DNA from: Corbicula japonica
Taxonomy: Eukaryota; Mollusca; Bivalvia; Venerida; Cyrenidae
Direction of reading: 5' to 3'
Length of the DNA: 64,000 bases
Assembly (NCBI GenBank): GCA_038501625.1
Contig: JAZAYU010000262.1
Coordinates: 496,001 to 560,000, forward strand
Every line of letters starts with the position of its first letter. The first letter of the stretch is position 1. Positions 1-64,000 of the stretch are shown piece by piece. The notes under the pieces were generated by a model, which did not search any database, was not told the origin of the DNA, and saw nothing but the letters and a program-made list of their open reading frames with translations. The translations under genes and the position numbers were made by a program.

Positions 1-1190
1 TTTCTTGCGTCGGGGATTCAGAAATGAAAAACAAAATAGCATGTCGCAATGGTTCATTTTACTCATAGGAAACAGCATCAACTACCCTTTTGAAAAATAT
101 TTTCAGAAATTTAATATTCGTCATTAAATATGACCTACAATCAAACGCCGACAATAAGATCAGATGTCCGAATATTTGGCGGTAAAAACCACGTGATTTG
201 TTCGAAATACACGTTGTATGCCCGCCGAGTACATCCTAATCATATGACGTAAAAATACATATGACGAACAATTAAACCTTAACAATACGTCAGACGTGTG
301 CAATTAAAATAAACACATGATTTGCACGAGATGCACGCTTCTTCTCGTCCAATATTTATTACAAGTTGCGTTTCGTCTAAATATAATTGTTCAGCAATAG
401 CAAGTTTGGAAAAAGTGATCTCCATTTGAATTCTCAACAGTAGGAACTTTCCCGTTAATCAAGAAGAGATTACCTCCCGTGGACATTTGACGATTATTTT
501 TTTCGGTTTATACTGAACAAATATCCAATGTAACTCTAGAAAGCTTAGTCACGTTGTAGTATTGCAACACCGAATTTAAATGAGCGTAATTGTATAAAAT
601 ATTTGTTTCTAAAGTTTCAGTTTCTTAACTAACTAACTACTTTTCGAATACGCATGCATGCTTCAAAAACAAAAAGCAAAAGATAGATATCAGTCGGATC
701 GGGTCGCACGTGTGGATACATCTCCGGAGCTAAATATTTAAGCACCTTAATAATTACATGTGTAAGATGTTTTGCTATATTTTTTTCAATAATCTAAGAT
801 CCTCATAACGCAATAATTTTTACAGTGTTGTTAGAAATGCAATCATGGTAAATGCACTCTAAGGCATGCTTATCGTGCAGACAATGTTCATTAATCACTT
901 TAATCCTAGCGTCAGCTCGAGTCATGTATACGCACGTGTGCCCCGCGCTGGAAATTTTCGGGAACTTAATATGAATCTAAAACTATATCGTCTTTGATAG
1001 TGATTAACATTATTCTGATGTAAAATTTTTAAAATTACTCAAAATTACCAATGTAAACTAATCTTATTAATTCAATAAATTTATTTAATGTGACCTGACA
1101 TACGTGTAGTAATAATGCTACCATGCTGAAATAGGGTCGCTGACAAAAATGATAATCTTCTGTTAATTTTATAACAACGTACTTCTTTTT
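1..1190. other. No gene seen (AT-rich)
   Basis: I see no open frame with coding character, RNA gene or clear repeat here. The sequence is AT-rich non-coding DNA. Confidence 0.5.
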
Positions 1191-1452
1191 ATAATTTATA
1201 AATAATACACACTCTTTACTTTCGAATTTTTGAACACTTGTTCTTTATCAAGAAAAATACAGAAATAATTGTGTTTAAGTAAAATCCATGTTGCAAGCGT
1301 ATTGTTGTTTGATGTTTCTCAGGACGACGTCGTCCTGAGAAACATCAAACAACAATACGCTTACTTAAACACAATTATTTCTGTATTTTTCTTGATAAAG
1401 AACAAGTGTTCGAAATTTCGATAGTAAAGAGTGTGTATTATTTATAAATTAT
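1191..1452. repeat. Loopless palindromic fold-back element
   Basis: A left arm (1191..1328) and right arm (1329..1452) are near-perfect reverse complements meeting at a centre with no spacer (AGGACGACGTCGTCCT). The left arm carries about 14 extra bases near 1288..1303, and there are a few mismatches near the outer ends. The outer ends are ATAATTTATAAATAAT and its complement. It could be a fold-back MITE or a palindromic duplication. No coding content is seen. Confidence 0.85.
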
Positions 1453-2517
1453 ATAACTGACTTCCCTTTTGGAAGATTTTGCGTAATTGTGATACTTCTT
1501 TTTTAAATTTACAAATTCATAGTTCTAAAGTTTATTGTCAAATTCAGTTTGAAACTTAATTTCATAATTGACCATCTATAATTCTTTGTAAGTGGTTTGA
1601 CAATTTTATTACTTATAAGATGTAGATATCACGGAAAGTTGTCATGGCAACATTTGCCCGAGGCAGATAAATTATCGGAATTTTAGGGATTGTACATGAA
1701 CATTATGACAGTCTTACTTTGACTCTTCTTTAAGAAACAACTAAATCATAATCAAGAGCGAATGAATACCGCTCATAAATAAGGATTACTTAAACTAAAT
1801 TTAATGAATAGTGATTTTACTTGATTTTTACTGAGCAAGTGAAAACCTTGTACATTTATATCTAACACAAATATTGGGAACATTACTTTTTTGTTATTTG
1901 GCGTTATTTGAAACAAGAAATAGAGAAATTTTATACGTGTTATTTACTGCCGACAGAAACCCGACGTATTTAACACTGAAGTAGAAATTAGGCGAGTTTT
2001 CGAAACAATTAAATTTGATTTATACGGTAATACAACATCAATTTACGGAGAGTATAGTTGTGGAACGGTTATTATTATATTCATCCAATTAAAAATAAAT
2101 TTTGGGAAGTTTTGATTGCTTTTTCTAATCAAATTATGAGCATTCCTCCCTTTTACGCGGTACATTCCCTATTACACAATGCAAAGCTGTGTCCGCTAGA
2201 ATAAGCGGACAAATTTGAATTACGATGACCTTCGAAAACTTGTCCGCGATGATTTTTCCCTCAAAAGAAATGTCTTCAACGGTGGCAGTGTCGAATCCGA
2301 GCTTCGTGTTTTAATTGCAGAAATAACTAACTTTTTATTAGAGTATTCAATCCTACTTAGGGCTTTATAGTTTTTATAAATGTATCATATCTAATCTGTC
2401 CCACAACCATTTAATTTGCCAAATTTACATGGAAAAGTTTTCATTGTTTCCTTCGCCGAACTGGATCGCCTTCACGGAATAGGCCTGTTGCAAACATGGT
2501 AATGTTAAATTTTGCAA
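1453..2517. other. No gene seen
   Basis: AT-rich non-coding sequence with no supported feature. Confidence 0.5.
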
Positions 2518-2700
2518 CGCACGGAAGAGGAAATGGAACGCTGGAAACGCTAGAAACGGGAGAAACGGAAAAAAAACTCTGAAAACGCAGCGTTGAAAGC
2601 GTTTTAATCGAAATGGAAACGGAATGGAAACGCAACGGAAACGGAATGGAAGCGCAACGTTGCAAACTAAAATGGAAATGAAACGGAGTGGAAACGCAAA
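2518..2700. repeat. Degenerate GGAAACG low-complexity repeat
   Basis: Roughly twenty imperfect copies of a 6-12-base GGAAACG/GGAATGG unit. The Phe/Pro/Arg-rich open frames on the minus strand are a product of this repeat, not a gene. Confidence 0.8.
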
Positions 2701-2847
2701 AAATGTCAAGTTCTTTATTTAAAGTACAAAAACTTCACCAAAATAGTGCAATGAACTTTGAACATATTAATATGAATTAGTAATTGGAATCGATCATGTC
2801 ATAAAACTATAGATTAATCGGAAACCTTCTTGACTGATTAACGTGTA

Positions 2848-3185
2848 GTAGATTTTGTACAAGCGGCCTCGGTAGCGCAAATGGTATAGCGTCATCACCT
2901 AAAGCCGGAGGTCCGAGGTTCGAATTCTGGTCAAGGCTAACTGTCCAACCCAAATATGCTTATAGGCGTCGTGGACAGGGCGATGAACCTCGGAGCTCCT
3001 TTGTCTTTGGGCGAAGCATGTGGCTGGGATATTCGACCCGAACCTAGGCAGACCCTTGCGGACATTTCCAAGTAGGTAGGAAATGTCTCGTAATATGAAC
3101 TAAGGCACTGCCTCTCTCGGAATCGACGAATCAAAAGTGAAGTATATAGTATGTTTAACAGTAAAACAAAGAAACAAAGAAACAA
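2848..3185 (+). mobile_element. tRNA-derived SINE
   Basis: The head has an A-box-like segment (GGTAGCGCAAATGG) and a B-box (GGTTCGAATTC at 2917..2927). An unrelated body follows, ending in a tail of repeated AAACAAAG. The acceptor arms do not pair well, so it is not a functional tRNA gene. The 5' 30 bases nearly match those of a second copy at 6658, which supports a dispersed SINE family. Confidence 0.7.
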
Positions 3186-5728
3186 GTCATCATTTGTTTT
3201 ACTTTTTAACCAAAACTAGTCAAGATTGTAAGATGCAACACTATATCTTAATGAGGTGAATGATTCTGTGAAATTTGGAAGACTCCCGTGAGATGTTGAA
3301 TACACCAGTTTGCCTGTAAACTCTTAGTAAGACAGCACCAAAATGTGATCAAAATACAAGGCTGACTGATGGAATTAGAAAGATAGACTCATTAAAATCT
3401 GGCTAACAACGTAGATTGTAAAACATCATTCCACAACAACTAAAATTCTGAGTTGGAATATGGTGACACCAATGACAGAGAAAGTAGCAAAGCTTGTCAT
3501 ATTCTTTGAATATTCAAGCTTGAAATCAACAAACATACTTTTGGGTCTGAGGACTTAAGATAATACTATGAGTGACAGTAGAGCAATTTATTATCCGAAT
3601 AGAACGAGTCTATTCCTATTTTCTATGGTTCCATTAAACAGCAAATTATATTCATAACAAAATTATACTGATGGTGTTGTTCAGTTAATGTTCGTCAATG
3701 AGGTCTACAGTAAAACGTTTTTTTGTATTATTTGATATCACAATCACACAGTATAATTGTATAGACAATTCTTTTTCTTGTCTGTTGACATAAACCTCTC
3801 AAGCGGCACCTTCTATTGCAGGAATTAGTTGTGGATGTAATATATATGTAGACTGTATGCTCCCTCTACTGTCTAGAACTGTAAAACTGATCTCCCCACA
3901 GCATTCCATGTGAAGTTGTTTTCCTAAAATATTAAATTCATCAGCCAATAAATTTACTTTCAAGAATAAGTTTATATCTTATAGCTTTTACATTTTTTTT
4001 GTTGGCAGTCAAAATTGATTTAAAATATTTAGACACCTAAAAATAAAATTTATCAAATACATTGATTTTTTATGCTCTGATAATTACTTCATGTATCCTG
4101 ACTCTTGACTTACTATATGAAGATTTTTTTATCACATGGACAACAGTATAGTTCAACGTCAGCTGAACTTATTTGGGGTCTGATCTGGATCTAAACTGTT
4201 AACTTCTTGGTCAGAAATAACCTCATAAATCTAAACGTTAGCATGTAGATCCTGATCAAACTGCACAAATAAGCCTGCTGAACTGGATATACACTGGTCA
4301 CTAATGTGATAAAGGGTGTATTCATGAAGTAGAATGTCAAAAGAAAATAACATAATAACTTATATTCATGCACTGGAAGATTCAGTGTGATGTCTCTGTA
4401 TTAGTATTATACATTAATGGAGCTCTAATACATGAATATAAAGAAAATTTATGCAAACCTTGTATCTGTTTACTATGGTAATGTTCATATTCTGTGCTAT
4501 AGCTGTCTACCAATTCTGCATAAGTATCAACTCTATAACCTTCATTAGTTGGGTGATACACATCTCTGAAAATAAATGTTTTATTTTAAATCTTCTCTGA
4601 TAACTAGTAAGTCAGTTACACAGTACCTTTTGTGGCTTATAAAGATGTACATAAATTGCTGATCCAGTTTACAGTTAACAATTCATACTGTTGCCATAAT
4701 TTATTTATTACATGTAGGGTCTTTTTATATAAATCACATAAAATGAAGATGGAAATAATGAAAACTTTCATGCCGTCTTTAATTCCTAGACAAGATTTGC
4801 ATAAAACCAGAGTGTTATCACATTTTAAAGACCACAAAAAGATGTGCCAGCTGATCTGAATCTACAGGGACCCATCATGTTATGCACAACATGGTCCACA
4901 GAGAAACTTTGTGGTGTTTGATTCTGTGTCTTCCAAAAATTTGGCATGTTCAGGTGATGTTGTTTGAACACGCCAGAGATTATGGTACACTATAGCATGA
5001 AATTTTGATGTTTTTGTAACTATTCCAGAACTAGCTGGGTAAACATTTCTGCTAGTCCCAGTATTTACAGTAAAGAAAGAAACAGGAAACTCAAGTGGAA
5101 GCGTTACATGGGGGCTTGATAATGTTAAAACATATCTCAAAACATGTTGTAATAAACTTATTGCTGTTGTAATATGATATTCACATGGTGCTAAAAGAGA
5201 ATGGCTCATATCAAATTAAAATTTAAACTAGTCTGCACTAAAAATTGAGCTAGCCCACGGACAAGCAATCAGATATTTTGAGATTGCCCGATACAATTTT
5301 CAGCTTGTCCAGGGCTTCGGGCTAGTGGGTTTGTCCAGCCCTGCATAATCATGTAAAAGAAGGGCAAATTCTGCGCTGTTTGAGTGTGTGTACTGTTTAT
5401 TAATGGTAAATTAAAAAAAAATTACCTCTTCAGTAGTCTAATTTTTCTCCTATTCCAGTTTCATGCTCTTTGAACAAGATTTGTCACGCATCTTTCACAT
5501 GTATACTTCAAACTGAAATACAAATTATAAAAAACAAATTTTATAAACAATATTATTTGCCCAATGAATGCATATACTTTCCGATGACTTAATTTATTTT
5601 CTTAGTTTCAAGTGAGCGATCATAAGATAATTTTTACACTCAAACATCTGGACCCAGGCATTCATACAAAAGCCACAAACTATTGGACTTTGAAAAATAA
5701 ATGAATTTTCAAATACCAATTATTTAAT
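3186..5728. other. No gene seen
   Basis: Only short frames without family resemblance, splice support or repeat structure. AT-rich intergenic or intronic DNA. Confidence 0.45.
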
Positions 5729-5970
5729 GGTTAACACGGCTTCAGCATCCAACACATTTGAACTTGTAACAGTTACTTGTTTGAAAGAGCAATTATTCCT
5801 AAAATCTGAAATAAATATTTAGTGGTAAACACGGCTTCGCCGTGCTTCCTTTTTAAATCATTCTACACTATGTCTCATTTTTTAATGAAATGTAGCTCTA
5901 ATAATTTTTATTTGTTGTAAATGAAGCATTATTCAGATAGCATTTGGTAAACACGGCTTTGCCATGCCTC
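5729..5970. repeat. Three copies of a CACGGC-type hairpin motif
   Basis: GGTTAACACGGCTTCAGC (about 5729), GGTAAACACGGCTTCGCCGTG (about 5824) and GGTAAACACGGCTTTGCCATG (about 5946) recur at about 90-120-base spacing. The middle copy forms a perfect CACGGC/GCCGTG stem with a TTC loop. Function unknown. Confidence 0.5.
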
Positions 5971-6657
5971 AAATTTCCACTTATATTAGCAGAGTAGCTG
6001 TATGCTATATCTAAGCCTTGGGTTCGAGTCCTACACATCGTCAATGCCATTAGCTGGTCAGATTTCATTTGACCAGTTCTGTCCAGTCTACGGTATCCAG
6101 AGTTAATTCAACGCAATACCTTATCGCTTTCCCACACCAAATTAAAACGAAAGCAATCGATATTACTATCTAAACTGCAATGTTACACTTACTGTTCGTG
6201 TTGATAATTGCAGTAAAAAAATAAAAAAAATGCGTCAATTTCCATTGTTTAGAATGCTTGGGAAAGCGGTGTAAATGTCATTTTGTCACTCTGTATTTTA
6301 ATTAATTAACCCAAACCTACTACCGTAATACGCATCGCTACGGTGGAGTCTACTGTTAGACACTAACTCTGTGACAATATTAGGATTTAATCAATGTAGA
6401 AACTTATTTACCTTAATGTTTTGGCGAGTTAAATCTTAATTGTTTCTAACATATGGAAGGAGAACTTCTGAAAATCCGAATCGAGAAACAAAATGGCGGC
6501 TTTTCAGTTTTAAAATCCGGAACCAAACATTCTGGACTATTGCACCCGGATGAAAGTCATATTGTCCAATCAGAAAGCCTAATTTGCAAACCGCAAGACA
6601 AGGTTTCAAAGTTTCAAGGTACTGCTTTTTGCTTCCGTAAAAGTGGGGAGAAATGTA

Positions 6658-6765
6658 GTAGATTTCGTACCAGCGGCCTCGGTAGCTCAGTTGCTAGAGC
6701 GTCGACACTGTAAGCCGGAGGTCCGAGGTTCAAATCCTGTTCTAAGCTACTCTATCCAGCACAAA
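6658..6765 (+). mobile_element. tRNA-derived SINE head (second copy)
   Basis: Shares its lead-in and tRNA-like region with the element at 2848: GCGGCCTCGGTAGCTCAG as A-box region and AGGTTCAAATCC as B-box. The downstream body differs or is lost. Acceptor arms do not pair, so a working tRNA gene is unlikely. Confidence 0.6.
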
Positions 6766-7151
6766 TTTGCCACAAACGATTTATTATAATTACATGTTGT
6801 ACATAATTTCGTCATTTCGTCAACTTAAAGGAAGAAAGCTCGAACTTCAGTATTATTACGTTACAAACATAAAAACAAAGTAGAATATATTCGTGATTCT
6901 TTTAACAATCATCAAAGCTCGATAACAAAAAAAAACAGAACCGCTGCACATGTTACAAATACTGTCATTCCCTAGGGTTCTAAAACTTATTTCGAAGTCC
7001 AGTGTGAGATCTTCCGCTTTCCATTTATAAGTTTTGAGACTGTACTACATTTATATTTTACAAATTACAGTTCAACAGCGCCTATAGGATACCAGTGTCA
7101 AGTAATGACGATCACTTAATATATCAGAGTTATCCGCGCATTCTTTGTTTT

Positions 7152-7242
7152 GTGTTGTCCCGACTAGCTTAATTGGTAGTGCTCGGCGTTATGTGGCTAG
7201 GCGCTGTCGCCGAACATGTTCGATTCCCATTGTGGGCATATA
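7152..7242 (+). mobile_element. tRNA-like SINE head, second family
   Basis: TAGCTTAATTGGTAGTGC resembles an A-box and TGTTCGATTCCC a B-box, separated by a GGCTAGGCGCTGTCGCCG hairpin. The same arrangement recurs at 45658..45747, so this is a dispersed family. A type-II tRNA relic is the alternative. Confidence 0.5.
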
Positions 7243-8398
7243 TGTTTTAACTTCTTTCTGAAAATATTGTCATAGATTACACCGAAAAAAACATTAATGT
7301 TTAATTTGATATGCATGTATCTAAAAGAATCAAATTCTGCATGCTTAAACAATAACATAAGCTTCCTTTTTTATAACAGAACTACTTTGATGCAAATCAT
7401 AAGAATATAACACACAAAAATATAACGTTTAAGGATTTATGCAACAGACTCACTAAAATGTTTCATTGTCATTATGTCAGTGTAATCTATCCTCAGCGTC
7501 GCAGCAAATATATGCAATCCTTTTCTCCTTTTCTCCTTGACTGTGCGCTTTTTATAGTAGTTTCTTACAAAAATTGCATATACAATTATTTGAAGAAGTA
7601 CATTACAATTTGTCGAATATAACAATGGTTTACGCAACTAACATCTCACTTGCAAAACGTCGCCAAAGAAACGATTTCAACTAGATCCGAGTGTACTCTG
7701 TCTCGATTTATGGTTACCCATACTTTTGATTTTATTTCATGTTAAACGATCCAAGGAAAAGCGAGAAACAATAAGCGATCACTTTCATCTGGTCTTGAGA
7801 TTGTGTGTACAAGCGGCCATTCTTTGTCACGTTATTCCCAAACTTTAATAATGTGCTGCCAAACTTTATATGTTCGGAGTTCGGTCTGTTGTATTTTTAT
7901 TCTGCGGTCAAAGGAACAAGAGCGTTTTCAAAGTATTACTTTTAATTGCTTTTCATTGTTTATCTATTAAATAAATGAAAAAGGGAACTTTGAAAGCCAC
8001 CAAACACGACCAATATTAAAATATTGCAGGCTCGGTTTAATTGAATTTGTATATGAGTAGTCTAAATCATCTATACATTCGGTAATTGATCAGTATCACA
8101 CTGCTCTGACGAACGTCTAGGGACATCGCTATATAAAAAGTCTGACCGGCGCTTTTGGTTCCCGACTTCAGTTCATCGCGATTTCTAATGAAATTAGTTA
8201 ACACTATAATTTACATACTATGACATTTCGATAATGTGATCATATCCAAGCTACAAAATCATGTATATGGTTTATAGCAAAGGCGTTTTAAATCACATGC
8301 CACTTTACTATACATAAATGATTGCAAATATATGCGACGCCGTTGCTGCCACAATTTCATTATCGTTATTAGACTCCTACTAAGTCGTTATCAGTAAA
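7243..8398. other. No gene seen; short dispersed repeat at 7978..8065
   Basis: Non-coding. The stretch at 7978..8065 (AACTTTGAAAGCC ... AAATATTGCAGGCTC) matches 25047..25110 and so is a dispersed repeat of unknown type. Confidence 0.5.
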
Positions 8399-8401
8399 AC
8401 A

Positions 8402-8859
8402 TAATCATGCATGCGCAGTTAAACACTCTATATCTTTAAAACCACAGACAAGAATGCTCACCCATCATTACCTACATGTACATGTTATTATGTCTGTGCA
8501 TCGTGATGTTACTTACGTTCGTGCATCATTATGATATGTCAATGCATTATTACTTTATGTCTGTGCATCATTTTCGTTATTTGTACACATCTATATGTTG
8601 TGCCCGTTTAACATATGTTATGATAATGCATAATCATGCATGCGCAGTTAAACATTCTATATCTTTAAAACCACAAACAAGAATGCTCACCCATCATTAC
8701 GTACATGTACATGTTGTTATGTCTGTGCATCGTGATGTTACCTACGTTCGTGCATCATTATGATATGTCAATGCATTATTACTTTATGTCTGTGCATCAT
8801 TTTCGTTATGTGTACACATCTATATGTTGTGTCCGTTTAACATATGTTATGATAATGCA
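8402..8859. repeat. 229-bp tandem duplication
   Basis: Two adjacent ~229-base copies starting TAATCATGCATGCGCAGTTA at 8402 and 8631, differing by a handful of substitutions. Each is rich in TGTGCATC and CATCATTA submotifs. The open frame across it (8476..8763) repeats the same peptide and is not supported as a gene. Confidence 0.85.
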
Positions 8860-9907
8860 TCATAACATTTAATTTAACAATTACCATTATTACGTTATCT
8901 TTTACACCTTTACATTATGTGTATTTACTATGTACCCATTAATGATTTTAGCATAGTGCAGCGTTAATCCGCAAGATTGATACAACTCGTCAGAAAATAA
9001 AAAACACGGCCCAACCCCCCAAATTCCTTATTTATTTATTTAAGTTATACTTAATATTCTTGTTTTGTCTTCTCCAAGCTGGGAAATTGAGTCATTAAGT
9101 TTTTAAATTTAGTTTTTTTATGAAATCTAATTGAGGTGATTTCAATATAAAATGTTTATTAGGTAGCCATGATGGTAATGCAAAGAATTTTGAATAAATG
9201 TTAAGAAATAAACAAAACAAGGTGTAGATCCAAGCTTTCTGTTTCGGACGTAATTTTGATCCAAAGCGATCAAAATTTTAGAGAAAATATGATCTTCTAA
9301 TTAAAAAACTTAATTATAAATATTTCTAAGGTAGCAATAAGGTTACTATTGTGCTTGACTGTCTTCAAACAATTTTCGTCTAATCTCGTAGTTACAGAAT
9401 CCAGCTGAATTACATACTCCTGTGGGAACAATGATGCACAGGAAAAGTGCGTGTCGCCGTACGATTTCCTGTTAAGACTGTTGGCAAGCAGACAATTTTA
9501 AACAATTATCACGAGACAGCAACGACGTTCCATACTAATATCCTTACTTCACTACTCTTAGAGCCTCGTTTTGAAGCGTCCGATTGTTTAATAAACAATG
9601 TCTTCAGACGTACTGATCGCCTTTGCCTCAGAGCATCTGAATGACTGAATGATTTAGACTAGTATATGAGCAAGTGCTTACTACTGTTCACGCCGCCTAG
9701 CCTCGGGTTGAGCGTACTCAGTATTTACACAAATACATGTCATTCTCAACGGCCTTCAATAGACTATATAACTAATAACAGTACTGATTGTATGTTCTGA
9801 TTGTAATGAATGGACACAAAACCGACCTCTATTGTTAGTTATTTTGTGGACCCACAATCCCAAGCTTGTGTTTAAGAACATTAATCATGACTATTACTAA
9901 GAAATTC
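8860..9907. other. Flank of the Naiad array; no gene seen
   Basis: No convincing coding sequence. A CGCCGCCTAGCC..GGGTTGAG segment at 9690..9740 recurs at 25153..25195, indicating a shared dispersed repeat. Confidence 0.45.
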
Positions 9908-10376
9908 TAAAAAGGTGAAATATGCATATCAGGAATCGCCACATTCAGAAAAAACAGCCTCCCCACACAGTCAAGAAGAAGAGAGGGGGAGAGAGCATGG
10001 TTAATAAAATAATCAGTTTCAAAAAAGACACCACTAACAATAAACAAAAATGAGAACCCGAGGGGTTACCGCCTTGGAACGGTCAGTGGCAAATCAAATT
10101 GCCACTGGGGGTTTAAACCAGGTTCTAGGGTGCACCAACCTCACACTTGCCCCAACAGGTTCTCATATCACAAAACAAGTACAAGTTGTCTTGGTGAAAA
10201 GACTCCAACCCACTTATCTGCTTAACAATGTTGCATGCAAAAGCACACAAACATATAAAACATAAGAAGCTAAGAGCATTGCAAAGCCGAAAGGGGTACT
10301 CAATGATCTTACCGAGACCAGAGCTCCTGGAGTAAAATCAGCAAGAACACGATGACAGGGATAAAAGAAACAAATC
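9908..10376 (-). other. Naiad 3' UTR and 3' terminus (unit A)
   Basis: Non-coding 3' part. Its last 220 bases (10127..9908) are the segment repeated as the pseudo-LTR at the array's 5' end. The 3' tip, ATATGCATATTTCACCTTTTTA, is also found as isolated relics elsewhere in the window. Short plus-strand frames here are antisense shadows. Confidence 0.75.
10084..10107. repeat. 9-bp perfect hairpin in the pseudo-LTR
   Basis: CAGTGGCAA / TTGCCACTG with a 6-base loop, next to a GGTTTAAACC palindrome and enclosed by AGAACC/GGTTCT pairing. Repeated at 14274..14297, 18464..18487 and 22654..22677. It is likely an RNA structure in the element's UTR. It is absent from the diverged relic at 43.86 kb. Confidence 0.6.
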
Positions 10377-10428
10377 GAGTTTCTAGGTTCTTTTAAGAAA
10401 AGATTTCCCCAATAACCTTCATAAACTC
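10377..10428 (-). promoter_or_regulatory. SECIS element (unit A)
   Basis: It begins at the base after the TAA stop. Helix I is GAGTTT/AAACTC. The SECIS core is ATGA (10422..10419) facing AGA (10384..10382), allowing tandem G.A pairs. Helix II is AGGTT/AACCT, extended past a mismatch by TT/AA and then GGGG against TTCT across an AA bulge. AAA (10406..10404) starts the apical loop exactly 12 bases above the ATGA core. These are all the parts expected of a eukaryotic SECIS. A diverged relic at 44150..44169 keeps ATGA and AAA at the same spacing. Confidence 0.85.
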
Positions 10429-13400
10429 TTAAACCCCTGCCACCGTCGTGCAACCAAAGAGGTAAGCATAATGATCAACTGTAGAAGGGTTAATCACCAG
10501 GCCTGCAGAGCGCTGTAAAATATCATGTTGGTAACCTTTCTTTTTAAATTTACAGATGGTTTTTACGAATAACCGGGAGAAATTAACACTGCCTTTAATC
10601 TTTTTAAGTTTATAAATTAAATCTCCATAAAAAACTGGTTGTGAAATACCTTGTTGCAAAAGTGATTTTAAACTGCATTTGTATTTATGAATTAAATCTG
10701 GGTATCGGCGATAAAACTTGCAAAAGGTTTTCCTTAATTTGTGATACCGATAACCTTGTTTTAAGAGTTTTTCTGTAATGCAAAGATTACGTTCATTGAA
10801 ATCATTAACATTGTTGCAAGCTCTTGAAAAGCGAACAAGCTGTGAGATATAAACCCCATAAGATGTTGCACGGGGAACATCGCCGTCTAAAAACGGAAAA
10901 TTTACTATATTAAAATTAAAATCATCTCTTTTATCATAAATTTTAGTAGTGACATAACCATTTTCAATGGACAGATTTAGATCGAGAAAGTTTGCTTGCT
11001 TTTCTGAAGTGTTCGCTTTGTTAAGTTGTAGTTCTTTGGGATAAATCTTATTAACCAGTAATGGAAAATGGTTATTGTCTATATTTAATAAATCATCAAG
11101 GTACCTCGAGGTGTTGTTAAAAGCTGTAATTATATCATCTTGATGTTCAGTAGAAAGAGATAACATAAAGTCTCTTTCATAACAGTATAAAAACAGATCA
11201 GCAACAAGGGGTGCACAATTAGTACCCATTGGGATGCCTATTACTTGTTTATAAATAGAGGTACCGAATCTAACATAAATATTATCCAGTAAGAAAGTTA
11301 GCGACTCTATAAGGTCTTGACAAGTCCATAATGTATAATTATCATAAGAACCATCTGTAAAAAATGCCCTATGTTCATTACAAGCGATGAAGGTTTTATT
11401 TTCTCTAGCAAACGTTTTTTCAATGAGACTGGTTAGTTTGTCTCTTATTAAATTATGAGGGAGCGAAGTGTATAATGTTGAGAAATCATAAGTAGACAAA
11501 CAGAACGCCCGAAAATTATTTGATTTAAGCTTTTTCAAAACGTCATTTGAATTTTTAATCGACCAAAATAAATTTTTGCCAGAAGTTTCAAAAACCTTAT
11601 CACAATACCTAATTACGTGTTCTTTTATAGCTGTAAGACAAGATGTTAAGAGCACGGATAATTTAGTAGTAGTGCAAGAACTAGAGTTAGCAATAAATCT
11701 TGCTTTATACGGTGTTTTATGCATTTTAGGTAACCAATACATAGTAGGTACTTTGTCTTGTTTCGGCTCAATACTGATTCTAAATTTTGTAATTTGTAGA
11801 GTGTGTGCAGTAACAATATCACTCTCAGATGAAGAAGTCAGTATATAAGCATTAGTGCTGTTCAGTTCTTCAGTTTGAATATTAATATAGTGTATTCGTC
11901 ACACTATAATTACATTATTAGAAGCCTTATCAGCAGGTGTTAAAACAAATCTGTTATGAAAGTCTTGAATTCCTTTTTTCAAATGACGAAAGTTAAAACG
12001 AGGTCGAGGTGGTAATAAAGCAATGTTTCTTTCATAAAATGATATACGGGTGTCAATTATTTTGAATATGTGCTTTTTCCAGTTAGAAAGTGCATTAGGC
12101 TCGGCATGTTCTCTTTTGCACCATTTATTGCAAAATAAGTTCAAAGACTCAGCAATTTCTGCACGGCATGCATTAAAGTCAATTTTGGATGATATTCTAT
12201 ATTTGGGACCTTTAGAAATTAAATTACGAATTCTAGAGTCTTTGATTAAATTAAGATCACCGGTAACAATATGACCGGCAGGCTTATAGCAATATTTAGA
12301 AGTTAAACACTCTCAAGATTTTGGTGTATTTTCAATGATCTGTAAATCCGATGTAATTTTATTGTAATTAAAAATTATATTTCTAGTTGGTTTGTTGTAT
12401 TTATAACAAACCATAGGCGATTCAGTATTCTTAAAATAAATAGGAACAGCCGATTGAACTCTTTTATCTTTAAATATACTAGGAAGGTCAATAAAATCTA
12501 TTCCTTTATTTAAAAAAGAAATTTTAAGGAAATGTCTTTGATGGTCCGATTCCAAGTCAATATGCGGCCTGAGAACATGCCGAGTATAACACTGAATAAG
12601 ACTAGCAACCTCGTAAAATGGATGGGTTCTAATGACGATGTCGTCGGCTTCCTCATCCAGTTTCTGCAGACTTGATATAGAAAGAGAAGCCAACCTAGAT
12701 AGCATAGCGTGTCTGCCAGATTGTTTTAAAATAATATGTAGGTCATGAATAGAACAACGAATACGTGATTTTCTTTTTATGTTTCCATTAGTTCTGCTTC
12801 CGTGCGACCTCGATTTTCTTTTACGTATTTCAAGTAATTCAAAGACGTCATAATCAGGATTTTTAGAAATGTTGCCTTCTTGATAAATATTATCATTTAA
12901 ACCAAGTGGGTAAGGAGTTTGTAATTTTTTAATCCATTTCTGCTCCGAAACGAGCCTGGCCCTGATTTTAAATGCTCTTGAAGCAGTGCTGTCAAATGTA
13001 AGTTTTTCTACTGGTTGAACGGAAATATTTTGTAAACGGTGTCCTGAATGCTTAAAGTGTTGGTATAAAAATGTTTTAAATTTGCTGTTGTTTCGAATTT
13101 TAGAACAATGTTGTCCAAAACGTGTTTTTAAAGGGCGACCTGTTTGTCCCACATATTGAATACCACAGTTATTAGAATTTCAAGTTAAAACGTAAACAAT
13201 ATTATCAGTTCGTCAGTCTATATCATTATTAATGTTAACTGAGAAAGTTCTGCCGTTAACTGTGGATTTAATGATAGAATTACAATTCAAATAATCACAG
13301 CATCTGCACCTCTTAGAATTGCACTTGAAAATAGAAGGATAAGGTCTGCGTCTTCCGTCATTCAATTTATTTGTTGTAGAAATATCATACTTTCGAAGAA

Positions 13401-13641
13401 TAGGCGATTTTAAAGGTGAAAGAGTAATTTTTAAATTGTTTTTAAATAAATTAGTACAATGAACCCTCTGCAGACCTGTCATATTGATAGAGCTTGCCGA
13501 AGATAAATTAATACGTGATAAACGAACCGAAGGCTGCAGACTTTTAAAAGATTTAATTTTATGCGGTGTTTGGACAGAAGACGCAGAAGATAGCCTTATT
13601 GGAGAAAGATTGATTTTCAATATTTTATTTTGTGCTGCCAT
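10429..13641 (-). CDS. Naiad selenoprotein: GIY-YIG endonuclease + CxC linker + reverse transcriptase (unit A)
   Basis: The frame runs from ATG (13641) to TAA (10429), 1070 residues, if four TGA codons are read as Sec at residues 143, 154, 443 and 581. Residues 143-235 hold the endonuclease: VYVLT and QYVGQTGR (GIY and YIG motifs), Arg174, Glu233, and a CCHH-type finger in which Sec154 stands for the first Cys, with Cys159 and probably His195/His201. Residues 250-440 form a basic linker. Residues 443-445 are Sec-Glu-Cys, the clade's CxC motif with its first Cys replaced. The RT follows: KGPKYR, ADKASNNVIIV then Sec581, YWLPKMHK, motif A with Asp719, motif B GIPMGTNCAP (802-811), motif C YLDD (847-850), then thumb. 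The protein should copy element RNA and prime at nicked DNA. An in-frame stop lies 12 codons before the ATG, supporting this start. The alternative, a nonsense-ridden pseudogene, fits poorly: all four stops are TGA, there is no frameshift and a SECIS follows. Confidence 0.9.
11899..11901 (-). other. In-frame UGA, predicted Sec581 in RT fingers (unit A)
   Basis: TGA directly after ADKASNNVIIV and before RIHYINIQ; relatives usually have Cys after this strand (DKA.NNvvvVC). Copies at 16089..16091 and 20279..20281. Confidence 0.85.
12313..12315 (-). other. In-frame UGA, predicted Sec443 in the CxC motif (unit A)
   Basis: TGA between ENTPKS and ECLTSKYCY gives Sec-Glu-Cys at the position of the clade-defining CxC linker motif, just before GHIVTGDL and KGPKYR. 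Copies at 16503..16505 and 20693..20695. Confidence 0.87.
13180..13182 (-). other. In-frame UGA, predicted Sec154 in the endonuclease CCHH finger (unit A)
   Basis: TGA between YVLT and NSNNCGIQYVGQT, the place of the first Cys in the usual LITCxxC.xxYVGQT block. A zinc-coordinating selenolate would be unusual. Copies at 17370..17372 and 21560..21562. Confidence 0.85.
13213..13215 (-). other. In-frame UGA, predicted Sec143 (unit A)
   Basis: TGA between ...NINNDID and RTDNIVYVLT. Penelope-like endonucleases usually have a Cys just before this strand. Copies in the other units: 17403..17405 and 21593..21595. Confidence 0.82.
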
Positions 13642-14097
13642 AATGAAATATGTAGAAAGAATACCATTATATGATCAGCGACTTTAGGTTGCATTGAATT
13701 TCTCAAGTGACGTCACAACGTAATACGTGTATAGACAGTAAAGCGCGCTAAACACTATATTCTATAAATAGCACGCTGATCAATGTCCATAAATATTAAC
13801 GTCCTGAATCACTGATCCCAAAGGAATGGGACTGTAAAAAGAGTACTAAAATACACCAAAATGACCAATTCTGGTTCCAGAAAGCGTATAATAATAAATC
13901 AATTTAAACGCAACAGAAAGTCGGTGAAAATATAACCTTCAATGTGGTATATAATAGTAAATGAGTGAGTGGGGAGGGGGTGTGGAAAGTGAATGTCAAA
14001 TGCAGTCCCTGAGGGATGAAAAGATAACAGTATTGAATGTAAGTACGGGGAGACGTTTTACGGCCGCCACACAGCACATACACAACTACTGTGATTA
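13642..14097 (-). other. Naiad 5' UTR (unit A)
   Basis: 456 bases between the unit boundary at 14097/14098 and the ATG. An in-frame TGA lies 12 codons upstream of the ATG. It contains T/C-rich tracts and no ORF that I trust. The internal promoter probably lies here or in the preceding pseudo-LTR copy, but I cannot point to it. Confidence 0.6.
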
Positions 14098-14566
14098 TAA
14101 AAAGGTGAAATATGCATATCAGGAATCGCCACATTCAGAAAAAACAGCCTCCCCACACAGTCAAGAAGAAGAGAGGGGGAGAGAGCATGGTTAATAAAAT
14201 AATCAGTTTCAAAAAAGACACCACTAACAATAAACAAAAATGAGAACCCGAGGGGTTACCGCCTTGGAACGGTCAGTGGCAAATCAAATTGCCACTGGGG
14301 GTTTAAACCAGGTTCTAGGGTGCACCAACCTCACACTTGCCCCAACAGGTTCTCATATCACAAAACAAGTACAAGTTGTCTTGGTGAAAAGACTCCAACC
14401 CACTTATCTGCTTAACAATGTTGCATGCAAAAGCACACAAACATATAAAACATAAGAAGCTAAGAGCATTGCAAAGCCGAAAGGGGTACTCAATGATCTT
14501 ACCGAGACCAGAGCTCCTGGAGTAAAATCAGCAAGAACACGATGACAGGGATAAAAGAAACAAATC

Positions 14567-14618
14567 GAGTTTCTAGGTTCTTTTAAGAAAAGATTTCCCC
14601 AATAACCTTCATAAACTC
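14567..14618 (-). promoter_or_regulatory. SECIS element (unit B)
   Basis: Same stem-loop as in unit A: GAGTTT/AAACTC helix, ATGA/AGA core, AAA apical loop, immediately after the TAA. Confidence 0.85.
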
Positions 14619-17600
14619 TTAAACCCCTGCCACCGTCGTGCAACCAAAGAGGTAAGCATAATGATCAACTGTAGAAGGGTTAATCACCAGGCCTGCAGAG
14701 CGCTGTAAAATATCATGTTGGTAACCTTTCTTTTTAAATTTACAGATGGTTTTTACGAATAACCGGGAGAAATTAACACTGCCTTTAATCTTTTTAAGTT
14801 TATAAATTAAATCTCCATAAAAAACTGGTTGTGAAATACCTTGTTGCAAAAGTGATTTTAAACTGCATTTGTATTTATGAATTAAATCTGGGTATCGGCG
14901 ATAAAACTTGCAAAAGGTTTTCCTTAATTTGTGATACCGATAACCTTGTTTTAAGAGTTTTTCTGTAATGCAAAGATTACGTTCATTGAAATCATTAACA
15001 TTGTTGCAAGCTCTTGAAAAGCGAACAAGCTGTGAGATATAAACCCCATAAGATGTTGCACGGGGAACATCGCCGTCTAAAAACGGAAAATTTACTATAT
15101 TAAAATTAAAATCATCTCTTTTATCATAAATTTTAGTAGTGACATAACCATTTTCAATGGACAGATTTAGATCGAGAAAGTTTGCTTGCTTTTCTGAAGT
15201 GTTCGCTTTGTTAAGTTGTAGTTCTTTGGGATAAATCTTATTAACCAGTAATGGAAAATGGTTATTGTCTATATTTAATAAATCATCAAGGTACCTCGAG
15301 GTGTTGTTAAAAGCTGTAATTATATCATCTTGATGTTCAGTAGAAAGAGATAACATAAAGTCTCTTTCATAACAGTATAAAAACAGATCAGCAACAAGGG
15401 GTGCACAATTAGTACCCATTGGGATGCCTATTACTTGTTTATAAATAGAGGTACCGAATCTAACATAAATATTATCCAGTAAGAAAGTTAGCGACTCTAT
15501 AAGGTCTTGACAAGTCCATAATGTATAATTATCATAAGAACCATCTGTAAAAAATGCCCTATGTTCATTACAAGCGATGAAGGTTTTATTTTCTCTAGCA
15601 AACGTTTTTTCAATGAGACTGGTTAGTTTGTCTCTTATTAAATTATGAGGGAGCGAAGTGTATAATGTTGAGAAATCATAAGTAGACAAACAGAACGCCC
15701 GAAAATTATTTGATTTAAGCTTTTTCAAAACGTCATTTGAATTTTTAATCGACCAAAATAAATTTTTGCCAGAAGTTTCAAAAACCTTATCACAATACCT
15801 AATTACGTGTTCTTTTATAGCTGTAAGACAAGATGTTAAGAGCACGGATAATTTAGTAGTAGTGCAAGAACTAGAGTTAGCAATAAATCTTGCTTTATAC
15901 GGTGTTTTATGCATTTTAGGTAACCAATACATAGTAGGTACTTTGTCTTGTTTCGGCTCAATACTGATTCTAAATTTTGTAATTTGTAGAGTGTGTGCAG
16001 TAACAATATCACTCTCAGATGAAGAAGTCAGTATATAAGCATTAGTGCTGTTCAGTTCTTCAGTTTGAATATTAATATAGTGTATTCGTCACACTATAAT
16101 TACATTATTAGAAGCCTTATCAGCAGGTGTTAAAACAAATCTGTTATGAAAGTCTTGAATTCCTTTTTTCAAATGACGAAAGTTAAAACGAGGTCGAGGT
16201 GGTAATAAAGCAATGTTTCTTTCATAAAATGATATACGGGTGTCAATTATTTTGAATATGTGCTTTTTCCAGTTAGAAAGTGCATTAGGCTCGGCATGTT
16301 CTCTTTTGCACCATTTATTGCAAAATAAGTTCAAAGACTCAGCAATTTCTGCACGGCATGCATTAAAGTCAATTTTGGATGATATTCTATATTTGGGACC
16401 TTTAGAAATTAAATTACGAATTCTAGAGTCTTTGATTAAATTAAGATCACCGGTAACAATATGACCGGCAGGCTTATAGCAATATTTAGAAGTTAAACAC
16501 TCTCAAGATTTTGGTGTATTTTCAATGATCTGTAAATCCGATGTAATTTTATTGTAATTAAAAATTATATTTCTAGTTGGTTTGTTGTATTTATAACAAA
16601 CCATAGGCGATTCAGTATTCTTAAAATAAATAGGAACAGCCGATTGAACTCTTTTATCTTTAAATATACTAGGAAGGTCAATAAAATCTATTCCTTTATT
16701 TAAAAAAGAAATTTTAAGGAAATGTCTTTGATGGTCCGATTCCAAGTCAATATGCGGCCTGAGAACATGCCGAGTATAACACTGAATAAGACTAGCAACC
16801 TCGTAAAATGGATGGGTTCTAATGACGATGTCGTCGGCTTCCTCATCCAGTTTCTGCAGACTTGATATAGAAAGAGAAGCCAACCTAGATAGCATAGCGT
16901 GTCTGCCAGATTGTTTTAAAATAATATGTAGGTCATGAATAGAACAACGAATACGTGATTTTCTTTTTATGTTTCCATTAGTTCTGCTTCCGTGCGACCT
17001 CGATTTTCTTTTACGTATTTCAAGTAATTCAAAGACGTCATAATCAGGATTTTTAGAAATGTTGCCTTCTTGATAAATATTATCATTTAAACCAAGTGGG
17101 TAAGGAGTTTGTAATTTTTTAATCCATTTCTGCTCCGAAACGAGCCTGGCCCTGATTTTAAATGCTCTTGAAGCAGTGCTGTCAAATGTAAGTTTTTCTA
17201 CTGGTTGAACGGAAATATTTTGTAAACGGTGTCCTGAATGCTTAAAGTGTTGGTATAAAAATGTTTTAAATTTGCTGTTGTTTCGAATTTTAGAACAATG
17301 TTGTCCAAAACGTGTTTTTAAAGGGCGACCTGTTTGTCCCACATATTGAATACCACAGTTATTAGAATTTCAAGTTAAAACGTAAACAATATTATCAGTT
17401 CGTCAGTCTATATCATTATTAATGTTAACTGAGAAAGTTCTGCCGTTAACTGTGGATTTAATGATAGAATTACAATTCAAATAATCACAGCATCTGCACC
17501 TCTTAGAATTGCACTTGAAAATAGAAGGATAAGGTCTGCGTCTTCCGTCATTCAATTTATTTGTTGTAGAAATATCATACTTTCGAAGAATAGGCGATTT

Positions 17601-17831
17601 TAAAGGTGAAAGAGTAATTTTTAAATTGTTTTTAAATAAATTAGTACAATGAACCCTCTGCAGACCTGTCATATTGATAGAGCTTGCCGAAGATAAATTA
17701 ATACGTGATAAACGAACCGAAGGCTGCAGACTTTTAAAAGATTTAATTTTATGCGGTGTTTGGACAGAAGACGCAGAAGATAGCCTTATTGGAGAAAGAT
17801 TGATTTTCAATATTTTATTTTGTGCTGCCAT
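14619..17831 (-). CDS. Naiad selenoprotein, unit B
   Basis: Identical in translation to the unit A protein: 1070 residues, ATG at 17831, TAA at 14619, four UGA (Sec) codons at 17403, 17370, 16503 and 16089. The endonuclease finger, CxC motif and YLDD catalytic motif are unchanged. It has its own SECIS and 5' UTR, so it is potentially independently active. The lack of any difference from units A and C points to very recent amplification, or to an assembly effect. Confidence 0.9.
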
Positions 17832-18756
17832 AATGAAATATGTAGAAAGAATACCATTATATGATCAGCGACTTTAGGTTGCATTGAATTTCTCAAGTGA
17901 CGTCACAACGTAATACGTGTATAGACAGTAAAGCGCGCTAAACACTATATTCTATAAATAGCACGCTGATCAATGTCCATAAATATTAACGTCCTGAATC
18001 ACTGATCCCAAAGGAATGGGACTGTAAAAAGAGTACTAAAATACACCAAAATGACCAATTCTGGTTCCAGAAAGCGTATAATAATAAATCAATTTAAACG
18101 CAACAGAAAGTCGGTGAAAATATAACCTTCAATGTGGTATATAATAGTAAATGAGTGAGTGGGGAGGGGGTGTGGAAAGTGAATGTCAAATGCAGTCCCT
18201 GAGGGATGAAAAGATAACAGTATTGAATGTAAGTACGGGGAGACGTTTTACGGCCGCCACACAGCACATACACAACTACTGTGATTATAAAAAGGTGAAA
18301 TATGCATATCAGGAATCGCCACATTCAGAAAAAACAGCCTCCCCACACAGTCAAGAAGAAGAGAGGGGGAGAGAGCATGGTTAATAAAATAATCAGTTTC
18401 AAAAAAGACACCACTAACAATAAACAAAAATGAGAACCCGAGGGGTTACCGCCTTGGAACGGTCAGTGGCAAATCAAATTGCCACTGGGGGTTTAAACCA
18501 GGTTCTAGGGTGCACCAACCTCACACTTGCCCCAACAGGTTCTCATATCACAAAACAAGTACAAGTTGTCTTGGTGAAAAGACTCCAACCCACTTATCTG
18601 CTTAACAATGTTGCATGCAAAAGCACACAAACATATAAAACATAAGAAGCTAAGAGCATTGCAAAGCCGAAAGGGGTACTCAATGATCTTACCGAGACCA
18701 GAGCTCCTGGAGTAAAATCAGCAAGAACACGATGACAGGGATAAAAGAAACAAATC

Positions 18757-18808
18757 GAGTTTCTAGGTTCTTTTAAGAAAAGATTTCCCCAATAACCTTC
18801 ATAAACTC
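18757..18808 (-). promoter_or_regulatory. SECIS element (unit C)
   Basis: Same structure and same distance from the stop codon as in units A and B. Confidence 0.85.
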
Positions 18809-21800
18809 TTAAACCCCTGCCACCGTCGTGCAACCAAAGAGGTAAGCATAATGATCAACTGTAGAAGGGTTAATCACCAGGCCTGCAGAGCGCTGTAAAA
18901 TATCATGTTGGTAACCTTTCTTTTTAAATTTACAGATGGTTTTTACGAATAACCGGGAGAAATTAACACTGCCTTTAATCTTTTTAAGTTTATAAATTAA
19001 ATCTCCATAAAAAACTGGTTGTGAAATACCTTGTTGCAAAAGTGATTTTAAACTGCATTTGTATTTATGAATTAAATCTGGGTATCGGCGATAAAACTTG
19101 CAAAAGGTTTTCCTTAATTTGTGATACCGATAACCTTGTTTTAAGAGTTTTTCTGTAATGCAAAGATTACGTTCATTGAAATCATTAACATTGTTGCAAG
19201 CTCTTGAAAAGCGAACAAGCTGTGAGATATAAACCCCATAAGATGTTGCACGGGGAACATCGCCGTCTAAAAACGGAAAATTTACTATATTAAAATTAAA
19301 ATCATCTCTTTTATCATAAATTTTAGTAGTGACATAACCATTTTCAATGGACAGATTTAGATCGAGAAAGTTTGCTTGCTTTTCTGAAGTGTTCGCTTTG
19401 TTAAGTTGTAGTTCTTTGGGATAAATCTTATTAACCAGTAATGGAAAATGGTTATTGTCTATATTTAATAAATCATCAAGGTACCTCGAGGTGTTGTTAA
19501 AAGCTGTAATTATATCATCTTGATGTTCAGTAGAAAGAGATAACATAAAGTCTCTTTCATAACAGTATAAAAACAGATCAGCAACAAGGGGTGCACAATT
19601 AGTACCCATTGGGATGCCTATTACTTGTTTATAAATAGAGGTACCGAATCTAACATAAATATTATCCAGTAAGAAAGTTAGCGACTCTATAAGGTCTTGA
19701 CAAGTCCATAATGTATAATTATCATAAGAACCATCTGTAAAAAATGCCCTATGTTCATTACAAGCGATGAAGGTTTTATTTTCTCTAGCAAACGTTTTTT
19801 CAATGAGACTGGTTAGTTTGTCTCTTATTAAATTATGAGGGAGCGAAGTGTATAATGTTGAGAAATCATAAGTAGACAAACAGAACGCCCGAAAATTATT
19901 TGATTTAAGCTTTTTCAAAACGTCATTTGAATTTTTAATCGACCAAAATAAATTTTTGCCAGAAGTTTCAAAAACCTTATCACAATACCTAATTACGTGT
20001 TCTTTTATAGCTGTAAGACAAGATGTTAAGAGCACGGATAATTTAGTAGTAGTGCAAGAACTAGAGTTAGCAATAAATCTTGCTTTATACGGTGTTTTAT
20101 GCATTTTAGGTAACCAATACATAGTAGGTACTTTGTCTTGTTTCGGCTCAATACTGATTCTAAATTTTGTAATTTGTAGAGTGTGTGCAGTAACAATATC
20201 ACTCTCAGATGAAGAAGTCAGTATATAAGCATTAGTGCTGTTCAGTTCTTCAGTTTGAATATTAATATAGTGTATTCGTCACACTATAATTACATTATTA
20301 GAAGCCTTATCAGCAGGTGTTAAAACAAATCTGTTATGAAAGTCTTGAATTCCTTTTTTCAAATGACGAAAGTTAAAACGAGGTCGAGGTGGTAATAAAG
20401 CAATGTTTCTTTCATAAAATGATATACGGGTGTCAATTATTTTGAATATGTGCTTTTTCCAGTTAGAAAGTGCATTAGGCTCGGCATGTTCTCTTTTGCA
20501 CCATTTATTGCAAAATAAGTTCAAAGACTCAGCAATTTCTGCACGGCATGCATTAAAGTCAATTTTGGATGATATTCTATATTTGGGACCTTTAGAAATT
20601 AAATTACGAATTCTAGAGTCTTTGATTAAATTAAGATCACCGGTAACAATATGACCGGCAGGCTTATAGCAATATTTAGAAGTTAAACACTCTCAAGATT
20701 TTGGTGTATTTTCAATGATCTGTAAATCCGATGTAATTTTATTGTAATTAAAAATTATATTTCTAGTTGGTTTGTTGTATTTATAACAAACCATAGGCGA
20801 TTCAGTATTCTTAAAATAAATAGGAACAGCCGATTGAACTCTTTTATCTTTAAATATACTAGGAAGGTCAATAAAATCTATTCCTTTATTTAAAAAAGAA
20901 ATTTTAAGGAAATGTCTTTGATGGTCCGATTCCAAGTCAATATGCGGCCTGAGAACATGCCGAGTATAACACTGAATAAGACTAGCAACCTCGTAAAATG
21001 GATGGGTTCTAATGACGATGTCGTCGGCTTCCTCATCCAGTTTCTGCAGACTTGATATAGAAAGAGAAGCCAACCTAGATAGCATAGCGTGTCTGCCAGA
21101 TTGTTTTAAAATAATATGTAGGTCATGAATAGAACAACGAATACGTGATTTTCTTTTTATGTTTCCATTAGTTCTGCTTCCGTGCGACCTCGATTTTCTT
21201 TTACGTATTTCAAGTAATTCAAAGACGTCATAATCAGGATTTTTAGAAATGTTGCCTTCTTGATAAATATTATCATTTAAACCAAGTGGGTAAGGAGTTT
21301 GTAATTTTTTAATCCATTTCTGCTCCGAAACGAGCCTGGCCCTGATTTTAAATGCTCTTGAAGCAGTGCTGTCAAATGTAAGTTTTTCTACTGGTTGAAC
21401 GGAAATATTTTGTAAACGGTGTCCTGAATGCTTAAAGTGTTGGTATAAAAATGTTTTAAATTTGCTGTTGTTTCGAATTTTAGAACAATGTTGTCCAAAA
21501 CGTGTTTTTAAAGGGCGACCTGTTTGTCCCACATATTGAATACCACAGTTATTAGAATTTCAAGTTAAAACGTAAACAATATTATCAGTTCGTCAGTCTA
21601 TATCATTATTAATGTTAACTGAGAAAGTTCTGCCGTTAACTGTGGATTTAATGATAGAATTACAATTCAAATAATCACAGCATCTGCACCTCTTAGAATT
21701 GCACTTGAAAATAGAAGGATAAGGTCTGCGTCTTCCGTCATTCAATTTATTTGTTGTAGAAATATCATACTTTCGAAGAATAGGCGATTTTAAAGGTGAA

Positions 21801-22021
21801 AGAGTAATTTTTAAATTGTTTTTAAATAAATTAGTACAATGAACCCTCTGCAGACCTGTCATATTGATAGAGCTTGCCGAAGATAAATTAATACGTGATA
21901 AACGAACCGAAGGCTGCAGACTTTTAAAAGATTTAATTTTATGCGGTGTTTGGACAGAAGACGCAGAAGATAGCCTTATTGGAGAAAGATTGATTTTCAA
22001 TATTTTATTTTGTGCTGCCAT
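18809..22021 (-). CDS. Naiad selenoprotein, unit C (5'-most)
   Basis: Third identical copy: ATG at 22021, TAA at 18809, UGA (Sec) codons at 21593, 21560, 20693 and 20279. This unit directly follows the 220-base pseudo-LTR, the position a promoter-bearing partial copy would drive, so it is the best candidate for the expressed copy (inference). No truncation or frameshift is seen. Confidence 0.9.
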
Positions 22022-22477
22022 AATGAAATATGTAGAAAGAATACCATTATATGATCAGCGACTTTAGGTTGCATTGAATTTCTCAAGTGACGTCACAACG
22101 TAATACGTGTATAGACAGTAAAGCGCGCTAAACACTATATTCTATAAATAGCACGCTGATCAATGTCCATAAATATTAACGTCCTGAATCACTGATCCCA
22201 AAGGAATGGGACTGTAAAAAGAGTACTAAAATACACCAAAATGACCAATTCTGGTTCCAGAAAGCGTATAATAATAAATCAATTTAAACGCAACAGAAAG
22301 TCGGTGAAAATATAACCTTCAATGTGGTATATAATAGTAAATGAGTGAGTGGGGAGGGGGTGTGGAAAGTGAATGTCAAATGCAGTCCCTGAGGGATGAA
22401 AAGATAACAGTATTGAATGTAAGTACGGGGAGACGTTTTACGGCCGCCACACAGCACATACACAACTACTGTGATTA

Positions 22478-22697
22478 TAAAAAGGTGAAATATGCATATC
22501 AGGAATCGCCACATTCAGAAAAAACAGCCTCCCCACACAGTCAAGAAGAAGAGAGGGGGAGAGAGCATGGTTAATAAAATAATCAGTTTCAAAAAAGACA
22601 CCACTAACAATAAACAAAAATGAGAACCCGAGGGGTTACCGCCTTGGAACGGTCAGTGGCAAATCAAATTGCCACTGGGGGTTTAAACCAGGTTCTA
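22478..22697 (-). repeat. Pseudo-LTR: 220-bp 5'-truncated Naiad copy
   Basis: Identical to the 3' 220 bases of each unit (for example 9908..10127). It starts TAGAACCTGGTTTAAACC and ends CACCTTTTTA on the minus strand, abutting the 5' UTR of unit C. It carries the 9-bp hairpin at 22654..22677. Confidence 0.9.
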
Positions 22698-22955
22698 TTG
22701 TAGTTCATAATTATTTCCTCAAAGGTAAATCATGCGATGGATTGATTTGATATATCTACAGGAAATAACGTCATTATAACCACCAAATAACATATATTGA
22801 TAAATTCAAGTGACTATTTTTGCGTATTTAAATTTGTATATATACCTTAAGGTAAGATATCTGGTCATAGAAGCTTTGATTCGGCTGTTTCATTCTGCAT
22901 TGTGGAACATGATGTATGTCAGGTTTAATATCGTAAAGTTTATTATAGTTAGGCG

Positions 22956-23150
<195 letters not shown>

Positions 23151-23542
23151 GAAATGATTATGTTTCGAAAACATTTAATTTTTGACATACCTCTTTTTTG
23201 TCTCTTTGTTAGGTACAGGTATATTCATTTTATGTAAACATTTAGTTTTTTATCATTGTTTACGCTAAAGTTGTTTTATACTTGCGACCTTTTTCATTTG
23301 CTAGGTTATGCATAATGCCAATTTTCTTGTTCAGAGTATAATGTAATGTAAACTGCTATGTGGACGTAAGCATGTTTATAACGATGGCTGTGTCGTTTTC
23401 TTTGTCAAAAAATGTGAATATTGTTCATCGTCCTCTCCAAATGTTACTCTTAAATAAATTCAAGATTTACAAAATGCTGTGATTAAAATGAACAGAAAGT
23501 ACTATCTGTGTTTATTTGTTTCAGAATAAGGAAAAAACTGAA

Positions 23543-26500
23543 ATGGCAGAAACTGCAACAAAGAGTAAGTTCTTTCATATTTCATATTAAAGTGATTCAA
23601 TAAAAGTATATGCTGGATCTTTTCTTTAGACATTTTTGTGTTTGATTCTAACTAAAGTGGAATGACGAACCGTACAACAATTCAGGCTATTAAATGGCTT
23701 GAGTCGATATCAAACTTTCATCGACCAAAGGAAAATTATCAAAATCTCTCTAACGACAAAATGCGGTTCAATAAAGCTTAAAACAAATAAATTATTCAAG
23801 GGTTAAGAAATGTTTAAACAATTCAGAAAAAAACTAAATATCACAATTCCCTAAATTCCACGAAGTTAGCAGTACATCAGTAGAAGCATTAATTGTTGCT
23901 TGCAGTAATAGCAGTCATGGCAATAAGAACAGTAACAGCAGTAACAGAAGTAGTGCTGCTGGCAATAACAACACTAACAGCAGTAGTAGTGCTTGCAGTA
24001 ACAGCAGTGATAGCAGTAGCAGCAGTAATACTTCTGACAGTGACAACAGCAGCTGTACAGCAGTGCTACTGCTGGCAGTGCCATCAGTAACAGCAGGACT
24101 ACTGCTTGCAGTTACAGAAGAAACAACAGTTATACTGCTAACAGTCACAGTAGTAACATCAGTATATTCGACAGTAGCAGAAGTAACAGAGCTATTACTC
24201 GTGTTAATAAAATGAGTTTTACCTTCAGAATGAAAAGAAATAGTACAGTAACTGTAACTGTATACACTGCGAAAAGTTAGAGCAGTGAAAACGTCAGCAA
24301 ACAATCTTTGTCACAGATGGCACAAATAATATCGATGCTTCTATCAATACCATATGCAAAAGAAAATTTACTCCTTTAATTTAAACCAGGAGTAGCACCC
24401 TTCTAGCAGCATCACTGCAGGCAACAGCATTAATGCCAACACAACAATTGCATGACAACTTGAAATATGCATATCATGCATGGGGATGTATTGTGTAAGA
24501 ACAAATGCGTTCGATCTTTACTTAAAGAAAGTTACTTTACTTAGTGAAAGTCGATTCTACTTTCACTTTGAACCAGGAAGTAAGATTTCCTTGAATTTCT
24601 TGATACCCTAACATTATTTTGACAAATTGGCACTAAACATTGTAGACCAGCATATACTCATTTCAGGTATGAGTTTCTTTGGAATATTGTTCATGAATTT
24701 CAGAGTTCTCATGCAAACGGTTTTTCTTTTGTTTTAGTATGTGCAATTTCAGAGTTCTCATGCAAACGGTTTTTCTTTTGTTTTAGTATGTGCTTGGTAA
24801 TTAGAACATGAATTAGACTAAATTGAGCTTGCAAACATTTACTACATCCATAGCTAAATACATTTCTTTACTAAAATCTAGGTGGCAAAGTAATTCCCCC
24901 AAAATTCATTTTTGAAATTTTAGCTAGTTTTTGCCATTTGCAATGTTTGCGAACTCTTAAAGGGTGTACTTAAGGGAAAATACATGTTTCAGTCCACGTA
25001 AAAAAAACAGAAGGAATTGCGATGTTTATATACTCTTAATCGGATAAAAAGGCAACTTTGAAAGCCGACGAGCACCACAAACATGAAAATATTGCAGGCT
25101 CAGATTGATTGAGCCTGTTCATGGGCAGTAATGGAAACGCATATTAATGCCAACGCCGCCTAGCCCCGGGTTGAGAGCAACTCAATATTTACACCAAGAA
25201 ACAATACAATTTTGATCCAATAAACAATACAATTTTGATCCATCTCAAAAGATGGTATGCAAATGGCGGTGAACATGGAACCTTCAATGTGGTATTGTCA
25301 GATTAATACCATTCCATGTTCAGCGGCGTATAGTCCCCAGGTAAAAGAATGGGTTTGCCCTGATAGAATAGAATTTTGACAGGGGATCTGAGAATATAAA
25401 TCCTGCATATCACAGACAACGCCAAAGGCAAAATTTAAAAAGCAGGAATTATATCCTAAGGGTGATTGAACAATATCCGAACCTGTATAGGCTGGGATAT
25501 TGAAACCACCCATCTATAAACTGGCCGAAATATTTAAACAAAGGCAATTTTAGAAGTACTATTGACATATATAGTACAAAAATATCCTGCTCAACGACCT
25601 TCACAGGACGTAACTGATAACAGCACTGAATGTACGGGGAGACTTTTTTCATGTTAATCAGGACTTATTTTATTCCTCAGACTAAAACTATTTATTCAGA
25701 CCGCTATTTGACAACAGTGAGTAAGGGTGTTGCCATATTTGTTTTTTTGTGGTATTTTGTGGAAGTTTTTGTTTAATTTGAGGATCATATTAAATGCATA
25801 TTACAACAATTTTATTTATCTTTCAGATAATGAATGAAAAAAGTTCAATTATATTATTTTATAAAGTGTAAGTCTCGGTTGTCTCTTTTGTTATTGTTGA
25901 AGATACCCCGTACTCATAAACAATTATCAGTTGGCAATATTTACATCGGTGTTACATGCAAATAATAATAGTGTCATCAATATGAAGTGGACAAGTTATT
26001 AAGTACGCCATTAGCCATTGACAGCCGTTAGAAAAAATGATCGACTGTTCAGTTTTTGAGGTGCCCGGCTTGATCTTTAAATAGACACTGCCCCGGCCCC
26101 TGGGACGTTGAAATGCAAATAAAATGAAATTTTCCCGAAGGCCACAATCTGAAAACCCTCAATTGATTGCCTTTTGTAACTGCCAGCTATAGGAACGGTT
26201 TCTATTCGTTTTTATATATCTCATTAGCTCGCTTATTTCGTTCAGAAGTAAAACTTTGTGATGAAACAAGAGCAGAAAGTTCTTATGTTCCTTGCTTACA
26301 TCACGAATTTGCCTAACGCTGTAACATGTAACATGCATTTTCACTACTGCAATCAAACCGATCTGTTAATAGTGTAAGTTACAAACGTTTTTGTGCTAAT
26401 AATGCCAGCAGCAATATTGTTGTTACTGGTACTACTGTTGTAATGTTAACTTCCTAGACATTGAGCGAATTACTTTTTCTATTTTTATAATTTTAGTGTT

Positions 26501-29500
26501 CGACGACTGTTGATTTAAACTAGACTCATAGTGTTTACCCACAATGAGTTCATTTCTATACTAAATTATACTTTATTAAAGGATTTTGTTTCTAAAAGAA
26601 TCCAAATAACCCAGTAAATGATGTCTTCTTTGGTCAGTTGATTGTTTGTTTTTAAAAAAATTTACCTTCACAGATGCTTTGTTCTCTTCAAGTCTCGATA
26701 TCAATTCAACGTCTAATCTTATACCGCTGTAATGTTTTAGAGTATAAACATTTGAGGGTTGGTGTCACAGATGCAGGAATATTACATTTTCAATTGTAGT
26801 GAATAGTCAAGCACATCATCATTAGTACATAATTATCGTTTTTAAATTATAAATTCTTCTTTAAAGAGTTGCTATGACACACATTATTACGTATTTCCTC
26901 GTCACAAGAGCAAGATATTTCTTTTCTTTACTTGATAAATTGATATGATGTTAAAAAAAATATCACATAATAAACGTTTTAATTATTATTATCAATAATT
27001 GTGTATCTGACATCAATATGAGTGCTTAATCATATAAACCAATTTATAATGTCAGGTATTAGAGTCCAGTTTCAAGAAAATTCAGCTGTAAATGTAATTT
27101 TGTACAGGTATTTAAATATATTTGGACTTATCCACAAAATGAATTATTAAATAATATTAAACTAGCTTATGTCGAAAATAACTAGATGTGCTTAGCCTAG
27201 CACTTTACCTGTTTAGGAATCTAACGATGGCCTTGTTCGAAAGGACCTAGCTCAGTAGCAAAAAAAAACGGATAATAGTTTCTCTAAATTAGGAGAGTTG
27301 TCAGGAGCTTGCATTTCCAATATTTCTACTTCTCTTTTAAATCTGTACTCTTTTTTTCTGAATTCGATTACTTTCATCTCTGTTTTTATTTCCAATTTCA
27401 AATAAACAGCTTTGGATGTGTTGGTCCTATCTGAAAGCGTTGCATCATACAACTTCTTTGAAGCCTTCAAAACCCAATTCGGTGGTAAAATAAACATGAC
27501 ACAAATTACAATAGACGAATGGAACCAAAACATGGACAATAAAAAGCAGGGGCTTATCATTTGCGTTCAAGATTCAAGAATCAACGTAGATCTCAAACCG
27601 GTTAATAAATTGAAAGGTGAGTATTGTTTAATAAAATTTAGCGAATAAGATCATACACTGAAAGGAGGGTTTTAATTGTTCTCTTTGTAAAGTATAGTTG
27701 TTGTAAAGGACCATATCATATTATCAAAATCACGTTCAAACATCTTTTAACAATATCCGATGAAAATCATTAAGGGCTTGCCACACTCCTCCCAACTTCG
27801 TTCATCGATAAAAAGAAAATTCTCAAAATCTCAATAATGGCAAAATGCTGTTCAATGAAACTTTGCACAAATGAAAGTTACTAATGTATCTTTATTTTGC
27901 ACACAGTAAGACACGTTAGAAAAGTAAAGAAAAAAAGCTAGACCTAAAAATTCCTTAAAATTCTATTTACATAAATTCATAAAAACTAAGCGATACAAAA
28001 CATAATTTTAAATTCCCACGTGAGCGCAATGATACTGACAAGAAAATGTTGTGTACTTTGTAAAATATTTTCAGCTACTAAAAGAGAAATCAGTGATTGT
28101 TATCCGTTTACGCGACCAGGAAGCGACCGGGAAATTGAAGGTCAATCACACTTTTACTAATATCTCGTAAAGTTTAGTACATATGTAAGTCACGAGGACA
28201 CAATAAACTGTTGTCAGTATCATCTTACTCATGTGGGCATTAAAATGATGTTGTGTGTTGTTTAGTTTTTGTGAATTTATGTAAATAGTAGTTTAGGGAA
28301 TTTTTAGATCTCACTATTTATCTTTACTGTTCTAACTTGTCTTACCATCTGCAAAATAAAGATTCATTAAAAACATACATTTGTGCAAAATTTCATTTAA
28401 CGGCATTTTGCCATTATTGAGATTTTGATAATTTTCTTTTTATCGATAAACGAAGATGGGAGGAGTGTGGCAAGCCCTTAAAATCGATTCATAGATGGCA
28501 GATAAAACCTTTCATATACTGTTACCGAAATACAAAATTCAAAGAAACGGTAAATCGCATTGATAAGGCAATTAAAATTTTTGTGTTCGTGTCGGCGAGT
28601 TAAAATGTCGAGGTGACGAAATGCGTATTTGTTGGTGTTGGTGGGTCGAAATACACAGGAAACAAAACAAAACAAAAGGTCGAAAGCTACTTAATTGTCG
28701 AGGCGAAGAAACGAAGTAACGAAACATTGAGAAAGGCAAGATATGCGTAGCAGGAATGGTCGCATCTAAAAGACACTGCGTCCCCACAAAACCAAAAAGT
28801 AGAGAGAAAAAAAGAGCACGGTTTATAAATTGACCATTTTCAAAAAGAAAATACAAAGAATAAACAAAAATAAGAGGGGAATACACGAACTTTTATATTA
28901 ATCACTTTTCGTATTCAGTGGATACCAAAACTTCGTGTGGTCACCTCCTTTTTTTATATCTTCGTGTATTCGCCTCGAATGTCAAACGGCGAACACACGA
29001 CAGAAAACCAGTTTCGACCAATCTGCTTATTCGTTCTTTCGACCTGTCGACACAAACACACGATAGATGTGTAATTTCGCCCTTTCGTGTAATCGCCTTC
29101 CTATAAGCATGCGCATAACAATTATACAGTTGATGCTGACATCAAAGTAGATGTATAGCAGTTTATTGTCAGACAACTGTTCAGAAATATATCGCATAAA
29201 AATGTAATGTTATACAGTGTATTCCATCGTGACAGATTTTCAAGCCTTGGCACGTCCGTATCGGCATTAGTCGCACATGTATTTTACCTAATACTTACAA
29301 GCCTACTATATTTTTAATAGTAAAATACATCTTTTAAGAGATAGATCAGCTTGGGTTTTTACTTTGTTTTATTGATCTTGAATGAAAAAAGGTACACTAT
29401 CTACATGTACCTTACATCAGTCACAGTTAATTGTTCATTTAGCTTAACATAATAATAAGTTAACTTTGTTTACTTCCAACTGTTTTTTTTTTCTTTCATA

Positions 29501-29902
29501 GAGAACTATTTCTTATATAGATACCGAACGTTCTCAGGAAAAGGTAGGTATGAATATGAAAATAAAATATACTAAAGATTTGTTTTGGAATTAATAAAAT
29601 TTATAAAGTTGAGTAAAAATATGCGTAAATAATTATATGTTTTAGGGAGAACGTGTACTTTGGTGGTGTACGTTTATTGCGTCACATCAAAAAAACAACT
29701 CGGACTTACATCGTGTAAAGAGGAGCTGGAAGATGATTGTCCACCTTACGAAATAGTTGGAATGGGATTCGACGCACAAAAAAAGAAAATTTTCGATTGC
29801 AAACTAAATGATTCATCTAGTAACGCTATCATAGAATTTGCACACGAATATTCAAATATAAACAAAAAACGTTTGTTTGTCCTGATTGTTGGCCTTTTAA
29901 CA
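23543..29902 (+). CDS. Spliced gene of unknown function (four exons)
   Basis: Four exons join in one frame. Exon 1 is ATG 23543 to 23564 (MAETATK; donor A|GTAAGT). Exon 2 is 27410..27616 (acceptor AACAG, donor G|GTGAGT). Exon 3 is 29502..29543 (acceptor TTTCATAG, donor G|GTAGGT). Exon 4 is 29646..29902 (acceptor TTTTAG, donor ACA|GTAAGT). The first three introns are all phase 1, so frame is kept without adjustment, which is strong evidence that the gene is real. About 175 residues are predicted, no signal peptide. Exon 2 reads like an alpha/beta fold (DVLVLSE, then a helix, then GLIICVQD). Exon 4 (VGMGFDAQ ... IIEFAHEYSNINKKRLFVLIV) vaguely recalls the strand-helix-strand of caspase-like domains, but no catalytic residues are seen. 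I do not recognise the family. If the last donor is unused, the frame ends at 29995. Confidence 0.6.
23893..24190. repeat. Imperfect AGC/AAC trinucleotide repeat
   Basis: CAGTAACAGCAGTAGTAG-type triplet repeat inside intron 1 of the spliced gene. Val/Thr- and Leu/Ser-rich open frames on either strand come from the repeat. Confidence 0.85.
24696..24793. repeat. 49-bp exact tandem duplication
   Basis: Two adjacent copies starting AATTTCAGAGTTCTCATGC. Each ends near a TTTTGTTTTAG tract that resembles a splice acceptor, but no exon follows. Intronic. Confidence 0.9.
25047..25200. repeat. Dispersed repeat shared with 7978..8065 and 9690..9740
   Basis: AACTTTGAAAGCC ... AAATATTGCAGGCTC matches 7978..8065, and CGCCGCCTAGCC..GGGTTGAG matches 9690..9740. 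Here the two lie about 100 bases apart. Class unknown. Confidence 0.6.
25255..25655 (-). mobile_element. Diverged Naiad 5'-end relic
   Basis: ACCTTCAATGTGGTAT near 25280 matches 13935..13950 of the element's 5' UTR, and TGAATGTACGGGGAGAC near 25630 matches about 14034..14054. Order and orientation are those of a minus-strand Naiad. The 300 bases between differ. Confidence 0.5.
25656..27409. other. Intron 1 remainder; nothing seen
   Basis: AT-rich non-coding sequence upstream of exon 2, with no supported element. Confidence 0.4.
27768..28482. mobile_element. Fold-back DNA element with ~280-bp inverted repeats
   Basis: The ends are TTAAGGGCTTGCCACACTCC and its reverse complement. Inverted arms of about 280 bases (27768..~28045 and ~28205..28482) are roughly 85-90% alike by eye, around a ~160-base spacer. 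TTAA at each outer edge could be a TTAA target duplication. No transposase is present. It lies in intron 2 of the spliced gene. Confidence 0.8.
28565..29105. repeat. CGAA/ACACGA-type degenerate repeat flanking a Naiad relic
   Basis: GTCGAGGCGAAGAAACGAAG-like motifs on the left (28590..28730) and inverted TTCGTGTAATCGCC-like motifs on the right (28885..29105) bracket the Naiad relic. The open frames here are repeat-derived. Confidence 0.5.
28732..28878 (-). mobile_element. Diverged Naiad pseudo-LTR relic
   Basis: Aligns with the Naiad 3' end (9908..10060): AGGAAT..CGC, GCGTCCCCAC, AGAGAGAAAA..GAGCACGGTT, AATAAACAAAAATGAGA-like blocks in order. Minus orientation. Confidence 0.75.
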
Positions 29903-29995
29903 GTAAGTATTGTAATCAGAGAACTGCCACAAATTTTAGTATATCCTACTTTCATACCATACTATACCTTTTTCAATTTCGAATACTACGTGTAA

Positions 29996-30700
29996 GGTGC
30001 TTGGACAAAGACTTTATTGAAGAAAGTAAACACGATGTATTGAAGTTATAAATATTGTGAAAAAGCAACATATGCATATCAGGAATCGCCACACTCAACA
30101 TGTATTCACTGAAATTTATTTAAAGTAAAACTGAAAGAGTCATATTATTTTAAACATGTATCTGAAAGCGCAAACTCCTAAGAAGATTATTTAGAAGGCA
30201 TTCAAATTTGATTGAAATGCATCAAACCTGAGCATAGCTTGGAGATAATTACATGTTAAAAATAATGCAACCTCACACGGACTATTTCAGCAAATGACTG
30301 TCATAGGAATATAGCGCGACCAGTGTTTATATTTTTGAGGTGTGAGTCTCCGTAACAGCAGGACAGGAATACTAAGCATTAAGATTTCCCGAATCAGATT
30401 TCAAATTAATGTGAACAAAATATTCTTTTTGTAATTATGCTGTTTTCACAATAATCAATTTAACAAAGTTGAGTAAAGACAAGTGTAGGAAATAAAGTAT
30501 CCCACAACGTCAATCTCCAAATGCCTTGGATTGTAATATACTTTGGGAATCTATGTATCTAAATGCAAAACATTAAAGAAAAACATTTAAGCATATAACA
30601 TGTTAAGTTTGTTTAAAGCGACCTTGGATGCCGACTGACAATAACAGAACATCACAACGTAAATATATAATACGTTCTATGATATACATGATTGTGTACA
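29996..30700 (-). other. Short Naiad 3'-tip relic at 30058..30096; otherwise nothing
   Basis: CATATGCATATCAGGAATCG at about 30068 matches the 3' tip of the Naiad unit (9920..9945), minus orientation. The rest of the stretch is AT-rich with no supported gene. Confidence 0.55.
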
Positions 30701-31846
30701 CAGTAAAAACTCCCTAAACCTGTGACCTTCGGGACTGAAGAAAAAATCCGGTTTAGAGAGGATTCCGCTTTACAGAGGATTTATCTTCATCACCAAATTG
30801 GACTAGTGGTGTACTTATAAGTATGGTATATCGCATTTCTAAGTTTTACCCTAATGTATGCATTGACACCTTTGATAGATTCGTAATCATGAAAAAAAAG
30901 AAATATAATCCGACATTTTTAATTTATTTACTCATGTCGATATAAGTTTTCATTACAATATAGCTTTTGTATTAGTATGGAATTAACCCATATTCCCATT
31001 CTTTTTCGTTTAGTGGGAGGTTCAGACATTAACATTACTCATTAATTATATATAATATATTTAATTGATTATATATAAATGTGTCCAATTATGTTAAAAT
31101 TACATCATAAAAATTTGCAGTTGTTTAAACAACGAATTTAACAGACAATTATCTAATAATTGTCTACTCGACTCCTTTAATGTTACGTATGTTTACGCAA
31201 TAATTACCTTTAATATGCACGGCCCTAATCAAAACCTGTTGATGTTTGACACGTTTGACAATACACAAACCTCTGACTAGACAACAAGAGTTCATCACAT
31301 TCAATGGCAATTATCTCATATCCGGTTTTGGAGTTTTTTTTGCAGAGCAATTTGCAAATTAAACCGGAGAAATTAGAGAGCGGATCATTAGCTCAGTGGT
31401 TAGCGCGTCTGCCTCTGAGTCCAGGGATCGCTGGTTCGATCCCCCGCTACTCCAACTAAAATAACTAATATAGTCGTTTGGATGGGATTTAAAACCGAGG
31501 TCAAGTGTAGTGGTGCTATACACCGGGCACTTAAAAGAACCAGGGGCGATTCTGGAATTGGAGAGTCCTCTGTATCTTGCACTATCCTCCAAAAACCTAA
31601 AATGACTAACACTCTTCTGGAGGCGTCGCTCATATGGGCTTCCGGTAGCGACGATCAATAAATGGAAATATACACCAAAAAAAATAAAATCGAAAACTAA
31701 AGGCCGGTTTCCGGAATTCGGAGGTTCCGGTATTTGGAGGTTTTTGTTACAATAAAATAAGAAGGAAAAAATCGGGACCATGAAAATTTTGCGGTTTTCG
31801 GAGGATTCCGGATTATAGGGGATCCGGATTAGGGAGTTTTTACTGT
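30701..31846. mobile_element. Non-autonomous DNA transposon with 18-bp perfect TIRs
   Basis: ACAGTAAAAACTCCCTAA at 30701 is matched by its exact reverse complement ending at 31846. Subterminal TCCGGTTTAGAGAGGATTCC and GGAGGATTCCGGATTATAGG also mirror each other. CAGT-starting ends resemble pogo/Tigger-type elements. No transposase is visible. A SINE is nested inside. Confidence 0.75.
31379..31690 (+). mobile_element. tRNA-derived SINE nested in the TIR element
   Basis: ATTAGCTCAGTGGTTAGCGC (A-box) and TGGTTCGATCCCCC (B-box) form a clear tRNA-like head. A ~230-base body follows, ending ATACACC plus an A-rich tail. A different family from the one at 2848. Confidence 0.75.
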
Positions 31847-33698
31847 ATTATTTAAGTTGCAACTTAAACAATACGAACACAAGAAAGCCTAACTATGTAC
31901 CACACTTTTAAGGAAAACACATTCAAAGACATATTAAACAGAGCTTTCGAAAAAAATTATTTGGCGCTTTTAATTTAAGACCATGACTTTGTTTTATGAA
32001 AATTATTATTTTCGTCCGTCATTGGCGGCTGTCCAAGCGCTGAATGACAACATGGTTATATAACACCGAAAAATCCGCGTGCAATAGGGGAATTAGAATT
32101 CTTATTTATCTCGTTTTAACGCTGAAACGTGTAATATTATTTATCCGTGTAGTCCGTGTAGCAACGTTTAAATCATATAGAATTCCGTATTTAAAAGTTA
32201 TGCATTCCGTGCATCAGGATATATGTTCTATCATTTTTCATTAACGAGAGTCATTTATTTAAGAAAATATTATAGCTTTGTATTCTTTATTTAGATGTTA
32301 ATAAAAATGTCCGATTTTTAAGATTTTCAGTGTCGGCCTTAAGCTCGGATGCCAATGGATTAAAAAGGTAAATTTAAGCAAATAATATCAGTGGTAGTAC
32401 TTCTATTCGTAATAAAATTCATTAAGGACTTGAAAACACAATATAAATATAATATAAATTTCTGGTAGCCTGTCTGTACAATGCTTAAGACCTTCTGTAA
32501 ACAAAAAGCACATATTTGTCCCACTGACAGATTTAAAGAACAGTCACATTTATCCGTGAACAAAGACCTGCTTCAAAGATCTTTACCCAAGGTTATAAAC
32601 CAGTCGCCATTTGAGCCAATCAGATGCTTGAGATTTGAGACTGGTTTCCAATCTCAGTTTTATAACCTCCAGCCCATGTTGGTTTTTTGAAGACAGATTT
32701 GACTGTACTCTTACGTTTCAATACCTTTATCGTTCATGAAATCTTAACATTATGTTAATTGTGTTCACAACCACGTTAAGAATTCGAATGAAAATGTTTT
32801 GCAAAAAATCCAAGAGTACAATAAAATGGTGCTTACGTGAAGACGGTCGGATTGCGAGAAAAAAGATTTTCATTAATATCAATGTGTGTACATTTATAAA
32901 CTGGAATAAAATCTGCCATCCCGAAATGAAAAAGGCCGTGCAAAATAAAGTTAATTTACAAAATTATACAGAATACTGGTTTCTAAAGCATTAAAAGTAT
33001 TGGATATGTTATATGAAAAAAGTGTAAGTTTCTAAGCTGATTCCTTAAAACGTTGCAATACTTTAGATTTAATTTTGTTGTGAATAAACTTTCAGAAATA
33101 GCAAAAATTAAAAAATATTCTGTGATTTTATTGATCTCAATCCGCTATTGATTCAGTTTGGAAAAACCGGCTTCCGGGGAAATTCAAAACAGTTTTAGTT
33201 TTCTTCGTTTAAACTTATAGTATTTTTTATTTTACATGGTAATCATTTTGAAATAACCATACGCGTGTTGCGTGTGTGTGTGCGTGCGCGTGTGTGTATG
33301 CGTGTGTGTTTGTGAAATGTTTATTTTAGCAGATAACCGTTTAAAGCTCATTTGATGTGAGAACACCTTAGAAAAAAATTCATTTTTGTGTACTCTCATT
33401 AGACAATTGCCTGAAATCAATTAAATGGCAATTAAGGCGGTCTATCGAGTTGTGTAATTTTGAGGACTGGAAACATACATCAATCTTGACATTTTGGGAC
33501 AAGGTATCGCCAAATTATGTTCCCATTCGATAATCTGCATATGCAACTTGTGAAAGTTCTCTTATAGAATGAAATGATAAAATTTATAGGATATGATAGT
33601 TACAAAGATACAACCAAATGAAACTGTCATATTATTTCATATATTCATATTTTCGAGTGTTATCTTGTCATTAAAATGCCTTTAAATTTTGTTTATAG
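31847..33698. other. No gene supported; small TG microsatellite
   Basis: A (TG)n/(TGCG)n tract lies at 33266..33312. The open frame at 32752..32994 has no family match and no clear splice support. Confidence 0.4.
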
Positions 33699-33893
33699 AT
33701 TCGCCAACTTCTTCTATTCATTCTTCCAAAGAGAATGCGATGGTTTTGCAAGGGAAGCGTTGGTTGCGAAGAGTACAATTTATGTTTAGAAACGCCAAGA
33801 CAATGGATGACATCTTTATTAAACATTTTATGGAGATTTGTTGAGATAATGATAAGCTGTGTGGCAAAATTTAAACGTTTATGGACAAACTGA
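33699..33893 (+). CDS. Possible last exon of the upstream spliced gene
   Basis: A frame of 64 codons follows a TTTATAG acceptor and ends in TGA. Its phase (0) matches the exon 4 donor at 29902, so it could be the gene's next exon. The peptide (IRQLLLFILPKRMRWFCKGS...) is hydrophobic and basic and unlike any domain I know. It may be chance. Confidence 0.22.
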   Translation: MRQLLLFILPKRMRWFCKGSVGCEEYNLCLETPRQWMTSLLNILWRFVEIMISCVAKFKRLWTN

Positions 33894-33999
33894 TATGTAA
33901 ACATATCAAACGTCATGCATTCGGTATTTGTTATTTCTAATGCAAAAGTATGCTAAAAAGCCTTGCAATTCTGTTTTTTTCTCTTCTATAGTAAAGAGG

Positions 34000-34577
34000 G
34001 GAAAGACTTAAAGTCTAAAGAATGCTCCGTCTCAGGCTCCCATTATAAGAGTTTCGTACTACCCAAACAGGGCTCTTCTCAAGATCCAATCTCGGACCCA
34101 CCACCGTCTTTTTCCTCTTGGGGCTCTTTGTTGCTTTTTGCTCAGCTTCTTCCAACAACACCGCCAACATAAAGTCATGTTGAAGCCGGGCTTGTGCGGG
34201 TTATTTCTGCAGCATGGCCAATCTCAGATGTCTAGGTGCCAAAGGCATTGCGGTAGATTGACCATGCTAGGTAGGGTGGTAATTTTATACTACTTCTCCA
34301 AAAGAATATCCAATGGCCACGGGAGCAAGTTTCGTCTGCCGACCATCGCCCTGGCATCCCAAAATGTCTGTAAGATGACCGGCCAATAATCGTACGTTAT
34401 CTAACTCACAGCCTGGTCACCGGCCGAGCGTTGAAGGATGATCGGTGAAGGCTGTCTGATGTCCGGTTGATGGCCGGCCGGAAGTCGGTGCCACGCCGGT
34501 CAAAAAATGTTTGGGCAGTACGAAACTCTTATAATGGGAGCCTGAGACGGAGCATTCTTCAGACTTTAAGTCTTTCC
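34000..34577. mobile_element. MITE with 69-bp terminal inverted repeats
   Basis: 34000..34068 (GGAAAGACTTAAAGTC...) and 34509..34577 are reverse complements with two mismatches. The interior is clearly more GC-rich than its surroundings (several CCGGCC tracts). No coding sequence. It directly abuts the Harbinger relic. Confidence 0.85.
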
Positions 34578-34594
34578 TCCGCTAGGAGCCTTAG

Positions 34595-35030
34595 ATGTTT
34601 CACGAGCTTTTGGAACGGGTGGGGCCACGTATCGTCAACATGACAACCTAAGTTTAACTGAAATTGTGAACTATTTCCTTCAAATTTTGCAAATATATTT
34701 TATACTGCAAAATTTTAATGTTTTTTCTCCTTTTTGTGCGCAGACAGAGGGCTACCTTTGAACCTGCTCTCATGTTAAAGATCACGCTCCGCTTCCTTGC
34801 CACTGGCGTCAAATACGTCGTTCTTGCCGTTGCATTTCGAGTCTCAAACAACACCATCTCGGTGTTTTTGCCATTTTCAAAGAGTACCTGGTGGGAGACT
34901 CCGTCATCCGAAGACGACTGGCAGGAAGTGGCACAGCAGTTCCAGAACAAATGGAACTTCCCTCATTGCATTGGGGCCTTGGATGGAAAGCACTGTTGTA
35001 TATTTGAAAAGTTAAAATGGCCTAGCGATA
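34595..35030 (+). pseudogene. PIF/Harbinger transposase fragment
   Basis: MFHELLERVGPRIVNM at 34595 matches the family's N-terminal block. After an intron-like gap with a TTTGTGCGCAG acceptor, RATFEPALMLKITLRFLATG and NKWNFPHCIGALDGKH follow. The GALDGKH aspartate is the first catalytic residue of the DDE nuclease. The frame decays after about 35010 and the second and third catalytic acids are missing, so the copy is dead. The MITE at 34000 lies 17 bases upstream, where the rest of the N-terminus should be. Confidence 0.85.
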
Positions 35031-36974
35031 CATCGCTTATCATAGACCGATGTTTGAGCGATGATAATTAATGGTTCGGGAGCCAAAATCATTGGTAGTG
35101 ATGACAAGCTTCAAATCATGGATAGGGATAATTTCATACTTTCAAAATGTGTTGCATATACGATACAAACAATGCAGATGAGCGTTACTTAATTAGCTGT
35201 TTGGAAAGGAATTATAATCATCCCAGGGGCTAAAAGTAATTTATCGCCTCATAAAGTCTATAGGCCTATCTGCGGTCATTATTCCGTCGATAAAAACATT
35301 ATAACCATTGCTATTCAAACGGATATAAATTATGATTCGGGCAATTTGGTTTGATAAAATACCACTGTTAAATGAACAGCTTTCACACCATAGCAAACAC
35401 TTCTTCTAATAAAGCTTAATTTTACAGGTACATTTGCAAGTACAGGATAACGAGAACTACAGCAACATGAATGCCCTGTAACAGTAAAAACGCGAAAATT
35501 AATTTCTGCAGGCGAGTATTCGCTAAAATTACAACCGCGAAAATTTAAATTATGGTAAAATCGCGAAAATTTTCGGTCGCGAAAATAACCCACTATACGG
35601 TATGAGTTCATCCGGTTAGAAAACAAATGCAATAACATGACCGATCCAAACGTATTCGATTATCTCCGAGAAGACTGATGCACAAAAAAGAAAGTTCAAA
35701 GATAAAGATTATGAGGTGAATATTGATTTCAATTTGAAATAGTTTACTTAATAAAAATTTAACTAACGTAAGATGAATTTAACACACAGAGTGAAGACGA
35801 CGATGATGTTACACAAACACCCAAACTAAATGATGATATTTTACATGTAATAATTATAATCGAGTAAATATATATTTCTTTCTGTTCTGTTGTGATATAC
35901 GAATTGATCCATTGAAGTGTTCATATACGTGTTCTTGGGCATAAACATCTACTACGAGCACTCACAATCATGTCAGCATTAGAAGCATATAGGTATATTA
36001 GGTATATTATTCGTGTATTTGCCTATTCCGATGTTTCGAACTTCGGATATCTCGTAATATAATCTTAGGTAATGACGACTTCGATACACTTAGTGTGGAC
36101 TGTATGTTCATTGTGATGATGGTCTGTATTACTTTTTATTCTGTAATTTGTTCATAAAAGCACCCAAATACCACCACCCCCATATCCCCCATAAAAAAGA
36201 CAGGAAATGTTAAAGGAAGCCATGCCAAGAAACAAAAACGTATATCAGAAACATTTTAAAGGTAAGATTGTTGAAGGTTATATTAGATATTCTAGAGTAC
36301 AATAAAAAAAACGTTGATGGTTGGGTTAGTTATTCTTGACAATAAAAATGGTGTGAGATAGCGGACAATACAAATAAAGAAAATCGCATATTTCAACGAC
36401 TGGACATGACCTTACCATATTGGGCTTAACTAATAGTATGTCATATGCAAACTGAATTATACCTAACCTTTACGTAATAGAAAATTCTAATTAAATCTGA
36501 TTGCTTTTCATACCTCCACGTAATAGTCAAGATCCTGCGATTCGTGCATGGGGCACGAGTGTCGGTGATGTTTAAGACAATGTATCAGATATTGCAACTA
36601 TTTTTAACCTGCGATAGCATTTCCACCAACCTTGAAGCTTGAAAGATTGGGTTTAGACAAGCCGAAGGTAATGGCGTAAAGATCGCTATGTGAAATTAGG
36701 TTAGATTGTAACAGGTTAAAAATCCGCCACAAGTGCCGCGCTTCAAATCGGCATTTTAGATAATCCTTAATCACTGCCTAGTGAGAATGTAACCCAATAG
36801 AGGTCTGGTGGCCCATTTTGGGCGACGTTATTAATACTCGTAAACGTACCTTCGGCGATTTTGAACGTTTCTTCGATGTGTAACTATGACCGACTTTCTC
36901 AGTGGACTTAAATCTAATCAAGGACATACGTGAGTATATTAAACAGAGGGAAAGAAAAAAAAAACATTGTCACT
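35031..36974. repeat. CGCGAAAAT-rich repeat at 35480..35610; otherwise nothing
   Basis: Six or so GCGAAAAT motifs cluster at 35490..35590. A similar GCGCGAAAATTAATCC lies at 56285. The remainder is AT-rich non-coding sequence. Confidence 0.45.
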
Positions 36975-37150
36975 TAAAAAAGTGAAATATGCATATCAGA
37001 AATCGCCACACTCACAAAACACAGCCTCCCCACGCAGCGAAAACGAATAAAAGGATGTTTGTTATAAGTATGTCATTTCAAATAAGACGCCACAAACAAT
37101 TAACGAAAAAGAGAACCTTTGGGGATACCGCATTGGAACGGTCAACATAA
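36975..37150 (-). mobile_element. Diverged Naiad pseudo-LTR relic
   Basis: GTGAAATATGCATATCAGAA, ACAGCCTCCCCACGCAG, GACGCCACAAACAAT and CGCATTGGAACGGTCAA blocks follow the order of 9908..10085. Substitutions and a loss of the 9-bp hairpin region are visible. Minus orientation. Confidence 0.85.
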
Positions 37151-37539
37151 ATTTGTAACCTTATAGTAGCACTAGTCCCGGAATTAGATGTGATTCCAAA
37201 TTACGTTGTTACATTCCATCAACCTTAAGTCATAAAATTTCAACTTTGTAAGAAACTGGTTTGTATTACTTGTTTTTTATTTCATTGCAAATACAGCTTG
37301 AAAATAACAATAATACTTTGCGTGTTCAACAGTTATATCATGAAATGTTATGTTATAATATAAAACATACACAAACACGCACACACCTATATCCTGATAT
37401 CATTAATATATCCACCACCTCAGGAGTTTTATCTCCGTATCACCTTGAGAAAAGACTAGCGTCATATCTGTTACATCTGGAGATCCGGCGGGAAGCAGGC
37501 CAATGAAAGAAAATTAAAAGATTTGAAAGAAAGCAAAAC

Positions 37540-39526
37540 ACCTATATTACTGTTACCTACAGATCTGACAGGACGCATAGAATTAAATACAAAAGATAAA
37601 CCTAATGAACATTCGGTACTCTTCTGCAAACCTTGTTTCAAAGTGAGGACACAGACTGTTGAAGTTTACCTTTGTTTGGACTGAAAAGGAAACCTATGTT
37701 TCCATTGCGTCAATTTCTTATCTTAATAATATTCATACTAAACATCACAGGATACACAGTAGGCCTCAAAAAGTATATATCGAGGGAAATAATCAAAAAT
37801 ACAATCACTGAAATATCGAAACATGTACTAAACATTTTAATGATGAGTTGCAATACTTCTGTTCGCAACATGAGTCTTTTGGATGCAATACTTGTATGCT
37901 CTTAGATCATAGAGAATGTACTTTTGAAAGGATATCAGAAGCAGCTAATAGAACTTGTTCAGAGTTTCAATCAACTCTACCGGAAATTACCAATACTATT
38001 GACAGACTGGAATCACTTGTGGAAATGACTGCGGATGTCAGAGACAACAACACTAAAAGGTTTTTGGTGGCTATGACTGAAATCGATGCATTTATGAAGA
38101 AACTGGATGGGATAATAAAAGATAGAAAAGAGGAAATGTTTAAAGAAGCCACAAGGGTTAGGAATACAAAAGAAGATGTTGTAGAACAGCTAAAATTTGA
38201 AATTAAAGAACTGAGAGATATTTATTCTAGTTTGCAAGAGAGAAAGTCTAAAAATTTCGACACAGAAACATTTGTATTAATGAAAAAAGCACAGTCTTTG
38301 CTGAAGACACTTAAATTGTATGCAAATGCCGAAGTAAAATTGCAATTCCCCCAGATAATATACAAATTTAAACCGAATGAGCAATTATGCAGTATCCTTA
38401 GTGACCCAGATGGCCTTGGTAATGTTTCCAAAGTTATACAATTAGCCCTAAAAGAAACGATTGACAAGTCTCTAGTAATTCAGTTGCAAACATTTCAACA
38501 GTCCAAACATTGGCATCAGTAATACAAAATCCAAGCTTAAGTCAACTTGAGGACAGGAAAACCTTTAGTAGTTTAAGTGGTTTTAGAAAGGTTCCCACAC
38601 TCTCTCAACGGGCCTCATATGATTTGATACACATTTTAAGACAACCTGAAGGCAAGATTACATATAGTGATCAAGGTGACCCAAGAATGGTTTCCTGTCA
38701 GACAAACAACTTCACAAAAACCAAAACCAAACATCGGATTGCTTGCACACAAATATTACATTTCTGTTAAATCTGAATCAGATGAAATAGTGAATTATAT
38801 AACTGGTTGTGTTATTCTAAGTGACGGTAGAGTCGCATTGGCTGATATACACAATAGGAAAATTAAAGTTGTGGATGTAGATAAAAAAGAAATAACACAG
38901 GATATGACAATGGACGATAGCCCGTATGATCTTGCAGTCATGCTTCTGGACAAGATCGCAGTGACAGTGCCTGATAAGAAGAAAAATTTGATATTTAACA
39001 TATCTAGTTAGATTTTTATAGCTGAACGATGTTAAATGTACCTTAAATGGTATCACCTGTTTCCAACAAAATCTGTTTGTCGTTTGTTATGACCAAAACA
39101 CGTTACTCAAGCTTGACATGGATGGCAGGCTCATCTCAAAGATTTCATTATTCAACATGCTTTGGGAGGAAAAGGTCAACTTTCCACATTGGTGTATACA
39201 ACAATCAGCAGCTTATTTATATCAGTGACAAAGATGGTAACTGTTTAGTAAGTGTGCATATACAGGATACCCCAAAGTTGCATAACATTCGTATGGTAAA
39301 AAACTACAAAGGTTTGCATGGGCTAGTGGTAACTGAAGATGGTTCACTTTTAGTTTGTTGTGACAAAAAAGGAGTCATTCTTCATGTTTCTGTTGACCAG
39401 AAGCAAGGTGACGTCCTAAAGATGAAAGTTCCATATGCCATGTCCATATGCTACAAATCTCAGAGCAAGGAGGTTATTATGGGCTTTGGAAACTGTGACA
39501 TTATAAATGTGTTTTCATTTCGTTAA
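37540..39526 (+). pseudogene. TRIM-type B-box / coiled-coil / NHL-like protein, disrupted
   Basis: The order is B-box 1 (FCKPCF at 37623, then CLD-stop-KGNLCFHC), B-box 2 (CTKHFNDELQYFCSQHESF, then CNTCMLLDHREC, about 37830..37920), a ~150-residue coiled coil (37930..38390), and beta-propeller-like repeats (CVILSDGRVALADIHNRKIK near 38810; IYISDKDGN and LVVTEDGSLLVC to 39526). This matches TRIM2/3/71-like E3-ligase relatives, a family expanded in bivalves. A TGA at 37682 replaces a B-box Cys, more stops or shifts follow near 37720-37830, and frameshifts occur near 38515, 38720, 39030 and 39170. No SECIS is evident. I judge it a pseudogene, though assembly indels could explain some breaks. Confidence 0.8.
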
Positions 39527-42303
39527 ATAATAAGATATGATTCAATTTTTTAAAGTTTTACCAATAGTTTATGTGGAACAATAGAATATATGTTATAGAC
39601 TGGAATATGAACACAGAATGGCAAACTATGTGTCAATGGCTTGGATTAAAATCAATTATTGACGGTTTGCTTACTGTGAAATATTACTGATTTAGACATT
39701 AAGCAATCACTGACACTTTGCTCATTGTAAAATATGTCAAAGAATAGCAGTCACCGTTTCAGAAATATATGACGACTACTCGTAGGCAATGTGTCACCGG
39801 CCGAAAATGTAAAATAATGGCTTTTTGCGTCCTGTGAAATTAATTTACTGTTTGGAAGTTACTTTCTACGATAAAGACCTGAAGTTTGTTCATAGTCAGA
39901 TCTGTTACTAGCTTTGAATTAAAACAATTACGGACAGTTTGCTTACTGTGAAACGTCACATTGGCTTGGAGTTAAAGCAATGACTTACAACAATTTCCTT
40001 ACTTTGAAATGTGATATTGATCGGATATTTAAGCAGTAACATATGAAGATAGCTATAATTTTCAGCAGTTACCCATTTTGAACCGTTTGAAGCGAAAGTG
40101 TTCGTATTTTATGTATTGACGATTGTGGTCAAAATCTATCTAACAGGTTAATTATGATATATGTGATATTATCCTCATAAGGCAGTGACATGATCACCCC
40201 TTGTTAAACAAGATATTTATCGTTTATAAAAATGTTGAAAAATGTATTTGTCTCTGAACAGTGTTACATAACAGTCTCTAAACAGTGTTACATAACAAAA
40301 TGTATTTAGTTTTACTCGAAAATGATATAATAATTGTGATTAAAATTAGTAACATTAAATAACTGTTTTATGACAGAGTGTGTGAAATTTAAAGTGTCAA
40401 TCTTTTAAACAAACTGTTACTGCTCATCTTTCGCCTCCCATATTTAATACAACCAACCGCTGTTGCAAATGGAGCTTTAAAGAGGTCAACAAAATAAATT
40501 CAGCGTGTTTCTATGGAATCAAGGCAATACATGTATTATAGTGAGTATTTATCAAATTTTGATGGGTTTGAACTGAATACTCAAACGACAAAATATTTTC
40601 GTGCAACTGTTCCATTCTCAAAAATGTGCTTGGGATTGACATCTCGCACCTTGTTTTGCGCGAAATATACGAAAAATATACCCACGCGGAATATTATTTT
40701 ATAACAGTATGTAACATGGTTCCCTTTACACATGATTTAGATCTAAGTTTACTTTTTTTATTTAGTTTTACTTTTAAACCTACCAAAGGCATGCTAAATA
40801 AAGATTGCACTCGTTGGTTTTTGTTCGTGACAGTTCTACATAATTATGAACCATACAATAAATACATGTGTTATTTTTATAAAGAATAGATTACATGTGA
40901 GTTAAGAATATTTTGTTTAATGTTAAGATTACATGATACATGTACACTATCTTAATAACTGTGGTGTCATTTAATTTTATTGATAACGTTTTTGCAGGCG
41001 CTAAAATCATTGCTGTTGTATTACTTTCATAATAATGGTTAATGTTTCGATATACATGCAAATTAAACCCGTGCAAAATATAATGATACAACAGTTTTCA
41101 TCACATTTTACAGTGTTTTTCTTTTATTAAAAATGATTTTCTTGTAAACAGTTTTTAATGTTTAGAACTGTGTTTTATGTCGTTTCAATTTAGGAAAACA
41201 TATTCAATCTTGGAACCATTTCATTTTCAAATGTCAGACAAAACCATAAAAGGGCAGTTTCATGTTTTGGACAGAGTTTAAACATTTAACTTTGACTGGC
41301 TTAAGACAGTCAGGATTGCAGTTTTTGTACAATTTGGTTTAATTAGATTTCACACAGCATCTTACATGTGTGTATGTTTTGTAATACCAAATCGATTGTG
41401 TGTAATAAAAAGCCAATGTATCATTGTTTAATGTTTTCCGTAGTCTTTGACATCCTACATTAAAAATTGAGATACACTAACGCACCTCTTTTAATTTAAC
41501 ATACCATCATTTTTGTCATAATTTCCAAGAAATGTTTAGATATAAAAGTATTACTTATTATCAAGTTACATTTCATCTATTTTGTTCACCTAATTCTGTA
41601 CATACAAATAAAAATACGAACCTATTCTGTTAATAGACTCAGTATACACTTTAAGGTAATAACACATGGTCTCTCTTTCAAAACAGAATCAGAAAAAATG
41701 GTCACTAAAGACGTATAAAAGAGTTTTAGCATTCATATATTAACCTGAGTGTAATAAAACATTTTTTTTGAGTTTACTATTATAACAGCTAATATCGTTT
41801 TGACGTTTTCGTTTGAAAAAAAAATACTGCAAACATATAATGAGTGTTGCAGAAAACGGACTTTGCTTTTGCACTGAAGAAAATAGCTGTGCTAACAAGA
41901 ACAAGTTTATATAACAGTTTACAGAATATTTGAGATATAACATTACCGAACACAGCTTTATTTAAGAAAGGTTTGTTTTTGTTTTTGCTTTTGTTGCTGT
42001 TGCTGTTTGTAAATGAAACAAATTCTGCCTAAAAGGTACAAAATGTTGTGTATAATTCAGCTTTGCAAATATGATTGGGCGTTTTTTTTATTTAAAAAAA
42101 TGAGACTTTCTGAAAATCACCAATTATTCGTTGAAACGGAATTAATTTCTTTATTTTTTAAAAGCTGCGATATATCTATAATTTCATATTTACTGTGCGC
42201 AGTACAATTATATATAAATGCAAATTAACAACTTATACCTTGTGACAATTAAACCCTAAACTTTACAGAAAAACTCATAATTTAAAACAGATTTGACAAA
42301 AGA
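39527..42303. repeat. Degenerate ~100-bp repeats to ~40060; then nothing
   Basis: Motifs such as GACGGTTTGCTTACTGTGAAA (39661), GACAGTTTGCTTACTGTGAAA (39933) and TTTGCTCATTGTAAAATAT (39717), each preceded by TTGGATTAAAAtCAAT-like text, recur loosely. From 40060 to 42300 I see only AT-rich sequence and short unsupported frames. Confidence 0.4.
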
Positions 42304-42307
42304 TGTA

Positions 42308-43000
42308 CACTCACCGGCATTTCTAATTACACACTTTTTATAGACGAAAATAACTATCAAAATATTTGACTTTTTCTAAAATCTGAAAAAAATAATTGGA
42401 TTAAGTTTTAACAGCGAATTATTATAGCACTGACATTCTTAAACTAATTGCACAATAAAATAGTTCTGTGAAAGCATTTGTAGCGTAAATGACCGTCGCC
42501 GAATATGACATCACGTGCATCGCGTTACGTCATTTTCGTACACTCAACATGGTATTCAATCATCGTAATATCAACGTTATGCCGTAGTTATTCTAATTAA
42601 AACAATTTAAGGGCAGTAAAATGAAGGTAAAGAATTGTAACTTACCTGTCTTACTGACGTGCCAGCTTGGAGCATTCCAACGGCACGCGCTCTCTCTACC
42701 AAAGTCATACGCGCCATTTTTTGTGAGTTTTTATACCGGCCTTTTTATCTCTGGCTAGAATTCTAATGATTTTGGCTAAATTCAAACTTGCCTAACATTT
42801 TGTACATGTGTGCACGAGGAAAATGCTGATTTCAAATTTTCGTCTCGCATGAATGAACTCGAATGGGGATTTTCGTGTAACGTGCTACGATTAGACATCA
42901 ACTCCAGGTACAACTCCCGTTATAACCAATTACCATAAACACCATGTTTTGATAGTTATTTTCGTCTAAAAAAGTGTGTAATTAGAAATGCCGGTGAGTG
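42308..43000 (-). mobile_element. Tc1/mariner deletion derivative (MITE) with TA target duplication
   Basis: The ends CACTCACCGGCATTTCTAAT are inverted over about 53 bases and flanked by TA (42306..42307 and 43001..43002). The interior keeps only the first transposase exon on the minus strand. Confidence 0.88.
42646..42717 (-). pseudogene. First exon of a Tc1/mariner-type transposase
   Basis: Twenty-four codons from ATG at 42717: MARMTLVERARAVGMLQAG then TSVRQ, the first helices of the paired-like DNA-binding domain. An intact CAG|GTAAGT donor follows. No later exon exists inside the 693-bp element, so no transposase can be made. Confidence 0.75.
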
Positions 43001-43394
43001 TATACTCTAACAACAGTCAATGTTTGACTATTTCCATATAAATGTTGAATTTCTTATGACATTTATTCGTTAAATAGACACACAAATAATAAAAGTCGCA
43101 TCAAACGATGATTTAATGAATACGTTATACAGTACTACATGTATAAGCTACACGAATAAAACATTATTTTCACCAGACTAAGTTTTTTTCTTTTGTTATT
43201 CCATGTTTGCATTTCTGGCTGTGTAGCACTAAGATTAATCTTAATGCTATTTTACAAGTGAGCAATGAAAATGTCATGAACCACCGGACATATTATGAGA
43301 ATGTATGAAAAACACACAATTAAGATAAAGACTGAAGTAAATAATATTTTGGAAAGAAAGTAAAACATGCACAGACACTTTCAGAAAACACATT

Positions 43395-43690
43395 GTAGTA
43401 TTACCACAGCTCGAAGCCGATCTAACCTGATTTTATAATCAATAAATCACACCATTGACGGTTGACATCTTTATTACTCTAGCGCCCTCTACAATGAACA
43501 TAACAAGGAATACAACCTCAACAGTAATACAGAATTCAACTCTTCGCCAAAATTATGTAGTATTACCACAGCTCGAAGCCAATCTAATCTGATTTTATTA
43601 TCAATAAATCACACCATTGAAGGTAGACATCTTTATTACTCATAACATAACATAACAAGGAATACAACCTCAACAGTAATACAGAATTAA
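43395..43690. repeat. ~162-bp diverged tandem duplication
   Basis: GTAGTATTACCACAGCTCGA starts copies at 43395 and 43557. The second lacks about 30 bases near its middle. Both end at ACAACCTCAACAGTAATACA. Non-coding. Confidence 0.85.
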
Positions 43691-43814
43691 GTACAGCTAG
43701 ATTTATCTCCCTTTGTAACTAAGTACAATCCAATACACTACACACAGACTCACCACATTGCCATACAGCAAAGTGGAAACAAAAGCATGAATTTTATATA
43801 ATTATGATCAATTT

Positions 43815-44190
43815 CAAAATCTACACAACAAACAATAAACGAAAATAAGAATCTGGTTACCGCCGCTGGGGATTTAAACCAGGTTATAGGGTACACCAGC
43901 CTTACACTTTCCCCTAATTCGCATTAAAAATAAATACAAACTGTCTAGTGAACAAGTTCCAACCATCCATCAACTCGTCAATTTTGCATGCAAAAGCACA
44001 AAAACATAAAGTATATGACAATGTAATGAAACTTATGTGCGTTTCAATAACCTTACTGAGCCCATAGCACCTGGTCCATATGTTATCAGCAAAATAAACA
44101 ATAGCAGGGATAAAACAAACAGATCAAAAGTTGGCGTTCTTTTTTCAAGATTTCCCTTGAAATCTTCATAATATCTGCTGTGCATTTAAA
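43815..44190 (-). mobile_element. Diverged Naiad 3' UTR relic with SECIS core
   Basis: Follows 10020..10430 block by block: GGATTTAAACCAGGTTATAG, CAACTTTGCATGCAAAAGC-like, GCAAAATAAACAATAGCAGG, TTCTTTTTTCAAGATTTCCC. ATGA (44169..44166) and AAA (44153..44151) keep the 12-base SECIS spacing on the minus strand, with an AGATTTC/GAAATCT stem. The pseudo-LTR hairpin is missing. Confidence 0.85.
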
Positions 44191-45654
44191 GAGTTCTGCA
44201 TGTGCTAAGTAGATTTGTGTATTGTTCTGGTGCATGTACTTAGTTAGTATGACCTGTCACCAAAATGATGCCTGTTTGTTAATTCGATTCCCGATGTAAC
44301 CATGTTTGTTTCGTTAACACCTTACTGCTTTTCAGTAATCTATTTTATCTTAATTTTATTTCAACATTCCCTCTAAGAGGTGTTACTTGTTCAAATGACT
44401 GTCAATTAGTAGATTTCAAATTCCAACATTTTATCTTTGACCAAAGTTACAACCGATTATGTTCCTATTGTATAAAAGATATCAAAATCAATAATGTTAT
44501 TACTTTACACTTTACTACTGCGAAGCAAACTTTACTTAAACCTAGACCCATTACTGGTCCTTAATAGTAAATACCTAACAATTATTTTTCCTGTCTATAT
44601 TCCAAAGCAATTGAACTGTATTTTAAAATAACGTATTGCCCGATGTTGGAGTTTGTACTATTTTCCGAAATGTGAATGATTATAATTTTGTTGATCCATA
44701 ATAATGTTTTAAGCCATAAAACATGAGAATTGTATTTTCAAAACGCTTTCGAAATTAGGTTTCTCTTAAAGGGTATGAGCATGATCATTTCACACCAATA
44801 CGCAGAGGAGTCGCTGTAAATATCATCGAACTCTTTGAGTGATGGTTAATATGAATTTCTTTTGAAAAATAACGGGGAATAATAGCTTATCTCAAAGATG
44901 CCTAGCATTGTGCTTCACTTCAGTATTTATTTGAGATGCCCGACTGAACATCTTTAATATGCGTTTTATGAGTAAAGTACAAAATGTCAACAGGTTGGTT
45001 TTATTCACAGACTTGTTTTTATTGGCAATAACACGTACGATACAAAAGCTGCTATATTTCTAATAAAACGTCGGAGAAAAACGTACCAAAATTAATTCCT
45101 ATACTCGCCGTCAACAGAAAGTTGCCACTTTGATTATTATTATTTTATCAGCTGTTACTCATTGATAAAATATTAATGGCTTCATGTGAATTTGAAGTTT
45201 ACGTTATGAAAGTATTTAAAACAAGCATGACAATATAATCACGATCAGGAACTCACTTCCGGTGACTCCACTATTAAGCCAATTTCCGGTTTTCTGCAAA
45301 TTTCTCGACAGCCGTCCACATAACCAGATTCAAATGTTGACCAACTAAACGGTTAAGTTTGTCTTGAAAAATCTTTTTTGGAAACTTTTTATTTCTTAAT
45401 AAACTTAATTTTCCGTTAAGCTGCTAATATGAAACGTACTACAGCCTTCACCATGTTTTTTTCATTGGTTGTATGCTGAATTTATTTCTTCTAGCAAATC
45501 ATTTGAAATTCACAGTAGCGTTATTTGTGCAGTGTGGCGGCCGTAAAAAGTCACCCCGTACATATAGTCAGTACTGTTTTTAGTAAAATAACCCGTTACC
45601 GATGTCATGCAGTGATTGTTACGTATATCAGGGCTATCCGATCAACCTTTTTTG
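44191..45654. other. No gene seen
   Basis: AT-rich sequence without supported coding, RNA or repeat features. Confidence 0.45.
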
Positions 45655-45750
45655 GGGTTGTCCCGGTTAGCTTAGTTGTTTGCGTCGCAGGAATTGCAGG
45701 GCTAGGCGCTGTCGCCGTGACGGTGCGGGTTCGCTTTCAGCTAGAGACAC
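45655..45750 (+). mobile_element. tRNA-like SINE head, same family as 7152
   Basis: GTCCCGGTTAGCTTAGTTG, GGCTAGGCGCTGTCGCCGTG and GTGCGGGTTCGCTTTC match the 7152..7242 copy in order. The sequence is too diverged in the arms to be a tRNA gene. Confidence 0.5.
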
Positions 45751-46180
45751 CATCATTTTAAAGTTTTGCAACACAGAAAGCCTGATAAGACAGAAAGTTA
45801 CCCGAAATTGCAAGATTTTACTAGTTCTTTGTTTGCGATACCTATATTTTCCAATGCATCAATGTAAAAGCTATAGTATAGTATATGGTACAGTATAAGT
45901 GGTAAAATTCTATTGACGGCTAGTATATATGTCGATCTCACTATTTCTGTTATACAATCCAAATACAAAGCCTATAAAAATAGTCTGGTATATTTATGCA
46001 CGATACAACTTTTACAACAATCATATATATAAAATTATGATGTTAAAACCATAATCATATCATTTATCATATATTTTACAATGGGTGTTCAAAATGTAAT
46101 GCCATTGCAGTTATTCTGTTAAACAAAATAATTATAATAAGGATTTTAAAATGTTTCAAATCTATATAATAAATGCATCA
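45751..46180. other. No gene seen; flank of LTR element
   Basis: AT-rich non-coding sequence. Confidence 0.45.
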
Positions 46181-46714
46181 TGTAGCACTTTATTTCTCCT
46201 TGATCGTATAGTGGATTTTTAAATAAGAGAACACTGTCCTGTTTCTACCGTTTATTACTTCTATAAGTTACTACTAGCCCATCCAAAATATTCCGCGATT
46301 TATTATCTAAGTACCCAAAACTTTCTAAGACTCAACTTCTCCAGATCTAACCCAAAACTCAAAACTCTTCATGACTAGCTTTCCAAAACTTCCATAACTT
46401 AAGCTTTCTAGATCAAACCCCAAACTTATCGAAAAACTCTTCGAAAAACTAAACTTTCCGAGGCCTGCCAGGTGTTATGTACCTGTTCAAAATTTGATTG
46501 ACAGGTAGACGCTCTCTAGCAGACTTGTTTAATCTGCCAGTGATAGCCAATGATAATTCTAGGAAAATTATTCTCCAGGTAAATTAGCATTGCTACTATC
46601 AGAAAGGCAAACAAAAGTGTTACGGTATTAAAGAAGCGAATTACTAACAGTTTAAACTTGTTCATACTAAAATATTAATGTCCTGACCCCTATTTTGACC
46701 CCTATTTTGTTACA
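46181..46714 (-). repeat. 3' LTR
   Basis: 534 bases, apparently identical to 49855..50388, with TG...CA ends on the minus strand. Confidence 0.92.
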
Positions 46715-47377
46715 TTCGTCCACCACTAAGTTGAAATAATGAATATTAATTTATTATTTTAAAACTAAATAAGTCCGTTCACTAGTATATAATAAAAAGA
46801 GTTTGTGCCTGTTAGTCTTTCTACTCACGACGGTTTTACTTAAATTACACAATAACACACGAATGAACGAGAATAAGCTTAAATAAATTACTTTAAAATA
46901 AAACACTAAGCCACTTCATGATCACAAGTTAATCCTCGTCTTGATCCGTCTCGAACGTGGAAATGTCCCAATAACTTCCGGTCTTCTTGTCGACGCGTGT
47001 TTAACAACAAGTCCCGAAATCAAATAACATAGATCCGTGTACTGGTGGCATTGTCTGATAGGGAAAAAGTTGTTTCATCTCTAAGAAGATTAAGTTTGTC
47101 CGTATTAACTTGTGCAGGTGTTCAATCGTTCATCTGGATATCATAATCGTTCTTGCTTTAGTTTTGTTGTTGCTGACGTTTAAACGTTCTAATTACTATC
47201 CTCAGTGGGAAACAGGTCTTCTTGGCCTATTGGGCTATAGATACAAATTTTGACAGCTCTGGTTTCCTATTAATATTTACAGCTAGTCCAGACTGAAGAC
47301 ATCTAAGCTAGATAAACACACAATAAAATGTTCATATCATTAGTGTACTTGCTAAATTAATGATAAGTTCTCAATGT

Positions 47378-48290
47378 TCACAGGTAAGTCTGGTAAATTG
47401 TCTCAGTTCCTGTTTTATCTTCTGTTGACAGACGTGGATATATCAGACGTATGATTCTATATACTGGTCTACGTGATGATGATGAGAGGGTTGTTTGTCC
47501 CTCTGCAGAAGAAACATTCTGCCCGGAAGTCTGAGCCGGCATCTCATTCAGTTCAATGTTCTTGGTCTTTGACGATTCATACTCACACAAACCTTTAGCA
47601 GAACAGAGTTTTGAAAAACATCCCCATTTTCGACAGAGGCACAACAAGGCAATTGCCAACGTTATCAACAAGAAAGTGCCAAATGATATTCCCCAATTTG
47701 GAATTTCAATTTCGCTTTCGTCTACCTGGTCTAAGTTATGTAACTCATTAATAAGGTGATCAAGTGGCATCTGGCGGATTTCTTTTAATTTCTCAGGCAA
47801 CTGAATAGAAGTGTAATTTTGAATTTTTTTTGGAAGGAAACAAACTAAGGCGATTTCTATGTTTAATTGGTTGCATTTTCAAATCATAGAAATTCTCGAC
47901 AATAGTTTCGCGTGTCTCATCCAAATATTGAACTTTTTTGTCTAAAGACTTAAATGCATTGACATACTCAACTTGGCGAGATTTCTCATAATATTTAACT
48001 ATGGCACTAACAAGCTCAGCGGCATTCTTAACGTCGACCTTAACTTTTATCAAAAATTCATCGAAAGGTTTAAGATCAACAACAATGCTTGCGAGCCATC
48101 TTGCACGACTTGTTAAAATTTCATTTATCTTCTGAAAGATAACGCTCTGCCTAATAAGAACAGACTCTGTTAAGCAAACAAGCTAAACGCCAAGTATGAA
48201 TGTTCTAATTTTCTGACAAATACAGAAAATAACTTGGGACTTCAACATTACAAAAACAAATATGTACAAAATGAACATTAGTGAAGCCAT
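47378..48290 (-). pseudogene. Env-like membrane glycoprotein gene, disrupted
   Basis: An ATG at 48290 starts a hydrophobic, signal-peptide-like stretch. A TAG near 48188 interrupts it. The frame continues through INEILTSRARWLASIVVDL to about 47800, shifts near an A8 run, and ends with a membrane anchor (FGTFLLITLAIALLCLC) and a ~75-residue cytoplasmic tail closing at 47378. The layout (signal, ectodomain, single anchor after pol) is that of env-like genes of LTR elements. Short for an env, so internal deletion is likely. Confidence 0.6.
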
Positions 48291-48906
48291 TAAAGCAAAC
48301 CACTCAATGCGTCCAATAAATTCTTCATCTTCTCACGTCTTGTTATCTTAGGGTGCTGCTGTTTACAATTTACAACAGCTGGCGTAATCTTACCGTTGAT
48401 AACAGACGTTTCTTTATTTGTATTCTCAGAAGCAATAGACGCCTCATTTATAGTGTTATCGGAAATAACACAGGTTTCATTCACTGTTTTATCTGGGAAA
48501 ACAGAAGTTCCATTTATGTTTAATGACTGCGAAACAGGTGTAGTTGATCGAGAAGAAAAATAACTGTCAGAATCAGATCCATTTTCAGAGGAATAATGGT
48601 CATGATTATCCCGTTCATTTATTCTTCTTTTCAACTCCATCAGCGGTATGTCAGATTCGTTATCTGAATTTTCTCTTTGTTTGCGGTATTTTTGGGCTAA
48701 CTGTGCTAATGGGATATTTTCTTCGTCATTCGTGTCGGAAGAACTTGATTCGTTACTGACAGGAGGTACAACATATTTTGTGTAGATCTTAAAGGACGAT
48801 TAGTTTGCTCTACCAATACGCGGTGGTACCTTTCAATTTTAAATACATGCTTATTGTATAAAAAGAGCATAGTCGCGTATGAACACGGTACTTCGATAAG
48901 CCTCAA
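48290..48906 (-). pseudogene. C-terminal tail of pol
   Basis: Two frames joined by a shift near 48770. The first ends in YHRVLVEQTNRPLRS. The second is acidic and Ser-rich with NIPLAQLAQKYRKQ and TRREKMKNLLDALSGLL, ending at TAA. The TAA overlaps the next ATG (TAATG). Read as the region after the integrase core; identity is inferred from position. Confidence 0.5.
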
Positions 48907-49403
48907 GGCAATTGTAATTCTACATTACAAATAAGGTTATATACACAAGCACGGAAACACAATTAAGATAATTGTTAATCAATTATGCAACTCATTCATT
49001 CACAGAAATTCTATAGTGCCAGCGTATTTAACGCCGTATGCATGAAAATGACATGCCTCCAAAACTGGAACACATTACAAATATGTAGCGTCAGCGTAAC
49101 CATCGCTGTAGACATATGACCATATGCCCTCCAAACAGAGCGCTACCGGTATATCGTTACAGAGGAAACCTACTTCACGAAATACCAAGGTCCTAATCCC
49201 AGACCTTCATCCTATATACGGTTCCTACTAACGTAGGGTATACATTAAAATATTCATTTGCATCCACTTATACAAACATTCGTACGTTGCTTTTTATTTT
49301 TATTTTTACTTTTTTCTATTTTTTATGTGTTTTTATTTTTTTAAACCTTAATTTGACCTAACAGTCTTGTCTTTTACTGTCAACCTTAGGTTCGCAAACG
49401 ATA
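48907..49403. other. Non-coding gap inside the LTR element
   Basis: Stands where the rest of gag and most of pol should be. Contains a T-rich tract (49290..49345). No RT or integrase motif is seen. Confidence 0.6.
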
Positions 49404-49640
49404 TTAAAAACTTATTTCTTTATTTGCCTGGTTTGCCACTAATGTTATACTTTCTTGAGTCATGCCAACCAAGAGAGCATACTTTTCAATACTTTTTATC
49501 CATTCTTTAAATTGTTTACTATCCCCATCAAAAGAAGAAACAACCTTGGCAACCCCTTGTGCACCCATAGTGGTGGATAATCCCGTCAATTTATCCCCTA
49601 AAGACCGAAAAATATTTACAAATTCTTCTTGTTCTGCCAT
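49404..49640 (-). pseudogene. Truncated gag (N-terminal 78 codons)
   Basis: Starts MAEQEEFVNIFRSLGDKL about 215 bases after the LTR. Contains SSFDGDSKQFKEWIKSIEKY, a typical start of the capsid region in metazoan LTR elements. A TAA at 49404 ends it far short of a full gag; the sequence beyond is not coding. Confidence 0.75.
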
Positions 49641-49854
49641 ATTTGCTAGAGTATAAAAGCGTACTCACGGTTGCAGTAGATATATCCAGGTTTATTAGAA
49701 ACTAAATTGAACAATGTCCAGCATTTCACAATTTACACGACAATGTCCAGCACTTTAGGATTTACACGATAATGTCCGGCATTTCATAGTGTCAGTTGGT
49801 CGCGACAAAACAGTCGACAAATCCTGGTCACGGCACCAAAATAGAATAACGTCT

Positions 49855-50388
49855 TGTAGCACTTTATTTCTCCTTGATCGTATAGTGGATTTTTAAATAA
49901 GAGAACACTGTCCTGTTTCTACCGTTTATTACTTCTATAAGTTACTACTAGCCCATCCAAAATATTCCGCGATTTATTATCTAAGTACCCAAAACTTTCT
50001 AAGACTCAACTTCTCCAGATCTAACCCAAAACTCAAAACTCTTCATGACTAGCTTTCCAAAACTTCCATAACTTAAGCTTTCTAGATCAAACCCCAAACT
50101 TATCGAAAAACTCTTCGAAAAACTAAACTTTCCGAGGCCTGCCAGGTGTTATGTACCTGTTCAAAATTTGATTGACAGGTAGACGCTCTCTAGCAGACTT
50201 GTTTAATCTGCCAGTGATAGCCAATGATAATTCTAGGAAAATTATTCTCCAGGTAAATTAGCATTGCTACTATCAGAAAGGCAAACAAAAGTGTTACGGT
50301 ATTAAAGAAGCGAATTACTAACAGTTTAAACTTGTTCATACTAAAATATTAATGTCCTGACCCCTATTTTGACCCCTATTTTGTTACA
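49855..50388 (-). repeat. 5' LTR
   Basis: 534 bases. By eye there is no difference from the 3' LTR, implying a young insertion or recent gene conversion. Confidence 0.92.
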
Positions 50389-51300
50389 TTCAATCATTCC
50401 TCTAAATACTCAAAAATATTGGCCAGTTTCGAGTACAATAAAGTCGGACGAAAACAGTTTATATAATATTAAAAGATGACAGTGACAATTATAGAAATTA
50501 TAACAATAGAAATTGGACCTTCAGAATAAAACAAATCTTAGAAAGCATTGGATTCTCGAACATTTGGAATAAACAATTGGTAATAGAAATTCCTCTTAAT
50601 TCAATTATACAACGAATTCATGATATGAACCGCCAATCTTGGTTCTCGGAAATTAATAATTCACGACGTCTTGAAGCGTATAGCTCGTTCACATTTTCTT
50701 AACAATTTGAAAACTATCTAGATTTTATACTTGAACCAAAATTCAGATATGCACTTATACGATTTCGTGTTTCATCCCACCAATTAGCAATTGAAACAGG
50801 TAGACATGAAAATATAGATAGAAACAACAGAATATGACGCAATTGTAATATGAACGTTTTGGAAACAGAGTATCATTTTCTATTAACTTGCCCCTTGTAC
50901 CGAAATTTAAAACGAAAATACTTTAAGCCGTACAACTGTCAGTGGCCAACTACTCGGAAATTTGAATCTTTAATGTCCACAAACTCTAAACGTACTAAGC
51001 TAAATGTAGCTAAATTTATTTGTTTCGCAAATAAGCTGCGGAGCGCTTATAGCAGTACAAATTGATAATAATTGTCAGGTGAATATATACCACATTTTTG
51101 TGTTCTAAGGTATTTCCTGCCTCTGTTAATGATATTCGTATTGTTTTATTTTCCACGACATTTCACTTTTATGTACTTTCTTACGTTTCGTAACAATAAA
51201 GCTGTCTCCACCATTGTTATACATTCTTTTGCAATATGTAGGCTATAAACATTGTATAATGTTTTAAGCTGAATAAACTTATGGTATGGTATGGTATTAT
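50389..51300 (+). pseudogene. 3' end of a non-LTR retrotransposon (LINE)
   Basis: Reads FRIKQILESIGFSNIW, then FILEPKFRYALIRFRVSSHQ, then CNMNVLETEYHFLLTCPLY, the C-terminal part of a LINE polyprotein with its Cys/His knuckle. In-frame TAA (about 50700) and TGA (50837) kill it. The 3' end is GCTGAATAAAC followed by a (TATGG)n tail at 51280..51299, typical of LINE insertion. The LTR element ends directly at its left edge. Confidence 0.75.
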
Positions 51301-52071
51301 AACAATTTAACTATTAAAATAATCAGTTTCAAAAACTTGAATGACGGTGTCTTAGCAAGTCCAAAAGGGAAACACTTTTTCGATTAAGAGTTAAGAATAA
51401 TATTTATTTGAATCTCACAATTTATCACAATTTATATATTCAATTAGGATATACTGCCTAAGTAGTTATCTTTAACACAAACTTTGCATTTTTAAAAATT
51501 CCTGTGTCTATATTTACAAATATTTAAAGTGTTCGAACGTACCACTGTCATTTTTAATTATTTAAACGTACCCCCCCCCCCCGTTTAGGACTGTGTTGTC
51601 CGAAGATAGAATAGCAGATCGATTTAGTTTTATAATCAAGTGAACAAGTATAAACGGCCTGACTTTATGAGTTATTGAAAATCAATAAGCATTGCTGTTT
51701 AGTTTTCTAAATTATTATCGGAACCATGACAATTGCTTTAGCCGAAAACTAGGCTTGTATACTCTAGTTCACCCTATATAAAGTTCTATAAATTCCTCAA
51801 TTTTTTACTTACTAGGTAAATGAAATTTTCAGGCTTGTTAGACAAAAGGTTATGCCGATAGCAGACATTTATATAACGTGTTTACACATGTCAATATGAG
51901 TCCTGAAAAAACTATTGCATTACATTTTTAACACCCCTCGTAGTAGTAACGAAACCATGTTCACGAAACGATATAGGAAGTTAGACCAGGTCTTAACGAT
52001 TCTATCAGGAGTAATATGCTAAACAATATCTGTAAAAAACTTCATAAGTACAACAAGAGGTAAAGGTTTTT
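51301..52071. other. No gene seen; 12-base C run at 51571
   Basis: A TATTAAAATAATCAGTTTCA at 51313 matches the Naiad 3' end (about 10003..10022) and may be a minute relic. Otherwise AT-rich. Confidence 0.4.
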
Positions 52072-52812
52072 ATTATTTTTCAATGAGATTGGTGAGCTTG
52101 TCTCTTATTCAATTATGAGTACATGTACATGTAAGTGAAATGTACATAGAACGCCTGAAAATCGTTTGCTTTAGGCTTGTTGTTTTTTAAAAGAACAGAA
52201 CAAATTTTGGCTAGTGGTTTCAATAACCTGTGTCATAAGAAATGACATGTTTTATAGATGTACGACACAGAGATGGTTATTCAGTAACTGTTCAAGAACT
52301 GTACTTGGCAATAAATCGTTCTCTACTCATTCATTTTCCATAGACTTACTTTGAAAGGTCTAGCCTATGTGGCGTTTTACAATGACCTTCGAAAAAGGAA
52401 CTACATTACTGCCACGAGCAGCACAGGGTACATTATTAAAAGAAGTCAAAACATTATTCACCTACTCATTATTTTGCCATCAGATTCTGAATTCAGTCAC
52501 TCTGGACATCAGGGTAACCAAAGCTAAACGATAAGAAAAGACCAAAACTTTCAGACGAAACAGACCCTTAAAAAGTTTATTGTCAATTTCAAACTTAATT
52601 AAGACAAATATTTAAATTTATAATGTAAGATAATATCTACAAAAAGAGCTTGTCTAGAAATTATTCTCCGTAGCGTTCCTAGACAAAATTAGCCAATCAC
52701 ATCCCCGCGTTCAGAATTAAGTGGCCTCTGACCTATAGGCAACCATGACGTAGTAGGTATTTTACCTTGTTTTGGTTTAACAGTAAGTTTTTCATAGAAG
52801 ACGATTATAACA
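52072..52812 (-). pseudogene. Naiad reverse-transcriptase relic
   Basis: 52075..52330 aligns with 11415..11700 of the intact element: TCAATGAGA.TGGT.AG.TTGTCTC, AACGCC.GAAAAT, GCTAGTGGTTTCAA, CAAGAACT...GGCAATAAATC. 52735..52800 aligns with 11730..11795 (GTAGTAGGTATTTTACCTTG). About 390 unrelated bases separate the two, so it is interrupted. Minus orientation, many stops and indels. Confidence 0.8.
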
Positions 52813-52831
52813 AAAATGGTTTGTTGCTTTA

Positions 52832-53467
52832 AGCCTGTCTCACACAGAACACACGGCTTATACGGTTGGCCACCCGTGTAAACCGTACATACAACCGAAC
52901 CAACCGTGGCCTTATCCGAGTTACACCCGGGCCATTCGAGTGTATCCGTGAAAGCCGTGTATGATTTTTAAAACTTTTAAAAACTGACACGGGTGCCATG
53001 TCCGTGTATGATCGTATATCGATCGTACAAGACCGTGAGAGACCGTACGAGACCGTATATACAACCGCACATGAAGTTCACTCCACTAGTGAGCTCAACC
53101 GTGTCAATATCGTATATAAATCGTATCGAACAAAAGTCGGTGGGACCGTATGTAAACCCTGTAAATGTCCAGTTAATCGAGTAAAAAGTCGTGTTTAATC
53201 GTACTAGGCCGTAACAGACCATACTAGACCGTACTTGGAACTGTACAACAATCGTATGAAAATCGTTTAGAAATCGTGTTCAAACCGTTACAAACCTTGC
53301 TTGACCGAGTATATCCGTACTTTGTTCGTACATATTCGTGCTACATTCGAGTCTAAATCATACTAACTCATCCCCAGGAGCTCAATACTCGTACCAGTCA
53401 ACCCGTGTATAACCGAATATACCGTATTGGAACCGTGTGCCCAACCGTGTTCTGTGTGCGACGGGCT
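52832..53467. mobile_element. MITE with TTA duplication and CGTA-rich interior
   Basis: The ends AGCCTGTCTCACACAGAACAC and its inverted, slightly diverged partner are flanked by TTA (52829..52831, 53468..53470), the target duplication typical of PIF/Harbinger elements. The interior is built of many short CCGTAC/CGTATA/AACCGT motifs on both strands. The open frames on both strands come from it. Confidence 0.75.
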
Positions 53468-53570
53468 TTAGCATGTGGTATTATTACTAATACCATCTTG
53501 GATGAACAGTTTCAAACGGATTATATTAATGCTGGAGTATTTCGTAATGACCTATAGAGTCCATTGCCAA

Positions 53571-53880
53571 CTAGCCTTTGATCGATACAAAATCCGATGC
53601 AAATGCTAAATAAAGAAGTGCAGTTATGGTTGGGATAGATGTCATATTAAGCAGAGAAAATAAAAGAATCCTATCAATAGCATAGCTGACTTCTTTCCAG
53701 GTGATGCCATTTTCCTCGTCATTGGCTACGTGTTCTTGTACCATATCTTGAACTGGCACTATGTCGGCGTTTACGGGATAAACCTTGGTCAAACGGTTAT
53801 CTTTATTTAATGACCCAACCTCAGGTGTATTTGAACGTGTAGTATCAGTAACTCCGCCAACAATACTCCGCTTACAAGAT
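53571..53880 (-). CDS. Cys-loop (nicotinic-type) receptor last exon with M4 (exon B)
   Basis: The exon begins after a CTGCAG acceptor at 53880 (one base completing a codon) and ends with TAG at 53571. It encodes part of the M3-M4 cytoplasmic loop, an acidic EHVANDEENGITWKEVSYAI segment and DRILLFSLLNMTSIPTITAL, the M4 helix of pentameric ligand-gated channels. Ligand-binding domain and M1-M3 are not found within the window, so this is either the 3' end of a gene with long introns or an orphan fragment. Confidence 0.6.
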
Positions 53881-53958
53881 CTGCAGCGCGTTATTCGAAT
53901 AATATGTTTTTACCGCACCGGAATGGGTTTAGTTTCGCTCCTATGGTAGATCACTAAA

Positions 53959-54133
53959 TTAAAAATAACCAAGGTAACGGTTCCCATACAGATCATCATG
54001 CAGAACATTACGTACATGCACATAATTTTTCTTTTCAAACTTCATGATAGCGCATAATATGACTATGACGGAAAAGCCAGTAAAATGTATAAATAATGAA
54101 AAAAATGACCTGTCTATCACAGAAACTAAATAA
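53959..54133 (-). CDS. Cys-loop receptor last exon with M4 (exon A)
   Basis: A TTGTTTTGTAG acceptor is followed by YLVSVIDRSFFSLFIHFTGF and a hydrophobic run to CAIM, then a short polar tail to TAA at 53959. VIDRSFF plus hydrophobic helix is the M4 signature of nicotinic-type channels. The acceptor phase equals that of exon B 80 bases downstream. The two could be tandem duplicates or alternative 3' exons, although B starts further upstream in the protein. Confidence 0.55.
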
Positions 54134-55930
54134 CTACAAAACAATGTGCTGATGATATATTAACAGAATAGATTATCGAATGTCAAATATGGAAAGGTTC
54201 AATAAAACTTTAATACTCGTATTATTGTCAATAATGAAAACAATCACAAATATTTGAACAACCAATATTTGTAAATAAGTGTAGCTCCGTCGGTCCTATA
54301 AATCATCGACTTCATGTAATAGCAATGTTGAAATGTCTGCGCAAGAAAATGATTAACAAAATTCCCAATTATGGAAAACAAAATAAATGTCATGGCAATT
54401 ATTTTTATTTTAACGAATGCCAAGCAGGTATTTGAAAAAGCTACTCTGATTGAGAATTTTTATATATTTTCATTTTAACATGTTGAAACCACGTTAAGAA
54501 ATCTTAAGGAACAAAAACAGCAACAACACAGAAAATAGATGTTTACAGAAGTCACAAATGAACGTACATGTTATTCTGGACCCTTTTTATCCATTAACAT
54601 GCCTTGAAAATTATTTAAAGGCTTCCTAAAGTAATCCATTAACTCTAATAATTAACATGTGGTTTTCAGAATAAGGATAAATTTAAATATGTTGCTGTAA
54701 ATCTCTCTACATCGTTCTACACTCGGCAACTCATTAAAAAAGGTATTCTGACTTTTTCGGCTAAAATTCTGGCACTATCTATTTCTCCATTCTATACCGC
54801 TGTATCTACCGGGTAAACACAACATTGCTCAATGTCTCTAAGTTAATACTTGTTTGTTATATATATTTCAACAAAAATGGCGGTATTATTTATAAAGGCG
54901 AATCATTGTGATAATATTATGTGTTTGCAAAGTCTTTGCATTTATAATTTATTTTTGTTTACTGCGCATTCCTCGATAAAAATGAAATCACTGTGTTCTC
55001 ATGTATTCTTGTAATAAATATTACAAGTGACAAATAAGACAAAAGGAAGGAATATTTCTGAGCTTTAAAGTTACAGAACAAGTACAAAAGGCTCTTGATT
55101 TTGGAAGGCCTGAAAGACGACAAATTACCCTAATCGCGACCACTAAATAGTGTTAGGACCCTTAAACGCACGTTATCAAGGCTCAAACAATGTTCAACGT
55201 CGTTAAAGCGTAATAGGTAGACGCGACGAGATAATATAACGTTGGATTAGTTTGACTTGTGTAGGACCCGGTTCAGGGTGCTTTATATGTCAAAACCTAT
55301 CTATATAGGTAACATGCAAATGAACCATTACCAACGTTGAATAATCTAATGGCAGAAAAGAGAGACAATTAGTTAAAAAGAAGCAAAAAGCAATTAGGAC
55401 AATTCAATATGTTAGTTTACGAGAATATATGAAGCTGAGCGTGAAATCGTACATATGGAGGAATCATATGTGAACTTGACTCTCATATGGTGCCTGTTGG
55501 CAAAGAAAAGACATTGGGATGCATGTACCATTTGGGAAAGGAGGAATATTAATTTAAGTCTATGCCGGATTAGAAAAACGATTTGCTCGTAATGCGTCTT
55601 TGAGTAAGACAACTTGCTGTATCATAACGGGCAGCAGGTCAAACGCCCAATGATATCCTCAAGGGAAAAAAACATACAAGAAAAACTCACCAATATTGTG
55701 GTGGATTTTTGCAAGAATATGCTTTGGTTACAATATCTTGAATTGTGCAAACAATACAGGACAAGTGACACTTCGTATCGATTTAATTTACGCTGAGAAA
55801 GGTTGTCCGATTTCAACCATATCACGCGGATTTCACCCTAAAGAGCTGATTCGGGATGATAAGTAGATTCGAGCTATATTTTTATAATTCATTTATTGAA
55901 CTACTAAGGTAATTATCATTTAATTAGCAC
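54134..55930. other. No gene seen
   Basis: No further receptor exons could be recognised. AT-rich non-coding sequence with short unsupported frames. Confidence 0.4.
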
Positions 55931-56639
55931 ATACCTTATATCCATAGGATTTTCAGGAGGACAAATGTGAAGTGTAAGGCGGCAATTACTGCAAATGAGT
56001 GGGGAAATGACAAGTTTAATGCTTTAGAGGCAGCGAAGGACAGCGAGAATGAAAGGTCCATCATTTACATAGGGTATCAGGATTGTGATGAAAATGAATG
56101 CAACAAATGCAACAAATATTACGAGCGATGAAAATGGAATGACATCTGACACATTTATATAAAATAGCAATATGGGCTGCTACATGCAAAGTGTAGGTCT
56201 ATTCGGATATCAGCACGTTTCGGATACGTGTCAATAACACTACTGTATGATAAATTTTAGTTTTAGTTTTGAATTCGCGCACTGGTCTGAGCGCGAAAAT
56301 TAATCCAAAGCGAAATTAAATGATACCACAGTAAATTGTTTTGCAAAATTGATTTTTTAACTCGAAGTAACTTACAGTTCTTGTTTCATTTAAGAGTTGT
56401 ATTCGCAGTTTCTGCCTGAAATCTTTTTCGGCGACTTGATGTTCAGTTTTTTAAAAGTATTTGCGATGGGTAACGGCCATCATAAAAAATAGCGAATAAA
56501 TTAACGCATTCCGTAGCCAGTCCAGTGACGACCAGATGTTGCAATATACACCAGCAAATACACTGTTGTAATAAAAAAAAGACCTAAAACGTTCAGAATG
56601 TGTGGAACAAGTTACACCCAACCTAATGTGTGATGGCTT

Positions 56640-57960
56640 TTAAAAGGTAGGTCTCAATCGATTCCATTGACCGATCCTATGCTTGAGGAGAAAACATTGG
56701 CTTCGCTAAAAAAACTAGAAATAGAAGATGTTAAGGCATCTTACATGTGGCTTAGCCGATTCCGTCAGCGGTATAACTTAAACTTCGCATCTGTCTGCAG
56801 ATAAAGTGGTTCTGTGTCAGAAAAAATGTTAACGATTAGTGTGATGAATTACCTGACATAATCAGCGGTCATTTGAGTTGGAACATATTCAATATAGATG
56901 AAACAGGTTTTTTTCTATCGTGCACTAACAGACAAGTCTTTGAATATCCGTGGAACTGACTGTAATGGCGGAAAAAAATCTAAGGTACGATTAACTGTTT
57001 CGCTCTGTGTGAACATGAGAGGAGGTTTCCATATGTACTTGGTGATTGGCAAGTCCGCATTACCCAGATGTTTCAGGAATCTAAAAGCAGAAAGTATCCA
57101 TGTGACTTGGAATTACATTTAACAGACCTGGATGAATGCAGACTTATGAGCAGAGAATGGGCTAAAAACTTCAACGCACACTGGCATGTAGAGCTTCCAG
57201 TGGACAATGCACCCGCGCAACCTCCTGACCTGAAACTGTCCAAGTGTTTTCGCCTGCAAACACGACCTCAAGACTTCAACCGCTATATCAAGGTATCATA
57301 CAAAATCTCAAACAGCTGTATCGCAAAAACACTGTTACGATCAGTGATTGCAAAGATCCATGAAAAGGAGACAGCAGTGCCGAGGCAGTTTCAAGGGTGT
57401 AACAGTGCTGGATGCAATCAAGTGGATAAGTCAGTCAATAAAGGAAATCTCACCAGATACTGTTAGAACGTGCTTTGGCAAAGCTGAAATAAAGAAGCCA
57501 CAGTGCAAGGAAGGAGTTCGCTGATGACAATGTCAGGCAGAACTGGTTCAGCTTCTTGCTGTTATGAGAAACAAGGAACACATTGACAGTGATATGAGTG
57601 CAGAGGATTTTATTCATGTTGATTGTGACACTGATGTGTGCGACAGTGAAATAAGTGAAACTGGGAGCAAGAACTTGTAAAGAAGCACACCGAACATCAG
57701 GAGATACATGTAGCTAATGCTGAGAATGGTGATGAATCATGTTACACAGCCGCAGTGAGTTATTATGTTCCACCAAGAGGCATTAAGATAAGTTGACCAG
57801 CTGAAACTGCAGCTCTGCTTAAACATTGGTTTTGCTGAACTTCTGAAAACAATTAATAAAACACAGGATGAACTGGAAATTCAAGCATTATATCGGGTTG
57901 TTCTGCCTCACAAACACAACTGGTGAAATTCATGGCAAGTGACGTAAAAATTGATATATT
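56640..57960 (+). pseudogene. Tigger/pogo-type transposase relic
   Basis: In order: MWLSRFRQRYNLNFASVC (end of the DNA-binding region), SWNIFNIDETGFFYRAL (first catalytic Asp), GGKKSKVRLTVSLCVNM, LVIGKSALPRCFRNL, then after a frameshift near 57070 VELPVDNAPAQPPDLKLS (second catalytic Asp region) and a degenerate end with LDAIKWISQSIKE near 57415. Several stops and at least two frameshifts. The family normally carries CENP-B-like DNA binding plus a DDD nuclease. No TIRs found. Confidence 0.85.
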
Positions 57961-59389
57961 TAAGTTTCAGAAACACTTAGAAAGTGATTCTGTTACAGTT
58001 TCAGACTGAGTGTGAATACTCATTGCACGAACTTTGATGCCATAATAATAAAAAGATTTGGTTTTAAAAAGCTCACCAGATGAGTATTATTTTACTGTTT
58101 GCCTTTGTAGAACATGTGTAAAATGAGAATAAGTACATTTATATTTTTGCATGTATTTAACATAATTGCGTAAAATTAAAATAAGTAAACTTATAAATTT
58201 TGTCTAATTTATTACATTATACTAGATCAATAGGCAAATTAACACCATATAGTCTGTCGAATCAACGATAGATTAAGGTTGTCGAACAGAAGATGTAATG
58301 GACAGAAACCGGGGATATAAAACCACTGTTAAGGACATCCCGCTAAAATTAAAATTGTAATGTTCACAAAGATGTCAGTATTTTAAGATATATAATAGGA
58401 CCTTCTGAACATAAAGTTGACGAAAATATTCGGGTATGTACAATAAAGTTTTTGAAAAGACACATTTCAGGTGGTGTTTATTAGTTTTTAAAAAATGCTG
58501 GTACCGACTAACAGCTTTGCAGAGTTGCTTTCTTAAAAAAAGCAACAATTCGTCAACTATTGATGTTCGAAATGAGTTTTAAATAAACCTTCTAATCAAC
58601 TTAATATAAAGCCAGATGTGTGAGGAAGTAAATCATCGTTGGCATTAAAAACTAATTTCTTGCATACCGGATACGTGTTTCCACGTGATTTACCGGTGAA
58701 GGAAAATGTTATCATTTCTCTAGTGAAAAACCTCGATAGGAAAAAAAGGTTTGCGTAAGCGTAAACGTTTAGAAAATAAGCTTTGCGTAAACGTCAATAT
58801 TTCGACGTAAACAAAATTTAGCTTGCATACATAATAACATATACACAAATGTTATCAAAGTAAAGTAAAAGGTATGCTAGAAAAATTATCTTGCATAATA
58901 TATTCTGTTAAGATAGAACATTCTGTAACCTCGGGTGAACTGTTTTGTCGGGAACTCGACAGAGTCTTGTTTACGCAAATCTGAAAATTTTAACACATCT
59001 CTTGTAACTTTTCTTAGAGTACTTTGCAAAGAATCTCGAGAGTGAGTGCATATTAGAGCACGATTTAAACAGCATTAATTCACCCAGCTTTCTCACAACA
59101 TGCAACTTATGTTTTGACAACTTTTATATCAAATGTGTTCTCCTTCTTATTTCGATCACAATCATACTCCACAAATTAATAAATACAACTCGACTATCTA
59201 GACAATCAGCATGATCAAAGCACAAACAACCCTTGCATCTAAATAAGCCTTTAAATTCAACACAAACATTTGTCAAAAATGGTGGGTGAGAAGACGTTTG
59301 TCAAAAATGGTGAGAATACGTTTGTCAATAATGGTGAGAAGACGGTTTCCATAATAAAGCGAAACAATGAATACTGACGGCAGGAAAAA
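57961..59389. other. No gene seen
   Basis: AT-rich non-coding sequence. Includes three near repeats of ACGTTTGTCAAAAATGGTGAGAA at 59283..59345. Confidence 0.45.
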
Positions 59390-60890
59390 GGAATTAGATA
59401 CCTAAAGAACCACATCGATCGAATCACAGATCATGGTAATACACCGAATGTATCAGACTTTGAAAACCTCTCCAAAAGGTGCAAAGCAATTTAGAAGAAG
59501 ATTGACATGGTTTTGAAATATACCCGACAGTTTCCCACACTTACCGGACAACGTGGTATTGGTTGTACATATTGGAGATTTCCCAGAGCGGACATTCCAA
59601 GGCAACGTTAAAGTGCAAGAAGCCAATCAGCCGTATGTAAAAGGTATAGACGATGTTGCAAAACAAAGAACTTCAAATACGCTATTGACAAAGCATACCG
59701 CGACCAATGTGGCTCATCAGGTAATGCATGTGACCATATCATTGCGGTTGAAGAGTTAGCAAAAACAAACGAATTTGTCCAGTCCGTGAAACATATCAAG
59801 AGTTTACAAAATCCTGTTATCACGCTTTATACTAATAAAGTGCTCAAGTTCTAGATGTTAAAAGATTCTGTTGTAAGCAGGGAGGATGCGTTCTGGGCAT
59901 GGACAAGACCTACTATCTTGGATATTTCCATGTCATGCCCACTGTATATAAAGACCTTTCTGTTCTCCGCCGCACAACAAATAAAAAACCCAGTTTACTC
60001 CGGACCTGTCACCATTCATACATTCAAGTTCAACCACAAAAACGTGTTCTTCACTTCTTCAAGAACTAGCAGACAACTTAAGTGACGAAGAAATCGGGTC
60101 AGACGAAGAGCGGCAATAAGACGTTGTTTACCTGGCTGTACCCATATCCTGTGTACCAGGCATCTAAAGCAAAACTGCAAAGGTATATAATTATGGAGGA
60201 CTAAATGGGATGCCCGCTAGTTGACAGGCAACGTTTTGTGAAAGAATTGTTCAAGGAGGACGGTATCGGGCACACCCGTGACATAGATTCATTCGACTCC
60301 CGAATTGAACGCCTGATAAATTTCATAGCAAGTAAAGATATCGATTGCGGAGAAAAACATCCAACCCGATTTCTTAAATAAATTGTTACCCCTTCTATTC
60401 TTGCACGTCACTGAACCATTGCTTAACAACGGCATAACGACGTACTAGACAAACAACAAATCAAATACTTAAATCCATGACAAAGTGGAAATTAAGTGGA
60501 TATAGCGAACTTTATTCAACAACTAAACGAGGTAATCAAATGCGAAAAGATCGAACGATGTCATGCCATTAGAAATAAGGGAAATTATAAACTGTCGCCG
60601 GATAATGCTCACCATCTTGTGGACATTGATACATGGTCAAATCTCGCGGAACATCAACGAGAAACAAAAAAAAAGTTCCGCGACAAAATTGCGGTATTGT
60701 TATTTCAACCAATGGGGCAAAAACGTTGATTAAAACTCCCTCTGCCGGGAAGAAACCTCGCCAAGTTAAAAGAAAAAGGGCGGAGCGTTCAACAAAATCA
60801 TTGAAAAAGGCAAAAAATAGTTATAGGAAAAGTCGGACGGGCGGCCAGTATGGTCGGACCTGGTCCTTAAACTGGACCGACTTTCAATAA
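59390..60890 (+). pseudogene. MULE-like DDE transposase relic (tentative)
   Basis: Fragments in shifting frames: VEELAKTNEFVQSVKHIKSL then NPVITLYTNKVLKF (to 59852), then LGMDKTYYLGYFHVMPTVYK and DLSVLRRTTNKKPSLL (59895..60000). This order matches the invertebrate transposase-like family often annotated MULE, where VDKTFNLG carries a catalytic Asp. An acidic LADNLSDEEIGSDEERQ ends one frame at 60119. Further fragments at 60200..60380 and 60496..60729 may be its C-terminus. Confidence 0.45.
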
Positions 60891-61316
60891 TAATACATTT
60901 TGGAGTTATTATGTGTGAATAATTCATTTCAAGTCAGATGGGCAATCATTATTTCTATGATCGGGCCTGGTCCTGAAATGGGCACCGACAAATAAATGAA
61001 ATGGCAGAAAAGACTGTTGTGCTAAATTATCACATCACATAATCATGCGTATGGTTATGGTTTATTGTTATGTTTGTTTGTAATTGTGGTAAATACAGTT
61101 CTGAATATTGTTGAGAATTTACATTGTGCACTTCTGAAACATATTTATACATGTATTCCGGAGATGTCTTCCAGTAATAATAAATATTAGAATGAATAAT
61201 TCCTTTGAGTATTTATAGTAATAATATAATAACATCACCCTTAAGTTTATGCAAGTGTCCACTGTGATTTACGAGGCTCAGCTTAAAATAGTATGAGATC
61301 TTGATTTTCATTTCAA
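60891..61316. other. No gene seen
   Basis: AT-rich non-coding sequence. Confidence 0.45.
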
Positions 61317-61830
61317 CTGCGTACACGAAAATTTCCATTGCGCACCAATGAACTATCTTCACTACTGGTGATTTTATATAATGTCTCTAAATTTTATTTT
61401 ATAACTATGAACATTTGTTCATTTAAATATCTGCCGTTAGTTTTTAACATCTGACTAATTCAACATACAATCAAAAATAGTAAAGAAAGATAGAATAAGG
61501 ATATGTTTCTTTCCATTGCGTACATGTAAATTTCCATTGCGCACTATTCTAGCAGCGTCGATCTAGACGTATTTTGCTTTAAATTACTTATTAATTTGAC
61601 CGGGAAATTACTAACTTCAACACCTGTTATCTGAATAGAAAACTCGATGGAAAAATATAGTTTTCATTTCAAATGTAAAAGAAAACTACATTTCATGGTA
61701 ATTAAATGTAATTCTAATAAATATTGCAATATTATTTCATAAATTAAACCATTCCCAACATTTTTGTATTTCCATTGCGTATTTTGTTCCAATTGCGGTT
61801 CATTTTTCCATTGCCTATTTTATACCTGCA
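61317..61830. repeat. Cluster of TTTCCATTGCG motifs
   Basis: AATTTCCATTGCGCAC (61330), CTTTCCATTGCGTAC (61509), AATTTCCATTGCGCAC (61530), TATTTCCATTGCGTAT (61767), TTCCAATTGCGG (61787) and TTTTCCATTGCCTAT (61804), set in AT-rich DNA. Function unknown. Confidence 0.6.
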
Positions 61831-64000
61831 CCATATTACATATTCTGATAATTTAGTAAATATTAAACTTCAGTTTATATCTTTGTTGGTTTAACATTAT
61901 GCTGTAAATAATTACAATTTAAATTTAAAAAATTATACCAATACTAAAATTAATATAAGTTTCTTATACAAAAAATACAACCAGTACATCTCTAAGTTTA
62001 GAACTATTGCACAATTAAGAGATTCAAGCAAAAATGTAGATAGGTAAAAATGTAAACATACAAGTTAACAACATCAAATCATCAAATAACCAAGTAATAA
62101 CTTTATTGTGTCTATACTAGTTGAATGTATATCGAAACCACGCCATAATCCTAGATATAACGCACTGAGATAATTTCTTCGGAGTTTAAAAGCAAATAAT
62201 ATTAAATGAACTGCATAGTATTAAAAATACTTGCCGAAATTCCAACTGCTTGCACATTGTGTTGTAAAAGGTCATTAACCACTTTGTGGTTTAGCTGAAA
62301 TAGACACTTTAATTGTAACAAAAAAGAACAATAATAAACTGAAAATAAAAATTAATGACTACTACATGTTATTGATACGTTGTTTAACAAGAGTAATTAA
62401 CCAATAACAAATATTTTGTTAAAATTGGAATAAATGTGCGACCAAAAATATGGTCATATAAATATACACTTTCGATTCGATGGAAATCGAAATGCAGCTT
62501 TTGTCGTCGAAAACACATAACATACAATAAGAAATGAAGTCGAGATAAGAGAAATCTATAACAAACCAATGTGACGGATTTTCTAGTGGAACAAAATCCC
62601 ATTTTCACATGGCTCACTCTCTTTTCATCATCTGTGTAACTAAACCAACCATCTTGCACTTTGTGTTCTTTTGCTTGCCAGTGACCAAATGACCTGTTAC
62701 GGAAAACCAAAATGTATGGTGAAAATTCTAGATTAAAAAAGTTCTTAATGTGTACTAGTTATTTATATCTGGAATGCATTTATCTAGGAACTATAGAAGG
62801 TTTGTCATGGAATGATAATGATATAGACAGAAATGCAATGACCATTGACATGTACACCATCGTTTGGGACGAATCAAACACATGCTGAGTTGTTATCAAT
62901 CACGGACGTCGTAGGTTGTTATTAATATGTCTATTACTGCTAATAAGCAAGTCTTTTTTAATCAAGCCAGTAATGTTTTTCTTATTTTGTCGCGTTGATG
63001 TCTTTCAATATTTCCCTATGCATCATCTGATAGAGACTGATATTGACATAATGAGATAACACTTGATAATAAACTCCTTATCCCAGCCTATACAGATTCG
63101 GATACATGTATAATTAATATATGTCCACTTTAAAGTCTAGTTATTGCCTTATAAAGTAATTTCTTGAAGTTTTTACACTCAGCTCGTGAAAACACATCCT
63201 CGTCATAGCAGCCTGACCTTCACCCTTCAATTTTGTACTACATTTACTAAATATGTTATTCTGAAAATAAAGAAAATAGTTTTATGATCAAATGATGCAA
63301 TTCACATGAGAATTGATTGAAAGAATTCGGTACATTTTTCACGGTACGCAAAATCTAAGGGGAACAAATTGTGTTTACCGATGACGTCATTGGATCGCAG
63401 ATCGCAATTATGGGTATTTGTCGCGTATAGTATAACATAGTAAATGTGACAATAACGTTATCGTATGTCCGTAACTTTGCTAAGGAATGTTTTTTTTTTT
63501 GCATTTCCACAAAATATTAACGGGAGACTTAATACTGATTCGCATGATATTTGCACGAGTTGTGCATGTCAGTATAATGTCACTTAGCGTGTTCCGGTTC
63601 CAATTTTTCCAAAATACCAGTAGTCCGATTATGACAAATTTAAGATCTGTAAATTACAGCTACCGAAACCATATATCCCATGTAGTCATTTCGACGGATA
63701 ATTGTGCAAACATTTTTAATTGGACATGCAAAAAATCCATCGATCAAGTTATATTTAACTGACAGTGTCATTTAGCGTTTATACATGCTGATCATGCGAA
63801 AATTAACTTAAACCGCAGTCGTTATATCCTTGCGGGGATGGTTCTTAGTTAATGCTTTCGCTAAAACGATTGTTTTGGGGTTGAGTTACGAAAATAATAT
63901 ACTATTTTCATTTTTAAATACATCATGTCCGTCTTAGCTTGTTATACAGCGAACTGCAAAGAATATTTAGAATACATTAAAAAAACGAGCATATGACTAT
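61831..64000. other. No gene seen
   Basis: AT-rich sequence. Frames at 62384..62710 and 63487..63762 lack domain resemblance or clear splice sites, and I do not call them. Confidence 0.4.

Follow-up and report, generated by a model that had tools for sequence, protein, structure and literature searches.

Four in-frame UGA codons, probably read as selenocysteine, in a tandemly arrayed Penelope-like retrotransposon of Corbicula japonica

Penelope-like retrotransposons of the Naiad clade combine an N-terminal GIY-YIG endonuclease with a C-terminal reverse transcriptase (RT), separated by a CxC motif; this motif and a CCHH-type Cys/His set in the endonuclease are features of the clade. Naiad elements also carry pseudo-LTRs and form tandem and partial-tandem copies, and no hammerhead ribozyme has been found in them. 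Naiad selenoproteins with several selenocysteines (Sec) each were reportedly described from clams and spiders by Craig et al. in 2021 (Mol Biol Evol). The element analyzed here resembles Naiad in these structural respects and in its putative selenoprotein, a likeness that is based on layout and on these clade features. Since Naiad selenoproteins have reportedly been described before, as the first-pass annotation also noted, it is not the first of its kind but a well-supported further example. Our literature search, which did not reach Craig et al. 2021, returned no paper joining "Penelope-like" with "selenocysteine" or "selenoproteins", and none of the titles listed dealt with Sec in elements of this type. 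In contrast to the present element, the Poseidon element PAc of Anolis has the canonical order with a C-terminal endonuclease and carries a hammerhead ribozyme, and the part of its published account available to us makes no mention of Sec, compared with four putative Sec here (PMC11167929). Eukaryotic selenoproteins with a SECIS element share with this element UGA at Cys positions and an AUGA...AAA...GA hairpin in the 3' UTR, whereas the element differs from them in being mobile, in having four UGA codons, and in having a hairpin that scores below the curated cut-off and starts inside the stop codon.

The window, i.e., the whole 64-kb stretch of DNA analyzed, contains three complete units of the element in tandem on the minus strand, with zero mismatches between bases 9908-18507 and the bases 4190 further on. 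The first-pass annotation had described four ORF pieces in a single frame from 13641 to 10429, interrupted internally by TGA only, ended by TAA, and repeated identically at +4190 and +8380. All of this was confirmed: the pieces 13641-13213, 13152-12313, 12144-11899, and 11742-10429 share one minus-strand frame, which spans 1,070 codons with four TGA, no TAA, and no TAG internally, a terminal TAA, and an exact 4190-bp period. Read in any of its five remaining frames, this DNA held 52 to 146 stops, and every one of 1,000 base shuffles gave at least 37 in-frame TAA plus TAG. The six Trp codons are all TGG, with TGA nowhere else in the frame. A 220-bp partial copy at 22478-22697 was absent from the first-pass list. 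The features are as follows.

9908..14097, minus strand: full element unit, the copy closest to the array's 3' end (exact 4190-bp period)
14098..18287, minus strand: full element unit, middle copy, identical (exact 4190-bp period)
18288..22477, minus strand: full element unit, 5'-most copy, identical (exact 4190-bp period)
22478..22697, minus strand: pseudo-LTR-like partial copy (220 bp) of the element 3' end, situated upstream of the array
10429..13641, also 14619-17831 and 18809-22021, minus strand: recoded ORF, 1,070 amino acids plus TAA
13213..13215, repeated at +4190 and +8380, minus strand: TGA codon, putative Sec143
13180..13182, minus strand: TGA codon, putative Sec154
12313..12315, minus strand: TGA codon, putative Sec443, opening the CxC motif (Sec443-x-Cys445)
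11899..11901, minus strand: TGA codon, putative Sec581
12919..13200, minus strand: GIY-YIG endonuclease domain, residues 148-241 (PF01541, E = 4.4e-05, 24.1 bits, cut-off 22.6)
11092..11487, minus strand: RT motifs A to C, namely D719, GIPMGT, and Y847-L-D-D850 (from the alignment of relatives)
10363..10430, repeated at 14553-14620 and 18743-18810, minus strand: candidate SECIS element, starting inside the stop codon (Rfam SECIS_1, 20.2 bits, below the gathering score of 35)
43733..44176, minus strand: diverged relative of the element 3' UTR, 64% identical, without an adjoining ORF match
36975..37144, minus strand: second diverged fragment of the element 3' end, 77-78% identical

The domain order was permuted, with the endonuclease N-terminal and the RT C-terminal. 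In the alignment of relatives, D719, G806, Y847, and D849 were invariant and D850 was kept in 52 of 53 covered rows, so that GIPMGT and YLDD were wholly or almost unchanged; RVT_1 matched 2 of 14 alignment members and gave no match in the query itself. In a 69-row alignment of our own choosing, with only covered rows counted, the CxC motif between the two domains had Cys at 443 in 51/54 and at 445 in 54/54, and the endonuclease set had Cys at 154 (36/36), Cys at 159 (37/38), His at 195 (46/46), and His at 201 (42/45), the last four residues reading as its putative CCHH-type set. A PDB search with the single sequence found no match, while one with a profile gave one weak match, a GIY-YIG enzyme (E = 0.02). 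Tandem insertion with a pseudo-LTR-like partial copy was evident in the window (three units plus 220 bp), and tandem arrays occurred elsewhere in the genome, e.g., three matches 4189 apart in C2; such arrays may have arisen through the tandem insertion or template jumping typical of these elements. No hammerhead ribozyme family matched at E up to 5 within the 64-kb window. Naiad elements have an insertion bias for microsatellites; at the one site considered here, a GT-rich tract began near 22956, ∼260 bp from the array end and off the junction. No relative was found in viral contigs. A search of genome contigs yielded four loci, which probably come from host DNA contaminating symbiont and sediment bins; the Cys-type L001 alone covered the sites, where it reads C, C, T, and C, and a SECIS match was lacking in all four.

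With the query letters masked at the four sites, relatives carried mostly Cys at all of them, rather than the non-Cys residues that would speak against the first-pass reading. Among the 120 matches listed, Cys occupied 41 of 43 covered rows at 143, 40/45 at 154, 80/96 at 443, and 107/115 at 581; Pro was found at 443 in 7 of 96, together with a few other residues. Such pairing of in-frame UGA with Cys of homologues is what selenoproteins show. Stops recurred at the same positions. For the middle piece, 106 of the 120 matches listed ended just before 443 or 581, 70 of them at 442 and 36 at 580; of those at 442, 64 had no more than three unaligned residues at the end. For the first piece, 23 of 27 matches ended before 143 or 154 (20 at 142 and 3 at 153). 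These shared stops extended to relatives as distant as ∼51% identity for the middle piece and ∼46% for the first. Parsimony on the relatives' tree placed about 20 switches between Cys and Sec at site 443, about 13 of which were forced by well-supported branches alone. Annotators should therefore be aware that proteins predicted for relatives end at the UGA codons or show Trp there.

Such Trp residues, at 443 in four rows and at 581 in eight (eight rows altogether among the 120 matches listed), raised the reading of UGA as Trp. They are, however, what would be expected if UGA had been translated with a TGA=Trp code, which is probably their origin, and UGA as Trp was rejected on this ground. In P0002, P0005, P0006, and P0014 every other aligned Trp matched a query Trp, while P0010, P0011, P0015, and P0105 had one to three aligned Trp without such a match; a ninth row, P0118, which comes from the Cys-type part and has Trp at 143 plus unmatched Trp elsewhere, was left out of the Trp rows. 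More generally, the UGA codons might be read through as Trp, Arg, or Cys by a tRNA that is near-cognate or reassigned, instead of as Sec, to which the modest SECIS score lends some support. We regard this as very improbable, given that the alternative residue is mostly Cys, in keeping with Sec but not with Trp or Arg, that Trp is encoded by TGG throughout this frame, and that a SECIS-like hairpin and a host tRNA-Sec are present.

Being identical, the three window copies do not by themselves amount to three independent observations, and the independent evidence was taken from other genomic copies and from relatives. The first-pass annotation held that random TAA or TAG at these sites in other copies would count against recoding. 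Instead, TGA stood at 143 in 36/36, at 154 in 38/38, at 443 in 38/38, and at 581 in 38/38 covered loci; by coordinates the 38 loci represent 31 distinct copies, including the three of the window. Outside these loci, one copy had TTA at 443 and one frameshifted copy had TAA at 143. Across the 1.07-Gb genome, all 43 scored copies had at least four in-frame TGA, and 32 had exactly four with no other stop. Extra stops in the other 11 were mixed (8 TAA, 3 TAG, and 4 TGA), the pattern that decay would give. TGA was also present within residues 192-580 in 105/106 scored copies and within residues 463-1070 in 71/71. When an all-Cys relative served as the query, 44 of 46 scored matches had at least four TGA, the other two having three TGA and one TAA.

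A decaying pseudogene family, in which a defunct master copy had fixed ordinary nonsense mutations that the tandem array then spread, would agree with the single shared history of the three window copies. It is nevertheless extremely improbable: the extra stops elsewhere are not TGA alone, same-site stops persist in the distant relatives noted above, and the sister subfamily (dS ∼0.5) has TGA at the same sites with dN/dS of 0.05-0.18 between and after the UGA codons. Such family-wide constraint speaks against decay, which we rejected on dN/dS and site conservation. Over the ORF, dN/dS was 0.10-0.11 against 12 sister-subfamily copies, which are not independent of each other, and by segment it was 0.13-0.18, 0.10-0.11, 0.07-0.08, and 0.05-0.06 (three sister copies); comparisons with four near-identical copies gave 0-4 synonymous and 2-7 nonsynonymous changes, too few to show selection. 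Purifying selection acts on all segments between the UGA codons. Recoding could still be real while yielding little full-length protein and mainly short UGA-terminated products, as four UGA in one mRNA should, from general knowledge of Sec insertion, cut the yield strongly. This situation, compatible with Sec decoding, seems unlikely, because constraint is strongest in the RT segment beyond the last UGA (0.05-0.06), which argues for selection on translation of the full length, or at least of the downstream part.

The candidate SECIS lies just 3' of the coding region. Rfam SECIS_1 (RF00031) matched the window unit and the three sister 3' UTRs scanned at 18.2-20.2 bits (gathering score 35), with E values over all families of 0.46 for the window unit and 1.8-4.1 for the sister 3' UTRs, and the candidate was absent from the matches of a scan of the 64-kb window. 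The one SECIS pattern match coincided with the one SECIS_1 match, and 16 of 2,000 shuffles also gave a pattern match. The core was kept in sister copies, pair counts showed no change on both sides of any pair, and minimum-energy folding favoured another pairing over the SECIS-like hairpin. In the diverged 3' UTR fragment 43733-44176, AUGA, AAA, and GAU were kept and the helix looked broken by eye. A large 3' UTR hairpin (whole 3' UTR z = -2.78), without the AUGA/AA/GA layout, was rejected by eye as a SECIS. Four host tRNA-Sec genes were found over the cut-off (78.8 bits, anticodon tca).

The earlier reading of the frame as a 1070-residue endonuclease-RT with UGA as Sec gains support from TGA at the sites in other genomic copies and from Cys in relatives. 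The locus is very probably a young Penelope-like retrotransposon of Naiad layout, whose four UGA codons would be decoded as Sec through the host tRNA-Sec and the hairpin just 3' of the TAA stop, giving a single 1070-residue protein with an N-terminal GIY-YIG endonuclease and a C-terminal RT. One SECIS would then serve all four codons, and the expression of the element could, as the first-pass annotation proposed, be tied to selenium supply. Three of the four Sec sites fall in conserved Cys/His clusters (107-112-115-143, 154-159-195-201, and 443-445-457), which likely bind metal through their Cys or Sec residues; the fourth, 581, lies in the RT part.

Few mobile elements are known to depend on the host Sec machinery. 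A speculative view, rather unlikely to be correct, is that Sec acts in these elements as an evolutionary dial rather than serving a catalytic need: the count of UGA codons would determine how strongly the full-length protein, and with it transposition, relies on the selenium and the Sec machinery of the host, making a high-copy element tolerable to the host. The family comprises intact copies that are young and nearly identical, a sister subfamily (dS ∼0.5), and relatives with Cys or Sec at a given site. It thus lends itself as a natural experiment on two questions: why Cys gives way to Sec at structural-looking sites, and whether messages with several UGA codons are efficiently translated.

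Translation through UGA appears to be built into the coding frame of the 4190-bp Penelope-like unit. The first-pass annotation had proposed a continuous frame with TGA as its only internal stop and a terminal TAA, repeated in three identical tandem copies, and both points were borne out by the following features.

13641-10429, minus strand: one frame of 1070 codons with four in-frame TGA (residues 143, 154, 443 and 581), no internal TAA or TAG, and TAA as closing stop
Element protein residues 148-241: GIY-YIG endonuclease
Element protein residues 719-850: RT motifs, invariant or nearly invariant among relatives
9908-14097, minus strand: the 4190-bp unit, recurring exactly at 14098-18287 and 18288-22477 (array 9908-22477)
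22478-22697: 220 bp of the unit's 3' end, placed 5' of the array when read along the element

Tandem units and partial copies are described for Penelope-like elements (PMC11167929), and the array, three units with a partial copy, resembles that arrangement. Three identical units mean recent formation, recent conversion or assembly error; the last is less likely because a second three-unit array exists in the host genome (contig C2:15964954-15976535). Elsewhere in the window, a weak RT fragment at 52076-52324 matches element residues 646-742 (37% identical, E 0.002).

The host genome comprises 1,069,688,145 bases in 1630 contigs, with the window at C262:496001-560000. All 43 copies scored out of 36,341 first-look candidates matched over almost the full length and carried at least four in-frame TGA; 32 had exactly four and no other stop, and the extra stops in the other 11 were eight TAA, three TAG and four TGA. 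TGA lay inside residues 192-580 in 105 of 106 scored copies, the exception carrying TTA at 443, and one TGA lay in residues 463-1070 in 71 of 71. Other genomic copies had been proposed as a check for TAA or TAG at these sites, and at codon level TGA was kept across 38 loci (31 distinct copies), at 143 in 36 of 36 covered and at 154, 443 and 581 in 38 of 38 each. Among 12 further loci, two of which coincide with L019 and L020, ten span all four sites (nine all-TGA, one frameshifted copy with TAA at 143) and two span 443 and 581 only, with TGA at both. When a relative with Cys at all four sites served as query, the 46 scored genome matches were still of Sec type, 44 with at least four TGA and two with three TGA and one TAA.

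Selection was judged by comparison with 12 sister-subfamily copies (DNA identity 86-90%), which have a largely common history and do not count as independent; dS was 0.51-0.54 and dN/dS 0.10-0.11. By segment, three sister copies gave dN/dS of 0.13-0.18 (residues 1-142), 0.10-0.11 (155-442), 0.07-0.08 (444-580) and 0.05-0.06 (582-1070). Such constraint in the segments after the UGA codons implies that translation across them has mattered. Four near-identical copies differed by 0-4 synonymous and 2-7 nonsynonymous changes, too few for judging selection. For sister copies L018, L035 and L041 compared with the window unit, dS fell from about 1.0-1.2 (1-142) to 0.28 in the RT segment (582-1070), a pattern that points to exchange of 3' parts between subfamilies, or to template switching.

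A search with the whole protein gave 253 proteins; the listed 120 went into an alignment in which the query's letters at the four sites were masked to avoid favouring Cys. The annotation had suggested checking by alignment whether Naiad relatives carry Cys; the relatives found here mostly do, in 41/43 (143), 40/45 (154), 80/96 (443) and 107/115 (581) covered rows; the non-Cys rows include four Trp and seven Pro at 443 and eight Trp at 581. Eight rows carry Trp at 443 or 581; their remaining aligned Trp nearly always pair with query Trp, although in four of these rows one to three Trp do not. A gene caller using a TGA = Trp code would write Trp at UGA, so the Trp at 443 and 581 most likely mark UGA in those genomes.

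Predicted proteins also end at these sites, the end point being taken as alignment end plus unaligned tail. Residues 155-442 found 425 related proteins; among the 120 listed, 70 end at 442 (64 with a tail of at most three residues), 36 at 580 and 14 elsewhere, and the 41 listed rows extending to 443 read 38 Cys, two Trp and one Asn. Residues 1-142 found 27 proteins, with 20 ending at 142, three at 153 (residue 143 being Cys in two and Gly in one) and three elsewhere; one of the 27 reads Trp at 143 and 154. Because candidates in these searches were length-limited, end-point shares are not population frequencies; the evidence is how sharp the end points are, and the type of stop codon there is readable only through the Trp rows.

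In a FastTree tree (176 rows, residues 215-438, midpoint root), a quick tree with length-biased sampling, a stop or a Trp at either 443 or 581 was scored as Sec. All Sec-scored rows fell within one 115-row group (branch support 96), inside which many forks are unresolved. Parsimony gave 20 Cys/Sec changes at 443, of which starred branches alone force 13 (main labels), and two at 581, where the state is missing in most rows with Sec at 443; Cys581 relatives near the query that lack residues 215-438, such as database protein P0007, lie outside the tree. We read this as repeated switching between Cys and Sec, a claim limited to site 443. In a 69-row alignment of rows that we chose from the matches, the query's Cys/His columns kept in >90% of covered rows were 107, 112, 115, 143, 154, 159, 178, 195, 201, 443, 445, 457, 581, 613, 641, 656 and 729. 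They may group as 107-112-115-143, 154-159-195-201 and 443-445-457, putative metal-binding clusters, which would place Sec143, Sec154 and Sec443 each in a different one.

The hairpin at 10363-10430 is a likely, not proven, SECIS. It matched Rfam SECIS_1 at 20.2 bits (gathering score 35; E 0.46 for 841 bases x 4227 families, or ~1e-4 for a single family by division), and a 64-kb scan at E up to 5 did not return it. A second pattern (AUGA, a helix of 9 or more, AA and GA), with thresholds chosen after the candidate was seen, matched the 3' UTR once, at the same position, any match occurring in 16 of 2000 dinucleotide shuffles; the whole window, both strands, held two matches beyond the three copies. 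Core letters and spacing are intact in 13 of the 14 sister 3' UTRs retrieved, the remaining one being interrupted, and the three that were scanned matched SECIS_1 at the same place (18.2-19.4 bits, E 1.8-4.1). Five distinct rows each kept nine pairs of the ten-pair helix; two pairs show a change on a single side and none on both, the outer helix lost one pair in one row, and the inner helix one pair in two rows. A shuffling test is powerless on such similar rows. The minimum-energy fold differs from the SECIS pairing, and a far diverged 3' UTR (43733-44176) kept the core letters and not a good helix. The host has four tRNA-Sec genes over the family cut-off (anticodon tca), and 36 more matches fell under it. 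Twelve tRNA-Sec-like matches just under the cut-off form a tandem array spaced 2403 bp (G000:C6:5707433-5733948).

The window holds other repeats. At 46181-50391 a 537-bp sequence recurs exactly, in direct orientation, 3674 bp on and starts TGTAGC as LTRs do; with no ORF >140 aa between 43000 and 51500, it is probably a non-autonomous LTR-type element. Two tRNA-like, SINE-like repeats (2844-2939 and 6654-6749) are 82% alike, the second reaching 27.4 bits with Rfam's tRNA model, below the gathering score of 29. An inverted repeat at 27770-28481 has 242-nt arms, 88% complementary and spaced 228 nt, and a 229-bp unit is duplicated in tandem at 8395-8852 (96% alike).

In the proposed mechanism, the array would be transcribed, the four UGA would be decoded as Sec by the host under one SECIS, and the protein would nick DNA and reverse-transcribe its own RNA. 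Craig et al. 2021 reportedly defined Naiads and found that those of clams and spiders had independently turned into selenoproteins with several Sec, and the element thus belongs to a known kind. To this we add purifying selection across UGA codons inside one genome, probable repeated changes between Cys and Sec at site 443, and the predicted placement of three Sec in separate Cys/His clusters.
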